Assembly: GCA_030651695.1 (NCBI GenBank)
Contig: JAUSCD010000012.1
Coordinates: 1 to 64,000, forward strand
Direction of reading: 5' to 3'
DNA length: 64,000 bases
Source of the DNA: Pseudohongiella sp.
GTDB lineage: Bacteria > Pseudomonadota > Gammaproteobacteria > Pseudomonadales > Pseudohongiellaceae
The position numbers were made by a program, and so were the translations under genes. This document shows positions 1-64,000 of the stretch, piece after piece. Each line of letters begins with the position of its first letter. Within the stretch, counting starts at the first letter, position 1. The notes beneath the pieces are model-generated. The model was not told the DNA's origin and ran no database searches. It was given only the letters and a program-made list of their open reading frames with translations.

Positions 1-84
1 AGATGGGGACGGAGGAGTAGATGGGGAGTTTTACTCCTCCGTCCCCATCTACTCCTCCGTCCCCATCTACTCCTCCGTCCCCAT
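1..84. repeat. 18-bp tandem repeat with an inverted copy (long hairpin)
   Basis: The unit ACTCCTCCGTCCCCATCT occurs at 33-50 and 51-68, and its first 16 bases recur at 69-84. Positions 1-18 are its exact reverse complement, and 19-28 repeat the start of the inverted form. Positions 1-18 and 33-50 can therefore form a perfect 18-bp stem with a 14-nt loop. The array lies just 3' of the nucleoside transporter gene and may continue left of the window. Such GGGGACGGAGGA-type repeats are, from memory, often seen near REP-associated transposase genes in gammaproteobacteria; no such gene is visible here. Confidence 0.85.
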
Positions 85-97
85 TTACCCCCCTTAT

Positions 98-1333
98 TTA
101 CGACACAAGCCCTATGACCGCGCCCGTCATTAATGTCGCCAGGGTACCTGACACCAGCGTCCGGGGTGCCAGTTGTAATATATCGTCACGGCGCTCCGGA
201 CACATCGCCACCAGCCCACCGATCATTATTCCCAGCGAGCCCAGGTTGGCGAATCCGCACAGGGCATAGGTCATAATCAAACGGCTGTGCTGGCTCAACT
301 GATCGGCATCCAGCGCAGCCATTTCCAGATAAGCGATCAATTCATTCAGCACCATTTTGCTGCCTAGCAATGAACCGGCTGTCATTGCTTCAGACCAGGG
401 AATGCCAATCAACCAGGCCAAGGGTGAGAACAGCCAGCCGAGGATCCGTTGCACACTCAGATCATCTCCGGCTATTTGCGGTAATGCAGACAACATCAGA
501 TTGGTGAGCGCAACCAGCGCCACCAGCACCAGAAGCATTCCCACAACGTGAATCGCAAGGCGCAACCCATCAGATGTACCCTGAGTAATGGCATCCATCG
601 TGCTGGAGTAGCGCCGGGTAAGATCAACGTCCTTTGCATCGGTCTGTTGCGTCATCGGCACCATGATGCTGGCAATCAGAATCGCTGCCGGCGCACTGAT
701 GATCGATGCTGCAAGAATGTGCCCCAGCGCGCCGGGTATGATCGGTTCAAGTACCGATGCATAAAGAAACATGACCGTACCCGCGACCGTTGCCATACCG
801 CAGGTCATCAGCACAAACCATTCACCACGATCAAAGCGCTGTAGCAGTGGCCTCACTGTAAGAGGCGCTTCCACCATCCCGATAAAAATACTCGCTGCTG
901 CGCCCAGACCAATGCCACCGCCCACCTTCATGCTGCGTTGCAGCAGCTTGCTGATGCCCCGGATCAACCAAGGCAGAACCCGCCAATGCCACCCCAGTGC
1001 AGACAACACACTGAATACCAGAATGAGCGGTATAGCGCGAAACGCAAGCAGGAACACCGCGGACTCGTCCGTCACTTCGAACGGCGAAGCTCCGCCACCC
1101 AGATATCCGAACACAAACGATGTGCCTGCCTGAGTAGCCTGATCAACTGCCGATACCACTGAGTTCAGGCTCAGAATAAGACTGGCAACCCAATCTATAT
1201 TCACGATCATCAGCGCCAGCACAAACTGTAAACCAAGCCCCGCCAGCAACAACCGCCATGGCAAGGCCCTTCTGTTTTCGGACCACAACCAGGCAATCAT
1301 CAGCAACACCACCAGCCCGAGCCATGCCTGCAT
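98..1333 (-). CDS. nupC: NupC-type concentrative nucleoside transporter
   Basis: This is a predicted inner-membrane symporter that takes up nucleosides with H+ or Na+ (CNT family). The 411-residue length and the pattern of hydrophobic helices fit bacterial NupC proteins. Family-typical stretches are visible: VEAPLTVRPLL in the middle, followed by the MTCGMATVAGTVM segment, and a late GSKMVLNELIAY segment that matches the substrate-binding helix of CNT proteins. The open frame also has a GTG three bases upstream at 1336. The ATG at 1333 is preferred because GGAG lies 7 nt before it. The gene is divergent from the kinase pair at 1553 and ends next to the repeat array. The exact substrate and coupling ion cannot be told. 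Confidence 0.93.
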   Translation of the reverse strand: MQAWLGLVVLLMIAWLWSENRRALPWRLLLAGLGLQFVLALMIVNIDWVASLILSLNSVVSAVDQATQAGTSFVFGYLGGGASPFEVTDESAVFLLAFRAIPLILVFSVLSALGWHWRVLPWLIRGISKLLQRSMKVGGGIGLGAAASIFIGMVEAPLTVRPLLQRFDRGEWFVLMTCGMATVAGTVMFLYASVLEPIIPGALGHILAASIISAPAAILIASIMVPMTQQTDAKDVDLTRRYSSTMDAITQGTSDGLRLAIHVVGMLLVLVALVALTNLMLSALPQIAGDDLSVQRILGWLFSPLAWLIGIPWSEAMTAGSLLGSKMVLNELIAYLEMAALDADQLSQHSRLIMTYALCGFANLGSLGIMIGGLVAMCPERRDDILQLAPRTLVSGTLATLMTGAVIGLVS

Positions 1334-1552
1334 CACTTTTCTCCACGGTTTCTAACGGCTTTTGCATCCACATCCATACTTCAGTTGCCTGATTGCTTGC
1401 CGACTTGACATGAGAGTAGCAGGCAACCAGAAATGCGTCGATACGCATAGCTACGGGGATTGGCACTGGTGGGAACGGTGTCACCAAACAGCACTTCACA
1501 AATCATTCACAACAAGCGATTATCAAGCTCCAAAGAACAGGGGATAACAAGA

Positions 1553-3271
1553 ATGACTCAGGACCTGTCACGATTTCCCGAACTGCATGCGCTGGAAACC
1601 CGCATTCTGACCCGCCTCAGCGAGGATGTGCCGCTGCGGGTTATTCTCGACGACATCACCCTCACAGTAGACCGTTTGATGGCGGAGGTGCGCTCCTCCA
1701 TCCTGTTGGTAGAGAATGGGGTAATACGCCACGGCTCCGCCCCTAATCTTCCACCTGCATTTAATGCGGCCATTGATGGCGAAGCCATCGGGGAAAACGC
1801 CGGTTCTTGCGGGAGCGCTGCGTTTCTCGGCAAACAAGTAATTGTTGTCGATACGTTGACCGATCCGCTATGGCATGACTATCGCGAGCTGGCTATAGAA
1901 CATGGGCTTCTTGCATGCTGGTCAACTCCGGTGCTCTCCATAGAAGATCAGGTACTGGCTACCTTCGCGATCTACCATAAGACGGCGCGGACACCGAATC
2001 AGGCGGAAATCAACTTCATTAACCGGATAAGTCACTTTGTACGGGTTGCCGTGGAGCGCGCGCAGCACAAGCAGGCGCTGCAAAAAAGTGAAGAAAAGCT
2101 GGCTCAAATGCAGCGCCTTGAGGCGCTTGGACAGCTGACCGGCGGAATCGCACACGATTTTAACAATCTGCTGACCGTGATTATTGGCAATAGCGAACTA
2201 CTGGCAAGCACGCTGCCACACAACCCACGGCAACAAGACATGTTGAAGCTGATTCTGACTGCAGCGGGCCAGGGTGCAGATCTCACCAGCCGGCTGCTGA
2301 CCTTCGCCAGCAAACAAACCCTGAGCCCGGCTGTAATCGATTTATTCAGCATTGTGAAAAACCTCCAGCCGCTCGTCGAGCGCACGCTGGGGTCCGATAT
2401 CAGGATTCAGTTCCGCTTTGGCGGCGACTTGTGGCCGGTTTTGATTGACCCGACGCAGTTTGAGAGCGCTGTGCTCAATTTATGCCTCAATGCACGTGAT
2501 GCCATGACGCACGGCGGCAGCCTGACTGTTGAAGCCGCCAATGTCAGCTTTGATTACAAAGAGGAGATGCTGGCAGCCGACATTGCTGCCGGCGACTACG
2601 TCATGCTGGCAATCTCCGATACTGGCAGCGGCATGGATGAGGCGACTATTTCACGCGCGTTTGAGCCGTTTTTCAGCAGCAAACCTGCCGGCACAAACAG
2701 CGGCATGGGCTTGAGCATGGTGTACGGTTTTATCCGCCAATCACACGGACACGTAAAGTTGTACTCAGAGCCTGGCCAGGGCACTACTGTGCGTATGTAT
2801 CTGCCGCGGGCAATGGACAAAACCGCTGACGAAAACCCCACTACCAGATATAGACCCGGCACAGAACCAGCTTTGGTCACTGGTGATGCCGAACTTATTC
2901 TATTGGTTGAAGACAATGAACTGGTGCGTCTGCACGTAGAGAAGTTGCTGCACTCGCTGGGCTACCAGACCATCAGCGCAGCCAACGGTATGGAAGCCCT
3001 TGGAATTCTTGCGGGCAATCCATCCGTCGATTTGCTGTTCACCGATGTCGTCATGCCAGGGGGCATGAATGGGCGAGAGTTGTCTGAGCAGGCACTCGCC
3101 ATCAAACCTGATCTGCCCGTGCTGTTCACTTCAGGTTACGCTCAGGATGCCATCATGCACCAGGGGCGGCTTGCCCGGGGAGACCATCTGCTGCCAAAAC
3201 CCTATCGCCGCATGGATCTGGCCAACAAACTGCGGGAAGTGCTGGACAACGAATCACCGGACTCAAAATGA
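1553..3271 (+). CDS. Soluble GAF hybrid histidine kinase
   Basis: A 572-residue cytoplasmic sensor kinase with no membrane segment. Order: GAF domain (about 15-165), HisKA with phospho-acceptor His201 in GGIAHDFNN, HATPase_c with N-box NLCLNARDAM and G-box SDTGSGM, and a C-terminal receiver with Asp498 in LLFTDVVMPGG. The ATG at 1553 is preferred over an upstream in-frame ATG (1460) because AGGGG lies about 9 nt before it and the GAF domain starts soon after. A weak promoter, TTCACA (1495-1500) and GATTAT (1518-1523) with a 17-bp spacer, lies upstream. It overlaps the next kinase by ATGA, so the two are probably co-translated. The ligand of the GAF domain is unknown. No response regulator with an output domain is adjacent. 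Confidence 0.9.
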   Translation: MTQDLSRFPELHALETRILTRLSEDVPLRVILDDITLTVDRLMAEVRSSILLVENGVIRHGSAPNLPPAFNAAIDGEAIGENAGSCGSAAFLGKQVIVVDTLTDPLWHDYRELAIEHGLLACWSTPVLSIEDQVLATFAIYHKTARTPNQAEINFINRISHFVRVAVERAQHKQALQKSEEKLAQMQRLEALGQLTGGIAHDFNNLLTVIIGNSELLASTLPHNPRQQDMLKLILTAAGQGADLTSRLLTFASKQTLSPAVIDLFSIVKNLQPLVERTLGSDIRIQFRFGGDLWPVLIDPTQFESAVLNLCLNARDAMTHGGSLTVEAANVSFDYKEEMLAADIAAGDYVMLAISDTGSGMDEATISRAFEPFFSSKPAGTNSGMGLSMVYGFIRQSHGHVKLYSEPGQGTTVRMYLPRAMDKTADENPTTRYRPGTEPALVTGDAELILLVEDNELVRLHVEKLLHSLGYQTISAANGMEALGILAGNPSVDLLFTDVVMPGGMNGRELSEQALAIKPDLPVLFTSGYAQDAIMHQGRLARGDHLLPKPYRRMDLANKLREVLDNESPDSK

Positions 3272-5577
3272 GCGATAAAAACAAAAATAGATCATCGGCA
3301 GACGACGCCTTGCACTCCGCCTATCTGCATCTGATGGTAGCGGGCCGTGCCGCCAAAATGGGTGGCTGGTATCTGGATATCGTTGACCGCAAAGTCCACT
3401 GGTCTGCGGAAACAGCGGCCATCCATGGCCTGCCGGAGAGCTTCAGCCCGGAGCTGAAAGACGCGATCAACTATTATGCCCCTGAGTATCGTGAGCAAAT
3501 TGCTGCTGCAGTTGAGCGCTGCGTGCAGGAAGGCGTCAGCTTTGATGAGACTCTGGAACTGCTGCACGCAGATGGACATCGAGTCTGGGTAAGAGCGATT
3601 GGTGAAGCAGTCAAAGACGGCAACGGAACCGTCAATCGAATTCACGGTGCGTTTCAGGATATTTCCGAGCTCATGGCCGCACGTGAGGAATCGCGTGCTT
3701 TGTCCGAACGATTGATGCATACGCTGGAAAATATCAGCGACGCATTTCTGGTGATAGACAAAAATTGGTGTTTCGGATATCTGAACTCGCAGGCTGAGAA
3801 ATTATTGCAAAAAAAGCGCGAAGAGCTGCTGGGCAAACACATATGGACTGAATATCCTGCAGCCGTAGGCACCCGCTTCCAGGAGCAGTACGAACTGGCG
3901 ATCAATGAACAACTCACCGTCAGCTTTATAGAGTATTACCCGCCCCCGTTGGACCATTGGTTCGAGGTCAACGCATATCCCACACCAGACGGACTTGCTG
4001 TCTATTTCCGCGACGTTAATGAACGCTTCAGGCAGGAAGAGGCGTTGCGCGTGAGTGAAGAGCGTTTCCGCCTGATTGCGCTGGCAACCAATGACGTGAT
4101 CTGGGACTGGGATCTGGTCAAAGACACTGTGTGGTGGAACGACAGCCTACTGCCGGTTTTTGGCCATGACCCTGAGAATATTGAGGCCGGCCTGGAATCA
4201 TGGACCAATAGAGTTCATCCCTCGGATCTCAAGGCTGCCACTGACAGTGTCAATGCCGTCATGAAGAGCAAATCCACCAACAGCTGGCAGCACGAATATC
4301 GTTTTATGCATGCAAACGGTGAACCGCGTGTGGTGATCGACCGTGGTTACGTTATGCGAAATGCAAAGGGCAAACCGATACGCATGCTGGGCAGCATCAT
4401 GGATATGACTGACAGTCGCGAGATGAATGATCGCCTGCGCCAATCCCAGAAGATGGAAGCTGTTGGCCAACTTACCGGTGGTGTGGCGCATGACTTCAAC
4501 AACCTGTTGACGGTTATTCTTGGCAACGCGGAACTGTTAACTGAGCAGTTGACTGATCAACAACAACTACGAATGCTGGCCGAAATGACGGCGACAGCCG
4601 CCGAACGCGGGGCTGAGTTAACCAATCGCCTGCTGGCGTTTGCCCGACGTCAGCCGCTCGAGCCGAAACAGGTGAACCTGAATAAATTGATTCAGGGCAT
4701 GGATAATCTCCTGCGCCGCACCTTGCAGGAAAATATCGATATCGAGACTGTATATGCGGGCGGGTTGTGGCTCAGTGAAGTAGACCCGGGGCAACTGGAA
4801 GGCGCCTTGTTGAATCTGGCAATCAATGCGCGCGACGCCATGCCCGATGGAGGCAAGCTCACGATAGAAACAGCCAACACTCTGCTCGATGAGTCCTATG
4901 CCTGCCATCATGACGAAGTCAGACCGGGCCAGTATGTATTGATTTCGGTCTCCGATACCGGCGCCGGTATGCCAACCACAGTAGTCAGCCGGGCATTTGA
5001 ACCGTTTTTTACCACCAAACAGATGGGCAAAGGTAGTGGCCTGGGCCTGAGTATGGTTTATGGTTTTGCCAAACAATCCGGCGGGCACATCAAGATTTAC
5101 TCTGAAGTCAATGAAGGCACCACGGTAAAACTCTACTTGCCTCGGGCTGTGAACTCGGCTGATCCGCTTTATGAGGGGCACTTGGCACCCAAGACGGAAG
5201 GTGGCAGCGAGAAAATCCTGATAGTCGAAGATGACCCGCTGGTGCGCCAGCATGTCAGTGCCCAACTCAAAACACTCGGATACCAGGTAATCTCTTGCAG
5301 CAATGCGGAGGATGCACTCGATGTCATCATGCAGCTGAGCGATATTGATCTGTTATTTACTGACATCGTTATGCCTGGTTCCATGAACGGCAGGCAACTG
5401 GCGGAAGCAACACACAAGTTGCGACCAGCCATAAAAATTCTTTTCACCTCCGGATACACCGAGAATGCCATCGTGCATCACGGTCGGCTGGATCGCGGAG
5501 TACATTTGCTCAACAAACCGTATCGACGTCAGGAACTCGCTGCGAAAGTACGCAAAGTGCTGGATGAAACCGGCTGA
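3268..5577 (+). CDS. Multi-PAS hybrid histidine kinase
   Basis: A 769-residue cytoplasmic kinase. Three PAS regions precede the core (about 20-135, 145-250 and 265-390); the third carries the IWDWD and WWN signature of PAS_3 folds. HisKA follows with His408 in GGVAHDFNN, then HATPase_c (NLAINARDAM, SDTGAGM, GLGLSMVYG) and a receiver with Asp699 in LLFTDIVMPGS. No transmembrane helix is seen. It starts inside the stop codon of the preceding kinase (ATGA), which indicates translational coupling. Its kinase and receiver halves are clearly paralogous to the upstream gene and to the kinase at 33661. What the PAS domains sense, and the downstream target, are unknown. Confidence 0.92.
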   Translation: MSDKNKNRSSADDALHSAYLHLMVAGRAAKMGGWYLDIVDRKVHWSAETAAIHGLPESFSPELKDAINYYAPEYREQIAAAVERCVQEGVSFDETLELLHADGHRVWVRAIGEAVKDGNGTVNRIHGAFQDISELMAAREESRALSERLMHTLENISDAFLVIDKNWCFGYLNSQAEKLLQKKREELLGKHIWTEYPAAVGTRFQEQYELAINEQLTVSFIEYYPPPLDHWFEVNAYPTPDGLAVYFRDVNERFRQEEALRVSEERFRLIALATNDVIWDWDLVKDTVWWNDSLLPVFGHDPENIEAGLESWTNRVHPSDLKAATDSVNAVMKSKSTNSWQHEYRFMHANGEPRVVIDRGYVMRNAKGKPIRMLGSIMDMTDSREMNDRLRQSQKMEAVGQLTGGVAHDFNNLLTVILGNAELLTEQLTDQQQLRMLAEMTATAAERGAELTNRLLAFARRQPLEPKQVNLNKLIQGMDNLLRRTLQENIDIETVYAGGLWLSEVDPGQLEGALLNLAINARDAMPDGGKLTIETANTLLDESYACHHDEVRPGQYVLISVSDTGAGMPTTVVSRAFEPFFTTKQMGKGSGLGLSMVYGFAKQSGGHIKIYSEVNEGTTVKLYLPRAVNSADPLYEGHLAPKTEGGSEKILIVEDDPLVRQHVSAQLKTLGYQVISCSNAEDALDVIMQLSDIDLLFTDIVMPGSMNGRQLAEATHKLRPAIKILFTSGYTENAIVHHGRLDRGVHLLNKPYRRQELAAKVRKVLDETG

Positions 5578-5606
5578 TAAAATTTCCCACGTCCGTCAAA
5601 CGCTGC

Positions 5607-5612
5607 TATGAT
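5607..5612 (+). promoter_or_regulatory. Possible -10 element before the UbiA/DprE cluster
   Basis: TATGAT lies about 30 nt before the start of the HAD-UbiA gene in the 63-bp gap after the kinase pair. No convincing -35 hexamer pairs with it, so this is only a candidate promoter for the seven-gene cluster. Confidence 0.3.
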
Positions 5613-5640
5613 GACAGCGCCTTGAAAGGATTGACTGAGG

Positions 5641-7080
5641 ATGACACGCGTGCAAATACCCCTGGTGGTGGATCTGGATGGCACGTTGATTCATACGGAC
5701 ATGCTCCACGAATCTGCGCTAAAAGTATTTAGAGATCAACCATTTAAAACAATAGCCATACCTCTGTGGTTACTGCAGGGCAAGGCCGTGCTCAAAGATA
5801 AGCTGGCACAGCGTCTGGACTTTGATGCTGGCATACTCCCGTATAATCAGGAGCTGCTCTCGTGGCTGCATACCCAGAAAGCCAACGGCCGCCGCCTGAT
5901 ACTGTGTACAGCATCTGATCGAAAAATCGCAGAGGCTATCGCGGCACATCTGGATCTGTTTGACGACGTCATGGCCAGTGATGGTGAGACCAATCTGTCG
6001 GGCCCGCACAAGGCGCAGGCGTTAACACAACGCTTTGGTGTTAACGGTTTTGATTACGTTGGCAATTCCCACAAAGACCTGCCCGTATGGCAACAATCAC
6101 ACCAGGCGGTAGTGGTAAACGGCGCTGACGGCCTTGCCGACAAAGCCAGACAGTTTTGCAAAGTCGAGCAGGAGTTTCCAAGGCCGAAACCTGCCCTGCT
6201 AACCTGGATAAAATTGGTTCGCGCCCATCAATGGCTGAAAAATCTGCTGCTTTTTATCCCTGCGCTTGCCGCGCACGAAATTGGCAACGCAGCACTATGG
6301 CCGACGATGTTGATGGCATTTTTTGCTTTCAGCTTCTGCGCTTCCGCTGTTTACATCACCAACGATTTGTTTGATCTGGAGAGTGATCGCCTGCATCCGC
6401 GCAAACGCCACCGTGCTTTCGCCTCCGGCGTTGTGCCGGCCTGGAAAGGTGTGCTGTTGGTGCCTCCGCTGCTATTTGCAGGGATCACACTGGCATGGCA
6501 GGTTGGAATTCCCTTTTTGCAGTGGCTGCTTCTTTACCTGGTCCTGACCTGCGCGTACTCCTTCGGGCTCAAGCGCCTGATGCTGGTCGACTGTCTTACG
6601 CTTGCCATCCTCTACACCCTTCGCATTGTGGCCGGCGCCGCAGCAGCCGGCACTGAACTGACTTTCTGGCTGCTGGCGGAATCTGTTTTCCTGTTCCTGT
6701 CCCTTGCTTTTGTCAAACGATATGCTGAACTGCATGTCAGTGAGCAATCGGGCATCAGCAAAGCACACGGACGTGGCTATTACACCAGTGACGCTCCTCT
6801 GATCCAGACCCTAGGAGTGACATCCGGTTATATTGCTGTGCTGATTCTGGCGCTGTATTTCAACAGCGAAGCCGTGCTGGAACTTTACCGCGAGCCTGCT
6901 TTTGTATGGGCGGCTATCCCTATCATGTTGTTCTGGACCAGCTGGATGTGGATGCAGGCCAGTCGCGGCAATATGCACGATGACCCACTGATATTTGCAG
7001 TCAAGGACAGAGCCAGCCTGCTGGCGGGACTCGCCTTCGCGGTGGTTCTGGTTATCGGCACGGCAGGCTTGCCATGGTAA
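5641..7080 (+). CDS. HAD phosphatase-UbiA prenyltransferase fusion (DPPR synthase-like)
   Basis: A 479-residue two-part protein. The first 190 or so residues form a HAD-type hydrolase with motif I DLDGTLIHTD and a late GNSHKDLPVW segment. The rest is a polytopic UbiA-family prenyltransferase with the Asp-rich NDLFDLESD motif, followed by the RLHPRKRHR stretch seen in the DPPR-synthase branch of the family. Members of that branch transfer 5-phosphoribosyl diphosphate to polyprenyl phosphate; the HAD part could then remove the 5-phosphate. The next genes (DprE1- and DprE2-like) support this reading over quinone or heme synthesis. The stop overlaps the following start by 7 nt. The lipid length and exact sugar are inferred, not seen. 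Confidence 0.85.
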   Translation: MTRVQIPLVVDLDGTLIHTDMLHESALKVFRDQPFKTIAIPLWLLQGKAVLKDKLAQRLDFDAGILPYNQELLSWLHTQKANGRRLILCTASDRKIAEAIAAHLDLFDDVMASDGETNLSGPHKAQALTQRFGVNGFDYVGNSHKDLPVWQQSHQAVVVNGADGLADKARQFCKVEQEFPRPKPALLTWIKLVRAHQWLKNLLLFIPALAAHEIGNAALWPTMLMAFFAFSFCASAVYITNDLFDLESDRLHPRKRHRAFASGVVPAWKGVLLVPPLLFAGITLAWQVGIPFLQWLLLYLVLTCAYSFGLKRLMLVDCLTLAILYTLRIVAGAAAAGTELTFWLLAESVFLFLSLAFVKRYAELHVSEQSGISKAHGRGYYTSDAPLIQTLGVTSGYIAVLILALYFNSEAVLELYREPAFVWAAIPIMLFWTSWMWMQASRGNMHDDPLIFAVKDRASLLAGLAFAVVLVIGTAGLPW

Positions 7081-8417
7081 ATAATGATTTGGTGAAACTG
7101 ACATCCTGGGGAAATACCACCCACGATCCTCACAAACTCATCATGGTGAACGACCGCGAAAACACACAATTATTGGCAAATAATACACCTGGCATCTGTT
7201 TCGGAAACGGGCGCAGTTACGGGGATGTCTGTCTTAACCCCGGCGGGGTAGTCTGGCAAATGCGTGGGCTCAACCGGTTGATCGCTTTTGACAGCGTCAC
7301 AGGGCGACTGCGCTGCCAATCCGGTGTGTTGTTGCAGGATATCCAGCGCACGCTGGTCCCGCAGGGATGGATGTTACCGGTGACACCTGGCACTCAGTTA
7401 ATTACTGTAGGCGGAGCCATCGCCAATGATGTCCATGGCAAGAATCACCACCGGCTCGGATCTTTCGGTGATCATGTTATCGCGCTGGATCTGTTTCGCA
7501 CAGACGGATCGCTTCTGCACTGCTCGCACAACTCTGAGGCCCGGATGCTCCAAGCCACAATCGGGGGGCTGGGGCTGACCGGCATCATACTGGAAGCTGA
7601 ACTGCAGTTGCGCCGCATCAACAGTCCGTGGCTCACAACAGATACGGTTCCCTACCGATCGCTGGACGAATTTTTTGAGCTGGCCGACAGCTCGGAGCAG
7701 AATTGGGAGCATACCGTTTCCTGGATTGATTGCTTGTCTGGCAGAGCCGGCCATGACACCAGAGGAATATTTTTGCGCGCCAACCACAATAACGATGCAG
7801 CTGAACATAATCCGGATACCAGCCATACAGCGCCGACCGGAGCTCGCAGACTGTCCTTCCCATTCACGCCACCGCTCTCTCTGGTCAACCGTCTCAGCCT
7901 GCGGCCGTTCAACGAACTGTACTACCGCCTGCAAGCACGCAAACGCGGCAGCGGGACGGCGCACTATGAGTCATTCTTTTATCCGCTGGATACGCTGCGG
8001 CATTGGAACAGAATGTACGGGCCCCGCGGTTTTTACCAGTACCAGTGCGTTGTTCCGAAAGCCGACAGTCGTGAGGCGATAGCCCGGTTACTGAACACCA
8101 TTCAACAATCCGGCGAAGGCTCTTTTCTGGCAGTACTCAAGACGTTTGGAGACAAAACAGGCAAGGGCCTGCTCAGTTTTCCCATGCCGGGCGCAACACT
8201 GGCACTCGACTTTCCCAACAGAGGCGAAAGATCATCAAGATTATTTGAGCAACTTGACGCCATTGTCAGCGAGTACGCCGGCCGCATATACGCAGCCAAA
8301 GACGCACTGATGCCAAGAAGCTTATTCGAATCCGGTTACCCGCATCTGCCGGAGTTCATTCCAATGCGTGACCCCGGCATCAGCTCTGCGCTATCACGCA
8401 GGTTGATGGGTAGCTGA
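7074..8417 (+). CDS. DprE1-like FAD-dependent decaprenylphosphoryl-ribose oxidase
   Basis: A 447-residue flavoprotein of the VAO/FAD-linked oxidase family. GNGRSYGD near residue 45 and TVGGAIANDVHGKNHH near residue 110 are the FAD-binding hallmarks of DprE1, which oxidises the 2'-hydroxyl of polyprenyl-phospho-ribose. YHPLD-type (FYPLDTLRHWNRMYGP) and LSFPMPG segments also match the mycobacterial enzyme. At the place of mycobacterial Cys387 (in ICVDFP) this protein has Ala377 (LALDFP). The ATG start overlaps the stop of the UbiA gene, and the SDR partner follows after 14 nt. An alternative is a general sugar-lactone oxidase, but the neighbours argue strongly for DprE1. Confidence 0.87.
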   Translation: MVNNDLVKLTSWGNTTHDPHKLIMVNDRENTQLLANNTPGICFGNGRSYGDVCLNPGGVVWQMRGLNRLIAFDSVTGRLRCQSGVLLQDIQRTLVPQGWMLPVTPGTQLITVGGAIANDVHGKNHHRLGSFGDHVIALDLFRTDGSLLHCSHNSEARMLQATIGGLGLTGIILEAELQLRRINSPWLTTDTVPYRSLDEFFELADSSEQNWEHTVSWIDCLSGRAGHDTRGIFLRANHNNDAAEHNPDTSHTAPTGARRLSFPFTPPLSLVNRLSLRPFNELYYRLQARKRGSGTAHYESFFYPLDTLRHWNRMYGPRGFYQYQCVVPKADSREAIARLLNTIQQSGEGSFLAVLKTFGDKTGKGLLSFPMPGATLALDFPNRGERSSRLFEQLDAIVSEYAGRIYAAKDALMPRSLFESGYPHLPEFIPMRDPGISSALSRRLMGS

Positions 8418-8431
8418 TTTACAAACAGCGA

Positions 8432-9214
8432 ATGACACATGAGAACAACATGAATTCTGAATCTTTTGCAAACAGACACATTGTAATTATCGGCGCAACA
8501 TCAGGCATCGCTGAGCATTGTGCGCGGCGCTGGGCCCAGGAAGGCGCTGGCAGTATGACATTGGTCGCCCGCAACACGGATCGACTGTCGGAGATCCGTG
8601 ATGATCTGACAGTTCGAAGGCCCGGGCTGATGGTTCACTGCCTGAGCGGTGAGTTCCTTCTGGCCCAGGGCGTACAGCAGTTGGTTGACAACGTGCTGGC
8701 GATCGGGAACCCGGACATCGTGTTGATAGCACATGGCAGCTTGCCAGACCAAAGTCTCTGCCAGCAGAGTCTGACTCTTTGTGCCGAGCAAATGAACATC
8801 AATGCTCTGTCTCCTGTGCTATTTGCTGAAGCATTTGTCAGTCACATGGAAAAAGTGGGACATGGCACACTGGCGGTACTGGGCTCTGTTGCAGGCGACC
8901 GCGGGCGAAAATCCAACTATGTTTACGGGGCCGCCAAAGGTCTGGTTACACGCTATTTGCAGGGGCTCCAGCACAGACTTGCGGGCAGCAACGTCAGGGT
9001 GGTGCTGGTCAAACCCGGCCCGACTGATACCGCAATGACTGCCCATCTGAAACAGCAAGGCAGCAAACTGGCGAGCGTTGAGGAAGTTGCAGCTGCCATT
9101 ACTACCGGCATTGCCAGCGGCAAACCAGTGATTTATGCGCCGGCGAAATGGGCTTTGATCATGATGATCATTCGCCATTTGCCGCGCTTCATCTTCAATC
9201 GCATGGACATTTAA
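8432..9214 (+). CDS. DprE2-like short-chain dehydrogenase
   Basis: A 260-residue classical SDR with the N-terminal nucleotide-binding GATSGIAE motif, NAHG-type central strand (LIAHGSLPD), catalytic Ser in VLGSVAG and YVYGAAK as the YxxxK pair. In mycobacteria DprE2 reduces the 2'-keto intermediate made by DprE1, giving the arabino epimer. A hydrophobic C-terminal tail with basic residues could associate with the membrane, as DprE2 proteins do. The start could be the ATG at 8432 or at 8450; neither has a strong ribosome-binding site. The position directly after the DprE1-like gene is the main reason for the specific call. Confidence 0.85.
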   Translation: MTHENNMNSESFANRHIVIIGATSGIAEHCARRWAQEGAGSMTLVARNTDRLSEIRDDLTVRRPGLMVHCLSGEFLLAQGVQQLVDNVLAIGNPDIVLIAHGSLPDQSLCQQSLTLCAEQMNINALSPVLFAEAFVSHMEKVGHGTLAVLGSVAGDRGRKSNYVYGAAKGLVTRYLQGLQHRLAGSNVRVVLVKPGPTDTAMTAHLKQQGSKLASVEEVAAAITTGIASGKPVIYAPAKWALIMMIIRHLPRFIFNRMDI

Positions 9215-9216
9215 GT

Positions 9217-10986
9217 ATGACCGGGATCAGGGAACAGATCATCATCCGGTGCTGCCTGACGGCAGGCGCGATTGTGGCACTTTACTTCGTTCTGACGGTG
9301 ATAGCCGGCATCAGCCTGTCTTACTCGCCTGTGCCCTTCTGGGATATGTGGGGCGGCACGCTGAACTTCTATCTTGCCGTTCTGGATGGCAATACCAATG
9401 TCTGGTGGACTCAACACAATGAGCATCGCATCATTCTGTCGCGCCTGCTGTTCTGGCTGGATTTCCAACTGGCCGGAGGCTCCGGCGTGCTGTTGCTGGC
9501 CACTCACCCAATACTGGCAGGACTTGCTGCATACGTATTCTATTTGTTCTGCCGTCAGTTGATCATCATTGAACCTGACCGCGCACGCGTGCTGAGTTTA
9601 CTCTGCGCCACCTTCTTTACAGCATGGCTGTTTCAGTGGATGCAGGCAGAAAATTTCACATGGGCCTTCCAAAGTCAGTTTTTCCTTGCCCAGTTATTGC
9701 CTTTGCTGACGTGTTATCTGCTGGCCCGATCTGCGACCACATCGACACGCCCGACGCTTTGGTTTAGTGCCGCCTGCGTTGCGGGAGTGGCCTCTGCGGG
9801 GACCATGGCCAACGGCATCATCTGTCTTCCGCTCATGATGGTATACGCATTGGTGACAAGGCAATCGTGGCAACGCGTGCTGGTACTGGCCGTGCTGGCC
9901 GCAATCACACTGAGCCTCTATTTCAGAAATTACTGGGCGCCCCGGGGACACGGCTCTGTCACTCAGGCTTTGTTGGAACAGCCTCTGGATCTTGCCCAGT
10001 ATGTATTGTTGTACATCGGCACTCCGTTTTATTTTCTGCTAGGAGCCGGCATCTACACCACGGCTGTTGCCGTAGTCGCCATGGTGGCAACTGTGCTGAT
10101 GGCAATTGTCGTTGCCTGTTTTCTCGTTACAACCACTCGTGCGCTACTATCTGGCTCCCGAGATCCGCGAAAAATCTGGCAGCTTGCCCTGGTGTTCTAC
10201 ATTATTTACCTCGCAGGCACTGCGCTGGGCACCGGTGGCGGGCGTCTGGTTTTCGGCGTAAACCAGGCATTAGCCTATCGATATACCACACCCGCACTGA
10301 TGGCCTGGGCAGCACTTTTTGTACTATTGATTCCCGGTATCGTGCGTCACTGGCGCAGTACCCGCCTGGTTGTAGTACCTGCTGTAGTTGTTTTGTGTTA
10401 CTTGATGATCAGCCTGCAACTGCAGGCATTGAATAGCAGACAACAGCAGATTTTTGAACGCTCTCTGGCAGCTCTGGCATTGGAGCTTGATATCAGAGAC
10501 GCACCACGAATTCTGGCAGTCCATGAAATGTCCAGCGCCTTGATTCACATTGTTGATCTGGCGCGCCGGCGCGAACTGTCTGTATTCGGCAACTATCCAC
10601 TGCAAGGACTTCGCGAGCAGCTTGGGCGCTTTTACCAGGCTCCTGAGGAATTGCCTTCATGCGAGGGCTACCTGGACATCATCGCTGAGGTGCGGGGAGA
10701 AACCGAATACCACTTCATACAAGGCTGGCTGGTCAACACCACAACGCGGGCCCCTGCAACATTGATCAGAATTGTAGACAGCAACAATTTGACGCAAGGT
10801 TTTGCGCTGGGCGGACAGGTGCGCACCGATGTTGCCACCGCCATTGGCGCGTATGCTGAGACTGCCGGGTTCGGCGGTTATATGACGCTGCCTGACACAG
10901 ACAGCAGCATTCGCCTGATAGCAGACAACAACGCATGTGAATTAGGAAATCCGGCGTTGCCGGAGATAGCAGGGGAATTAAATTGA
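9217..10986 (+). CDS. Polytopic membrane protein, probable GT-C glycosyltransferase
   Basis: A 589-residue inner-membrane protein with about ten hydrophobic helices and a soluble, probably periplasmic, C-terminal part (about 430-589). The first loop carries PFWDMWG followed by WWTQHNEHR; an acidic residue in the first large outer loop is typical of GT-C enzymes that use polyprenyl-phosphate sugars. No precise family was recognised. In this operon it may transfer the arabinose-type sugar to a pilin, lipopolysaccharide or another envelope acceptor, as TfpW is reported to do for Pseudomonas pilin. The ATG at 9217, just after the SDR stop, is preferred over an ATG at 9148 inside the SDR gene. Its stop overlaps the next start. 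Confidence 0.72.
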   Translation: MTGIREQIIIRCCLTAGAIVALYFVLTVIAGISLSYSPVPFWDMWGGTLNFYLAVLDGNTNVWWTQHNEHRIILSRLLFWLDFQLAGGSGVLLLATHPILAGLAAYVFYLFCRQLIIIEPDRARVLSLLCATFFTAWLFQWMQAENFTWAFQSQFFLAQLLPLLTCYLLARSATTSTRPTLWFSAACVAGVASAGTMANGIICLPLMMVYALVTRQSWQRVLVLAVLAAITLSLYFRNYWAPRGHGSVTQALLEQPLDLAQYVLLYIGTPFYFLLGAGIYTTAVAVVAMVATVLMAIVVACFLVTTTRALLSGSRDPRKIWQLALVFYIIYLAGTALGTGGGRLVFGVNQALAYRYTTPALMAWAALFVLLIPGIVRHWRSTRLVVVPAVVVLCYLMISLQLQALNSRQQQIFERSLAALALELDIRDAPRILAVHEMSSALIHIVDLARRRELSVFGNYPLQGLREQLGRFYQAPEELPSCEGYLDIIAEVRGETEYHFIQGWLVNTTTRAPATLIRIVDSNNLTQGFALGGQVRTDVATAIGAYAETAGFGGYMTLPDTDSSIRLIADNNACELGNPALPEIAGELN

Positions 10987-11924
10987 ACAACAGCCGAATC
11001 GTTCTGCCTGGTGGCGCCGGTCTGGTCGGACAAAATCTGGTTGCACGGCTGCGGGCACAGGGATACAACAATATTGTTGTGCTGGATAAACACATGGATA
11101 ACCTTGAGGTACTGCGACGAGTACAGCCGGAGGTGACAGCAGAGTATGCAGACCTGACGGAACCCGGAGATTGGCAGCAGTATGTCCGCGAGGCAGACGT
11201 GGTTGTAATGTTGCAAGCCCAGATCGGCGGAGTGGACTATCAGGATTTTGAACGCAATAACGTCCATGCTACTCAGTTAATTCTGGACGCAATCAAGTCA
11301 GCGACAACAACCCCATACCTCGTACATATCAGCTCCTCCGTGGTTAATTCTGTTGCCGATGATTTTTATTCGCGCAGCAAGCGCCTGCAGGAAAAACTGG
11401 TTCTGGACAGTGGTATCGCATGTCCCATTTTACGTCCGACACTCATGTTCGGTTGGTTCGACCGCAAACACTTGGGCTGGTTATCCCGGTTTATGAAGAA
11501 AGTGCCGGTTTTTCCCATCCCTGGCCACGGCCGCTACATGCGACAACCGCTGTATGTGGGTGATTTTTGCGACATCATTATCAGTTGTATAAACCGCCGC
11601 CAGGGTCGAGGAATCTATAATATTTCCGGACACGAAAAAATTGATTACATCGATATGATCTGTGCGATCAAGCGCATCTCCGGTGCAAATACCTGGATTA
11701 TTCGTATTCCTTATCGATTGTTCTACCTGCTGCTTTGGTGTTGGGCACTTTTTGATCGCAGCCCACCATTCACCACTCAGCAGCTGGATGCACTGATAGC
11801 AAAAGACGAGTTTGAAGTCATCGATTGGCCGGCTCTGTTCGGGGTGCGCTGCACACCATTTGAGGAAGCACTTCAGGAGACATTTACCGATCCACATTAC
11901 AGCCATGTTGTGCTGAAATTTTGA
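10983..11924 (+). CDS. NAD-dependent epimerase/dehydratase
   Basis: A 313-residue extended SDR. The nucleotide-binding motif PGGAGLVGQNL is at residues 9-19, a Ser-rich SSSVVNS stretch supplies the catalytic Ser region, and FYSRSK provides the YxxxK pair. The start is TTG, overlapping the previous stop as TTGA, which implies coupled translation. Proteins of this type modify nucleotide- or lipid-linked sugars. Its place between the GT-C-like gene and the FAD oxidoreductase suggests a further sugar-modifying step in the same glycolipid pathway. The substrate is not known. Confidence 0.8.
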   Translation: MNNSRIVLPGGAGLVGQNLVARLRAQGYNNIVVLDKHMDNLEVLRRVQPEVTAEYADLTEPGDWQQYVREADVVVMLQAQIGGVDYQDFERNNVHATQLILDAIKSATTTPYLVHISSSVVNSVADDFYSRSKRLQEKLVLDSGIACPILRPTLMFGWFDRKHLGWLSRFMKKVPVFPIPGHGRYMRQPLYVGDFCDIIISCINRRQGRGIYNISGHEKIDYIDMICAIKRISGANTWIIRIPYRLFYLLLWCWALFDRSPPFTTQQLDALIAKDEFEVIDWPALFGVRCTPFEEALQETFTDPHYSHVVLKF

Positions 11925-11950
11925 CCATCACCTGACACGGAGTTTGTTCA

Positions 11951-13237
11951 GTGAGAATAGCAGTACTTGGTGCCGGCCCGATGGGTCTGGCCGCAGCATA
12001 TCAACTGGTCCGGGATGGCCATCAGGTTGTGCTGTTTGAAGCAGATGATCGTCTGGGCGGCATGACCGCCAGCTTTGACTTTAATGGCCTGCTCATTGAG
12101 CGTTACTACCATTTCCATTGCCTGTCCGACCACGGATTGCTTCAGATGCTGGATGAACTGGGTATCGCTGATCGGATGCGATGGAAAGAAACCCATATGG
12201 GCTTCTGGCACCGGAAGCAACTGCAGGACTGGGGTAACCCGGTGGCGTTGCTACGTTTCAAGGGCTTGGGGTTTGTCAGCAAGGTCCGCTACGGCCTGCA
12301 TGCTTTCTGCGCTACAAAGCGCAGTAGTTGGCACGATCTGGACAACGTAAGCGCTTCAGAATGGATAAAACGCTGGGTAGGCAAGAGCGCATGGGAGACC
12401 CTTTGGAAACCTCTGTTTGAATTCAAGTTCTATCACTATGCCGACAACCTGTCAGCAGCATGGATCTGGAGCCGGATTCACCGAGTGGGGGGTTCACGTT
12501 ACAACCTGATGCGGGAAAAACTCGGCTACCTCGAAGGTGGCTCAGAAACCTTACTGCAGGCCATGGCAAGCTCTATCAGGCAGGGCGGCGGAGAAATCCG
12601 GCTGTCGTGTCCGGTGCAACAAGTCCGGACGAATCAGGGGCGGGTAACCGGATTGCAAGTTAAAGACAGCCTCATATGCGAAACGTTCGACAAAGTTGTC
12701 AGCACCATTCCGCTGCCATTTGTGCCACAACTGATCCCTGATCTGCCGCCTGCGGCACTGGCAAGGTATCGTGCGCTGGATAATATTGCGGTCGTATGTG
12801 TAATCGTCAAACTGCGCTCGCCACTGACGGATAAGTTCTGGCTGAACATCAATGATCCTGATATGGACATACCCGGACTTGTGGAGTACAGCAATCTGCG
12901 TCCATTGGAGCATGCAGTTGTGTATGTCCCCTTTTATCTGCCAGCAGACCACCCCTCGTATGCCGACACAGATGAAGTATTTGAAGGCAAAGTGCGGCGT
13001 TATCTGAAGACTATCAAACCAGCACTTGTGGATGATGATTTCCTGGATCTGCGAGTCAGTCGCTACCGGTATGCCCAACCCATTTGTCCGCCTGGCTTTT
13101 CGTCGGCCTTGCCGCCTTACCAGACAGAAATTGACGGGCTGTGGGTGGCCGATACATCCTACTATTACCCAAATGACCGGGGCATTTCTGAAAGCCTGGA
13201 CTTTGGCCGCAAACTGGCAAAGGAGGCAGTGGCATGA
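11951..13237 (+). CDS. FAD-dependent oxidoreductase (NAD(P)-binding, UGM/amine-oxidase-like)
   Basis: A 428-residue flavoprotein with [13 protein letters not shown] at the N-terminus (Rossmann dinucleotide fold) and the GG doublet in [11 protein letters not shown] that contacts FAD. A C-terminal [17 protein letters not shown] segment closes the FAD site. It belongs to the broad amine-oxidase/UDP-galactopyranose-mutase-like superfamily, but the UGM active-site residues could not be assigned with confidence. The start is GTG with ACGGAG about 8 nt upstream. It ends in ATGA overlap with the GtrA gene. Linked genes suggest work on a lipid-linked sugar or its carrier. The reaction is unknown. Confidence 0.75.
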
Positions 13238-13650
13238 CCAGAAACTTCCTGACCAACCAATACGCGTCACGGCAGTTTCTGGCCTTTTTGGTGACCGGCG
13301 GCATCGCCGCATTAACAAATTTTGGTAGCCGCCTGGCTTACAACCAATGGATGAGTTATTCCAGTGCAATCATCCTTGCCTACATTACCGGCATGATAGT
13401 GGCGTACCTGTTGGCCCGGATGTTTGTATTTACCAGCAGCAGGCAGCCGTTATCACACTCTGTGCTGTTTTTCCTGTTGATCAACTTGCTGGCGGTGACC
13501 CAGACGTGGCTGGTCAGCATGCTACTGGCGTACCAGCTGTTACCCGCACTGGGCATCCAGACGCTGGTCCCGGAAATTGCGCATGCAGTGGGCATTGTGG
13601 TGCCGGTATTCACCAGCTATCTGGGCCACAAGTACTGGTCTTTCCGTTAA
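13234..13650 (+). CDS. GtrA family membrane protein
   Basis: A 138-residue protein with four hydrophobic helices, the [13 protein letters not shown] start typical of GtrA, and a closing [10 protein letters not shown] segment that is also typical. GtrA proteins help move or present polyprenyl-phosphate sugars at the inner membrane. In Mycobacterium tuberculosis a GtrA-like gene (Rv3789) sits beside dprE1 and dprE2, so the same association here strengthens the pathway call. It overlaps the preceding gene by 4 nt and is the last gene of the run. Confidence 0.88.
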
Positions 13651-13742
13651 ACCTTCGGACAATCAGGCTGACAAATCCCGTATGAGCGCATACACTTGGG
13701 CGCTATTTGCATCCTCATGACAATTCACGGATACCGGTTTTA

Positions 13743-14741
13743 ATGCTTTTACCGTTTTTAGCTATTGTTGTCGGGCTGGTAGTGCTGGTCTGGAGCGCCG
13801 ATCGGTTTGTTGATGGCGCCGCATCGGCGGCCAAACACTTCAATATCCCTGCCTTGCTGATCGGCGTGGTTATTATTGGTTTCGGCACTTCTGCGCCTGA
13901 GCTGGTGGTTTCAGCGCTGGCTTCTCTGGAAGGCAACCCCGGCATCGCGCTGGGCAATGCGTATGGCTCCAATATCACCAATATTGCGTTGATACTGGGT
14001 ATTACAGCGCTGGTCAGCCCTATTGTTGTCGACTCTCAAGCCCGACGCAGCACATTGCCGTTACTGACATTGGCCAGCATTTTTGCTGCTCTGCTGCTGT
14101 TTGATGACTACTTGAGTCGCCTTGATGCCATTGGCCTGTTGATCGTATTTACCGCCCTGATGGGATGGACCATTTATCAGGGAATGCGGGATCAACCCGA
14201 CACCTGCTCCACATCGCATGACATCCCGATCCCAAAGGAACTCCAGCAGGGCCTGGCCCACCCGATGCCCTTGAAGTTTGCTTTGATCTGGCTGGTCATC
14301 GGTCTGATATTGCTGATTGCCAGCTCCCGGATTCTGGTCTGGGGCTCTGTGGAAGTCGCAGAGAGCCTGGGTGTGAGCGATCTCATCATTGGTCTTACCA
14401 TCATCGCCATTGGCACTTCCCTCCCCGAACTGGCATCCTCCGTGGTTGCCGCCCGCAAAGGCGAGCACGATATGGTGGTGGGTAATATTCTTGGCTCTAA
14501 CGTGTTTAATACCCTGGCAGTCGTCGGTATCGCCGGTGTAATTCACCCGCTGGAAATCAGCCGTGAAGTGCTGACCCGTGACGTCGCGACCATGCTGGTG
14601 CTGACGCTGTCGCTGTTTGTGCTCGGTCACGCACGCAACAAAGGCAATGGACTTATCACCCGCAGCAAAGGACTGCTGTTGGTAAGCGCTTATGTGATGT
14701 ACACCTTATGGCTGGCAAGCAGCGTATTTTTTGCCGCATAA
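13743..14741 (+). CDS. Ca2+/Na+ antiporter, CaCA family
   Basis: A membrane exchanger of about 332 residues with the two alpha repeats of the family: GFGTSAPELVVS with GNAYGSNITN in the first half, and AIGTSLPELASS with GNILGSNVFN in the second. These carry the ion-binding Glu and Asn residues. About ten helices are visible. It most resembles YrbG-type transporters and may export Ca2+. An in-frame TTG at 13707 would add 12 polar residues. The ATG at 13743 is preferred because the first helix begins at once, although the ribosome-binding site is weak. Confidence 0.9.
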   Translation: MLLPFLAIVVGLVVLVWSADRFVDGAASAAKHFNIPALLIGVVIIGFGTSAPELVVSALASLEGNPGIALGNAYGSNITNIALILGITALVSPIVVDSQARRSTLPLLTLASIFAALLLFDDYLSRLDAIGLLIVFTALMGWTIYQGMRDQPDTCSTSHDIPIPKELQQGLAHPMPLKFALIWLVIGLILLIASSRILVWGSVEVAESLGVSDLIIGLTIIAIGTSLPELASSVVAARKGEHDMVVGNILGSNVFNTLAVVGIAGVIHPLEISREVLTRDVATMLVLTLSLFVLGHARNKGNGLITRSKGLLLVSAYVMYTLWLASSVFFAA

Positions 14742-14774
14742 ACCAGCCTGACGTTTAAGGAAATAATAATAATT

Positions 14775-16778
14775 ATGAAACTGCAGCTGCTGTGCTTGCT
14801 GTCGGCTATTTTAAAATCAAAGCTGGCTGGCTTTTTTAACCCGATGGCGCTTTTGCAGCTGACGGTTCCATTTATCATTTTCACCTTGTCGGCACAGGTC
14901 AGCGCCCAGACCCCGTTCACTCGTGATGTGACCGGGGATCTGTTGCAACAGGTGATGCCTCAGGCTACCGGTTTCAGTGAAAAATCGGGCGAACCACCGG
15001 TTTTTACAGCCTATGGTGTGCTGCCGGACTCTGGTGAAACCGGCATCATCGGATACGTGTTCCAGACTTCCGATATGCCGCCGCTTGAAGTCGGTTTCAG
15101 CGCCCCTATTGAGGTGCTGGTGGCTTTGGACACACAAGCCACGATCACAGCGATCAAAATACTGGACTACAACGAATCATTCCGCTCCAGCCGCGGCGAC
15201 TTCATGTCTGCAAGGGGTTTTCAGGAACAGTTCCGACGCAAACCTCTGACCGACGAATTCCGGGTCGGGCGCGACATTGACGGTGTCTCGCGCGCCACCA
15301 TTACCAGTTGGGCAACAACCCGCGGCATCTACAACGCTGCACGACGGGTGGCACAGGTCTATCTCCCTGACAGTGGCATCGCAGCGGGCCAGGACTCAAG
15401 CGCAAATCTGCGCGCCCATCTGGAGCCTTTGACCTGGGATGAGCTGAAAGCACAAGGCATGGTAAAAGAGCTGGCCGTTGCCCTGCCCGACAGCACCGTT
15501 TTGAATCTGTCCTTTGCGTTTCTGGGCAACAACGAAACGCTGGGTGAATTGTTGGTTGGCGCCGAAGACTATTCCCGCGCCGAACGCGATGCCAGTAACC
15601 GCTTTGATGCCGGCGCGCTGGTGTTGACGGGTATCGGCGGCAATGCCTCCGATCCCTTCCGGCAGGAGCGACTGTCGCTGCAACAAAACGGTGTCGATTA
15701 TGAAATGCCGCGCCGGCGTTTTGTCTACGCAGGCAGCGCCATGGACGGCAAAATTGCTCGCCAGGCCCAGTATGCCGGTGCCATGGTGCTGCCGGCAGCG
15801 ATTGATCTGAGCCAGCCTTTTACTATTTTTTATGATCCGGTCAATGGACAGACACCGTCCTCTCTCGAGTTTCAAGTTACAGGCCTGATGCTGGATGTTG
15901 CACTTGGCAATGAAATTCTGGCGCCCGGCGCGGAACGGGAAAACGCCGCCAGCTCCAGCGATGTCAACTGGACACGCGTGCTTGCGCTGCTGGTGATTTT
16001 TGCGCTGGTGATGGCGACTTTCATCACCAAAAATGCGCGTCTGCGCTGGCTGACTTTAAGCGTGACGCTTGTCTACCTTGGATTTTTCAGTGGTGGCTTC
16101 CTTTCAGTGTCACATATCACCAACACCATCAATCTTGGGCCATCGATGATACTCAGCGATATACCACTGTTGATGATTGTGGTGTTTACGCTGGTGACGA
16201 CACTGATCTGGGGGCGCGTATTCTGTTCGACGTTGTGCCCGTTTGGTGCCGTGCAGGACTTCCTGTCGAAGCTGGTGCCCAAACGCTTCCAGAAAACTGT
16301 GCCGATGGCGATTCACAACAAAGCGATCTATATCAAGTACGCCATTCTTGCGTTGATTGTTGTGATGGCGTTCGTTCAGGGAGGCGTCAGCATCTTCCAG
16401 TACTTTGAGCCGTTCGGAACGTTGTTTTTCTACAGCACATCCATTGTGTTATGGAGCATACTGATTCTGATTCTGCTCGCATCGGCAGTCGTGAAGCGTT
16501 TTTATTGCCGTTATGCCTGCCCGCTTGGAGCAGCACTTGGCGTGCTGTCGCTGATAAGCCTGTCACGTATCAAACGTGTGCAGCAATGCACTGCCTGCAC
16601 TGTGTGTGAACACGCCTGCCCCACTGGTGCCATCGAACGGCACAAGGTGGACTTCAAGGAATGCGTGCGCTGCGATATTTGTGAAAGCAAACTTATCCAG
16701 AAGGCAGGGGTTTGCAGGCATACGGTGGACTCACTGATAGCTCGCGGAGTGAAATTGATTCCGTTGAAAACCATCTGA
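14775..16778 (+). CDS. NosR-like FMN-binding, 4Fe-4S polytopic membrane protein
   Basis: A 667-residue membrane flavoprotein. Order: an N-terminal signal-like helix ending near VSAQ, a periplasmic FMN-binding domain (about 90-190; the SRATITS segment is the likely covalent-FMN threonine site), a second periplasmic part, then about five helices. CSTLCPFGAVQD and CRYACPLGAALG are the paired CxxxCP motifs of the NosR/NapH type. A C-terminal ferredoxin-like region holds CTACTVCEHACPTGAI and CVRCDICES. NosR feeds electrons to nitrous oxide reductase, but no nos gene is present here, so the partner is open. AAGGAA lies 12 nt before the ATG, a rather long spacing. Confidence 0.85.
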   Translation: MKLQLLCLLSAILKSKLAGFFNPMALLQLTVPFIIFTLSAQVSAQTPFTRDVTGDLLQQVMPQATGFSEKSGEPPVFTAYGVLPDSGETGIIGYVFQTSDMPPLEVGFSAPIEVLVALDTQATITAIKILDYNESFRSSRGDFMSARGFQEQFRRKPLTDEFRVGRDIDGVSRATITSWATTRGIYNAARRVAQVYLPDSGIAAGQDSSANLRAHLEPLTWDELKAQGMVKELAVALPDSTVLNLSFAFLGNNETLGELLVGAEDYSRAERDASNRFDAGALVLTGIGGNASDPFRQERLSLQQNGVDYEMPRRRFVYAGSAMDGKIARQAQYAGAMVLPAAIDLSQPFTIFYDPVNGQTPSSLEFQVTGLMLDVALGNEILAPGAERENAASSSDVNWTRVLALLVIFALVMATFITKNARLRWLTLSVTLVYLGFFSGGFLSVSHITNTINLGPSMILSDIPLLMIVVFTLVTTLIWGRVFCSTLCPFGAVQDFLSKLVPKRFQKTVPMAIHNKAIYIKYAILALIVVMAFVQGGVSIFQYFEPFGTLFFYSTSIVLWSILILILLASAVVKRFYCRYACPLGAALGVLSLISLSRIKRVQQCTACTVCEHACPTGAIERHKVDFKECVRCDICESKLIQKAGVCRHTVDSLIARGVKLIPLKTI

Positions 16779-17013
16779 ATAAACTAGCCTGCATGTATTT
16801 ATGGAAACCTTTTGCTTGGCGCATTTCCAAAATCGAATGCTATTTATCGGGTTTATGATCGATTCGCTTTCCCGTATAAGGCAATGAGCACAAGTTACTA
16901 AATCGATTCCATTAGAGAACCTACGTTGACTACGTGGTTGTGAACCCTAGCCTTCTCAAAAAATAATTACGCATGAGAAATAATATGTTGTTAAGACATT
17001 GATAAAAAATCTA
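16779..17013. other. Intergenic region at the start of the AT-rich segment
   Basis: A 235-bp gap between convergent genes. It is AT-rich, and no open frame, clear terminator or named element was seen. AACCTACG and CGTGGTT at about 16919-16940 can form a 7-bp stem with one bulged base, but no T-run follows, so a terminator is not claimed. Confidence 0.5.
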
Positions 17014-17499
17014 TTAACTGCCCCTTTTATTGTGATGCGCGTCCCGGCTTCCTATCTCAACCTTGCCACTGATCGATGCTCCCGGAGCGGCCTGCAGAGA
17101 CTTGCACACGATAGTCCCTGCTATAACCGACACTGAACCGGCAAAAGTCTCGTCGCACACGAGATCGCCGTCAAATTTTCCATCGATTACAAATTTCTTA
17201 CACTGCAACTTCCCCGTCATAGTGCCGGATTCAGCTAAAGTAAAATGGGGTGTACTAAGCTCGCCTTCAAGCTTGCCTTTTGCATGCACAGGCCCCGGAG
17301 AGGTGAGTATGCCCCGGAATATCGCCCCGGCGCTTAACACAGACGGCTCAGTATTAGCAGGGCGCGTAATCGTGCTCGGGCTTTTGGTATATTTACCCGC
17401 GTTTTTCTCAACCATAGCTAGAACAACACTGGGCATCTCGAAACTTTCTTTCACTTCTGCCGACGCAGACACTACTTCTGTTTTTTTGTTACCGAACAT
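17014..17499 (-). CDS. Bactofilin (second copy of the operon)
   Basis: A 162-residue bactofilin, a polymer-forming cytoskeletal protein with a beta-helical core. After a disordered N-terminal part (about 1-65), short repeats with Gly at regular spacing (GKLEGEL, GKLQC, GKFDGDL, GSVSVIAG, GKVEIG) build the core. The start MFGNKK at 17499 is typical of bactofilins and is preferred to an in-frame ATG at 17532. It overlaps the end of the LytM peptidase gene by 11 nt. Bactofilins scaffold envelope enzymes, and pairing with an M23 peptidase is a known arrangement in several bacteria. Confidence 0.88.
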   Translation of the reverse strand: MFGNKKTEVVSASAEVKESFEMPSVVLAMVEKNAGKYTKSPSTITRPANTEPSVLSAGAIFRGILTSPGPVHAKGKLEGELSTPHFTLAESGTMTGKLQCKKFVIDGKFDGDLVCDETFAGSVSVIAGTIVCKSLQAAPGASISGKVEIGSRDAHHNKRGS

Positions 17500-18547
17500 G
17501 ATCTTTGATTCCAATAAGTCTGAGGGGATCAATCCGTTTGCCGTTCAGATGCACTTCATAATGCAGATGACTCGCTGTCGATCTGCCTGTATTGCCCATT
17601 ATGCCAAGGACATCCCCTTGCGATACTGTATCGCCCACATTCAGCACTATCGACTCCAGATGAGCATAAAGCGTCAGAATATCATTTGAATGGTCAAGCA
17701 CAACTTTGTTGCCGTACGAACCGTCCCAACCGGCGAATACCACAACTCCGGGGGCAGTAGCGAGGACGTCTGAGTTCGTATAAGAAACGAAGTCTGCTCC
17801 TTGATGCGCCTCAATTCGACCCGTTATCGGATGACGCCTGACCCCGAATCGCGAAGTCAGACGGGCGCTATTAAGAGGACGCGCTACAGGTAAGATTTCC
17901 AAAAATGCATTTACTGCTGTTCGCTCATACAGAAGATCAGTTATGCGATCATTTAAGTAGTACGACGCCAGATCCGAGATGCCACCCAACTCGTCACCCC
18001 CTCCCCCAACCGGAACTGCCTGGTCAAGCCGCTCATCAGGTCTGTATTCAACTCCTGACCGCTGTAGTGAATCGAGGACATCCTTATTGTTTGATGCAAG
18101 CAAATCTCGGGTGGCTTCCACATAAAAACTGAAAGCTTCATCTTGCCAGACTATAATCCTCTTAAGAGCATCCAACCGGCCCGCAACATCAGGACTGAGC
18201 AACTCAGTTTGAAGGTGCGGAAACCCCGGGAGCTCTTCTGACAAATCGCCAAGCGACCCTGCTATTTTAGAGATATATTGTTCTTGGGCAATTACATCTG
18301 CTCTATATGATCTAATTTCCATGGCGGCCCAAAAAATAATCGAAGCAAAGGCAACCGAAAGCGAGCAAAAAATCACTTTGTAGCATTTGCTCTTAGCTCT
18401 TTGTTTAGCCCTGAAAGTATCTACCTGATTCCTGGACATAGAAAGATAGTTGGCACCTTCAGAATTGGTTACTATAACCGTAGCATCGCCAACATCCGGC
18501 AACTGGTCTCTCAACTCATCAATCCATGCCTCAATGTTCTTGCTCAT
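17489..18547 (-). CDS. Membrane-anchored M23 (LytM) family peptidase
   Basis: A 352-residue inner-membrane protein with a cytoplasmic N-terminus, one helix at about 59-77 (IFCSLSVAFASIIFWAAM), a helical periplasmic region and a C-terminal LytM domain (about 235-345). RLTSRFGVRRHP, AHQGADF and HLHYE carry the zinc ligands of active M23 endopeptidases, so the enzyme is probably catalytic and cuts peptidoglycan cross-links. It sits between two bactofilin genes, with ATGA overlap to the first and an 11-nt overlap to the second, so the three are translationally coupled. The likely role is local cell-wall remodelling directed by the bactofilin scaffold. Confidence 0.92.
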   Translation of the reverse strand: MSKNIEAWIDELRDQLPDVGDATVIVTNSEGANYLSMSRNQVDTFRAKQRAKSKCYKVIFCSLSVAFASIIFWAAMEIRSYRADVIAQEQYISKIAGSLGDLSEELPGFPHLQTELLSPDVAGRLDALKRIIVWQDEAFSFYVEATRDLLASNNKDVLDSLQRSGVEYRPDERLDQAVPVGGGGDELGGISDLASYYLNDRITDLLYERTAVNAFLEILPVARPLNSARLTSRFGVRRHPITGRIEAHQGADFVSYTNSDVLATAPGVVVFAGWDGSYGNKVVLDHSNDILTLYAHLESIVLNVGDTVSQGDVLGIMGNTGRSTASHLHYEVHLNGKRIDPLRLIGIKDHVR

Positions 18548-18957
18548 TTCACTTCTTGCCCGGCCTCAGCTACTTCATCGCCCTCCCCATAACGACCAGT
18601 ATCCGTCGACTCTCTGGCATCAGTCTTTTCATACTGACGTATCGTGCCATAAATTGAAGCGCCACCGTCAATCTGTATCCTGCCATAAGTAACATCGCCC
18701 TCGATATGACCATGTGCACGCACCACTAAAAGTTCGGAGACATTTACCAAACTGCCCGCGAATCCGCTTATGTCCAGCCGTGAAGCTTTTATCGCACCTT
18801 CAACACGCCCACCCGATGCGATTTTCACTTCATTAGCAGTCACATCACCGGACACCAGACCATGGATCTCAATACGACCATGGCTTCGCACTTTCCCTTC
18901 TATAGTGACACCGTCACCAATATAAAGAGAATCTTTTTCAATCCCAGTTTGCTCCAT
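18544..18957 (-). CDS. Bactofilin (first copy of the operon)
   Basis: A 137-residue bactofilin. The core (about 10-105) has the regular Gly/Val pattern of the right-handed beta helix (IGDGVTIEGKV, GLVSGDV, GRVEGAI, GHIEGDV, ASIYGTI). A charged, probably disordered tail follows. It is the first gene of the operon and ends in ATGA overlap with the peptidase gene. It is closer to the compact classical bactofilin than the downstream copy, which has a long N-terminal extension. The two may co-assemble. Confidence 0.92.
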   Translation of the reverse strand: MEQTGIEKDSLYIGDGVTIEGKVRSHGRIEIHGLVSGDVTANEVKIASGGRVEGAIKASRLDISGFAGSLVNVSELLVVRAHGHIEGDVTYGRIQIDGGASIYGTIRQYEKTDARESTDTGRYGEGDEVAEAGQEVK

Positions 18958-19527
18958 AGCACCTTTCCGGACAAGTCAGTAAATTATATTCAGTATAAGC
19001 CGCAGATATAGAAGTGTAAATTATCGGAACTCAAAGAATGGTAATATTTATAAAATACAAATGTAGCTTCTATATTCTTATGCTGAATAACTAGATATTA
19101 TACTTTACGTTCTTTTACATATTTAGGCCACAATTCTTTGTTAACCCCACGATACAAATTGTAAATACTTGTAAACAAATTCTTGTGCAATAGGCTTGCC
19201 TGCCAACAAAACATGGTCCATCGTCATGGATTGCCGGCTTCTGTAAACAGAAAATCAGGCTCTTTGCTTTACACATTTTTACAATTTAATTACAACGAAT
19301 TGATAATCTTATGGTACCAATCCAGTATACTTTCCGAGTGCCGAGTAGTTCCGAATAACACATGTAGAAACCCAATCCGCGTCACTCGGACAATTCAATT
19401 ATAGTAGTAATTTATAGCACCCGGTGGTTTTACTACTTGGCAGCTTAAATTCCTGACACTGCAATAGATAGTAATTTGGCTGGAATTTTTGGCATCAGCT
19501 CATTTCAGCTTTATTGAGGAAAGATAT
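18958..19527. promoter_or_regulatory. AT-rich divergent regulatory region
   Basis: This 570-bp gap separates the bactofilin operon from the response-regulator gene and holds no credible gene. It contains a perfect 8-bp inverted repeat, TCCGAGTG (19333-19340) and CACTCGGA (19383-19390), 42 bp apart. TATACT at 19326-19331 just upstream is a possible -10 element. It also holds a direct repeat TTGTAAA in TTGTAAATACTTGTAAAC near 19160. Its length and position suggest promoters in both directions and operators for the adjacent regulator. Confidence 0.5.
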
Positions 19528-20280
19528 TTGAAGAACTCGACTGTCTTTACCAATGCTGTCGCCAAGCAGATGAGTATAACGCTTGTTGAAGATGACGAGC
19601 TATATGGGAAGATTCTTAGCTACCAGCTCACATCGCGCGGATTCAAGGTCCTGCTTTGTAGCTCCGGCAAAAATTTGGTCGACCTATTAAAAAACGAAGA
19701 ACCATCAGATCTTTTTATTCTTGACTATTTTCTTGGCGACGGAGAGCTCTCCGGCCTAGACTTGTGCAGGAAAATCAGAAGTTATATTCGAAACCCCGTG
19801 ATTATGCTTACCGGTAATAACAGCTTGGAAACCTTGGTCAGCTGCCTTAACTCGGGCGCCGACCAGTACATAGTAAAGCCATGTGATATTAAAGAACTGA
19901 TTGCACGGATCGACGCAACACTTCGAAATTCTGTTGTTTACAGACAGTCAGCCACTTCCCCCCTGAATATTAGAGTAGATGAGAACATCTCATTAAACTG
20001 GGAAAACAGCAGACTTACGCATAGCGATGGAAGACAAGTACAGCTAACTGAGAAAGAGATGGGGCTGCTTGAGCTATTTCTGAAAGAGAACAACAGATTT
20101 TTGGACCGGCGCAAAGCGTTTCAGTCACTCTACGGATTCGAAATGGATCCGCTTAACAGATCAATAGATGTGCTGGTAAGCAAATTGCGCAGCAGGCTGC
20201 GGTCACTCGATGATTGCTACAGGATACGCACTTTGCGTGGTCAAGGCTATGTCATGTACCGAACTACAGATTCTGCCTGA
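19528..20280 (+). CDS. OmpR-type response regulator
   Basis: A 250-residue transcription regulator. The receiver domain (about 15-130) has acidic residues in LVEDDELYG, phospho-acceptor Asp66 in FILDYFLGDG and Lys in YIVKPCD. The winged-helix DNA-binding domain (about 150-248) ends in RIRTLRGQGYVMY, typical of OmpR/PhoB proteins. The TTG at 19528 is chosen because GAGGAAAG (19516-19523) stands in front of it; an ATG at 19570 and a TTG at 19489 lack this. It converges with the hybrid kinase gene and is divergent from the bactofilin operon, which is a plausible target. Confidence 0.85.
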   Translation: MKNSTVFTNAVAKQMSITLVEDDELYGKILSYQLTSRGFKVLLCSSGKNLVDLLKNEEPSDLFILDYFLGDGELSGLDLCRKIRSYIRNPVIMLTGNNSLETLVSCLNSGADQYIVKPCDIKELIARIDATLRNSVVYRQSATSPLNIRVDENISLNWENSRLTHSDGRQVQLTEKEMGLLELFLKENNRFLDRRKAFQSLYGFEMDPLNRSIDVLVSKLRSRLRSLDDCYRIRTLRGQGYVMYRTTDSA

Positions 20281-20350
20281 TTCCCGTTTGCCAGGGTGTC
20301 GTTGCCGACTACATGGACAGTGACAGGACGGACAAAGACTCTAAATCATG

Positions 20351-22888
20351 TCATGAACACTTGTCGGAAAAGGACCTGACCAGACTCAATAGCGCACCCG
20401 CAGCAATTGGCTTAGAAATATACGCGTCCATACCGCCCTCCAAACATCTGTCTCTATCCCCGGACATCGCATGCGCGGTCAATGCGATAATTGGAGTATG
20501 ACGACCATTTGTGCGCTCAAGAGCCCGGATGACCTGAGTCGCAGCCATGCCATCCATTTCCGGCATCTGCAAGTCCATCAGTACCACATCAAAATGTTGT
20601 TTCTTGATCCACTCTACAGCTTCGAGTCCGTTCTCGGCAACAGTCACGGCATACCCCGCTTTTTGCAAAACTGCCTTTGCCAATTTTTGGTTGATCAGAT
20701 TATCTTCCGCAAGCAGAATGCTTCCACCAACAGAGTTCTTCGCGGCAGACTCGTCAGAAATCTGGACCGTCACAGTTCCCAGCGAGTACTCATCCACAAT
20801 TTCTGAATTAACGACCTCAACTATAGGGAAAGTCAGATCAAATGAAAATTCGCTTCCGATACCCTGCCTGGACTTTAACCTTATCTCGCCTCCCATTAGC
20901 TTTACAAGATTGGAACTAATAACCAAACCCAGGCCGCTACCACCATACTTACGTGTGATTGTAGAATCCCCCTGGTAAAACGCATTAAATATTTCTTTTT
21001 GCTTCTTATCTGCAATACCGATACCGGTATCGCAGACGGCGAAGCTTAGCAGCGCTGAAAATTGATCGCCCCCGATTCTTCTGATATTTATATGCACTTC
21101 ACCGCTCTCGGTAAACTTTAGAGAGTTCGAGACCAGATTTACAATAACTTGCCGTAGCCGAATAGCGTCTCCTTCTAAAACTATTGGCACGTCATCTTCT
21201 ATTTCGAACCTGAGCTTCAAACCCTTGCGATGAGCCTGTACAGAAAATTCCCTCATCATCAGAGTCAGAATTCTCCGGAGATCTAATGGCGCACTATCCA
21301 ACTCCAAACGCCCGGCATCTATACGTGAAAAATCCAGAATGTCATTCACTATCCTTAACAACGCTTGTGCTGATTCGTGTGCAGTGCCGATGTAGTCGCG
21401 CTGTTCGCTGGTTAATTCAGTACCTAATGCCAGTTCGAGCATACCTATGACGCCGTTAATCGGAGTGCGGACCTCGTGGCTCATGTTCGCGAGAAACTCC
21501 CCCTTAGCCTTATTTGCAGCTTCTGCAAGAGCCCGAGCTTGTTGCAAGTCGCTGCGGACCTGAGTCCAGTCAGTGACGTCTCTTACAATCACGACAAAAT
21601 GTACTTGATCACCAAGCTCCATCGCGCTGACGGTAGCCTCCACGGGAAATACTTTTCCCGAACGCTTTATGCCTAACATCTCTTTGCGCCGCCCCCGTAC
21701 GCTACTGGCACTTTTACTCCGATGCACCGAAGAAAGTGCCAGAAATCTCTTTAGTCCAAACCCGCTTTTTCTGTGAAAAAGGATTGTAGATGACCCACCA
21801 ATAATACCAGACGCAGAGTATTCAAACATTTCCTCAATAGCTGGATTCACAGCCAGAATTATGCCGTCCTGATTAAGAGTAAGTATTCCATCAGCAGCGC
21901 TATCAACGACAGTACGAATGGTTCTTTCACTACTAACTAATCGTTCTTGCATTACAGAACGTGAACGCTCCGCTCTGAATGCCAATATCAGGTTTGCGCA
22001 AGCTGCCAACAATAGCTCCAGATACTCGACAATCTGGCTATCATAGCCGGTTGGTCGGTTAGCAACACCAACCATTCCTATTAGTTCAGTGCCACTGTAG
22101 ATTGGCAACCCCATAAAGGCATTCAACGGAGGATGGCCTGGCGGCAACCCTCCACTGCGCACATCAAGTCCCGGGTTGTTACTGATAACGGCATGTCCAC
22201 TAGTCATGACATGTCCAAATAACGTGTTCAGATTGCGGAATTCCATACCTGATCGCATGTTTTCATCATAAAACTTGCGGGTAGGTTCATCCCATGCGAT
22301 GTTGGTAAGCGCATGGGAGCGCAGGTAAGGCTCTCCGTTTTCACCATACAAGACTTCACCGATAAATCCGTATTCGCTGTCGGTGACACGAAGAAGATTT
22401 GCAAGCATCGTCTCGAACGGACTGGTCGCTCCTTCTGAACCTATAAACTCTGACAGCGACTGACTGACTGCGGATAGCAAAATGTTGCTTTCCTTGACTG
22501 CTTTTTGGGATTGCCACTTCTCGGTAATGTCATCGACTACGGCATAAACAAGCTTATATTCCGAACTGGCTCGCGCAGACCACTCAAAAAAACGATACGT
22601 CCCATCTTTGCACAAGAAACGATTCTGTATACGTGTTAAAGACTTTCCTTCGCTTAATGATCTGAGCAGCCTACGGGACTCTATCAAATCGTCCTGATGC
22701 ACCCAATTAACACAGAGTTCACCGCACAACTGTGACTCCTCATACCCTAGCGTGTCGCACATCGCAGGGTTAACTCGTATAAACGTGCCGTCAAATGCGC
22801 AGATACACATCATTTGGGGGGCGACCATAAAGTGATCAGACAGAATGTCAGATGGCAACGCCATTGTGGGTGCTATCAGCTCATTCAT
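20351..22888 (-). CDS. PAS-GAF-PAS hybrid histidine kinase
   Basis: An 845-residue cytoplasmic hybrid kinase. PAS (about 20-135) is followed by a GAF domain (about 145-310), a second PAS (about 325-445), HisKA with His471 in NMSHEVRTP, HATPase_c ([24 protein letters not shown]) and a receiver with Asp772 in [12 protein letters not shown]. It has no Hpt domain of its own, and a stand-alone Hpt gene lies 0.55 kb away. No transmembrane helix is seen. This ArcB/BarA-like core differs from the other three kinases in the window. The likely path is kinase His, own receiver Asp, Hpt His, then the OmpR-type and REC-EAL receivers. Confidence 0.92.
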
Positions 22889-22941
22889 TGCTATCGATCC
22901 TGATGTTCACTACTCGTCAACTCAACTGTGTGCTAAACAAT

Positions 22942-23235
22942 CTAGCATGCTATTTTCAGGCACCGCCCACGATGAACGAACCGATACCCGCGCGTGGAAT
23001 CTGGTTCGGGTGCAGTGAACCCGCGGAATTCGTACAAGCCGGGATATTCCGGACTCGTACCAGGCATAAACTTGATCGCATTAAAAAGACAGCGAGAGTG
23101 CTCTCTGGCATCCCTGTGTAAATAAATGTTATCAGTATTGACCTCCAGGACAACAATAGTTCCGTCCATTCCAACAGCTAACAACGCGCGCGCCTCCAGA
23201 AGAACATCAGGCATCATGGCTTTATCCTCAGTCAT
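22942..23235 (-). CDS. Small hypothetical protein
   Basis: A 97-residue open frame 53 bp upstream of the hybrid kinase, on the same strand. No family was recognised. It begins MTEDKAMMPDV and contains an Asp/Glu-rich first half and a basic C-terminus ending in RCLKIAC. The ATG at 23235 is preferred to 23265 because a GGCGGA-like site lies before it. It may be co-transcribed with the kinase. It could be spurious. Confidence 0.4.
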   Translation of the reverse strand: MTEDKAMMPDVLLEARALLAVGMDGTIVVLEVNTDNIYLHRDAREHSRCLFNAIKFMPGTSPEYPGLYEFRGFTAPEPDSTRGYRFVHRGRCLKIAC

Positions 23236-23445
23236 ACTTGTTCCGCCCCAGGCTGGGAGTGACACACTATTTCGCTAGTGGATACTAATGAACCGGGATC
23301 TTTTAGAACGTAAAAATTTGTAATATTGAACAAACGGATATCGCCCCCATAAGCTTTAGCCTGCCATAATGCGCATGTCCAATAATAAATTCGAATTCGC
23401 AGAGGCACTGGGTGCATCCGACCGCATGCGAAAAAAGGAAACATG

Positions 23446-23823
23446 ATGACAGCAGATAGAAGCAGAGTTTTTGATCCGAATGCGCTTCCGATCGCGCTAG
23501 GGCAATCAGACCCAGACATGCTGATAAGCTTTTATGAGATATTCATTACACACACTCGCTCCGGCTGCCGATCAATATTGCAGGCCGCATCAAAATCGCA
23601 CTGGGAAAGTGTAGTTAGCTCTTCCCACTCGCTGAAGTCATCCTGCAGTAGTATAGGTGCCTTTGCGTTAAGCAAAAAATTCGAACAGCTAGAGATGTCG
23701 GCTCGCAACATGGAAACTACTGAATTAATGTCAATCGCGGAAGAGATGTCCGACATAGCAGATCTTACGCTCGCGGAAATTATCGACCATGTAATATTTT
23801 TGGAATCCGAAATAATTTCTTAA
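23446..23823 (+). CDS. Stand-alone Hpt phosphotransfer protein
   Basis: A four-helix Hpt domain of about 125 residues with HSLKSSCSSIG as the phospho-acceptor motif; the His is encoded at 23626-23628. It fills the gap left by the adjacent hybrid kinase, which lacks an Hpt domain. Two adjacent ATG codons (23443, 23446) are possible; the second has better spacing (6 nt) from AAGGA. It is followed after 16 nt by the REC-EAL gene, so the two are probably one operon, and it is divergent from the kinase. Confidence 0.88.
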   Translation: MTADRSRVFDPNALPIALGQSDPDMLISFYEIFITHTRSGCRSILQAASKSHWESVVSSSHSLKSSCSSIGAFALSKKFEQLEMSARNMETTELMSIAEEMSDIADLTLAEIIDHVIFLESEIIS

Positions 23824-23839
23824 CAGGTAATAATTTGTC

Positions 23840-25099
23840 TTGAAGACTTTTAAATCAGCCAGTCATAAACGCGGCAATAATGAATCGGATGCAAAACCCA
23901 TCATGCTGATCATAGATGACGACGCATTCTTTAGGGCGCAAATTCGCCACTTCTCGGAGGCTGACTACCAAGTACTTGAGTACGAGAGCCCCGTCTCAAT
24001 TGAGCCCAAGAGTTTGTTAGAAGCAGATATCGCCATACTGGATCTGAATATGCCAGGTATCGATGGAGTAGAATTTCTCAAGACATTAGCGGCGCTAACA
24101 ACCCGCCCAAAACTGGTGATCGCCAGCGGCTATGATTCGCGTGTGATTGGCATGGCGCAAAAAACCGCTGAACTGTATGGCATAAACGGGACTGCGGTTT
24201 TGCAGAAGCCAGTAACCCGCAACCAGTTCTCGAAGGCTCTGCTTGATCTGGAAGTACATGTCTCTTTAAATACTAATGGCGTATTGCTTGCCCCTTCCGT
24301 GAGAAGCAGAGACGAAAATGAAATCTCATCGGGCTTAAGGGCAGGGGAGTTTTTTCCCTACTACCAACCGCAGATTGAGGTGCTAACTCAAAAGGTCGTT
24401 GGCATTGAGACGCTTGCGCGCTGGAGGCACCCCGAATTTGGCATTTTATCCCCGGCAAGTTTTATCGAAACCCTTGAAATTTCGCCGCTGGCGACGAAAT
24501 TTACTCTACTGATTACTGAAACAGCGATGAGAGACTATAGTCTGTTGAGCGGATTAACTGGCTACAGTGGAAAGCTGAGTATCAACATTCCGGTTGAAGT
24601 GGTGTCGTCCGAGACTTTTTCCAACAAAATCTTAAATCTGGCTAATAAATACCAATTCCCCCTTCATAAACTGGTTCTCGAAATCACTGAACGCGGCCTC
24701 GAATCGACTGGAGCTCTGTTTATATCAACCCTTACGCGCCTGAAAATGCATGGAATTCAGCTATCGCTTGATGACTTTGGTACAGGGCAATCCGGGTTCA
24801 GCAAGCTCAAGACACGAGCTTTTGATGAAATTAAAATTGATAAAAGTTTTATTGAAGATGTTCTCACATCTCGGGACTCCCAGATGATCGTGGAAAGTAT
24901 CCTGAGGTTGTCCACTGAAGCCAATCTATGTGTTGTAGCTGAAGGAGTTGAAGATATTGAAACGCTTGATTGGTTGCGCGAGTGCGGATGCCCAGTCGTT
25001 CAGGGCTATTATTTCTCCCGCCCGTTAGCGCTGGACAATCTGACAGAATGGATGAAGAATTGGGGATGCGAATCAATGCCTGCCCGGAAGACTGATTGA
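23840..25099 (+). CDS. REC-EAL c-di-GMP phosphodiesterase
   Basis: A 419-residue response regulator with enzymatic output, laid out like RocR. The receiver (about 20-140) has IIDDDAF and phospho-acceptor Asp68 in ILDLNMPGIDG. The EAL domain (about 165-410) has ETLARW in place of EAL, but keeps Glu, the Asn of SINIP, EITERG, DDFGTG, KIDKSF, AEGVED and QGYYFSRPL, so hydrolysis of c-di-GMP to pGpG is likely. The start used is TTG; an ATG at 23903 is an alternative that would shorten the linker before the receiver. Linked to Hpt and hybrid-kinase genes, it is a probable end point of that relay. Confidence 0.9.
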   Translation: MKTFKSASHKRGNNESDAKPIMLIIDDDAFFRAQIRHFSEADYQVLEYESPVSIEPKSLLEADIAILDLNMPGIDGVEFLKTLAALTTRPKLVIASGYDSRVIGMAQKTAELYGINGTAVLQKPVTRNQFSKALLDLEVHVSLNTNGVLLAPSVRSRDENEISSGLRAGEFFPYYQPQIEVLTQKVVGIETLARWRHPEFGILSPASFIETLEISPLATKFTLLITETAMRDYSLLSGLTGYSGKLSINIPVEVVSSETFSNKILNLANKYQFPLHKLVLEITERGLESTGALFISTLTRLKMHGIQLSLDDFGTGQSGFSKLKTRAFDEIKIDKSFIEDVLTSRDSQMIVESILRLSTEANLCVVAEGVEDIETLDWLRECGCPVVQGYYFSRPLALDNLTEWMKNWGCESMPARKTD

Positions 25100-25183
25100 C
25101 CACGGGATTGGAAATCCAGTTGAATTAGCACTTAGAATATTGAGTGAAATCCAACTCCTAACCAGCTACTCCCAGATAGATCC

Positions 25184-25215
25184 AAAGCGCTCCGGCACAA
25201 ACCGGGGCGCTTTTT
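25184..25215. terminator. Rho-independent terminator, probably bidirectional
   Basis: AAGCGCTCCGG and CCGGGGCGCTT form an 11-bp stem (one G-T pair) around a CACAAA loop, followed by a T-run. An A-rich left flank suits the opposite strand too. It lies between the convergent REC-EAL gene and TonB-dependent receptor gene. Confidence 0.88.
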
Positions 25216-25238
25216 CAACTTACTCGGCACTTGCTGGC

Positions 25239-27398
25239 TCAGAATGTGCCGTTAATCTTGATAGACACCACTCGCGCCGCGTCAAAGCAGTAGCTCTCAA
25301 TCTCAGTGATCACACCGCTGGTCAGGCGACCATCATAACGTGTGCGCTCACGACACTGGTTGTTGTTGGTAGCATTACGCGCATCAAAACGAATTCGGAT
25401 ATTCTGCGGCGTTATGTATTCAAGATACGCAGTCACGTTAGGCTCACCAGAGGTGCGCTCGATATTATCGATGTCGTAACGCTTAATGTTGCCATCATAA
25501 CGGTTGTTCCAGTTCATGCCATAGGTCACGCGATACCGGTTCAGATCATGACGAAAACCTAACTGAAAACGACCGCGCTCATAGTTCTGGAATCGACGAT
25601 CAATGCCGAGGAAAGGATCAGTAATCTCAGACGTTTTTATCTCGAGACGACTGATCAGCATCACACTGGGCACACCAATCATACCCAGACGCACACTGGC
25701 ACTGCCATTAAAACCATACATGTTGCCATCGCCGATGTTGCCATTGGCTGACGTCGGTCGCCCGCCCTGACGCGTAACATCGACACGCTCGATTACATCA
25801 GTGTGCTCCATATAGAACACGCTGGCTTCAATAACACCGGCGTCATTCGGCAAGCGGTACTCGCTGCCAATATTAAAGTTCCAGACCTGCTCCTGACGCA
25901 GGTTGGCGTTGCCCGCCATGGTAGCTGCGTCGTTATCTCTGTCATCACTGGAGGCAACAAAGTCAGAAAAACTGAGCTGACGCACAGATTTTGTTGCGGT
26001 GCCGCGTAACTGAAGGCCCTGGCGAACATCGAAGCGCCAATCGAAGCTGGGTTTTACAAAACTGAAGTCGCGCTTGTTAAACACATCGCCGGTTTGGGTA
26101 ATCTCGGATGCTTCGTATATCAATGAGCTTTCCAGCGACATGCGCGGACTGATTTGCCAGTTGTGTACTACAAACGGCTCTACGCGTATTTCTTCCACAG
26201 TTGAATTGGCATTGCTTACGGTTTGCGGTGTCAAACCACCGTGATTGGGCGACCCGGCACCTGCACCAGGCAAACCAAGACGCAGCGCTGAATCGAGTGT
26301 GGTTTGTGCGCGCTCGGCTCCGATCTCGACACCCTGGCCGGAAAGTAGTGGCATCGAGTAAGAGCCGCGGATAATTTTCTCACTGTAAACACTGTCGGAG
26401 TTCAGGAATAAATCCTTGTTACGGGTCCCGTCAGCGGCAACGGCAAAGCGTTCGCGAGTTGTGTTTTCATCTCTTTCATTAACAATAAACAGCGTTTTGA
26501 TCACATGACTGTTATCAAGTCGCAATTCGTAGTCACCGCCAATTTCCCAGTTGCTGTTGCGGCCGGGATTTTCTTCCCGTTCGCGGCGTGTGCTCACTGG
26601 ATTAGTACGCAAATTGGTAATGTTGCGGTTAACTACAACATCATTGTCAAAATTGGAATACAACATGTTAAGACGCGCGCTGCTATTTAAGGTCAATTCG
26701 TAACCCAGATTGGCGGCGATTGTGTTGGTGTACTGATCACGTGTGCGATCTTCAGAGATAGTGTCATTGGCTGAAAAATCGCCCAGCACACTGCTTTCAA
26801 AACTGGGACGGTAGTCGTGACGAGGCTCCATTTCAGCGCTCAGCACATAACTCAGACCGTTAAGCAGACCATTGACTGCAAATTTGCCACCCGGCTGTAC
26901 GTGACCATCAGCATAACGGTCGGTGTTGATTTCGTAGGAATAAGACTGACTGGTCAGCGCTTCGGTGAGCACAATGTTCACAATCTGATCACCACGCACG
27001 TCCAGATCGGTAGAAGTGCCACGGATCAGGTCAATACGCTCAACTTTACTTGCAGAGATACGGGCAAGCTGGCTATTGGCTTCATTTGCCTTACCAGCCA
27101 CACGCTTACCGTTAATCAGAATCTGGTTGCCGCCACCGCCGCCAAGACCGCGCGAATTATTGCTTGAGCCAAAATTACCGCCCATAGTGGCACTGAGACC
27201 GGGAATCCGGTTCAGCATGTCTTGCGCAGTGACAGGTGCCCATTGTTCAAAGTAAGACGCTGGATAGACGATATTTGACGAATTATCAACAGCTTCCTGC
27301 GCGTGAATTAAAGAAGGCGCGGACAGTATTGATATGGAAAGTACTGGAGCAAGCAGAAGCGATCGCCGAACTGCGGCGGCAAGGGAAAACCGATTCAT
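25239..27398 (-). CDS. TonB-dependent receptor
   Basis: A 719-residue outer-membrane receptor. A signal peptide (about 1-34, ending IHAQ) leads into a plug domain (about 45-155) with QDMLNRIPG, a Gly-rich GLGGGGGNQILINGKRV loop and VERIDLIRGTSTD, which are typical of the plug. The remaining 560 residues show alternating beta-strand pattern, with a terminal Phe (IKINGTF) that suits outer-membrane insertion. No TonB box was assigned with certainty. No riboswitch, Fur box or partner gene indicates the substrate. It stands alone, separated from the REC-EAL gene by a terminator. Confidence 0.92.
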   Translation of the reverse strand: MNRFSLAAAVRRSLLLAPVLSISILSAPSLIHAQEAVDNSSNIVYPASYFEQWAPVTAQDMLNRIPGLSATMGGNFGSSNNSRGLGGGGGNQILINGKRVAGKANEANSQLARISASKVERIDLIRGTSTDLDVRGDQIVNIVLTEALTSQSYSYEINTDRYADGHVQPGGKFAVNGLLNGLSYVLSAEMEPRHDYRPSFESSVLGDFSANDTISEDRTRDQYTNTIAANLGYELTLNSSARLNMLYSNFDNDVVVNRNITNLRTNPVSTRREREENPGRNSNWEIGGDYELRLDNSHVIKTLFIVNERDENTTRERFAVAADGTRNKDLFLNSDSVYSEKIIRGSYSMPLLSGQGVEIGAERAQTTLDSALRLGLPGAGAGSPNHGGLTPQTVSNANSTVEEIRVEPFVVHNWQISPRMSLESSLIYEASEITQTGDVFNKRDFSFVKPSFDWRFDVRQGLQLRGTATKSVRQLSFSDFVASSDDRDNDAATMAGNANLRQEQVWNFNIGSEYRLPNDAGVIEASVFYMEHTDVIERVDVTRQGGRPTSANGNIGDGNMYGFNGSASVRLGMIGVPSVMLISRLEIKTSEITDPFLGIDRRFQNYERGRFQLGFRHDLNRYRVTYGMNWNNRYDGNIKRYDIDNIERTSGEPNVTAYLEYITPQNIRIRFDARNATNNNQCRERTRYDGRLTSGVITEIESYCFDAARVVSIKINGTF

Positions 27399-27497
27399 TG
27401 TATGAATTCTCGTTGGTTCTGATAGGGTGAAGCGCGTAACTTACGAAAAAACCGGGGGCTGTGGCAAATGTTTTATGCTCGCTTCACCGCATTTTAG

Positions 27498-27527
27498 TTG
27501 GCCTATTCACCGAGCGTGTGTTATATT
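27498..27527 (+). promoter_or_regulatory. Putative sigma-70 promoter of the RhlE-like gene
   Basis: TTGGCC (27498-27503) and TATATT (27522-27527) are separated by 18 bp. Transcription would start near 27534, giving a leader of about 240 nt before the helicase gene. Confidence 0.5.
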
Positions 27528-27615
27528 CCGCGCCTTTGAAGAATCGCCTGCCTGTTGTACCGGGCTCGCCGTACACACTGCAAACGCTGCAATACAAGAT
27601 TCTGCAAATTTTTTA

Positions 27616-27700
27616 CACGTACTCTCAATACGTGAAAGGCCCAGGAGCCTGAACGCCTAGTTCAGACACCCTCGGGCATTCGCTTTACCACTGGCCCGAG
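27616..27700 (+). promoter_or_regulatory. Structured 5' leader with three successive hairpins
   Basis: Three perfect inverted repeats follow each other in the helicase leader: CACGTA/TACGTG (27616-27634), CTGAAC/GTTCAG (27649-27665) and CTCGGGC/GCCCGAG (27671-27700). The last is flanked by two CAGACACC copies. No T-run follows, so they are not simple terminators. Long structured leaders are usual for cold-inducible DEAD-box helicase genes. An unknown cis-acting RNA or small RNA is also possible. Confidence 0.55.
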
Positions 27701-27771
27701 TCCAGACACCAGAATGGATCTGTGATAGAGGCTACCCGATCAGGTGCAACATGCACCCTTCAAGGATATCA

Positions 27772-29442
27772 ATGAGTTTTGCAAACCTGGGCTTATCAGA
27801 AGCCCTGCTTAAAGCTGTTGCTGAGCAACAATACACCGAAGCTACCCCTATTCAAGCCCAAGCCATTCCTGCCATTCTGGCCGGTGGCGACCTGATGGCA
27901 TCTGCCCAGACGGGCACCGGCAAAACCGCCGGCTTTACCCTGCCTCTGCTGCAGAAACTGGACGGTGGCGAACGCACCAGCAACGGCCATATCCGTGCTC
28001 TGGTACTGACCCCGACCCGCGAGCTCGCGGCTCAGGTGCATGACAGCATCAAGACCTACGGCAAGTTTCTTAAAATCCGCTCAGCCGTAGTATTCGGCGG
28101 CGTAAAAATCAATCCACAGATGATGATTCTGCGCGGCGGCCTCGACATTCTGGTGGCGACACCGGGTCGATTGCTGGACCTGCACCAACAAAATGCTGTG
28201 AAATTTGATCAGGTAGAAATCCTGGTACTGGACGAAGCTGACCGCATGCTGGACATGGGCTTTATCCGGGACATCAAGAAAGTTCTGGCATTGCTGCCTA
28301 AAAAGCGTCAGAACCTGCTGTTCTCGGCCACCTTCTCCGGGGAAATCCAGGAACTGGCACGCGGCCTGTTGCACAATCCAGTACAAATCAGCGTTGCGCC
28401 GATGAACACCACTGCAGAGCGTGTCACTCAGACGCTGCACCCGGTAGACAAATCACGCAAAACTGAGCTGCTCAGTCACCTGATCCGCACCAACGGCTGG
28501 TATCAGGTACTGGTGTTCAGTCGCACCAAACACGGCGCCAACAAGCTGGTGCAGATGCTGGAAAAAGACGGCATCCAGTCTGCCGCCATTCACGGCAACA
28601 AGAGCCAGCCTCAGCGTACCAAGGTGCTGCACCAGTTTAAAAACGGTGAGTTGCAGGTGCTGGTTGCTACCGACATCGCTGCGCGCGGTATCGATATTGA
28701 CCAGCTGCCGCACGTGATCAACTTTGACCTGCCCGACGTTCCGGAAGATTACGTACACCGTATCGGTCGTACTGCTCGCGCCGGCTCGGAAGGTCAGGCG
28801 ATTTCTCTGGTGAGCGCTGACCAGACCAAACAGCTCAAGCAGATTGAGCGTGTGCTCAAAACCAAAATGCCACTGCAAGTGGTGCCGGGTTTTGAACAGC
28901 GTGAACGCGCACAGGACGAAAAAGAAGGTATCGAAGCGCCCCGCCGTGCCATGGCTGAACGCCAGGCTCGCAGTCAGAGCCGTAATGATGGCCGCAGCAG
29001 TTCTGCCCGTAGCGGTACCCCGGCGCGCAGCGCAGGCTCAGAGTCAGGCCAGCGTCCGCAACAGCGTGACGGCCGTCCTGCGCAGAACCGTGCAGGTGCT
29101 CCGCGTTCAGCTGAACAGGCGCGCACTGGCGACACAACACGCAGCGCACGCCCTGCCCGGCCAGCAGGTGCTGGCAACAATCAACGCAGCAGCTTTGATG
29201 CCGACAAACCTTTGAGCCGCGGCCCACGTCGCGACTCTGGCTCTGGCTCTGGCTCCAATGCCCGCCCGGGACAATCACAACCACGTCATGTGGGTGTGCG
29301 TACTGCACCAGACAGCGTAGACCAGGAACGTATTCACCAGGCAAGGGGAAATCAGGCGGCTCCGGCTCCTGCCAGAACCGAACGTGGCGAGCGTCGTACA
29401 CCGCAGCGTAAAGACAGCACTCGTGTTGTGTCTGTGTGGTAA
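27772..29442 (+). CDS. rhlE: DEAD-box ATP-dependent RNA helicase, RhlE-like
   Basis: A 556-residue helicase. [14 protein letters not shown] and TPIQAQAIP form the Q motif; [53 protein letters not shown] and [10 protein letters not shown] are motifs I, Ia, II, III, V and VI. After about residue 395 comes a long low-complexity tail rich in Arg, Ser, Gln and Gly, encoded partly by GGCTCT repeats near 29240. Such tails bind RNA. The ATG at 27772 has AAGGA 5 nt upstream and is preferred to 27751. RhlE-type proteins act in ribosome assembly and RNA turnover, often in the cold. Confidence 0.93.
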
Positions 29443-29465
29443 TGCTGTGACTGACTGGTAAATAG

Positions 29466-30134
29466 TCAATTCACGTCTATCAGTCCGAGGCGAATCGCTT
29501 CCAGCGTCGCCTCGGACCGGTTAGACACCCCCAGTTTTATGTATATTGTTTTGACGTATCCTTTTACGGTATCCGCAGATAATTGCAGCATTCCGGCTGC
29601 GTCCTCCACGCTGTATCCCTTGCCAATCAAACACAGCACCTCGACTTCCCGCGGCGTAAGCTTCGCCTGCGCAAGTGCCGTGGCTTTATTGTTGAAGTGA
29701 TTGATCAGTCTTTGTGAGGATGCTGGTGAAAGCGGTGGCTGGTTTTTCTTGATGCCCTGCAAATAACTGACAATCCTCGCACGATCCTGATCTTTCAGGA
29801 TGTAACCCTTGGCGCCTGATTTCAGTGCCGCAAAAAGGTTTCGGTCATCATCGTAAATTGTCGCAACCACCACGTAACATTGAGGCTGCCCACTATACAA
29901 AGCACGTATTACGTCCATACCACTGCCATCCGGCAGCCCCAGATCCACCAACGCCAGATCAAAGCGCTGCGTCTCCAGCAGAATCATGGCCTCGGCCAGA
30001 TTGGCTGCGAGATGCACCAACAACTCGGGAAAGGCCGAGTTAACGCAGCTCGAAAGCCATGCCCTGGTTTCAGGATTGTCCTCCAGCACCAGTGCCTGCG
30101 CCTTGCCATTATGCTCACACTGAGAATCCCACAT
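29466..30134 (-). CDS. LuxR/NarL-type response regulator
   Basis: A 222-residue regulator. The receiver has LVLEDNPETR and phospho-acceptor Asp64 in ALVDLGLPDGSG. The C-terminal LuxR helix-turn-helix contains LTPREVEVLCLIGKGYS and VKGYVKTIYIKLGVSNRSEA. The ATG at 30134 with AGGAG 9 nt upstream is preferred to an upstream TTG (30182). It is divergent from the 7TMR-DISM kinase gene, whose HisKA_3 core is the usual partner of NarL-type regulators, so the two probably form a two-component system. Confidence 0.92.
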   Translation of the reverse strand: MWDSQCEHNGKAQALVLEDNPETRAWLSSCVNSAFPELLVHLAANLAEAMILLETQRFDLALVDLGLPDGSGMDVIRALYSGQPQCYVVVATIYDDDRNLFAALKSGAKGYILKDQDRARIVSYLQGIKKNQPPLSPASSQRLINHFNNKATALAQAKLTPREVEVLCLIGKGYSVEDAAGMLQLSADTVKGYVKTIYIKLGVSNRSEATLEAIRLGLIDVN

Positions 30135-30288
30135 ACCCGGAACTCCTGATTCGTTCGATCCGTTTGGACCCGCCCTGTTCAAGCTCAGCCACTTGGGTCA
30201 TTGCAATTGTGAGCTGACTGTAGACAATGGCAAATTTGTTGTATACCCCCTTTGCGGGGGCTACGCTCCAGTCAGCCCAGCAGCAAAT

Positions 30289-32217
30289 ATGCATCCACCC
30301 GGGAGATGGATCATCAGTATTCGTGAACTCAGCGCAACATTGACAGCATGCACTGTGTGGCTGCTGCTTGGTTGTTTTGTTGTCAGCCCTGACGCTTCGG
30401 CTGGCGAACAACAGCGCGTGATCACCGGGCCCGTAGCCCTGGAGACCGCACAGTACGCAATATGGGCAGCTGATGGCCTGCCTGATAGCAGCGTCGGGTG
30501 GCAAACTGTACAACTGCCTTTTTTCAGTGCCGCGGCCGGTTTGATGGAGCCGGGGCAGTTCCCTTCCCAATCCAGCGTCTGGTTTCGTTTTGTAGTGGAC
30601 CGCCCACAAAATACCGGGGCACTCAGCCTGCTGTTCTGGCGTTACAATCTGTCGATGACCGTATTTTTTAATGGCGAAGAGATTGCTGCCAACAACACCC
30701 GCGAAGGACGCAACACATTTGGCTGGAACCGCCCACTGATCGCCAATATGAGCAGCAGTCAATGGTTGCCCGGGGACAATGAAGTTCTGGTGCGATTGAA
30801 CATTTCACCAATGGGGGGCAATCTGGCACCGGTCTTGTTTGGTCCTCGCGATCAACTGGAAGATATCTATGCCAGTCGCATGTTCCGACAGGTTGATCTC
30901 AACCGCATTCTGCTGGCATTTGCACTGAGCATAGGGTTTTTCACCTTTGCCTTGTGGTTGATGCGACGCCAGGACGATGTTTACCTCTGGTTCAGCGCTA
31001 TGTGTGTTGCATGGGCCATAGGGTCAAGTCACACCGTTGTTTACTACAATCCGTTGCCATTTGAACTCTGGATACCCATTGTCCATATCGCCATCGATGC
31101 CTGTATATTTTGCATGTATGGTTTTATCGGGCGCCTGGCAGGAGCCCGGAAACCGTTTCGTGAACGATTATTTCTGGGCTGGATAGTGTTGACGGCTCTG
31201 ATCAATCTGAATATGCCATCAAAATGGTTCTGGCAGACTGCCTATCTGATGCATCTTGTGGGCGTCGGTGTGCTTGGAGTTATCGTGATCCGCGTGGCAC
31301 TTATTGCAGTGCGTGAAAAAAAGACCGAGGCAACCATCATCACGCTGGCAATCCTGGGGCAGATTGCTCTGTTTATCTTTAACGCGTTTCAGATGTTTTT
31401 CAGCACTGGAGAAGCTTGGGATGGCACGCTTGTTTTCGCTCACTTCGGGCTGCCAGTGCTGCTGATGATTTTCGCAGCAGTATTGCTCCGACGTTTTACC
31501 GACGCGTTGAATACAGCAGAAACGCTGAACAAAGATCTGGAACAGAAAATAGACGAAAGCCGGAAAATCATCGAACGCAGTTTTGCCGAACGGCGCGTGC
31601 TTGAGATGAACCAGGCTGCCGAACAGGAGCGCCTGAAAATTTACCGGGATCTGCATGATGATGTTGGCTCTCGATTGTTGTCGATCATCCACGCAGATGC
31701 CGGCAACAAATTGGGCGACATGGCACGATCCGCGTTGGAAAGTTTGCGCCAGGCCGTTTCAAAAGCCAACACTCCGGACCAGCCTCTGAGCAGTCTGTTA
31801 GCTGATATCCGCGAAGAGACTGAACTGCGCCTGCAAGGATCGGGGCATGAGGTCGAGTGGCGCCAGCAACCGCTGCCTGAAGTGACTTTACCTTCCGAGG
31901 TTGCGTTTAATCTCAATCGCATCATGAAAGAGCTGGTCAGCAACATAATCCGGCATGCAATGGCCAGCATCGTGCGAATCGATGTCTCGCACTCATTGCA
32001 CGGCATGGTGCTGAACATCGCAGATAACGGACGTGGTTTCCAAACCTGCAACGGGGATCAGAGCGCAGGCAATGGATTAGGCAATATCCGCAGCCGCGCT
32101 GCTGAAATCGATGCAGATATCGAATTCAACAGCACCGGCTGCGGCACAAACACAAGAATTGTAATGCCGCTGCCTGAACCTGCTGCAGCGCCGCAGCCGT
32201 CACGGGCAAAAATATGA
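30289..32217 (+). CDS. 7TMR-DISM sensor histidine kinase (HisKA_3)
   Basis: A 642-residue membrane sensor kinase. A signal peptide (about 1-32) precedes a periplasmic jelly-roll domain of the DISM type (about 35-190), seven hydrophobic helices (about 195-400), a coiled coil (about 405-450), HisKA_3 with His456 in DLHDDVGSRL, and HATPase_c with KELVSNIIRHA, DNGRGF and GNGLGNI. 7TMR-DISM domains commonly sense carbohydrate-like ligands. The ATG at 30289 is preferred over a TTG at 30193 since a signal peptide follows directly. The last 18 bp overlap the convergent dehydrogenase gene. Confidence 0.9.
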   Translation: MHPPGRWIISIRELSATLTACTVWLLLGCFVVSPDASAGEQQRVITGPVALETAQYAIWAADGLPDSSVGWQTVQLPFFSAAAGLMEPGQFPSQSSVWFRFVVDRPQNTGALSLLFWRYNLSMTVFFNGEEIAANNTREGRNTFGWNRPLIANMSSSQWLPGDNEVLVRLNISPMGGNLAPVLFGPRDQLEDIYASRMFRQVDLNRILLAFALSIGFFTFALWLMRRQDDVYLWFSAMCVAWAIGSSHTVVYYNPLPFELWIPIVHIAIDACIFCMYGFIGRLAGARKPFRERLFLGWIVLTALINLNMPSKWFWQTAYLMHLVGVGVLGVIVIRVALIAVREKKTEATIITLAILGQIALFIFNAFQMFFSTGEAWDGTLVFAHFGLPVLLMIFAAVLLRRFTDALNTAETLNKDLEQKIDESRKIIERSFAERRVLEMNQAAEQERLKIYRDLHDDVGSRLLSIIHADAGNKLGDMARSALESLRQAVSKANTPDQPLSSLLADIREETELRLQGSGHEVEWRQQPLPEVTLPSEVAFNLNRIMKELVSNIIRHAMASIVRIDVSHSLHGMVLNIADNGRGFQTCNGDQSAGNGLGNIRSRAAEIDADIEFNSTGCGTNTRIVMPLPEPAAAPQPSRAKI

Positions 32218-33471
32218 CTGAGTCCCGTGAGCTTTAATGGCATCCGTCAAGCGCGCCAAACCAAGCACGTACGCTGCGGTACGCAGTGTAATCTGTTTTT
32301 CTTGCGCCATCTCCCAGATCGCTGTACTTTCCCGCTCCATGATCGGGCGAAGCTTTTGCTGCACCTCTTCTTCCGTCCAATAATATCCCTGACGGTTTTG
32401 CACCCACTCGAAATATGACACCGTGACGCCGCCAGCATTGGCCAGAATATCCGGAATGACACGAATACCTTTTTCCTCGAGAATTGCATCGGCTGCCGAT
32501 GTCACCGGACCATTGGCCAATTCCAGAATAACGGGCGCACGGATAGCGCCTGCGTTGTCTGCCGTGATCTGATCTTCCATCGCAGCCGGCACAATAAGAT
32601 CACAATCGAGCGCAAACATCTCATCCGGTGTTATGACTTCAACTTTGTCGCCCGGGGATTCCCTGGCATAAGAAATGACGGAGCCGCTTTTGTTTTTTGC
32701 CTTGCTCAACCTGGCAGGGTCCAGACCGGCCTCACAATACACTGCGCCTTTGCTGTCGGCCACTGCAACAACACGCCAGCCGTCAGCATGCAACAGCCCG
32801 GCAATCATTGAACCGGCATTGCCATAACCATGCACTACGACGCGCTTCTGCGTTTTATCCAGTTCCAGCTGTGCGAGCAGATTATTCAACACATAAAATC
32901 CACCGCGCGCTGTTGCATCCACACGGCCCAGCGATCCGCCCAGTGCAATGGGTTTACCGGTTATCACTGCTGGTGCCGGATATCCCACCATGGAGGAGTA
33001 TTCGTCAGCCATCCATCCCATAATCATAGCGTTGGTGTACACATCCGGCGCAGGGATATCCCGGTCAGGTCCAATCATGCGGGCAAATGAGTGCACATAG
33101 GCGCGCGAAAGGCGCTCGATCTCGTGGGGTGACAGACTGCGTGGATCAACTTTGATAGCGCCCTTTCCGCCACCGTACGGCAAACCCACCACCGCGCACT
33201 TGAACGTCATCCAGAACGCCAGCGTAATCACCTCTTCCATTGACGCATCCGGATGATACCGGATTCCGCCCTTTGTAGGCCCCCGGGTATCGTCGTAGCG
33301 GCAGCGCCAGGCCTCGAATGAGCGCCGCGAGCCATTGTCCATGCGAATTGTTACCCGCGCGGACATTACCTCCTTGGGGTGACGTAGCGCATCCAGTACC
33401 TCAGCCGGCACCTCTGTGTATTTGGCAGCGGTTTCCAGCTGACTAAGTGCGCCTTCCAGCATTTCTGACAT
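32200..33471 (-). CDS. gdhA: Glu/Leu/Phe/Val dehydrogenase
   Basis: A 423-residue NAD(P)-dependent amino-acid dehydrogenase that interconverts an amino acid and its 2-oxo acid with ammonia. GPTKGGIRYHP and GLPYGGGKGAIKVDP carry the substrate and catalytic Lys residues; APDVYTN and TGKPIALGGSLGR follow, then HGYGNAGSMIA, the dinucleotide-binding site. The TGKP-x-x-LGGS-x-GR run favours a glutamate dehydrogenase of the 420-residue class. The end overlaps the kinase gene on the opposite strand. Coenzyme preference was not assigned. Confidence 0.9.
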   Translation of the reverse strand: MSEMLEGALSQLETAAKYTEVPAEVLDALRHPKEVMSARVTIRMDNGSRRSFEAWRCRYDDTRGPTKGGIRYHPDASMEEVITLAFWMTFKCAVVGLPYGGGKGAIKVDPRSLSPHEIERLSRAYVHSFARMIGPDRDIPAPDVYTNAMIMGWMADEYSSMVGYPAPAVITGKPIALGGSLGRVDATARGGFYVLNNLLAQLELDKTQKRVVVHGYGNAGSMIAGLLHADGWRVVAVADSKGAVYCEAGLDPARLSKAKNKSGSVISYARESPGDKVEVITPDEMFALDCDLIVPAAMEDQITADNAGAIRAPVILELANGPVTSAADAILEEKGIRVIPDILANAGGVTVSYFEWVQNRQGYYWTEEEVQQKLRPIMERESTAIWEMAQEKQITLRTAAYVLGLARLTDAIKAHGTQSYFCP

Positions 33472-33660
33472 ATGTTTTCCCTCAGTCTTGTGATGATTGC
33501 GTGCATACGCGAAGCTTTAATGCACCATTTGTGATCAATCATAGCCCGTGAGGGGTGATTGCGTCTTCCCGAAAAATGTATTGCCTGAATTGTCCGGACC
33601 CGGTGATAGAATGCTGTCAGGCAAGTCTGATCAGAACAAAAACCCGAATGCCGGACAAAC

Positions 33661-35967
33661 ATGCAGATGAACGGAAAGACGTTATTGCAGTCTCTGAGCA
33701 TCGCCAGTCTTATAGTATTTCTGGCGCTTGATACACGCACACCGCTTGGTTTTGCCCATGGCGACCTGTATCTCTTCAGCATTTTGCTGGCAGCGCTGTC
33801 TGGCAGCCAGCGCCTGCTGATCGGCGTAGCGTCAACGTCCGTGATCCTGACCGCCTTGGGCGCACTGATTTCACCGCCCGGGCTTGCAATCGAGTACTGG
33901 CTGACCAACCGTGTGATGTCGGCGCTCGAGTTGAGTGTGATCAGTGTGCTGACCATCTTTGTCCTCAAACATTTCCAGAGGATGCGCAGTGATCACGCAA
34001 TGCTTGCAAGGACCAACCAACATCTGCGTGAACTGACACCCTCGCCCGACAATCCGCTCTCGCCTTTCAGACATTTATCCCAGTTCCAGCTGTTTGCGGA
34101 TGCCATTCCGCAGATTATCTGGACAGCAAATCCGGATGGCGTGGTGGACTATGCCAATCTCGCTTTTGCACATTATACCGGCCGCGGCCGCGATTCTCTG
34201 GTCCCCGGAACCGACTGGTTTTCTGCGGTTTCACCTGAGGATACTGAACGTGTGACCCATCGCTGGCAGGAAGCCATGGCACAACAACAGACCTACGAAA
34301 TTGAGTTCCGGCTGCAACGCCATGATGGCGTTTGGCGATGGCACCTGATTCAGGGCGCACCGGTCACTGATGAAAACGGAAAAATCATCAAATGGTGCGG
34401 ATCAGGCATAGACATCCACGATCTCAAAACTTATGCCGAGCGCTTCGAAAATGTGGCGAAAGCCACAGTAGATGCTATTTGGGACTGGGACATTGAAAAC
34501 AGCTCCATTTGGTGGAATCACGGAATATCCACACTGTTTGGTTATGACCGCGACGAAGTCATGAGCGAGCCTGCTGCCTGGTCAAGGCATGTACATCCGG
34601 AAGACCGGGAGAGTGTGCTGAAAACCATCTTTGATACAGTCCGTTCTGACAAGAACTTCATGAATTTGTCTTATCGGTTTTTGCGCGCTGATGGCACTGT
34701 GGCCCAGATTGAAGAACACAGCTTCGTGATGCGCAACAAAGATGGAAAAGCAGTCCGCATGGTCGGAGGTATGGCGGATGTGACAGAACGCAATCAGATG
34801 GCGGAGCAATTGAGCCATGCACAGCGCCTGCAAACAGTGGGTGAACTTACCGGTGGTGTCGCGCATGACTTTAATAATTTGTTAACGGTCATTCAAGGCA
34901 ATAACGAGTTACTGGCAGAGGCCCTGGCGCAAGACCCGCGTCTTGCGCCACTGACATCGATGATCAGTCAGGCCAGCGAGCGCGCGGCGGGTCTGGTGCA
35001 GCGTCTGCTGGCATTCGCACGCAAGCAACCACTGGATCCGCATCCGACAGACGTTGGCGACCTGATGAACAACGTACATCCGCTGATCCGCCAGGCTGTG
35101 CCGGAGCGTATCACGATCAGTCTGATTGTGACGCCAGACCTTCCCAGCGTGATGATTGATCCGCCACAGCTGGAAAGCGCCCTGCTCAACCTATGTCTGA
35201 ATGCGCGCGACGCCATCAACGGGCAGGGCAGTATTCTGATTGAGGCGGGCCCGGGCAAGCTCAATCAGGACTACTGTGACGCCAATCCCGGGACAGAGCC
35301 CGGTGATTATGTGATGCTGTCAGTCACCGACAGCGGGACGGGAATGACCGAGGAAGTCAGACAACGCGCCTTTGATCCGTTCTTTACCACTAAAAATATT
35401 GGTCAGGGCTCGGGGCTGGGCCTGAGCATGGTATATGGATTCATAAAACAATCCGGAGGCCATATCTCAGTGTACTCAGAAGAGGGTGCGGGCACCGTCC
35501 TACGTATGTACTTGCCCGTGGCTGACAGTCGGGGCATGCATCAGCAGGCGGATCTTCACAACACATTGGTTCTGAACACGCCCGTTATGAAAAACAGTGG
35601 CACAGTATTGTTGGTAGAGGATGATGAACTCGTGCGTCAATACGCCGAAAAACAGTTCCGGGAATTGGGTTATAAAGTGATCAGCGCAGCCAGCGCTTCG
35701 GAGGCACTATCTCTGCTGCAGATCCACAAGCCGGTTGACTTGTTGTTCACCGATGTCATGATGGGTACGGGTATGAATGGTCCCGAACTCGCCAGCGCCG
35801 CACTGGAAATCCAGCCGATGCTTCCTGTACTGTTTACCTCTGGATACCCTGAAAACGCCATCAGTAATCAAGGGCGCTTGCAGGCGGGCACCATGCTGCT
35901 CAGCAAACCCTGGCGAAGGGATGATCTGTCACAAAAACTTGAAAAACTTATGAGCACCAGGCAATGA
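33661..35967 (+). CDS. Membrane PAS hybrid histidine kinase
   Basis: A 768-residue kinase. Four hydrophobic helices form an N-terminal membrane domain (about 8-110). Two PAS domains follow (about 140-255 and 265-380); the second has IWDWD and WWN. HisKA has His402 in GGVAHDFNN, then HATPase_c (NLCLNARDAI, TDSGTGM, GLGLSMVYG) and a receiver with Asp698 in LLFTDVMMGTGMNG, where the usual Pro after the Met is absent. It is paralogous to the kinases at 1553 and 3268. It overlaps the next gene by ATGA, linking this sensor to a c-di-GMP effector. Confidence 0.92.
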   Translation: MQMNGKTLLQSLSIASLIVFLALDTRTPLGFAHGDLYLFSILLAALSGSQRLLIGVASTSVILTALGALISPPGLAIEYWLTNRVMSALELSVISVLTIFVLKHFQRMRSDHAMLARTNQHLRELTPSPDNPLSPFRHLSQFQLFADAIPQIIWTANPDGVVDYANLAFAHYTGRGRDSLVPGTDWFSAVSPEDTERVTHRWQEAMAQQQTYEIEFRLQRHDGVWRWHLIQGAPVTDENGKIIKWCGSGIDIHDLKTYAERFENVAKATVDAIWDWDIENSSIWWNHGISTLFGYDRDEVMSEPAAWSRHVHPEDRESVLKTIFDTVRSDKNFMNLSYRFLRADGTVAQIEEHSFVMRNKDGKAVRMVGGMADVTERNQMAEQLSHAQRLQTVGELTGGVAHDFNNLLTVIQGNNELLAEALAQDPRLAPLTSMISQASERAAGLVQRLLAFARKQPLDPHPTDVGDLMNNVHPLIRQAVPERITISLIVTPDLPSVMIDPPQLESALLNLCLNARDAINGQGSILIEAGPGKLNQDYCDANPGTEPGDYVMLSVTDSGTGMTEEVRQRAFDPFFTTKNIGQGSGLGLSMVYGFIKQSGGHISVYSEEGAGTVLRMYLPVADSRGMHQQADLHNTLVLNTPVMKNSGTVLLVEDDELVRQYAEKQFRELGYKVISAASASEALSLLQIHKPVDLLFTDVMMGTGMNGPELASAALEIQPMLPVLFTSGYPENAISNQGRLQAGTMLLSKPWRRDDLSQKLEKLMSTRQ

Positions 35968-38114
35968 CGGACGCAATACGCTTGCTGATTCTGGATGATG
36001 ACCCTCTGACCGGTCAGACTATCACCAATATCGCTACTCTGGCCGGCGTCGATGCGCGTTATACAGACGATCCTCTCGAGTTTTTCCGCCTGATAAAAGA
36101 AATGAACCCGGATTTTATTGCACTTGATCTGGTCATGCCCCGCATGGATGGTGTTCAGGTCATGGTGGAACTGGCGCGCTTGCGCTGCCCCGCCGATATT
36201 ATCATTTCCAGTGGTGTGGGCGGTCGGGTGCTGGACGCTGCAGCACGCTCCGCATCAGAGCATGGCCTGAATATTGTTGGTGTACTGCCAAAACCATTCT
36301 CACCTGCCCGCTTGCGCGAGTTATTGAGCCGCCAGCCCGCCGGTTCGGCACCTGCCTTACACAGACCAGCCAACCCGGATGACTCTGAATCCATTCCTGC
36401 GCACGAGCTCGCTGATGCCATCAGCCGCAACGACATCACCGTTGTCTATCAGCCAAAAATCAACTGCCGCACCGGCCTGCTTGCAGGCTTTGAGGTACTT
36501 GCGCGCTGGCAACATCCGACCCGCGGGGCAATCGGCCCCGATCGGTTTATTCCGCTCGCCGAACAGTCGGGTCTGATCGATGCACTTACAGAATCGGTGA
36601 TGTTGCAGTCCTTACGTTGGTACTCCGCATTGCCCGCCAGTCTGGGCGACGATGTCAGCTTTGATTACCTGCGCAGAAGACTGCGCGAAATAACCCTTTC
36701 GGTAAATATATCGGCGAGCTCATTGTCTCACCTGGATTTATTTGAACGACTGGATGACTACTGCCAGAGTATGGGCATCAGGCCTGAACGTATCATTTTC
36801 GAATTGACAGAAACCTGTGCCATGGAAGATCCGGTGAGTTCACTGGATATCCTGACACGTCTGCGCATGAAAGGATTCCATCTTTCTATTGACGATTTTG
36901 GCACCGGCTTTTCTTCCATGTTACAACTGGCACGTTTACCGTTTTCGGAAATCAAGATAGACAAGTCTTTTGTAATGACTGCGGGTGAGTCAAAAGAATC
37001 ACGCACAGTTATCAAAACCATTATTGATCTTGGACACGGTCTTGGACTCTATACGTCGGCCGAAGGAATCGAGAGTAATGAAACGCTGGAATATCTGCGC
37101 AGCATAGGTTGTGATCTGGCACAAGGTTACGCCATCGCCCGACCTATGACTGGTGATGCTGTGCTGACGTGGTTACGTAAAGGGCGCAATGACGACGAGG
37201 AACACCGCCTTCAGGTTCTGCATTCACTCAACATCCTGGACACAGAGGCTGACGAGCGTTTTGATCGCATCACGCGACTGGCCACTCGCCTGTTTCAGGT
37301 CCCGATTTCTTTATTCAGCCTGGTGGACTCAAACCGTCAGTGGTTCAAGTCGGCTGTAGGACTTGATGTCCGCGAAACTGCACGTGACATTTCGTTTTGC
37401 ACTCACGCCATACGCGAAGAAACCATTCTTGTTGTTAACGATGCGCATATCGACCCCCGTTTCCGGAATAATGATCTGGTCACCGGCGCTCCGCATATCC
37501 GTTTTTATGCTGGCTGCCCGGTGCATGCCGATACGGGCATCCGCCTGGGCACACTGTGCCTGATCGATCATAAACCACGCGAGTTTTCCCTGTTTCAACA
37601 GAAGCTGCTGAAGCATGTTGCACAGATGGTTGAGAACGAACTCACTGCGGATTACGTTGCCCATGAGGACCCGCTGACAAGCCTGTTGAACCGGCGCGGG
37701 TTTGATGCGCGCTCAATTGAAGCCATAGCCCTGTGTCACGATGCAGGACTCCATGCCTGCCTGTTTTTGTTTGATCTGCTGGAATTCAAACACTTTAATG
37801 AGCAACATGGCCCCGCCGCCGGCGACCGTGCACTGATCGAATTCAACCGGCTGCTGCGGGACACCTTCCGGGGTTCAGATCTCATCGCACGCTACGGCGA
37901 CGATGACTTTGTTGTGCTGATGATTGACATCACCCCCCCAGGCCCGGAAAAAGCACTCGCACGTCTGGCCGCGGCCGCGGAACTCTGTCTCTCGGAACAT
38001 CCAATCAGGCACACCGCTGGCTGGGCGATGCTTGAGGATGGGGATTCCTCACAACAATTGATTCTGCGTGCGAGCCAGAGCATGCAATTACTGCGGAATA
38101 CTTCCATGACTTGA
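35964..38114 (+). CDS. REC-EAL-GAF-GGDEF(degenerate) c-di-GMP protein
   Basis: A 716-residue response regulator. The receiver has LDDDPLTG and phospho-acceptor Asp55 in ALDLVMPRMDG. The EAL domain (about 155-405) has EVLARW, SVNISA, ELTETC, DDFGTG, KIDKSF, AEGIES and QGYAIARPM, so the catalytic residues are kept. A GAF domain (about 420-560) follows, with LQVLHSLNILDTEADERFD at its start. The last domain is GGDEF-like, but its signature reads YGDDDF, with the second Gly replaced by Asp. It is probably not a cyclase; it may bind nucleotide or serve as a scaffold. It is translationally coupled to the kinase upstream, the probable phosphodonor. Confidence 0.9.
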   Translation: MTDAIRLLILDDDPLTGQTITNIATLAGVDARYTDDPLEFFRLIKEMNPDFIALDLVMPRMDGVQVMVELARLRCPADIIISSGVGGRVLDAAARSASEHGLNIVGVLPKPFSPARLRELLSRQPAGSAPALHRPANPDDSESIPAHELADAISRNDITVVYQPKINCRTGLLAGFEVLARWQHPTRGAIGPDRFIPLAEQSGLIDALTESVMLQSLRWYSALPASLGDDVSFDYLRRRLREITLSVNISASSLSHLDLFERLDDYCQSMGIRPERIIFELTETCAMEDPVSSLDILTRLRMKGFHLSIDDFGTGFSSMLQLARLPFSEIKIDKSFVMTAGESKESRTVIKTIIDLGHGLGLYTSAEGIESNETLEYLRSIGCDLAQGYAIARPMTGDAVLTWLRKGRNDDEEHRLQVLHSLNILDTEADERFDRITRLATRLFQVPISLFSLVDSNRQWFKSAVGLDVRETARDISFCTHAIREETILVVNDAHIDPRFRNNDLVTGAPHIRFYAGCPVHADTGIRLGTLCLIDHKPREFSLFQQKLLKHVAQMVENELTADYVAHEDPLTSLLNRRGFDARSIEAIALCHDAGLHACLFLFDLLEFKHFNEQHGPAAGDRALIEFNRLLRDTFRGSDLIARYGDDDFVVLMIDITPPGPEKALARLAAAAELCLSEHPIRHTAGWAMLEDGDSSQQLILRASQSMQLLRNTSMT

Positions 38115-38151
38115 TCCATGTCAATGCAGGCACGCGCCACTCTCCTATCAT
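38111..38151 (+). promoter_or_regulatory. FNR/Anr-type box and -10 element of the cbb3 operon
   Basis: TTGAT-CCAT-GTCAA (38111-38124) matches the FNR/Anr consensus in 9 of 10 defined bases. TATCAT at 38146-38151 is a good -10 element. A start near 38158 would put the box centre at about -41, the class II activator position. The box overlaps the end of the preceding gene. The leader to ccoN would be about 150-165 nt. Confidence 0.75.
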
Positions 38152-38307
38152 ATTCAAGGTTAAATTGGACGCGTTTCCTGAATAAAAATACCCTCCAGCC
38201 AACGCACACCCCTGCCAGGCAGGTATACATATACCTCACACTGACTAGCTGCAGCCTCCCGCGCGTAACCGAGATTACCCGGAAGTCTGAGCATCAGAAC
38301 AACATTT

Positions 38308-39771
38308 ATGGATGGTTCGCACATGACAAACAGCCGGCTCGCCCCTCCTGTTTACAATTATAAGGTAGTACATCAATTCGCATTAGCCACAGTCCTCTGG
38401 GGCATCGTGGGCATGGCGGTAGGTGTGTTGATTGCCGCTCAGTTGGCATGGCCTGCCCTGAACTTCGATACCGCGTGGTTAAGTTACGGTCGCCTGCGCC
38501 CGCTTCACACCAATGGTGTGATTTTCGCGTTTGGCGGTAGCGCGTTGATGGCGACATCCTTGTTTATCGTGCAACGTACCTGTGGTGCGCGGCTGATCAG
38601 TGATGGTCTGGCCTCGTTTGTGTTCTGGGGCTGGCAAAGCATCATTGTACTGGCAGTGATCACGCTCCCTATGGGCATGACCACATCCAAAGAATATGCC
38701 GAGCTGGAGTGGCCAATTTCGATTCTGATCGCAGTGGTGTGGGTGGCCTATGCGATTCTGTTTTTTGGAACCATTGCAAAGCGTCAGCAAAAACACATTT
38801 ATGTGGCTAACTGGTTTTTCGCTGCTTTCATCATCGCCGTTGCCATTCTGCACATCGTTAACAACCTCGCGGTGCCTGTCACACTTACCAAGTCTTACTC
38901 AATCTACGCAGGCACGGTGGATGCCATGGTGCAATGGTGGTGGGGGCACAATGCTGTCGGCTTTTTCCTGACCGCCGGCTTCCTCGGCATCATGTATTAT
39001 TTTGTACCAAAACAGGCAGGGCGCCCGATTTATTCCTATCGGTTGTCAGTTGTTCACTTCTGGGCCCTGATTGCCATTTATGTATGGGCCGGCCCGCACC
39101 ACCTGCACTACAGCGCACTGCCTGACTGGACTCAGAACCTGGGCATGGCCATGTCAATCATTCTGCTGGCGCCATCCTGGGGCGGCATGATCAACGGCAT
39201 CATGACGCTGTCTGGTGCGTGGGACAAACTGCGCACAGATCCGATTCTGAAATTCCTCGTGGTGTCACTGTCCTTCTACGGCATGTCCACCTTTGAGGGA
39301 CCCATGCTGTCGATCAAATCGGTTAACGCTCTGTCTCACTTCACCGACTGGACCGTGGGTCATGTCCACGCCGGGGCGCTGGGCTGGGTGGCGATGATTT
39401 CCATAGGCGCCATCTACCACCTGATCCCGTTGATGTACGGACGCAAGGCCGGAGAAATGTACAGCATCAAGTTGATTGACCTGCACTTCTGGCTTGCCAC
39501 CATAGGCACTGTGCTTTATATCGTTTCCATGTGGGTCAATGGCCTGATGCAGGGCCTGATGTGGCGCGCAGTTAACAGCGACGGCACGCTGACCTACAGC
39601 TTTGTGGAAACCGTGGTTGCCAGCTATCCGGGCTATGTTGTGCGCTTTATCGGCGGCGGCATATTCCTGGGCGGAATGTTGGTGATGGCGTGGAATATCT
39701 GGCGCACCTGGCAGGTGACACGAGAAGAACTTGCTACCGGAATACTGCCTGCACAGGAGGCACTGGCATGA
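38308..39771 (+). CDS. ccoN: cbb3-type cytochrome c oxidase subunit I
   Basis: The catalytic heme-copper subunit of the high-affinity terminal oxidase (487 residues, about 12 helices). Family-specific stretches are [21 protein letters not shown] with a heme-ligand His, [15 protein letters not shown] with a CuB-ligand His, AGPHHLHY with the further CuB ligands, and HVHAGALGW near the C-terminal heme ligands. The start may be 38308 or the ATG at 38323; neither has a strong ribosome-binding site. It is the first gene of ccoNOQP-GHIS. Confidence 0.96.
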
Positions 39772-40373
39772 ACGAGCTGATTGAAAAAAATCTCGGACTG
39801 CTGATTGCGCTGACTATCGTGGCCGTCAGTTTTGGTGGCGCGGTAGAAATTATCCCGCTGATGTCGCAACGCATAGTGCAGGAGCCTGTTGAAGGGCTGG
39901 TGCCGTATGCGCCCATTGTGCTCGAGGGTCGCGACATCTATATCCGCGAGGGCTGCAACACCTGCCATTCACAGAAAATTCGACCCTTACGTGCTGAAGT
40001 CGAGCGTTATGGTCACTACTCCGTCTCTGGTGAACAGGTTTACGACCATCCGCACCTCTGGGGCTCAAAACGCACCGGGCCGGATCTTGCCCGCGTTGGC
40101 GGCCTGTACAGTGACGACTGGCACTATGCCCACTTGCTGGATCCCCGCTCGGTGGTCCCGGGCTCAAACATGCCCTCATATCCCTGGCTGTTCTCGACAC
40201 AGCTGAAGCTCGATGTAACGCCACGAAAACTGCGTGCGCTACAGCGCATTGGCGTGCCATACAGTGAAGAAGACATTGCTGATGCCGCTCAAGGTCTTGA
40301 AGGGGTAACTGAAGCGCAGGCCCTCGTGGCTTATCTGCAACAGCTCGGCACACTGATTACGGAGAGGCGCTGA
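39768..40373 (+). CDS. ccoO: cbb3-type oxidase subunit II, monoheme cytochrome c
   Basis: A 201-residue membrane-anchored cytochrome c. One N-terminal helix precedes [12 protein letters not shown], the single heme c site, with Met in [11 protein letters not shown] as the likely axial ligand. The ATG at 39768 has AGGAGG 8 nt upstream; an earlier in-frame ATG lies inside ccoN and is rejected. It passes electrons to CcoN. Confidence 0.96.
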
Positions 40374-40374
40374 T

Positions 40375-40560
40375 ATGGACATTAATGATTTCCGCACACT
40401 GGCCACCGTACTTGTTTTTTTGTCCTTCGTCAGCATCGTCTGGTGGGCCTACGGTCCCAGCCGCAGAGCCTATTTCGATCAGGCAGCACAACTGCCGTTC
40501 GACAATGAAGAGAATGACACTCAAAGCAAGCTGAACCCGGCAAAAGGAGAGCAGTCATGA
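40375..40560 (+). CDS. ccoQ: cbb3-type oxidase small subunit
   Basis: A 61-residue single-helix protein (MDINDFRTLATVLVF start, helix about 9-27, ending WWAYGPSRR), typical of CcoQ/FixQ. It starts right after ccoO with GGAGAGG upstream and overlaps ccoP by 4 nt. It stabilises the oxidase complex. Confidence 0.93.
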   Translation: MDINDFRTLATVLVFLSFVSIVWWAYGPSRRAYFDQAAQLPFDNEENDTQSKLNPAKGEQS

Positions 40561-41432
40561 GTACCGGATTCAGTTTGTTTGTCATCCTCGGTACGCTGGG
40601 CACACTGGTCGTGATTACCGCATTGCTGTTATTGAATCGTAAAGTAACAAACCCGGGGCAAACCACCGGCCACGAGTTTGATGGCATTGAAGAGTATGAC
40701 AATCCACTGCCGGCATGGTGGTTCTGGGGTTTCCTGCTCAGTATCGCGTTTGCATTGGGCTATCTGATTTATTACCCGGGCCTGGGAAACTTTAAAGGTT
40801 TGTCGGGCTGGACTTCCGCCGGACAGCTGGCACAGCAGCAAGCTGAAGCCGAAGAGCGATATGGCCCGGTGTTTGCGCAGTACCGTGAAATACCGGTGCA
40901 TGAACTGGCAACAATTCCTGCCGCGATGCGGATGGGGCAGCGTTTATTTGCCAATAACTGTGCACAGTGCCACGGCAGTGCCGGCACAGGTGCTCCCGGT
41001 TTTCCGAATCTCACTGACAACGAATGGCAATGGGGCAACAGCGCAGAACAGATTGCCCAAACTCTGAACAACGGCAGACAGGCCGTGATGCCTGCCTGGT
41101 CAGGGGTGGTGAATGCCATTGGCATACGCAATCTGACTGAGTATGTGATGCAGCTTTCCGGACGTGAGGCGGTATCAGACCAGGCGCAGGCTGGTCAGCA
41201 GGAATACAACCGGCTTTGCGCAGCCTGCCACGGCGCTGATGGCTCGGGACAACCCATGCTTGGCGCTCCCGACCTGACCAATAACATCTGGCTTTACGGC
41301 GGCAGCCGCGAACAGATAACGGATGTGCTGCGCCATGGCCGGAACGGACAAATGCCGGGTTTTGCAGGCAGGCTGGATGAAAACCGGCTGCATATTCTTA
41401 ATGCGTACGTGCAAAGCCTGTCCACACAATAG
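40557..41432 (+). CDS. ccoP: cbb3-type oxidase subunit III, diheme cytochrome c
   Basis: A 291-residue diheme subunit. Two hydrophobic helices lie in the first 75 residues, with NPLPAWWFWGF between them, a CcoP hallmark. Two cytochrome c domains follow with CAQCHG and CAACHG. The AAGGAGA site lies 7 nt before the ATG, which overlaps the ccoQ stop. It receives electrons from soluble or membrane cytochromes c. Confidence 0.96.
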   Translation: MSTGFSLFVILGTLGTLVVITALLLLNRKVTNPGQTTGHEFDGIEEYDNPLPAWWFWGFLLSIAFALGYLIYYPGLGNFKGLSGWTSAGQLAQQQAEAEERYGPVFAQYREIPVHELATIPAAMRMGQRLFANNCAQCHGSAGTGAPGFPNLTDNEWQWGNSAEQIAQTLNNGRQAVMPAWSGVVNAIGIRNLTEYVMQLSGREAVSDQAQAGQQEYNRLCAACHGADGSGQPMLGAPDLTNNIWLYGGSREQITDVLRHGRNGQMPGFAGRLDENRLHILNAYVQSLSTQ

Positions 41433-41465
41433 TATTTGTGTGACCGGGCGTCAGCCAGGAACAGC

Positions 41466-42935
41466 ATGATGCAAAAAATTCCAGCAAGGAATTTAAACAG
41501 TGAAGACCTGGATTCCAGAGTCTTTAACCTGTACGAGAAGCGCGAAAAGATTTTTACCCGTAGCATAGAGGGTTTTTTTCAACGAATTCGACTGTTTACC
41601 GGCTGGCCTTTGTTACTGGGATATTTCCTGCTGCCATGGATCAATCTGGACGAGCGGCAGGCCGTACTTTTCGATTTGCCCGCGCGTAAATTTTATGTAC
41701 TGTGGCTGACTTTCTGGCCTCAGGATTTTGTACTGCTGGGCTGGCTGCTGGCGATTGCAGCATTTGCATTATTTTTTGTAACCACGTTGTGGGGGCGCGT
41801 CTGGTGTGGATACACCTGCCCACAAACTGTGTGGACGGCAATTTTTATGTGGGCTGAGCAGATTGCAGAAGGTGATCGCAACCAACGCATCAAACTCGAC
41901 AAACAGCCTTCGCTGTTGTCGTCCAAGGGCTGGAACAGAACCGGTTTTAACAAAACCTGGCGGCGCGTATTCAAACACAGTATGTGGTTTGGGTTTGCTG
42001 CACTGACTGGCGTCACGTTCATCGGTTATTTCTATCCCATACGCGATCTGATCAGCGACGCTCTGCAGTGGCAATTGCCGTTAATAGCCGTAGCGTGGTG
42101 TGTGTTTTTTACTCTGGCTACTTATATCAATGCCGGCTGGCTGCGCGAACAGGTCTGCATTTACATGTGCCCTTACGCCCGATTCCAGTCCGCAATGTTT
42201 GATCGCAACACACTGGTGATCTCGTATGACACGGCGCGCGGCGAACAGCGTGGTGCACGACGACGCAACACCGACTATAAGGCCGAAGGGCTTGGTGATT
42301 GCATCGACTGTACGATGTGCGTGCAGGTTTGTCCCACTGGCATCGATATTCGTGACGGGCTGCAATTCCAGTGTATTGGCTGCGCCGCCTGCATTGATGC
42401 CTGTGATGGCATCATGGACAAGATGGGTTACCAACGGGGACTGATATCGTACACCACCGAAAATAAACTGGCTGGCGGAAGCTGGACCTGGAAACGCCCC
42501 AAGCTGATCGGTTATGGCGTAGCCATGCTGGTGATGTGTGTATTGTTTGTGGTTGTGCTGTGGAACCGGGTGCCGTTGACGCTGGAGGTGATGCGAGATC
42601 GTGCCTCGCTTTACCAGCAACTGTCTGATGGTCGCATAGAAAACGTATACCGGCTGCGCATTATCAACATGGACGCCCAGGATCGCGAATTCGGCATAAG
42701 CCTGGAAGGTCTCAGTGATTTCAGCATGATTCCGGACCAGACTGTTGTGGTCGGCACAGGCGAAGTTCGCGATCTGTTGCTGCGCGTACAGGCAGACCCC
42801 GCAAGCCTGCAGAGTTTTAATCAGGATATTGTTTTTGTGATTCAGGAATCGAACGGCGCACTGCGCGCAGAATCAGAGAGCCGGTTTATTGCGCCCTCTT
42901 CATCCGTCAACAGCAATCAGGGTCGGGCACAATGA
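41466..42935 (+). CDS. ccoG: cbb3 oxidase accessory protein, 4Fe-4S membrane protein
   Basis: A 489-residue CcoG/RdxA/FixG protein. Several helices precede WCGYTCPQTVWT; CIDCTMCVQVCPTGIDIR and CIGCAACIDACD bind two 4Fe-4S clusters. A C-terminal Ig-like periplasmic domain follows. CcoG is reported to reduce copper for CuB assembly. AGGA lies before paired ATG codons at 41466/41469; an upstream TTG (41436) is rejected. Confidence 0.95.
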   Translation: MMQKIPARNLNSEDLDSRVFNLYEKREKIFTRSIEGFFQRIRLFTGWPLLLGYFLLPWINLDERQAVLFDLPARKFYVLWLTFWPQDFVLLGWLLAIAAFALFFVTTLWGRVWCGYTCPQTVWTAIFMWAEQIAEGDRNQRIKLDKQPSLLSSKGWNRTGFNKTWRRVFKHSMWFGFAALTGVTFIGYFYPIRDLISDALQWQLPLIAVAWCVFFTLATYINAGWLREQVCIYMCPYARFQSAMFDRNTLVISYDTARGEQRGARRRNTDYKAEGLGDCIDCTMCVQVCPTGIDIRDGLQFQCIGCAACIDACDGIMDKMGYQRGLISYTTENKLAGGSWTWKRPKLIGYGVAMLVMCVLFVVVLWNRVPLTLEVMRDRASLYQQLSDGRIENVYRLRIINMDAQDREFGISLEGLSDFSMIPDQTVVVGTGEVRDLLLRVQADPASLQSFNQDIVFVIQESNGALRAESESRFIAPSSSVNSNQGRAQ

Positions 42936-43468
42936 ACAGTCAGCAAGACACTAAACCCTGGTACCAACACCGCTGGCCGTGGATTCTCATCTCAATGCCT
43001 GCGGTGTCTGTTGTACTGGGCATTATTCTGATTTCTACCGCGCTGAATAATCCGGCCATACTGGTGGTGGACAATTACTACGCTGAAGGGCGTGGCATCA
43101 ACCGCTCACTGGCGCTCGATGAGGCTGCAATCAACCTGGGGCTATCAGCACGGCTGGCTGTGCAGGACAACACCATCAATCTGCAATTGCTCGGCACTGA
43201 TGCTCCTCACCAGAATGAGGAGGCACTCAGTCTTTTTGTTTACCACGTCACCGACAACACACTCGATCAGACGTTTGTGTTTGCACCGGACGCTGATCCC
43301 GTATTATCGGCTCAAGGCTTTTATGAGCCGGTCAGTTCACTGGACGTGACAGCCTTGCAAACACTGTTCGCACAGAATACCAGCTGGTATCTGGAAATCA
43401 GAGGCGTCGATAATGACTGGCGTCTGCGCAAGCGTGTCAGCACACCGCAAAGGGAGGTCAGCTTCTGA
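42932..43468 (+). CDS. ccoH: FixH/CcoH family cbb3 assembly protein
   Basis: A 178-residue protein with one N-terminal helix (WPWILISMPAVSVVLGIILI) and a periplasmic domain starting VVDNYYAEGRGIN, the conserved FixH region. It overlaps ccoG by 4 nt and ccoI by 1 nt. It helps assemble the oxidase complex. Confidence 0.93.
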   Translation: MNSQQDTKPWYQHRWPWILISMPAVSVVLGIILISTALNNPAILVVDNYYAEGRGINRSLALDEAAINLGLSARLAVQDNTINLQLLGTDAPHQNEEALSLFVYHVTDNTLDQTFVFAPDADPVLSAQGFYEPVSSLDVTALQTLFAQNTSWYLEIRGVDNDWRLRKRVSTPQREVSF

Positions 43469-45918
43469 TGGCGGATCTGATGATCAGCAGCACCATTAAA
43501 TCGGGTGTTCTTGCAAACCGTACTGCGGAAGCTCAGACATCAGAACTGTTATGTTTCCATTGCCAGTCGCCGGTGCCCGCCCGCTGCGATATCAGCGTAC
43601 CGGTTGATGGCCAGAATCGCGCTTTGTGCTGCACATCCTGCCTTGCCGCCGTGCAGTTTATTCATGAACTGGATCTCGACGCGTATTACCAATATCGTGA
43701 TCAGTGCGGAGTGAATGCTTCCGCTGAAATGAATGCTTCTGCCCCCGACAACGCCAGATTACAGAAAGCCGTGCTGCAACTGGCCGACGGTCGTCAGCAA
43801 TTATCACTACTGATTCCCGACCTGCGTTGTGTTGCCTGCGTCTGGTTGCTGGAACAGGTGCTAGGAAAACAAACGGGTGTCAGCGATATCAACATCAATT
43901 ATGCGACCCGCCGTCTGCGCGTGATATTCGACGAAAGACAAAGCGCCGTCAGTCTCGCGCAAAGAATTCAAAGTCTGGGCTATACAGTACGTGCCGATCT
44001 CCCGGACGCTGCCCGCAGCGATTTTACCGAGTCACGACGCAGCCTGCTGATCCGTCTCGGTGTTGCCGGCATAGGCATGATGCAGGTGATGATGTTTGCG
44101 CTGGCGTCTTATCTGTCAAACGGCAGCATGGAGGCTGAGTATGAAGCCCTGATGCGCTGGGCCAGTCTGGCGCTTACGACCCCGGTAGTGTTCTACAGCG
44201 CATGGCCGTTCCACCGCGCGGCCTGGTATGCCGTGCGTCATCGCAGCCTTATTATGGATGTTCCGGTGTCAATTGCCATTCTGGCAGCCTGGCTGCTCAG
44301 TGTGATCAATACCATTACCAACGGGCATGAAGTGTATTTTGACACCGCGAGCATGTTCACTTTTTTCCTGTTAACAGGACGTTACGCTGAACTGCTTTCA
44401 CGCTACCACTTCCAGCAAAGCCAGGACTTGCTCGAGCATCTTCTGCCTGACAACGCCACGCGTATCGATCAGACAGCTGATGCTCCGGTTTACTCCTTGA
44501 TTCCGCTGCAGGATCTTCGGACCGGTGATTTATTGCGGGTGTTGCCGGGAGAAACAATCCCTGCCGATGCTTATGTGCAAAGTGGGCGAAGTGGTGTCAG
44601 TGAGGCTGCATTCACCGGCGAGCCACTGCCCCAACTCAAAGAAGCTGGCGCACGCGTGCTTGCGGGATCAATCAACCATGACGGCGAGCTGATCATTCGG
44701 GTGAAATGTCCCGCAGATGAATTTGTTATCCGACAGATTGCGCGCCTGCAGGACAGAGCCGGAACATACCGCCCACGCTGGGCGCAGCTGGCGGATCGCA
44801 CGGCTCAATGGTTTGTTGCATTGGTGTTGCTGATCGCAGGTGCAGCAGCAGCTTACTGGTATCAGGCAGGTAATCCCGAGTTTGTGATTATTGCGCTTAC
44901 TGTGCTGGTAGTATCCTGCCCCTGTGCGCTATCGCTGGCCACGCCGGTTGCCTACAGTGTGGCTTGTACCAGTCTGCGTAACGCCGGCATCGTGATAAAA
45001 AACGGCGCATTTCTTGAGCGTGCGGCTTCAACAGGCACCGTGATCTTTGATAAAACCGGTACGCTGACTGAAGCCTGTCTGACAGTGAGCCGTATCGTCG
45101 CTTTGGACTCCACTGAGGCAGAGTGTTTTGAACTGGCAAGCGCACTGGAGTCAGTCAGCCACCATCCCGCAGCGTTGGCGTTTAATACCCCGCATCAACT
45201 GACATTGCTAAACAGCCGGGTTGTTCCGGGCTGCGGCGTACAGGGCGATATTGACGGTCATCATTACCGCATTGGTTTGCCGGAATTTGCACTAAACGTA
45301 AACCAGGCGGACTTGCCGGCTCCCGATTCCGGCCACTGGATACTGCTGACACGCAACCAAAAGGCCCTGGCCTGGTTCTGCCTGCAGGACAAAGTGCGCG
45401 ACGACGCAGCACAGACCGTCAGCGCATTAAACGCTCAAGGCATCAATACGGCGGTGTTAACCGGAGACCGCTCGATGTCGGCAGCCGATATCCGGCAAAA
45501 ATTCGGTGTAAGCGTAGTCCGCACAGGCATGAGTCCGGAAGATAAACTGGATGCGTTACGCCAGATGCAAAGCTCCGCAATCGTCATGATGGTCGGTGAT
45601 GGGATCAATGATGTGGCGGCGATGGCTGCCGCAGATACATCTCTTGCAGTCACACCACGCGACAGTTTTGTACAGAACAGCGCCGACGCCATGTTGCTGA
45701 ACAGCACACTGATGACCCTGCCTCGTGTACTCAGATTCGCACGCAAATGCCGGCGTGTAATACGCCAGAATGTGGCCTGGTCAGTCGCCTACAACTTCAC
45801 CGTGATTCCGTTTGCCTTGATGGGCATGGTTCCTCCATGGCTGGCCGCATTGGGCATGAGCCTGTCATCTGTGATTGTTGTCAGCAATGCCGGGCGATTG
45901 CGCAGGATGGAGCGCTGA
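43468..45918 (+). CDS. ccoI: Copper-transporting P1B-type ATPase for cbb3 assembly
   Basis: An 816-residue heavy-metal ATPase. The N-terminus has CFHCQSP and CCTSC, then an HMA-like domain with RCVACVWLLE. Eight helices surround CPCALSLATP (the ion-path CPC motif), with TGEP, DKTGTLT (phosphorylated Asp) and VGDGINDVAAM. CcoI/CtpA-type pumps deliver copper to the periplasm for oxidase assembly rather than for detoxification. Its place between ccoH and ccoS fits. Confidence 0.96.
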   Translation: MADLMISSTIKSGVLANRTAEAQTSELLCFHCQSPVPARCDISVPVDGQNRALCCTSCLAAVQFIHELDLDAYYQYRDQCGVNASAEMNASAPDNARLQKAVLQLADGRQQLSLLIPDLRCVACVWLLEQVLGKQTGVSDININYATRRLRVIFDERQSAVSLAQRIQSLGYTVRADLPDAARSDFTESRRSLLIRLGVAGIGMMQVMMFALASYLSNGSMEAEYEALMRWASLALTTPVVFYSAWPFHRAAWYAVRHRSLIMDVPVSIAILAAWLLSVINTITNGHEVYFDTASMFTFFLLTGRYAELLSRYHFQQSQDLLEHLLPDNATRIDQTADAPVYSLIPLQDLRTGDLLRVLPGETIPADAYVQSGRSGVSEAAFTGEPLPQLKEAGARVLAGSINHDGELIIRVKCPADEFVIRQIARLQDRAGTYRPRWAQLADRTAQWFVALVLLIAGAAAAYWYQAGNPEFVIIALTVLVVSCPCALSLATPVAYSVACTSLRNAGIVIKNGAFLERAASTGTVIFDKTGTLTEACLTVSRIVALDSTEAECFELASALESVSHHPAALAFNTPHQLTLLNSRVVPGCGVQGDIDGHHYRIGLPEFALNVNQADLPAPDSGHWILLTRNQKALAWFCLQDKVRDDAAQTVSALNAQGINTAVLTGDRSMSAADIRQKFGVSVVRTGMSPEDKLDALRQMQSSAIVMMVGDGINDVAAMAAADTSLAVTPRDSFVQNSADAMLLNSTLMTLPRVLRFARKCRRVIRQNVAWSVAYNFTVIPFALMGMVPPWLAALGMSLSSVIVVSNAGRLRRMER

Positions 45919-45919
45919 G

Positions 45920-46123
45920 ATGGAAATGTTGTTTATTCTGATACCGCTCAGTCTCGGGTTAGTGGCGTTCATACTCTGGAGTTTTGTCTGGTCCGTAAAA
46001 AATGATCAGTTCGACGATCTCGAGCGCCAGGGCTGGTCTATTCTTTTTGAAGACAGTAAACAGCCGGTGAAAAAAGAAGAACAAGCCGTGCAATCGTCAG
46101 GAGACAAAACTGATGAGCATTGA
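45920..46123 (+). CDS. ccoS: cbb3-type oxidase assembly protein
   Basis: A 67-residue protein beginning MEMLFILIPLSLGLV, with one helix and the FVWSVKNDQFDDLERQG segment typical of CcoS. It starts 2 nt after ccoI. CcoS is needed for heme b and CuB insertion. Confidence 0.95.
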   Translation: MEMLFILIPLSLGLVAFILWSFVWSVKNDQFDDLERQGWSILFEDSKQPVKKEEQAVQSSGDKTDEH

Positions 46124-46820
46124 TTTTGCCAGCATAAGTGCAGCCTTTCTTCTGGGGTTACTCAGCGCACCACATTGCGCCGCCATGTGCGGCGGTATTT
46201 CCGGGGCACTGCTGATGGCCGGCCGGAGCAACTTGCTGCATCCCTCGGGGCAGAGTGTGATCGCAAGTTCATCACCGTATCCACTGGCAACCGACGCACT
46301 GATTTACGGTAGCGGAAAAATAATGGGTTACATGGCGCTGGGGGCATTTGCGGGCGCCGGCGGCTTTTTGCTGGGCAGCATACACAACACCGGATTCACC
46401 GTTTTACATGTGTTGTCCGGGCTATTGATGATCGCATTGGGATTATACATTGCTGGCTGGTGGCTGGCTGTCAGCCAATTTGAACGCTTTGCCTATCGGC
46501 TATGGCAGCCAGTATTAAAACGGCTGCACGGATTGTCACTGGCACACCCCGGCAATAAGCTACTGGCGGGGATGGCCTGGGGGCTGTTGCCATGCGGCAT
46601 CGTTTACAGCGTTCTGGGACTGGCACTGGCCAGCGGAAGCACCGCGGCTGGTTTGTTACTGATGTTGGCATTTGGTGTGGGCACTTTACCTTTTGTTCTG
46701 CTGAGTGGCGGGTTGATGCAATCAGCATTGCCACTTCTGAAACGACCCTGGCTGCGCCAGATCAGCGGACTGGCGATGATGACACTGGGTATTCTGACTC
46801 TTGTGAAAGCCTTGGGATAA
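46113..46820 (+). CDS. TauE/SafE-like (UreH-type) membrane protein
   Basis: A 235-residue protein with about six helices. SAPHCAAMCGGISGAL in the first helix and WGLLPCGIVYSVLGLA in the fourth are the paired Cys/Pro motifs of the DsbD-related sulfite exporter TauE/SafE family found after ccoS in Pseudomonas. It overlaps ccoS by 11 nt. A role in copper or redox supply for the oxidase is likely from context but unproven. Confidence 0.88.
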   Translation: MSIDFASISAAFLLGLLSAPHCAAMCGGISGALLMAGRSNLLHPSGQSVIASSSPYPLATDALIYGSGKIMGYMALGAFAGAGGFLLGSIHNTGFTVLHVLSGLLMIALGLYIAGWWLAVSQFERFAYRLWQPVLKRLHGLSLAHPGNKLLAGMAWGLLPCGIVYSVLGLALASGSTAAGLLLMLAFGVGTLPFVLLSGGLMQSALPLLKRPWLRQISGLAMMTLGILTLVKALG

Positions 46821-46898
46821 AGACATAAAACCCGAGCTTAGCGTTAACACGGTTGGCTGATGATGAAAACAAATACGCATAACAACAATGGCACAATG

Positions 46899-46922
46899 GG
46901 TACCAACATGGTACCGGAGGAG
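46899..46922 (+). promoter_or_regulatory. Hairpin abutting a strong ribosome-binding site
   Basis: GGTACC-AACAT-GGTACC (46899-46915) forms a 6-bp stem that ends exactly where GGAGGAG (46916-46922) begins, 8 nt before the start of the Yip1 gene. It could influence translation; no T-run follows. Confidence 0.5.
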
Positions 46923-46930
46923 ATCTACTC

Positions 46931-47527
46931 ATGAGTCACCTGCTGGGCATACTGACCCGACCACAACAGGAATGGGCAAACATTCGTGATAGTAAGGTCT
47001 CCGCTGTGGGGCACTATCTGCGTTTTCTGATCTGGATAGCAATCCTGCCGCCGGTCGCCTGGTGGTATGGAGCATCCCAGATCGGCTGGGAGCTGTCAGA
47101 CAGACAGATCAGACTGACAACAGAGTCAGCTGCACAGATCATGGGGATGTTTTATCTGGTAATTCTGGGCAGCGTAGCGTTCCTGGGTCTTATGATTCAC
47201 TGGATGGCGAAAACCTACGATGCGCGTAACGATGATGTTGCTCACGGCATCGGTGTTGCCGCCTATATGTGTGCGCCCATGTTTCTGGTCGGGCTGACCG
47301 GGTTCTATCCAAACCTGTGGCTGGATATGTTGCTGGGTACGGCTGCGGCTGCATATACAATCTATCTGCTCTATATCGGCATTCCCATCGTATATGACAT
47401 GCCAAAGGAAAGAGGTTTTCTGTTTGCCAGTGCCGCAGTCGCTGTAGGGCTGGTTCTGATGGTGGCGTTGATGGGACTGACCGTCTTCCTTTGGGAGATG
47501 GGATTCACACCAGTATTCACAGACTGA
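46931..47527 (+). CDS. Yip1 family membrane protein
   Basis: A 198-residue protein with five hydrophobic helices. The N-terminal ILTRPQQEWANIRD segment, a membrane-proximal motif with Pro and Trp, and the DDVAHGIGVAAYMCAPMFL helix are typical of bacterial Yip1-domain proteins (DUF1282 type). Function in bacteria is not established. A strong GGAGGAG precedes the ATG. It stands 110 bp after the cbb3 cluster. Confidence 0.82.
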   Translation: MSHLLGILTRPQQEWANIRDSKVSAVGHYLRFLIWIAILPPVAWWYGASQIGWELSDRQIRLTTESAAQIMGMFYLVILGSVAFLGLMIHWMAKTYDARNDDVAHGIGVAAYMCAPMFLVGLTGFYPNLWLDMLLGTAAAAYTIYLLYIGIPIVYDMPKERGFLFASAAVAVGLVLMVALMGLTVFLWEMGFTPVFTD

Positions 47528-47563
47528 GCAGCCTATAACCCCTGCCGGTCATCCGGAGGGTTT

Positions 47564-48256
47564 ATGCCAGTCATCTACCGGCGACTTTCAGCCGCAATCC
47601 TTACCGCGACTCTTGTTGCAATTGATGCAGGGGCCTCCAGGGCCTCTGCACAAAGTCTTGATGTCAGCGACTTTGAACGCTGGGATTCGCGTTCATTCAG
47701 TGGCGCTACCAACTACCGCATACAGCGTGATGACAATCATGTCATTTTATTTGCGGATGCTCCTGGCACAGCCAGCGCATTTTACCGGTCGGGCAGAATT
47801 GATCTGACTACCACTCCATGCCTGTCCTGGTCGTGGAAAATTGACGCCACTGCGCCGGCGTATCTCGATGAGCGCGCAAAAAGCGGCGATGATTATGCCG
47901 CACGCGTTTACGTGGTAAGGCGCGGCGGGTTGGCGTTCTGGCGCGCTAAAACCATTAACTATGTGTGGTCGGCAAACCAGCCGGCAGGGTCCCGCTGGCC
48001 GAATGCGTATGCAGGCAACAACGCGCAGATGTGGGCACTGGACAGCGGCCCCGATCTGACAGACCAGTGGCAATCACATCAGCGGGATATCATGGCAGAC
48101 TGGCAGCAGGCTTTTGGTGAACAGATCAACAGTCTGGACGGCATCGCCATCATGACCGACGGTGATGACAGTGGTAGCCAGCTCAGCGCAGCGTATGCGA
48201 CACTCCGCTTCAGCGCGCGTAACCACCAGGGTCAGTGTGCATCAGGGCCAATGTGA
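47564..48256 (+). CDS. DUF3047-like exported protein
   Basis: A 230-residue protein with a signal peptide ending near ASRASA. The mature part has the beta-rich pattern of DUF3047: CLSWSWKIDATAP, KSGDDYAARVYVV, INYVWSANQPAGSRW, and near the end GIAIMTDGDDSGSQLSAAYA. A periplasmic location is likely. It follows the Yip1 gene by 36 bp. No function is known. Confidence 0.82.
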   Translation: MPVIYRRLSAAILTATLVAIDAGASRASAQSLDVSDFERWDSRSFSGATNYRIQRDDNHVILFADAPGTASAFYRSGRIDLTTTPCLSWSWKIDATAPAYLDERAKSGDDYAARVYVVRRGGLAFWRAKTINYVWSANQPAGSRWPNAYAGNNAQMWALDSGPDLTDQWQSHQRDIMADWQQAFGEQINSLDGIAIMTDGDDSGSQLSAAYATLRFSARNHQGQCASGPM

Positions 48257-48277
48257 ATTAAAACAAGAGAACACACC

Positions 48278-48895
48278 ATGAAACTTTACGAAACCAAAAC
48301 CGCACCCAATCCCCGTCGCGTCAGAATTTTTCTTGCAGAAAAAGGCCTGCTCGACCAGGTCGAACTGATCCAGTTGGATTTGCAGAAAGGCGAGAACCTG
48401 ACACCCGCATACGCTGCCAAAAATCCGATGAAAAAAGTCCCTGTGCTCGAATTGGAAAGTGGCGATTGTGTGGCAGAAACCATGGCCATCTGCCGCTATT
48501 TTGAAGAAGCATTTCCTGACAGTCCGCGCTTGCTGGGCACTACGGCACTGGAAAAAGCCCAGATTGATCAGTGGCTGCGCTGGATTGATTTCTATTTTAT
48601 GACACCAACAGGCATGGGATTCCAGCATACAACAGGTTACTTCAAAGATCGTATGACTCCATTCCCGGAGTGGGGCGAAGAATGTAAAAAGCAGGCAGCG
48701 CGCTTTTTCAACTTCCTGGACCGTCACCTTGCTGACAAGCAGTTCATCATGGGCGATCAATTTACTGCAGCGGACATCAACGCTTTGTGTACTGTGGATT
48801 TTAATCGTGTAATCCAGCAGCGCATTGCGCCGGAGCAGGTGAACCTGCAAGCCTGGCATGACCGCGTGTCCGCAAGGGCCTCTGCCAAGGCCTGA
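48278..48895 (+). CDS. Glutathione S-transferase
   Basis: A 205-residue GST. The thioredoxin-like N-terminal half (about 1-80) contains NPMKKVPVLELESGD with the cis-Pro and the VAETMAIC stretch that binds glutathione. The helical C-terminal half includes the FTAADINALC N-capping region common to GSTs. Substrate unknown. It is convergent with the large membrane protein gene. Confidence 0.9.
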   Translation: MKLYETKTAPNPRRVRIFLAEKGLLDQVELIQLDLQKGENLTPAYAAKNPMKKVPVLELESGDCVAETMAICRYFEEAFPDSPRLLGTTALEKAQIDQWLRWIDFYFMTPTGMGFQHTTGYFKDRMTPFPEWGEECKKQAARFFNFLDRHLADKQFIMGDQFTAADINALCTVDFNRVIQQRIAPEQVNLQAWHDRVSARASAKA

Positions 48896-48950
48896 TTTGC
48901 GCACGCTGATGCGTCACGCTCATTACCGTGACTCCCGACGGCCATTCAAA

Positions 48951-50864
48951 TCAATCGCGCAAATCCTCAACCAGCCGGCGTGCCAGCACCAGACTGCGAT
49001 ACCATCGCCGCTGGGCTGGCGGTACAACTGCGGGCCTGATGGTCAACAGGCTTTGTGCATTGCTGACGGCGCTTTGCGGCTGCCTGAGAGCATCAAGCAC
49101 TGACTGGCGCGCGCCGTATGTTTCACGCAGAAAACGGCTGGCCTCGTCACTCAGACTGACGCGGTAGTGTCTTACCAGTGCAGCAGCCAGGTGCTCAGCT
49201 GCCTCGCTCATATCTTCTTCAACATCCTGCGCAACAGATTCGGCGATCACACGTTTTTCCTGAGCACTCATACCAGGCTCCAGATCTCCCAGATAACTGG
49301 CATACGTGGCACCTATGCCGCGCTGGATCTCCGGATACGACAAATGGATATGAGGCTCCAGTGCCAATGCGACTTCAATGGCCAGCTGTCGTGCGCTTTC
49401 GAAAGTGAGCGGATAATCACGCTCACTGCGACGCTCGAACAAGCCCTTGGTTTCGTGCGACTCAAGGTGTTGGGCTCGCAGATAACGCGCAAGATGCTCA
49501 CATACCTCTTTGCGCTCTTCATCCTCAAGCCTCACCACTTTCTCCAGAATGTGCACGCCAGTTCCACGCGGCCCGATCTGCAGCTCTTCGGTATCCAGGC
49601 GGGTTTTATCCATCAGAGTATTCCATGCTTCTGCAGCCTGCTGGAAATCAGTGTGGAGCTCTCCGATACGCATAAATGAATCATGTGCATAACGATACAG
49701 TCTGAGTGCATTTGTCATCAGAACAGCGGCATGCCTGAGTTCTTCATATTGCCCTGAGGCTCCGCTATCAACAGCGGAGGCAACGGCCTGCAGATCATCC
49801 GACAAACGATCAAGAGCCTGCCCTACCCGTTCGATCAGCAATGCTGATGAAATGCCTTCAGGCACCTCGTCATATGACATCACATTCACTTCGACCAGCC
49901 AGGATGCCAGACTTCGTATTCTGCTGCTGCCGGCTGCTTGTGCAATTCGATAACGACTACGCTTGCGCTCCATGCGGTCCAGTGCTGCCGCCAATCGCCA
50001 GCGCCCACGGTAATCGAATATCAGCATGGGGATTTCGCGCCCATTGATCAGTTCAAAAGCCAATACCAGCATGGACTCTACGTCCTGCATTGTGATCAAT
50101 AACAGATTGTCCTGTTCAATTGCAGCCAATACCCGGGCAATAAAATGTTCGGCACGGGGCATGCCATGTCTGAGTTTTGCGATATCGCCGTGATAGCGCA
50201 AATGCAACATGTCGACGGCAGCAGGTGACAATTCACGCAGTTCGTTACTGTGGCGGGCGATCAGCTCATCGGTACCGTGCTGCATATCGCGTATACGTGA
50301 ACCAAGACCAGCCCGACGGAAATTGTCGATATCTGCCAGTAGCACAGCGAACTGCTCGTCCGACGTCAACTGTCTCACCGCCGTTGCGATTCCGGAAGGC
50401 GGCAAATCCACTCGTTGCAACAACTGCAATGCCGCTTCACGTTGACGGGCTTCGCCGTCAAGACTGTTTATCATCAGATCTCTGACTGATAGTATCAGGT
50501 CGCCCAATTTATCAATTACTTCGATACCGGCTTTTTGTGAGCGCTCATTGCGATAACCCCAGGTGCTGTCGTAAACCACTTTCGCAGCCAACGCAATCAA
50601 CCCGCTAAGCACGGTGAAACTTACAAAGTAAATCAGCTGCTGATTGGTCGGGGCCTGACCATAACCGATGTAATAACCACCGTATAGACCAATGGCAGTC
50701 ACTGGTCCGGCGGTCCATGCCAGGCCCAGCAGGCTGCGGGAAATGCGCACACGGCGCACACTCCGCGTAAACTGATCAAGGCGTTCGGTATCCTCGCGAT
50801 TCAGCGATATCCCCTGTCTGTCACCGCTGCCATGACGCCAGCGTTGTAGTCTGGACCACCACAT
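48951..50864 (-). CDS. Large two-helix membrane protein of unknown function
   Basis: A 637-residue protein not assigned to any family. Two hydrophobic helices are near the N-terminus (about 40-65 and 75-95), preceded by a basic stretch. The remaining 540 residues are soluble and mostly helical, with many Arg, Glu and Leu residues. A segment near residue 285, VESMLVLAFELINGREIPM, and the ADIDNFRRAGLG segment near 175 do not match a motif known to me. The ATG at 50864 has AGGA 8 nt upstream and is preferred to 50927. It is divergent from the riboswitch promoter. It is one of the longest undefined genes here. Confidence 0.8.
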   Translation of the reverse strand: MWWSRLQRWRHGSGDRQGISLNREDTERLDQFTRSVRRVRISRSLLGLAWTAGPVTAIGLYGGYYIGYGQAPTNQQLIYFVSFTVLSGLIALAAKVVYDSTWGYRNERSQKAGIEVIDKLGDLILSVRDLMINSLDGEARQREAALQLLQRVDLPPSGIATAVRQLTSDEQFAVLLADIDNFRRAGLGSRIRDMQHGTDELIARHSNELRELSPAAVDMLHLRYHGDIAKLRHGMPRAEHFIARVLAAIEQDNLLLITMQDVESMLVLAFELINGREIPMLIFDYRGRWRLAAALDRMERKRSRYRIAQAAGSSRIRSLASWLVEVNVMSYDEVPEGISSALLIERVGQALDRLSDDLQAVASAVDSGASGQYEELRHAAVLMTNALRLYRYAHDSFMRIGELHTDFQQAAEAWNTLMDKTRLDTEELQIGPRGTGVHILEKVVRLEDEERKEVCEHLARYLRAQHLESHETKGLFERRSERDYPLTFESARQLAIEVALALEPHIHLSYPEIQRGIGATYASYLGDLEPGMSAQEKRVIAESVAQDVEEDMSEAAEHLAAALVRHYRVSLSDEASRFLRETYGARQSVLDALRQPQSAVSNAQSLLTIRPAVVPPAQRRWYRSLVLARRLVEDLRD

Positions 50865-50946
50865 AAAGTATCCTGAACTGCACGAGTCGAACCCGAGTAT
50901 AACGCGATTCGGGTCACATACGCACACGCGACCACCTGTGTCGAAC

Positions 50947-50975
50947 TTGCAAAAACAGCACTGTTGACCTATTGT
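50947..50975 (+). promoter_or_regulatory. Putative sigma-70 promoter of the btuB transcript
   Basis: TTGCAA (50947-50952) and TATTGT (50970-50975) are separated by 17 bp. Transcription from about 50982 would begin at the 5' edge of the cobalamin riboswitch. Confidence 0.6.
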
Positions 50976-50984
50976 GGCCCCGCT

Positions 50985-51241
50985 TCAGGTGTTCGACGCC
51001 AGACAGGAAAGTCTGGCTGAGAATGAAACGGGAAGCCGGTGCGGTATAAAGATCAGACTCATGATCTGGAAAATACTGCCAAAGCCGGCGCTGCCCCCGC
51101 AACGGTAAACAAGTTTGATCTGTCAGAAGCCACTGTCGATGTTTTATTGCTGCCATGCAGTCTGTAGAACAATCACCGATGGGAAGGCGACAGTTCCCGG
51201 TATGGCATGCCATACCACTTGTGAGCCCGGAGACCGGCCTG
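50985..51241 (+). ncRNA. Cobalamin (B12) riboswitch
   Basis: The conserved cobalamin-aptamer pieces occur in order: a GGTG-containing 5' stem, GAAACGGGAAGCCGGTGC (about 51025), GCTGCCCCCGCAACGGTAA (the B12 box region, about 51090), then GTGAGCCCGGAGACCGGCC (51221-51239). The aptamer precedes a btuB-like receptor gene, the classical target. When adenosylcobalamin binds, expression would fall. Confidence 0.95.
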
Positions 51242-51364
51242 CTGCACAACAACGCGCTGCGGTGGGCAGTTGATGCGATTGAGTTGAGTATTTTTTGCAA
51301 AATGGCCAGTGGCAATTTTTGCTGGCTGTTAATCGACTGCTATCGTGGCGCATACCATCTTTTT

Positions 51365-51393
51365 TTTGCACTCGGGTGAGAGTGCAAATGGAG
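51365..51393 (+). promoter_or_regulatory. Hairpin next to the btuB ribosome-binding site
   Basis: TTTGCACTC-GGGTGA-GAGTGCAAA is a perfect 9-bp stem with a 6-nt loop (51365-51388), ending one base before GGAG (51390-51393). An eight-T run (51360-51367) runs into its left arm. It lies 3' of the aptamer and is a candidate part of the expression platform. Confidence 0.6.
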
Positions 51394-51401
51394 TTATGCG
51401 C

Positions 51402-53279
51402 ATGAACGAAAAAAAATCCAGTTCCAGATTCCCCGCACTTGTTGCCACTTGCAGCCTGGCTTGCCTGCTGCCTGTTGGCGTATCTGCTCAAAACAGTAAT
51501 GATCCCACAGCAGCTCCCCGGGAAATGCTGGTGACCGCTAACCGCTTTGCGCAGTTTTCTCATGAAATGCTGAACGCCCATACCTTGCTGGACCGCGACT
51601 TTATCAACCAGAGCGGCGCCAGCAGTCTGTTCGACCTGCTCAGGACCGTACCCGGTGTACAACTCGCACGTACCGGTACAGATGGAGCACAGACCAGTCT
51701 TTTTATGCGCGGCAGCAATTCCAACCATACGCTGATCCTGCTGGATGGTGTGCGCATGAACACGGCCAGTGAAGGCGCAGCACGTCTTGAAAACATACCG
51801 CTGTCACACATCGAGCGAATAGAGGTTATTCGTGGCCCGCAGTCCAGTGTCTATGGCGCAGACGCTATCGGTGGTGTTATCCAGATTTTCTCCCGCAACA
51901 GCGTCTTGCCCAGTGAAAATCTTCCGGATGCCGGCAAGCCGTATTCAGGCCGGATTGAAGCAGGCGTGGGAACAGAGCAATCCCGCGTGTTACACAGCGG
52001 TTTCCGTGCCAGACTCAATCAGACTGTTATCGATGTGGATCTGTCACACCGTGAGACCGACGGCATCCCGGCGCAAAACGCACCACGCCCCAGTACCCGC
52101 GATGCAGGCTGGGAGAATCAGTCGGTGTCACTGGGCGTTCAGCAGGCGTTGAGCAATAGCTGGCAGTTATGGGGCCGGTGGCAGGCGACCGAGTCTGAGA
52201 AACTGTTTGACGGCGGCGACAGCGATGCCTCTCAACGAACAGGAAGCGCAGGTCTGCGCGGTCAGATTTCCGAACGCTGGCATACACAACTGCAGGTAAG
52301 TCAGTTCAAGGACAACAACCTGACACGCCAATACGGCCTGTCGCGCAGCACCACAAGGCGCGACAGCCTGCAGTGGCAGAACGAACTGAAAATTAACGAC
52401 CACGGTAATACCATGTTGGGCCTGGACATTGATGATGAGGATCTTTTTTACCTCAGCTCAGGCGCCGTGCAAAACGTCAGCACTCGTCGAAACGACGCTC
52501 TCTTCGCCGTACACCAACAGGAACTGGGCGCTATCGATCTGACGGCATCCGTGCGACTGGACGACAATGAGCAGTTTGGAGCACACAGCACTGGCCGACT
52601 GGCCGTAGGCACTGATCTCAGCAGCAACAGCAGTATCTGGGTAGCTGCTTCGACCGCATTCAAAGCGCCTACTCTGGTAGATTTGTACGTGGACTTCCCT
52701 GCCTTCGGTTTTTTTGCCAACCCGGATCTGGAGCCGGAGCGCGCCAGAAATCTGGAAGCCGGTTTACGAACAAACGTCGCGGACACTGCACTGGACATCA
52801 ACGTATTCCGCAATGATATCCGCGACCTGATCGGGTCTGACAGCACGTTTCGCAGCCTGACCAATGTCAGCCGGGCACGGATCCATGGACTGGAGCTTAG
52901 CGCCAGCCGTGATATCCTTGGCTGGCAGAGCCGGCTGTCACTGACAGTGCTGGATCATGAAAATCGGGATACCGGTCAGGCTTTGCTGCGCCGTCCGAAT
53001 GAACAGCTGAGTGTCAGTGCCTCAAAGCGTTTTGAACAATTCTCGGTGTTTTTCGACTGGCAACTACGCAGTGATCAAGCCGATCTTGATCCGGTTACTT
53101 ATGGTCGTTCACGGGTTGGCGGGTACGGTGTGCTTGATACAGTCTTTGAATGGCAGGTCATTCCGGCGCTGGATCTGCAACTGAAAATAGGCAATGTGTT
53201 CGACAAAAACTACGAAGTCGTAGATGGATTCAATACACTGGGCCGGCATGCGATGCTAAGCGCCAGACACCAATTCTAG
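51402..53279 (+). CDS. btuB: TonB-dependent vitamin B12 receptor
   Basis: A 625-residue outer-membrane receptor for cobalamin. The signal peptide ends near GVSAQ. REMLVTANR fits a TonB box and the start of the plug; LLRTVPGVQL, GSNSNHTLILLDGVRMN and IERIEVIRGPQSSVYGADAIGGV are plug motifs typical of BtuB. The barrel ends in a terminal Phe (LSARHQF). The ATG at 51402 has GGAG 8 nt upstream; 51396 and 51345 are less good. The riboswitch in the leader fixes the ligand as a cobalamin or related corrinoid. Confidence 0.95.
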   Translation: MNEKKSSSRFPALVATCSLACLLPVGVSAQNSNDPTAAPREMLVTANRFAQFSHEMLNAHTLLDRDFINQSGASSLFDLLRTVPGVQLARTGTDGAQTSLFMRGSNSNHTLILLDGVRMNTASEGAARLENIPLSHIERIEVIRGPQSSVYGADAIGGVIQIFSRNSVLPSENLPDAGKPYSGRIEAGVGTEQSRVLHSGFRARLNQTVIDVDLSHRETDGIPAQNAPRPSTRDAGWENQSVSLGVQQALSNSWQLWGRWQATESEKLFDGGDSDASQRTGSAGLRGQISERWHTQLQVSQFKDNNLTRQYGLSRSTTRRDSLQWQNELKINDHGNTMLGLDIDDEDLFYLSSGAVQNVSTRRNDALFAVHQQELGAIDLTASVRLDDNEQFGAHSTGRLAVGTDLSSNSSIWVAASTAFKAPTLVDLYVDFPAFGFFANPDLEPERARNLEAGLRTNVADTALDINVFRNDIRDLIGSDSTFRSLTNVSRARIHGLELSASRDILGWQSRLSLTVLDHENRDTGQALLRRPNEQLSVSASKRFEQFSVFFDWQLRSDQADLDPVTYGRSRVGGYGVLDTVFEWQVIPALDLQLKIGNVFDKNYEVVDGFNTLGRHAMLSARHQF

Positions 53280-53330
53280 GTAGCCGCTATGTTTCAGGGC
53301 TCCAAATCTTGAATGAATACAGGATAAAAC

Positions 53331-53798
53331 ATGACAGAGCAAAACCGGGGAATATCAAACGAATCAGACAATGGACAGTCCAGAAAATCCATACTGATAC
53401 GGCTGGCAAAACCCCTGATTACTCTGGCGTGCCTGATTTTGGTAGCAGGGGTGTTATGGCAGCTGCTACCAAAATCGTCATTCTCCAGCGATCTCTCACA
53501 ACTCGGGCAGGGACGCCCGGGTCTTGTTCTATTACGCGAGATTCATGTGATGGGCGGCGAGCGCGTATTGGAGCAAATGCATACAATTTACCCTGAGTTT
53601 GAAGCGGATATGGTGTTCCTGCTGGTCCACACAGGCAACCCGACCGGCCTTGATTTTGCTGCCAGACACAATGCCGGCGATGGCAGCGTTGTACTTTTTG
53701 ATGCCCGGGGAAATGAAATCGGCAGTCTCCGGCATCCGGCGTCAGCTGCAGTATTAAGGCAATTTATCGTCGACACGCTGGCGGCTGTAACCAATTGA
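53331..53798 (+). CDS. Small membrane-anchored, thioredoxin-like protein
   Basis: A 155-residue protein with one helix near residues 29-46 (PLITLACLILVAGVLW) and a soluble C-terminal part, probably periplasmic. The pattern strand-helix-strand, then VVLFDARGNEIGSLRHP before a final helix, resembles a thioredoxin fold, but no CxxC is present. No family was recognised. It lies 51 bp after btuB and may share its B12-controlled transcript. Confidence 0.6.
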   Translation: MTEQNRGISNESDNGQSRKSILIRLAKPLITLACLILVAGVLWQLLPKSSFSSDLSQLGQGRPGLVLLREIHVMGGERVLEQMHTIYPEFEADMVFLLVHTGNPTGLDFAARHNAGDGSVVLFDARGNEIGSLRHPASAAVLRQFIVDTLAAVTN

Positions 53799-54000
53799 CC
53801 CGGTCACTGACAGCCATCGCAAGCACCGTCAAATGTTGATCTATTCGAAGCAGACACAATCTTTACCCTGATACCTGGCCAAAAGGCCATGCTCTGCTGA
53901 ATACCTATTGCTACAATGCAGACATCTTGCACAATGTCTGCTTGTACTTCTGCCCACCGCTCAAGGCAAGCTATGCCCAGGTTTTAAAACGTTTGGTGAA

Positions 54001-54504
54001 ATGGCCATGGCAATCGAAATTGAGCGTAAATTTCTGGTGAATGTCGGTCTGCTGAAACAATCCGGGGCACTTGTCGGGGCAAAAAGCGTGCTGATCAGAC
54101 AAGCCTGGCTGAGTCGCGGCGATGAGATGGCCGGCGACAAAAGTGCTACCGTGCGCGTTCGTGTCGCTGGTGATAATGCGTTTCTCACCATCAAAGGCAA
54201 AACAACCGGCATCAGCCGGCATGAGTTTGAATACCCCATCCCGATGACCGATGCGCTGCAGTTATTGCAAATGTGCAGCGGCCACACGATTTCAAAAACC
54301 CGACATCTGATACCGGTCGACAGACACCTGTGGGAAGTCGATGAATTCCACGGCCTCCATCAGGGACTGTGGCTGGCGGAGATTGAATTGTCGGACGAGC
54401 AGGAATCCTTTGCCATGCCTGAATGGCTCGGAGAAGAGGTCTCGCATGATGCACGTTACCGCAATTCCGTATTGGCGCACTCAGCCAATCCTGTACCTGA
54501 CTGA
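54001..54504 (+). CDS. CYTH domain protein (triphosphate tunnel enzyme)
   Basis: A 167-residue CYTH protein. The ExExK signature EIERKFLV is at the N-terminus; ATVRVRVAGDNAFLTIKGKT and HEFEYPIP follow, and WEVDEFHG and AEIELSDEQESF give further tunnel residues. Such proteins are tripolyphosphatases or class IV adenylate cyclases; short single-domain forms like this are often inorganic triphosphatases. ATG codons at 54001 and 54007 are both possible. It is separate from its neighbours. Confidence 0.88.
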   Translation: MAMAIEIERKFLVNVGLLKQSGALVGAKSVLIRQAWLSRGDEMAGDKSATVRVRVAGDNAFLTIKGKTTGISRHEFEYPIPMTDALQLLQMCSGHTISKTRHLIPVDRHLWEVDEFHGLHQGLWLAEIELSDEQESFAMPEWLGEEVSHDARYRNSVLAHSANPVPD

Positions 54505-54581
54505 ATGCTGCATGTGTCGCTGGCAATGCTTGCGCAGCTCACCTATGCTTGGGCCAAAACCGGTGGAGATAGGCAGGTGCG

Positions 54582-57500
54582 ATGATCAACTGGCTCGCTG
54601 AAAACGTGTTTCTGGTGTATCAGTTTTACGGTGTGGCATTTGTAGTGCTCGGCGCCACCGCGTTGGCATTACCCCGCAATAGACAATTGCCATTTTCTGG
54701 CAATCTCTGGCTGCTGGGGTGTTTTGGCATTTTGCATGGCGCCTTTGAATTCATATTGGCAAACCAGATAGTACAGCCCAGCGCAAGCCAGATGGCTGTG
54801 GGCAATTTTTTAAATTTATTGTCTTTCCTGGCTCTGTTTGAATTCGGACGTCGCTCTGTTATCAATGCCATTCCGGCTTACGCCATCACATTGCCACTCT
54901 CGCTGCTGATTCTCCTGCTGCTTGAGCCCAGTGCAGATACAGTCGGGCTGATTGGTCGATACGTGTTTGGTGTGCCCGGCGCAGCACTATCGGGTTTGAT
55001 CTTTATACGCGCTCGCCGGACACTGACTCAAGGGATGACTCTTGTCCTCGACGAGCAGCCCGGTAGCGTTGGCAAAAACTGGTTCACGCTCGCAGGTACT
55101 GCGCTACTGTTGTATGCCGCATTGAGTCTTGTTAATAGCAGCACAACTGGAATTCCGCTCCTGCCGGACAACGATACTTTCATCAGGATGGTTGGCGTTC
55201 CTGTTGCCATCCCCCGCGCACTTTGTGCGGTCGCATTGGTTATCGCGTTAATCGCAATTGTCTACAACACGACCTTTGGCATTGTTCGTGATGTTGAAAA
55301 CATCCTGCAGGGCATTGATGGTTTTGTGTATCGCTGCCGCAATGACGAACACTGGTCTTTAATCTATATGGCCGGCAACATTCATGAATTGTCGGGCTAC
55401 ACCGTAGACGATTTTCGCCACCCCGCCATTATCACACTGGACAACATGGTTCATCCGGCTGACCGTATTCGTGTCAGGAAAGCAGTTAATGCCGCACTGG
55501 CAAAACACCTTTCCTATGACATCAGTTTTCGCATTGTTACCCGCAGCGGACGCAGTAACTGGGTAAGTGAACGTGGCAACGGCATCTATGACCAACACGG
55601 CAACCTGAAATACCTTGAAGGCCATGTATTCGATGCAGACGAACTCATGGAATCACAAAATCGCCTTGAGCGGGCAGAGCAATTCGGAGGCCTTGGTCAC
55701 TGGGAGTTTGATCCGGGAACCGGACACAGGTATTGGTCCAGTCAAATGTTCAGAATGTTTAATCTGGAGCCGGCCGATGAGCCTCCGGATGCAGAGAGAT
55801 ATATGGATTTGATCCATCCGGACGACCGTGAAATAGTCATGTCAGCGATGAGTGCCATGACTAAAAATGAGTCGCCGGGCATCGAAATCTACCGCACAAA
55901 CCCTGAGTACGGACCACAGCGCAGCCTGAAACCAAGCTGTCAGGCAATACCGGATTCGCAGGGCCGCATCCAACGCTATTCCGGAACGGTAGTGGATGTG
56001 ACAGAACAACAAGCGGCCATGGCCGCATTACGTGAGTCTGCGCGTCAGCAACAAGAGCTTCTGCTGATCACACAACGTGAGCAGGGGCGCATGGCAGCGC
56101 TATTATCGGCCATGAGCATTGGCATTCTGTTTGAGGACAGAGACGGTCGTGTTGAATATGTAAACCCTGCATTCCGACGTATGTGGGCCGTGGACGAAAA
56201 CGCTCAACTGGTTGGCGACACTACCCGCCGCGTGCTGGAGCATTCAACGCACCGCTTTGCGCGGCCCGACCATGCCTCCAGACATGTTCTGCATGTGCTC
56301 GACACCCATGAGATCAGTGAGCGCTTTGAAGTTGATCTGTATGACGGCCGCATACTGACTCAATTGTCGTACCCGGTCTGCGACCCTGATGGTCGTGTGA
56401 TGGGCAGACTATGGATCTATGAAGACGTGACGCACGAACGCCAGACTGCTCAACAACTGGTGTACCTGGCAGAACATGACCCGCTGACCGGGCTGCATAA
56501 CCGACACCGTTTTCAACAGCAAATGGACTGGATGATTGCCAGCGCTGAGCGCAATAACACACACTTTGCTTTATTGTATTTTGATCTGGACGATTTCAAG
56601 TACATCAATGATACCTTTGGTCACCGCGCCGGGGATACCGTATTGGTACGCACCGCCGGCGAAGTGTCCAGTCTGCTGCGGCAGGGTGAAATGTTCGCAC
56701 GTCTTGGCGGTGATGAGTTTGCCATTCTGACAGGCCTGGGCCCCAGCGATTCAGCCATCCCGCTTGCCGAGCGGGTACGCCATGCCATTGCAGCGCTGCC
56801 ATTCAGATTCCGGGGTAGTAACCTGCGCCTGACTACCAGTATCGGCATCACCATTTTCCCGCAACATGGCGACAACACTGAAGATCTCATCGCACATGCA
56901 GACAGTGCCATGTATCAGGCCAAAAATGCCGGTAAAAACAACTGGTCCATTTACGATCCCGAGAAAGATCTCACTGAGCTGATGATTGCGCGCATGAACT
57001 GGGTGAGCCGGGTTGCCACCTGCCTGGAACAGGGCTTGTTCGAGCTACACTTCCAGGGCATCTACAATACAAGCGATAGCACATTGAGCCATCTGGAAGC
57101 CCTTGTGCGTATGCGCGATCCGCTGCAGAAAGACTCAATTATCATGCCCGGCCAATTCATTCCTGTTGCAGAAAAAAGCGGGCAGATTCTGGAAATTGAC
57201 CGCTGGGTTCTGCGCGAAAGCATTCGCACTCTGGCAGCCAACCCTTCACTGCCTGCACTGGCAGTCAATATTTCCGGGCGCAGTTTCGATGAGGCCAGTC
57301 TGCCGATGACCATTCATGCGCTGCTGAAAGAAATGGATGTTGCGCCGGAACGACTTATCATCGAACTGACTGAGACTGCCGCGGTATCCGAGATGCAGGA
57401 TGCACAACGTTTTATCGAGGCATTGCAGCAGACCGGGTGCCGGGTTTGTCTTGATGACTTTGGTACCGGATTTTCCACGTTCGCATATCTGAAGTACCTT

Positions 57501-57737
57501 GGAGTACAAGTCCTGAAGATCGACGGTCTGTTTATCAGGGACCTGCCCAACAATCATGAGAATCAGGCCTTTGTCAAAGCCATGATTGATGTGGGCCGTG
57601 GCCTGCGAAAATTGATTGTGGCCGAATTTGTTGAAGATCGGGCAACCTATGACATGCTGTGTGTACTGGGCGTGGATATGGTACAAGGTTACTTTCTGGA
57701 TCGTCCGATCGCTGATCATCCAGCGCTCGATTCATGA
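54582..57737 (+). CDS. Membrane PAS-GGDEF-EAL protein
   Basis: A 1051-residue inner-membrane c-di-GMP protein. About seven helices form a sensory membrane domain (1-240). Three PAS regions follow (about 250-350, 360-485, 500-625), then GGDEF (about 640-800) with an intact ARLGGDEFA, and EAL (about 815-1045) with HLEALVRM, NISGRSF, ELTETA, DDFGTG, KIDGLFI, AEFVED and QGYFLDRP. Both catalytic sites look complete. The inhibitory I-site position reads RQGE instead of RxxD, so product inhibition may be lost. The first ATG after the CYTH gene is used. Its end overlaps an unused ATG before the next gene. Confidence 0.92.
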   Translation: MINWLAENVFLVYQFYGVAFVVLGATALALPRNRQLPFSGNLWLLGCFGILHGAFEFILANQIVQPSASQMAVGNFLNLLSFLALFEFGRRSVINAIPAYAITLPLSLLILLLLEPSADTVGLIGRYVFGVPGAALSGLIFIRARRTLTQGMTLVLDEQPGSVGKNWFTLAGTALLLYAALSLVNSSTTGIPLLPDNDTFIRMVGVPVAIPRALCAVALVIALIAIVYNTTFGIVRDVENILQGIDGFVYRCRNDEHWSLIYMAGNIHELSGYTVDDFRHPAIITLDNMVHPADRIRVRKAVNAALAKHLSYDISFRIVTRSGRSNWVSERGNGIYDQHGNLKYLEGHVFDADELMESQNRLERAEQFGGLGHWEFDPGTGHRYWSSQMFRMFNLEPADEPPDAERYMDLIHPDDREIVMSAMSAMTKNESPGIEIYRTNPEYGPQRSLKPSCQAIPDSQGRIQRYSGTVVDVTEQQAAMAALRESARQQQELLLITQREQGRMAALLSAMSIGILFEDRDGRVEYVNPAFRRMWAVDENAQLVGDTTRRVLEHSTHRFARPDHASRHVLHVLDTHEISERFEVDLYDGRILTQLSYPVCDPDGRVMGRLWIYEDVTHERQTAQQLVYLAEHDPLTGLHNRHRFQQQMDWMIASAERNNTHFALLYFDLDDFKYINDTFGHRAGDTVLVRTAGEVSSLLRQGEMFARLGGDEFAILTGLGPSDSAIPLAERVRHAIAALPFRFRGSNLRLTTSIGITIFPQHGDNTEDLIAHADSAMYQAKNAGKNNWSIYDPEKDLTELMIARMNWVSRVATCLEQGLFELHFQGIYNTSDSTLSHLEALVRMRDPLQKDSIIMPGQFIPVAEKSGQILEIDRWVLRESIRTLAANPSLPALAVNISGRSFDEASLPMTIHALLKEMDVAPERLIIELTETAAVSEMQDAQRFIEALQQTGCRVCLDDFGTGFSTFAYLKYLGVQVLKIDGLFIRDLPNNHENQAFVKAMIDVGRGLRKLIVAEFVEDRATYDMLCVLGVDMVQGYFLDRPIADHPALDS

Positions 57738-57811
57738 CCTGTGGCAGCTTGCAAATCGAAGTACTGCACGCTAGGTTTAAGGTCAATACCAATAACATAC
57801 AGGGACATACT

Positions 57812-59077
57812 ATGATTCTGCACAAAATCCGGTACCAATCCTGTTCCAGACTCAGCTGTTTCGCGGTCATTTTGTTGACCGGGGTGATGGCATGCACACC
57901 TGACTCGACCCGGCAGAACTCAGATTTACGTCATATCAACGTCGCAGATCCTGCGACTGACTTGCAACTGCACTTGCTTGAAGCCCGGTCAGGCGACACC
58001 ATCATTCTGCCGGCCGGCATATTCAATTTTGAGCGGGGTTTAACCTTAAACGCCGATAACGTTACCTTACGTGGTGCGGGCATGGACAGCACCGTGTTAT
58101 CGTTCAAAAACCAGATCGCCGGAGGTGAGGGTTTGCTGGTTAATGCCAGTGGCTTCACTATCGAAGATATCGGCATTGAAGACAGCCGGGGGGATGCACT
58201 CAAGATTGCCCGTGGTGAAAATATCATTATCCGGCGTGTTCGCACCGAATGGACCAATGGCCCGGATACCAGCAATGGCGCCTACGGCATTTATCCGGTA
58301 CAGACCCGCAATACGTTGATTGAGGATTCGGTAGCCATCGCAGCATCCGATGCCGGTATTTATGTTGGCCAATCCGAGAACGTCATAGTGCGCAGAAATC
58401 GTGCAGAATTTAATGTCGCCGGGATAGAGGTCGAAAACAGTTTTAATGCCGACGTGTATGAAAATCAGGCCATCAACAATACCGGCGGTATCCTGGTTTT
58501 TAACATGCCGAATCTTCCGATTCCCGGGCACAGCACCCGGGTGTTCAACAATGTCATTGAGCACAACAACACCCCCAACTTTGCTCCACCCGGTACTGCA
58601 GTAGCGAGCGTACCGGCAGGTTCCGGCGTATTGATCAACTCCAATGACAAGGTAGAAATATTTAACAATCGTTTTGATGGCAACCAGACCGCCAACATCA
58701 TTATTTCCAGCTACTTCAGCGCTGGTTACAACGACCGCCAGATGGCCGCCGATTTTGATCCGTATCCGGAGACCATTTTTATTTACGACAACGAATTCGG
58801 GCCTGGTGGCAATGCCCCGGGGTTTCCAGAGCTGGATATGCTGAGGCAGGCCTTGTTTGGTGCTGATGGCAGCTTCCCGGATATTCTCTGGGACGGCGTG
58901 GTGCACCCGGAACGTCTTTCAAAGGACTATGCGATCTGTGTCAACAACGGCGATGCACAAGTACTTAACATCGACGGCGCCAACAACAATGGCAATCCAC
59001 GCATAGAGTCGGAACCTCATCAGTGTGAACACAGCAAACTGCCGGCGGTGATTTTGCCTGCATCCATGGACACCTAG
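57812..59077 (+). CDS. Parallel beta-helix repeat lipoprotein
   Basis: A 421-residue protein. The signal peptide ends in TGVMAC, a fair lipobox with Cys as the mature first residue. The mature part has repeated short strands with Asn/Gly turns (NVTLRGAGMDST, GFTIEDIGIEDS, NIIIRRVRTEW, NTLIEDSVAI, NVIVRRNRAEF), which build a right-handed beta helix. The ATG at 57812 has AGGGA upstream and is preferred to 57734. With the following diheme protein it forms the conserved TIGR03805/TIGR03806-type gene pair (recalled). The substrate is unknown. Confidence 0.85.
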   Translation: MILHKIRYQSCSRLSCFAVILLTGVMACTPDSTRQNSDLRHINVADPATDLQLHLLEARSGDTIILPAGIFNFERGLTLNADNVTLRGAGMDSTVLSFKNQIAGGEGLLVNASGFTIEDIGIEDSRGDALKIARGENIIIRRVRTEWTNGPDTSNGAYGIYPVQTRNTLIEDSVAIAASDAGIYVGQSENVIVRRNRAEFNVAGIEVENSFNADVYENQAINNTGGILVFNMPNLPIPGHSTRVFNNVIEHNNTPNFAPPGTAVASVPAGSGVLINSNDKVEIFNNRFDGNQTANIIISSYFSAGYNDRQMAADFDPYPETIFIYDNEFGPGGNAPGFPELDMLRQALFGADGSFPDILWDGVVHPERLSKDYAICVNNGDAQVLNIDGANNNGNPRIESEPHQCEHSKLPAVILPASMDT

Positions 59078-59087
59078 GATATAAGCG

Positions 59088-60239
59088 GTGAATCGAGAAG
59101 TATTGTTAACGGCTGCACTGTTGTTGTCAGCCTGCTCTGACAGCAGCGGCCCGCAACTTTTTCCTGCCGATGCAGCGCCTGCTGAATTGTCCCGATGGCA
59201 ATTGATGCAAGTCAGCACCGGGGACAACAGCCTGCAACTTGATCCGGCTGTTCTGGCATATGATCTTGCAACGCCGCTGTTTAGTGACTATGCGCTGAAA
59301 CTGCGCACGGTCTGGTTACCCGACGGCAAAAGCGCCAGCTATACCACATTGGGCAGTGTTGATTTTCCGATTGGCACCATTATCAGCAAAACCTTCTATT
59401 ACCCACGCGCCAGCGCTGCACCGGATGACATTACCGCAGTGCAGTGGACCGCAGATGCATTGCTTGGTTTTGACGGTCAGGCTCTGGATCTGAGCCAGGT
59501 CTGGCTGCTTGAGACCCGCCTGCTGGTGCATCAGGAAAGCGGCTGGCAGGCTTTGCCTTATGTCTGGAACGATGAACAGACCGACGCCAGTCTGCAGATA
59601 GCCGGTGACATCAAGCGGCTTAGCCTGCACCGCAAGGACTTGGCAGAAGAATTTGCTTATGTGGTACCCAATCGTAACGAATGTGCGTCCTGTCACCAGT
59701 TGGATCAGAACAACAAAGGGTTGTCGCCCATCGGACCCTCTGCCAGAAATCTGAATCGCCTGATCAGTTTCTACCCGGACGGCCCGGCCAATCAGCTGGA
59801 AGTCTGGCAGGCACGACAATGGCTGGAAGGCCTGCCGGCGCGTGAACAACGCCCCATGGCTGCGCTGTGGTCGCATGACCAGCCGCTCACACCGGAACAC
59901 GCTCTTGAGCAGCGCGCGCGTGACTATCTCGCAGTGAACTGTGCACATTGTCATCAACGCGGTGGCAGCGGCGACACCTCGGGCTTGTTTCTGAATACGG
60001 CAGAAACCGATGCCACCAGACTGGGCCTGTGCAAACCGCCGGTGGCGGCAGGACGCGGCACTGGCGGTCATCGTTTTTCGATTGAACCCGGCAAACCGGA
60101 ACAGTCGATTCTCAGTTACCGTATCTTCAGTAATGAAGTCGGAGTGCTCATGCCGGAAGTCGGACGCAGCCTGATACATCAGGAGGGACTCGAGCTGGTG
60201 AACGCCTGGATTCGGCATATGCCCGGAGATTGCAACTAA
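59088..60239 (+). CDS. Diheme c-type cytochrome, SO_2930/HNE_0200-like lipoprotein
   Basis: A 383-residue exported protein. MNREVLLTAALLLSAC is a short lipoprotein signal with LSAC as lipobox. Two c-type heme sites are visible: CASCHQ near residue 203 and CAHCHQ near residue 287. The N-terminal half holds a beta-rich region with LSDYALKLR-type (LFSDYALKLRTVWLP) and ISKTFYYP segments. The start is GTG, 10 bp after the beta-helix gene. The two proteins probably act together at the outer membrane or in the periplasm. It ends directly before the ABC transporter gene. Confidence 0.87.
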   Translation: MNREVLLTAALLLSACSDSSGPQLFPADAAPAELSRWQLMQVSTGDNSLQLDPAVLAYDLATPLFSDYALKLRTVWLPDGKSASYTTLGSVDFPIGTIISKTFYYPRASAAPDDITAVQWTADALLGFDGQALDLSQVWLLETRLLVHQESGWQALPYVWNDEQTDASLQIAGDIKRLSLHRKDLAEEFAYVVPNRNECASCHQLDQNNKGLSPIGPSARNLNRLISFYPDGPANQLEVWQARQWLEGLPAREQRPMAALWSHDQPLTPEHALEQRARDYLAVNCAHCHQRGGSGDTSGLFLNTAETDATRLGLCKPPVAAGRGTGGHRFSIEPGKPEQSILSYRIFSNEVGVLMPEVGRSLIHQEGLELVNAWIRHMPGDCN

Positions 60240-60956
60240 ATGGACGCATCAGCCGAGGTCATCCTGCGGGCTGAAAAACTGTGCAAGATTTACAGCATGG
60301 GCGACATCGTTGTAAATGCGCTGAAAGATGTCGATCTGGAATTACACAGGGGCGAGCTACTGGTGCTGCTGGGCGCATCAGGCAGCGGAAAGTCGACGCT
60401 GCTGAATATTCTGGGCGGACTGGATGTACCAAGCACAGGTCGCCTGCTGTATGCCGGCAAAGACCTGACAAAAGCCAGCGATCATGAGCTCACGGTATAC
60501 CGCCGCGAACATGTGGGTTTTGTTTTTCAGTTCTACAATCTGGTGTCCAGTCTGACTGCCCGTGAGAACGTAGCGCTGGTGACTGATATCGCGCGTAACC
60601 CGATGAAGCCAGAAGACGCTCTGGCTCTGGTTGGACTGAGCGCACGCATTGACCACTTCCCTTCACAACTATCCGGCGGTGAACAACAACGGGTCGCTAT
60701 CGCCCGCGCCATTGCAAAACGCCCTGATATTCTATTGTGCGATGAACCCACCGGCGCACTTGATGCTAAAACTGGCAAACTGGTTCTGTCGGTACTTAAC
60801 GAGGTCAATCGCGAGACTGGCACTACGACCGCAATTATTACGCATAACGCGGCCATTGGTGCTATCGGTGACACGGTTTTGCGCATGAGTAGCGGCGAAA
60901 TAGTGGAACGCTACACCAATAATACACGCGCCGATGTAGACAGCGTGGAATGGTAG
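60240..60956 (+). CDS. MacB/LolD-type ABC transporter ATPase
   Basis: A 238-residue ATPase. Walker A is GASGSGKST, the signature is LSGGEQQR, Walker B is [12 protein letters not shown], and the switch His is in ITHN. The [18 protein letters not shown] segment marks the MacB/LolD subfamily. The ATG follows the stop of the cytochrome gene without a gap, which suggests that the export genes belong to the same transcript. Confidence 0.93.
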
Positions 60957-60963
60957 AACCGAT

Positions 60964-63327
60964 ATGAAGGCATTGAATCGCAAACTGCTGCGCGAGCTCT
61001 GGCAATTAAAAAGCCAGATGATTTCGATTGCCCTGGTTGTAGCGACCGGCATCATGACGGTGGTGACCATGCGTGGTAGTTATGAGTCGCTGGTAATCGC
61101 GCAGCAGGACTACTATCAACAGACCCGTTTTGCCGATGTCTGGGTATCACTGCGCCGCGCTCCCGAGACCTTGCGTCAGCAGATCAGCAATCTGCCTGGC
61201 GTGGCACTGGCCGAGACGCGCATCGGTTTTATGGCCACGCTGGATCTGGAAGGTCTGGATGCGCCGGCAATCGGGCGTTTTATTTCATTGCCGGAAAATT
61301 CCCGCCCGGTGTTAAACGATATTCAGATACGCCAGGGTCGCTACATAGAACCGGGCGCACCGGACGAAGTCATCATCAGCGAGAAGTTCGCAGCTGCACG
61401 CGGCCTGCGCCCGGGCGACGGAGTGCGTGCGATTATCAATGGCCGCGCCCGCGAACTCGATATTGTTGGCATTGCTATCTCACCCGAACACATTTATGCC
61501 ATGCCTCCGGGCTCATTGATGCCGGAAGATTCCCGTTATGGCATTTTGTGGATGGGTGAGCGCGCGCTGGGCCCGGCCTATGACATGGAGGGCGCATTTA
61601 ACGAGGCTTTCGTCAAACTGTCACCCGACGCCGATTCGCTGGCCGTCATCGATGGATTGAATACCCTGCTCCAGCCCTATGGCGGGTTTGGGGCCTACAC
61701 ACGCAGAGACCAACCCTCGCACATGATCCTGCAAGGCGAACTGGATCAGAACCGCGTCATGGGCACTGCGATCCCCGGCGTTTTTCTGGGCGTCGCGGTG
61801 TTTCTGTTGCACCTGGTACTGAGCAGGTTGATAAGCACACAACGTGGCGAAATCGCCGTGCTCAAAGCCTTTGGGTATCGCAATATTGAAGTCGGCCTGC
61901 ACTTTCTGATGTTCGCTTTGGCTGCGGTTTTTCTGGGCATCGTATTGGGCGGGCTTGGAGGTGCCTGGCTGGGTCGTGCCTACATTGGTATTTATCAGAT
62001 GTATTTCGATTTACCCGGATTGCAGTTTTCCATGAACTGGCAATTGGTATTGATTGCCTCATCGGTCAGCCTGTTGGGGGCGTGCACGGGGGCAATGAAT
62101 GCCGTCCTGAAAGCAGTGCGCTTGCCACCGGCCGAAGCCATGCGGCCGGAACCACCAGCGAGCTTCAAACCGGGCCTGATGGAACGTATCGGGATAGCCC
62201 GGTTACTGCCCTCTGCGGGCCGAATGATCCTGCGTAACGTCGAGCGCAAAGCCCTGCAAAGTTTTTTATCGTCACTGGGTGTGGCGTTTTCAGTTGCGAT
62301 TCTGGTGATCGGATTTTTTATGTTTGATGGTGTGCGCTTTCTGATGGATCTGCAGTTCCGCGAAATTCAGCGTGAAGACGTGTCGGTGAATTTTCACCAG
62401 CATCAGTCTGACCGGGTGTTACATGAATTATGGCGCCTGCCGGGTGTCACGCGGGTGGAACCTTTCCGCACTGTGCCTGCGCGTTTGTCCAACGGGCACC
62501 TGTACCGTGACAGCGGCATACAGGGCATGCAGGCGGACGGCAAACTCAGACGCGTGGTGAGCAGCAATATACTGACTTACCCTTTGCCTGCTGATGGCCT
62601 CGTACTGAGTCGTGTGCTGGCACAGCGGCTGGATGTGAACGCTGGCGACTGGCTGCATGTCCAGATGCTTGAAGGGCAGCGACAACAACATCCCGTTCAG
62701 GTCACAGGTGTGGTCGATGACTTTATGGGCGTCAGTGCCTACATGGACATCCAGGCATTGCACCAACTCAGCGGGGAGCACGGACTGATCAGCGGCGTGT
62801 ATCTGTCGGTGACGCAGGATGAGCGCAGCCGGTTGTACCAGACCCTGAAACAGATGCCTATGGTGGCAGGGGTCGCCTCGCCCGCGGAGATGCTGGTTTC
62901 TTTTGACACTCAGATGGCGCAGAATATTTTTATATCGGTTGGCTTTCTGGTCGGATTTGCATCAGTGATTGCTGTTGGCGTGATCTATAACGGCGCGCGT
63001 ATTGCGCTGTCCGAGCGCGGACGCGAGCTGGCGAGTCTGCGCGTGATGGGCTTCCATCGCCGTGAAGTCGCCATCTTGTTATTAGGCGAGCAGGCACTGA
63101 TTACCCTGTTTGCCATTCCTATGGGCTGGGTCATTGGTTACAGCATGGCCTGGCTGGTCGTTCAGGGTATGGCTACCGATATGTTCAGGATTCCGTATGT
63201 ATTGAATCCTCAAACCTGGCTGTACTCGGCATTAATCACCATGGCGGCTGCACTGGCCAGCGGTATAGCCGTCAGACGTCGCCTTGATCATTTTGATCTG
63301 ATCAGCGTGCTGAAAACACGGGAGTAG
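60964..63327 (+). CDS. FtsX-like ABC transporter permease
   Basis: A 787-residue permease with an N-terminal helix (about 18-38), a large periplasmic domain, three helices near 275-395, then a second FtsX-like unit with a helix near 440 and three more near 655-775. EIAVLKAFGYRN and RGRELASLRVMGFHRREV are the paired FtsX cytoplasmic segments. The doubled layout with an ATPase before and an adaptor after fits a MacAB-type mechanotransmission exporter rather than an importer. The substrate is unknown. Confidence 0.9.
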   Translation: MKALNRKLLRELWQLKSQMISIALVVATGIMTVVTMRGSYESLVIAQQDYYQQTRFADVWVSLRRAPETLRQQISNLPGVALAETRIGFMATLDLEGLDAPAIGRFISLPENSRPVLNDIQIRQGRYIEPGAPDEVIISEKFAAARGLRPGDGVRAIINGRARELDIVGIAISPEHIYAMPPGSLMPEDSRYGILWMGERALGPAYDMEGAFNEAFVKLSPDADSLAVIDGLNTLLQPYGGFGAYTRRDQPSHMILQGELDQNRVMGTAIPGVFLGVAVFLLHLVLSRLISTQRGEIAVLKAFGYRNIEVGLHFLMFALAAVFLGIVLGGLGGAWLGRAYIGIYQMYFDLPGLQFSMNWQLVLIASSVSLLGACTGAMNAVLKAVRLPPAEAMRPEPPASFKPGLMERIGIARLLPSAGRMILRNVERKALQSFLSSLGVAFSVAILVIGFFMFDGVRFLMDLQFREIQREDVSVNFHQHQSDRVLHELWRLPGVTRVEPFRTVPARLSNGHLYRDSGIQGMQADGKLRRVVSSNILTYPLPADGLVLSRVLAQRLDVNAGDWLHVQMLEGQRQQHPVQVTGVVDDFMGVSAYMDIQALHQLSGEHGLISGVYLSVTQDERSRLYQTLKQMPMVAGVASPAEMLVSFDTQMAQNIFISVGFLVGFASVIAVGVIYNGARIALSERGRELASLRVMGFHRREVAILLLGEQALITLFAIPMGWVIGYSMAWLVVQGMATDMFRIPYVLNPQTWLYSALITMAAALASGIAVRRRLDHFDLISVLKTRE

Positions 63328-63330
63328 TTC

Positions 63331-64000
63331 ATGCGCAAATGGATAGTGGGAGCTCTGGCTCTGCTGGTTGTTATCATTTATTTTTTCAGCACTTCCTCAT
63401 CCGCGGTTCGTGTTGAGACAGCCACCGTCGGGCAACGGGATCTGATGATTACAGTGCAGGAACAAGGGCGCACCCGCGCACGTCTGCCTTACACAGTGAC
63501 AGCGCCTGTTAATGCCTACATGCAACGCACAGCGCTGATCGAAGGACATCGCGTTGAACAGGGACAAGCCTTGGTGGAGTTGTCTCTGCTGGCGGAGGAC
63601 AATCGTGCTGAAGCCAGCTACCGGGCCAATCTTCAGGCGGCCGAAGCACGCCGACGCGTAGCAGAAGCCAGCCTTACCGAAGCGGAATCCACGCTGGCGC
63701 GCAGCCGCAACGAAGCTGATCGCCGCGAACGACTTTATCTGGACCGACTGATTGGCAGCGAGGAGCTGGAGCTTTACCGACAGGCTGTGCAGGCCGCAGA
63801 ATCCCGCCAACAAAGTGCGCGCTCCTCGCTCGCGGCGGCGCAAGCCGAAATAGAAAGTGCGCGTGCGCGCCTGATGGGCCGCGGTGACAACAATGAATCT
63901 GAAGGCAACCTGACCTTGACCGCGCCGGTCAGCGGCACGGTGCTGAGGGTGCACGAGCGTGGTGATCGCGCTGTCAGCGCTGGCACCGCCCTGTTTGAAA
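63331..64000 (+). CDS. Periplasmic adaptor (HlyD/MacA-like), truncated by window end
   Basis: An open frame running off the end; 223 residues are visible. One N-terminal helix (WIVGALALLVVIIYFF) anchors it. A lipoyl/barrel-sandwich half follows with VRVETATVGQRDL and INGHRVEQG-type hinge (IEGHRVEQGQALVEL), then a long coiled coil (about 90-175), then LTAPVSGTVLRVHERG, the second lipoyl half. It starts 3 nt after the permease stop and completes the ATPase-permease-adaptor set. Confidence 0.92.
   Translation, partial: MRKWIVGALALLVVIIYFFSTSSSAVRVETATVGQRDLMITVQEQGRTRARLPYTVTAPVNAYMQRTALIEGHRVEQGQALVELSLLAEDNRAEASYRANLQAAEARRRVAEASLTEAESTLARSRNEADRRERLYLDRLIGSEELELYRQAVQAAESRQQSARSSLAAAQAEIESARARLMGRGDNNESEGNLTLTAPVSGTVLRVHERGDRAVSAGTALFE

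Follow-up and report, generated by a model that had tools for sequence, protein, structure and literature searches.

A putative lipid-linked pentose operon in Pseudohongiella accompanied by a recurrent SDR/FAD enzyme pair

Organization and conservation of the operon

The window analysed here comprises 64,000 nucleotides of a Pseudohongiella sp. contig (JAUSCD010000012.1). A sequence-only reading of this DNA had described seven same-strand genes and given each a family type; all seven ORFs (A–G, positions 5641–13650, forward strand) were confirmed present, and the families were checked with Pfam and NCBIfam. Neighbouring frames overlap by 7 nt (A/B), 4 nt (D/E) and 4 nt (F/G). Since the order A–G, followed by a Na/Ca antiporter gene and a NosR-like gene, recurs in 11 of 14 same-genus genomes, the operon is not a chance arrangement; two of the three genomes lacking the full order are interrupted by contig ends. 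Gene F itself is present in 13 of the 15 genomes of the genus, our own counted. Promoter and terminator patterns between 5400 and 14900 were no more frequent than in shuffled sequence. Ten ORFs were scanned from the rest of the window, including sensor kinases, a helicase, a cytochrome oxidase, a metal ATPase, a c-di-GMP enzyme, a permease and similar proteins, and no clue to the acceptor was found among them.

Identification of the core enzymes

Gene A (5641–7080, + strand, 479 aa) appears to be a fusion of a HAD phosphatase with a UbiA polyprenyl-phosphate phosphoribosyltransferase. Pfam detected a UbiA domain (72.5 bits) together with a HAD domain, the NCBIfam model PRK08238 scored 663 bits against a cut-off of 351, and the UbiA part matched PDB entry 8j8j (Rv3806c) with 113 bits. 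The motifs DxDGT, NDxxDxxxD and KRYAELH lie at 11, 241 and 359, respectively. With these features, the N/D-rich UbiA motif included, gene A is predicted to encode a polyprenyl phosphoribose synthase.

Gene B (7074–8417, + strand, 447 aa) resembles the polyprenyl-phosphoryl-pentose 2-oxidase DprE1. It scored 361 bits with the NCBIfam DprE1 model, under the equivalog cut-off of 500, and the next best family reached 48 bits. The alignment with M. tuberculosis DprE1 gave 261 bits and 37% identity over 419 positions. Gene B keeps the residues aligned with DprE1 Y60, H132, K134, Q334, Q336, K367 and K418, which we take to be catalytic, and the binding site is partly kept, with Ala, Phe, Val and Thr at the positions of Cys387, Tyr314, Ser228 and Asn385. 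In a FastTree phylogeny, gene B and M. tuberculosis DprE1 clustered together, apart from lactone oxidases, with a local support of 100, in a tree that has two outgroup rows and a long M. tuberculosis branch; for the DprE1 part, the expected placement in the DprE clade was borne out.

Gene C (8432–9214, + strand, 260 aa) encodes an SDR reductase with a YxxxK motif at 165. Its score with the NCBIfam DprE2 model (156 bits, under the cut-off of 250) was lower than that with the generic SDR model PRK07102 (251 bits, itself under a cut-off of 267), and its top PDB match was the DprE2 chain of 21gq (E 9e-28). As both genes fall under their NCBIfam equivalog cut-offs, we call B and C DprE1-like and DprE2-like only. 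Gene G (13234–13650, + strand, 138 aa) is a GtrA family membrane protein (PF04138, 52 bits) that adjoins F in most related modules, and it is a candidate flippase for the lipid-linked sugar. At the level of sequence, these core identities and residues support the proposed Rv3806c/DprE1/DprE2-type pathway for a pentose on polyprenyl phosphate.

Gene D and the exchangeable position between C and E

The likely start of gene D is 9217, two bases past C, and the gene runs to 10986 (+ strand, 589 aa). The ORF opens at 9148, but most of its first 23 codons fall within C, and for many relatives the alignment begins only near residue 28 or beyond. Hydropathy analysis gave eight transmembrane segments, and the motifs PFWDMW and HNEHR follow the first of them. 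In a 15-row alignment, the window included, D43, W45, H70 and R71 (numbered from 9217) were invariant. No match to gene D was found in Pfam or NCBIfam (E up to 0.1) or in the PDB (E up to 1), and DUF4131 gave a single weak match in one of 15 D relatives. By its topology and one conserved loop only, D is presumed to be GT-C-like. It is the least conserved gene of the operon, with a median identity of 47% to 12 same-genus loci. Some D relatives align from residue 1 of the ORF opening at 9148.

Across the 75 loci with C before E (among the best 80 of 442 E loci), the C–E gap was shorter than 300 nt in 24, held a D homologue in 18 and another multi-transmembrane protein in 30, and was undecided in 3. 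We infer that D is the swappable, acceptor-specific part.

Family identity of genes E and F

Gene E (10983–11924, + strand, 313 aa) is an extended SDR of the epimerase/dehydratase-like type, with GxxGxxG at 10 and YxxxK at 129. It matched the Epimerase family with 70 bits and also matched 3-beta-HSD-type SDRs. A 13-row alignment of its family revealed the near-invariant stretch LRPTLMFGWFD(R/P)KHLGWL, and a search of a phage collection at 1e-20 found no E homologue.

Gene F (11951–13237, + strand, 428 aa) is an FAD oxidoreductase of the phytoene desaturase/amine oxidase/HpnE superfamily, scoring 544 bits with PRK07233 (cut-off 252) and 127 bits with Amino_oxidase. Its profile matched HpnE across 404 columns, and the score with the HpnE model TIGR03467 was 74 bits, under the cut-off of 283; gene F appears homologous to hydroxysqualene dehydroxylase HpnE, yet not a member of that family. 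Among the 60 PDB matches listed of 122, the best-scoring solved relative was phytoene desaturase, and amine oxidases were also present. Many W, Y, R and H residues are invariant in the F family. Among the open-licence papers retrieved, none assigned a function to E or F in its title or the opening of its abstract.

A ring mutase similar to UDP-galactopyranose mutase (UGM) was considered for F and rejected, the two having 68 N-terminal columns in common, compared with 404 for F and HpnE. The hhalign probability for F and UGM over these columns was 73.5%, similar to that for HpnE and UGM (86%, 65 columns). Pfam found no GLF domain in gene F, and UGM, among the 60 listed of 122 PDB matches, covered positions 1–48 only.

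Linkage of E and F to the core across genomes

Within the best 80 of 442 E loci, a sample hence biased to close relatives, F begins at most 200 nt past E in 78, and A, B and C are all in the locus in 62 of the 63 with at least 7 kb of upstream DNA, which upholds the initial view of E and F as additions to the core pathway. DprE1-like genes occurred in 69 of the 369 genomes of the class sample, our own counted. B was present in each of the 12 genomes other than our own that have a close F, against 68 of 368 overall (Fisher p 7e-10, kinship uncorrected). Explaining how the E/F label is spread over the B tree takes 10 or more changes, and strong branches force 5 of these; therefore, the link has been made or broken repeatedly. 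Over 67 loci, identity was 65–77% for E and 60–72% for F, and that of B in the same loci fell into two groups with medians of 46% and 58%, with A and C following B.

There were exceptions. Massilia brevitalea carries E and F, yet no B at 1e-40, and in one genome of the class sample a close F is present but has no adjacent E. Core-only clusters, free of E and F, occur within both the family and the class. Only 4 of 150 genomes in the Cupriavidus family, the centre genome counted, carry E, and the trait is thus sporadic. E and F are a unit that accompanies the core, not stray neighbours.

Proposed pathway and alternative explanations

On plasmids we found three gene sets, namely the synthase with no B or C listed, A+G+B+C, and A+B+C+E+F+G. 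These sets suggest three nested tiers, in which DprE1/E2 are added to the synthase and E/F are added to both.

According to the model that we favour, the operon would make a polyprenyl-phosphate-linked pentose in the cytoplasm, which would later reside on a periplasmic envelope glycan or protein. B would oxidise C2 and C would reduce it, giving lipid-linked D-arabinofuranose; this sequence of steps is established for the mycobacterial enzymes, and by analogy B and C of this operon would yield the same product. E, as an SDR, and F, as an FAD enzyme, may then act after B and C, converting lipid-linked arabinose into another pentose. From the gene association we infer that they form a third tier that yields a third lipid-linked pentose. 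G would flip the product and D would transfer it to the acceptor. Taken as a whole, a lipid-linked pentose that is made, changed by E/F, flipped by G and transferred by D is in our view the probable explanation, held with moderate confidence.

The product could instead be plain lipid-linked D-arabinofuranose, with E and F altering the polyprenyl chain, for example its saturation, to give a dedicated carrier lipid. Phytoene desaturase/HpnE superfamily members act on isoprenoids, which is consistent with this proposal, as are the 404-column match of F to HpnE, phytoene desaturase as its best solved relative among the matches listed, and the 3-beta-HSD-type matches of E, although amine oxidases stand in the same match list as phytoene desaturase. 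However, a pair that modified the carrier would have no need of DprE1, on which E and F depend, and the invariant W, Y, R and H residues would suit a polar pocket better than a lipid tunnel, so that we consider carrier modification unlikely. Less probable again is that E is a C3 epimerase and F assists it or is unrelated, in which case inversion at C2 and C3 would give D-lyxofuranose, D-lyxose being the C3 epimer of D-arabinose. A precedent comes from Citrobacter youngae O2, where a single SDR, ORF13, determines on its own whether the side chain is ribose or xylose (Kelly et al. 2024, PMC11127046), and E carries motifs of the same class. Nevertheless, according to that paper no solved structure of a carbohydrate contains lyxofuranose, whereas the module occurs widely. 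Finally, E and F could be neighbours with no part in the pathway, which would then be a mycobacterial-type D-arabinose route decorating pilin or an envelope polymer. This agrees with the core homology and with the core-only clusters of the family and class, but the E/F linkage recurs much more often than chance would allow and makes this reading very improbable.

Returning to the model in which E and F change the lipid-linked sugar, the likeliest single product would be L-xylose, the C4 epimer of D-arabinose, and this is a weak guess among several. The six-gene module might then be an undescribed lipid-linked L-xylose route, in which B and C convert ribose to arabinose and E and F carry out C4 inversion and a ring change; it would provide rhamnose-rich O-antigens with their incomplete L-xylose side chains and, starting from PRPP, form a mirror-series pentose with no nucleotide sugar involved. 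We regard this extended version as doubtful. In a rhamnose-rich O-antigen, L-xylose is present as an incomplete side chain (PMC10450222), and the sugar is also named in a reference title (PMC5786101). The likeness of F to UGM is limited to the nucleotide-binding start, which weakens the ring expansion that pyranose L-xylose needs. Moreover, D-xylose is reported for Xylella, and the O-antigen of X. citri strain Xcc99-1330 is a rhamnose polymer according to a passage in a review (PMC8042644); both speak against L-xylose, or at least not for it.

If E and F do extend the pathway, the result would be a three-tier Gram-negative system (ribose, arabinose and a third pentose) built on a single lipid and served by an exchangeable transferase, and it would explain part of the variety of Gram-negative surface sugars. 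L-xylose or another rare pentose would gain a testable origin, and two recurrent enzymes so far generally named would gain a function.

Comparison with known systems

The mycobacterial decaprenyl-phospho-arabinose pathway consists of Rv3806c, Rv3807c, DprE1, DprE2 and Rv3789. Judged from sequence, it shares with our operon phosphoribosyl transfer, FAD/SDR epimerisation at C2 and a small membrane flippase candidate, and it differs in using the unrelated phosphatase Rv3807c in place of a HAD domain, in the absence of an added E/F pair, and in its decaprenyl carrier, which here would presumably be undecaprenyl. To our knowledge, E and F are also absent from the pilin arabinosylation system of Pseudomonas aeruginosa. 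There, as in our operon, it has been proposed that a UbiA-type synthase supplies the precursor of a lipid-linked arabinose donor, in that case for the pilin, but the synthase has no HAD domain and the phosphatase is separate, according to the relevant passages of PMC11127046. One genome of the class sample shows a layout of this type.

The same six genes are listed in the Xanthomonas metB-etfA LPS loci (Patil et al. 2007, PMC2238763), where ORF16, 15, 14, 12, 11 and 9 correspond by size and annotation to A, B, C, E, F and G. In Xanthomonas the module is part of an O-antigen locus that also contains wzm/wzt and, in BXO8, a methyltransferase, whereas ours is a stand-alone operon. We found no pathway assignment for the six genes in the sections of that report consulted.

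The operon core resembles the arabinose form of the three-component pentofuranose systems, known from Citrobacter youngae O1/O2, in which a HAD-UbiA fusion makes polyprenyl-phosphate-ribose, optional epimerases alter the lipid-linked ribose (DprE1/E2 homologues in the arabinose systems), and the prototype adds a MATE flippase and a GT-C transferase, GT136 (PMC11127046). The HAD-UbiA synthase and the DprE1/E2-type epimerases are alike, while our operon has GtrA as the candidate flippase instead of MATE and, in the transferase slot, a gene D without a family match. Xanthomonas systems that have several candidate epimerases or GT-Cs are noted in that paper; the sections consulted give no description of the E/F pair, and no word in the main text begins with FAD. 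With DprE1-like genes in 69 of 369 class genomes and the type of system largely described in that paper, the Gram-negative setting of such a mycobacterial-style route is ordinary. The gene set is common in Gram-negatives and was partly described in 2024 (PMC11127046), and the E/F pair accompanies it in many bacteria.

The operon and its core genes

The seven same-strand open reading frames proposed in the sequence-only reading are present and fill 5641-13650 of the window, with family matches that agree with its description; the start of the fourth gene, D, is most likely 9217 rather than 9148. The operon is a known kind of pathway plus a conserved extension, and the part worth work is this extension, genes E and F, rather than the mycobacterial resemblance.

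Motif inspection of gene A, the HAD-UbiA fusion, revealed the three motifs that were tested in ORF15 by Kelly et al. (PMC11127046): the nucleophile motif of the HAD domain, NDxxDxxxD and the R/E loop. In a FastTree phylogeny of 120 rows with local support values, the oxidase B fell inside the DprE clade as had been proposed, clustering with M. tuberculosis DprE1 (a long branch) and apart from two lactone oxidases with a support of 100. Alignment with M. tuberculosis DprE1 (37% identity) showed that B keeps the residues at Y60, H132, K134, Q334, Q336, K367 and K418, while C387 is replaced by Ala and the Y314, S228 and N385 positions differ as well; we presume functional roles for these positions. 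The top PDB match of the reductase C was DprE2. We named B and C DprE1-like and DprE2-like, since neither reached its NCBIfam equivalog cut-off and, for C, a generic SDR model scored above the DprE2 one. G matched the GtrA family in Pfam.

Gene D, in the transferase slot, has eight transmembrane segments by hydropathy and a conserved stretch, PFWDMW...HNEHR, after the first of them. It had no match in Pfam, NCBIfam or PDB, and 1 of 15 rows of its family weakly matched DUF4131. D is also the least conserved gene of the operon, with a median identity to the window of 47% over 12 same-genus loci; the other six genes have medians of 62-77% (11 loci for G). D may plausibly be a GT-C transferase.

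Distribution of the core

The relatives search gave DprE1-like genes in 31 of 56 genomes and the class sample gave them in 69 of 369, with the own genome counted both times, so the Gram-negative setting is ordinary: the mycobacterial-type core is there as claimed, but its setting is not special. Within the same family outside the genus, B was found in 10/20 genomes, and in nine such B-bearing genomes that were fetched (one cut by a contig end) E and F were undetected beside the core genes. A core cluster at 7227-13119 of locus L259 (genome G390) combines a UbiA protein without HAD domain with B, C and a 674-aa ORF; as guesses, a separate small membrane protein there may be the phosphatase, and another small protein may be GtrA-like. 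In the tree, the B of this locus was nested among E/F-bearing lineages.

Linkage of E and F to the core

F was present in 16 of the 369 class genomes, including our own and three distant matches. All 12 close, non-own F genomes carried B (12/12 vs 68/368; Fisher p = 7e-10, with kinship ignored), and the three with distant F had no B. B shared a stretch with F at nine of these 12 loci and lay elsewhere in the genome for three. E was present at 11, adjoining F in 10 and about 1.5 kb off in one; at the remaining locus, L089, no E was found within the examined stretch. At three of the 12 (L083, L085 and L087), the synthase alignment begins only at about residue 188, so the HAD portion is apparently missing or encoded apart.

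The search with E, from which the best 80 of 442 loci were retained, placed F within 200 nt after E at 78/80 loci (one exception being a contig end) and A, B and C within the locus for 62 of the 63 having at least 7 kb upstream. The view of E and F as additions to the core is thus borne out, as a conserved extension. Among nine genomes chosen because the locus lacked B or had an odd layout, eight do encode B, one as just a 274-residue match; Massilia brevitalea (L163) has E, F and GtrA and no DprE1-like gene genome-wide at 1e-40. Mapping the E/F label onto the tree of B required at least 10 changes, 5 of them forced by strong branches. Among 67 loci with long matches to all five proteins, B identity was below 50% in 23 and above in 44; A and C tracked these two levels and E and F were near-equal across both sets, an evenness partly built in because the loci were selected by E. 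One contig of Pseudomonas sp. Irchel s3h14 carries the module twice, in tandem (L133 and L167).

Plasmid tiers, locus variants and neighbors

From 83 plasmid matches of A, we surveyed nine annotated regions and one unannotated record. Annotated regions on plasmids of Vibrio, Rhodovulum and a sphingomonad had the synthase without listed B or C; Rhizobium laguerreae and Ruegeria plasmids had the synthase, GtrA, B and C; and the full A-B-C-E-F-G order appeared in Burkholderia stagnalis, Rhizobium tumorigenes, Rhodobacteraceae SC52 and Agrobacterium. PLSDB gene tables are incomplete, so an unlisted gene is no proof of absence; the simplest reading of these tiers is a pathway lengthened step by step.

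At 10468-14478 of locus L059 (genome G004), A-B-C is followed directly by a GtrA tail and a Na/Ca antiporter; the locus thus lacks D, E and F and all but the end of G, and F was not found in that genome at 1e-40. Genome G011 (L060), whose contig stops within C, showed no F either. These absences are either natural loss or draft-genome assembly artefacts. Directly downstream of the operon, 13707-16778 encodes a Na/Ca antiporter and then a NosR/NapH-like FMN-binding membrane protein, both at 11/14 same-genus loci. What we take to be an M23-type peptidase-like protein lies between two small, presumably bactofilin-like proteins at 17014-18957. Sensor kinases lie in two stretches, 1460-5577 and 33661-38114; the domain scan, over 1460-3271 and 33661-35967, gave GAF or PAS, HisKA, HATPase and receiver domains.

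Proposed roles and relation to known glycans

E, an extended SDR, carries the GxxGxxG and YxxxK motifs. F is a FAD enzyme homologous to HpnE along its whole length, and its top solved relatives are phytoene desaturase and amine oxidases; a UDP-galactopyranose-mutase-like identity was rejected, the common part being the nucleotide-binding start only. Since a FAD enzyme plus an SDR echoes the DprE1/DprE2 layout, we favor E and F as a second redox pair that would work on the sugar. As E and F depend on B, they probably act on the arabinose product or on its keto form.

L-xylose and D-lyxose are epimers of D-arabinose, at C4 and at C3 respectively. We know of no described bacterial route to L-xylose, and the phrase 'biosynthesis of l-xylose' did not occur in any of 14 papers from a literature search. 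Together with the following glycan reports, this makes L-xylose at most a candidate product of the module. Published descriptions give xanthomonad O-antigens as rhamnans bearing single-sugar, sometimes irregular side chains, with xylose in X. translucens, but one X. citri strain has a pure rhamnose polymer (PMC8042644). A reference title cited by PMC5786101 calls one X. campestris O-antigen a partially L-xylosylated L-rhamnan, and R. solanacearum has incomplete terminal beta-L-xylose (PMC10450222); D-xylose is reported for Xylella, which does not favor an L-xylose product. For X. citri 306 and X. oryzae BXO8, six genes listed in the O-antigen locus correspond to those of the module, as judged by size and annotation only; this block is also reported in BLS256, and Stenotrophomonas R551-3 shares three ORFs (SDR, oxidoreductase and integral membrane protein) (PMC2238763).
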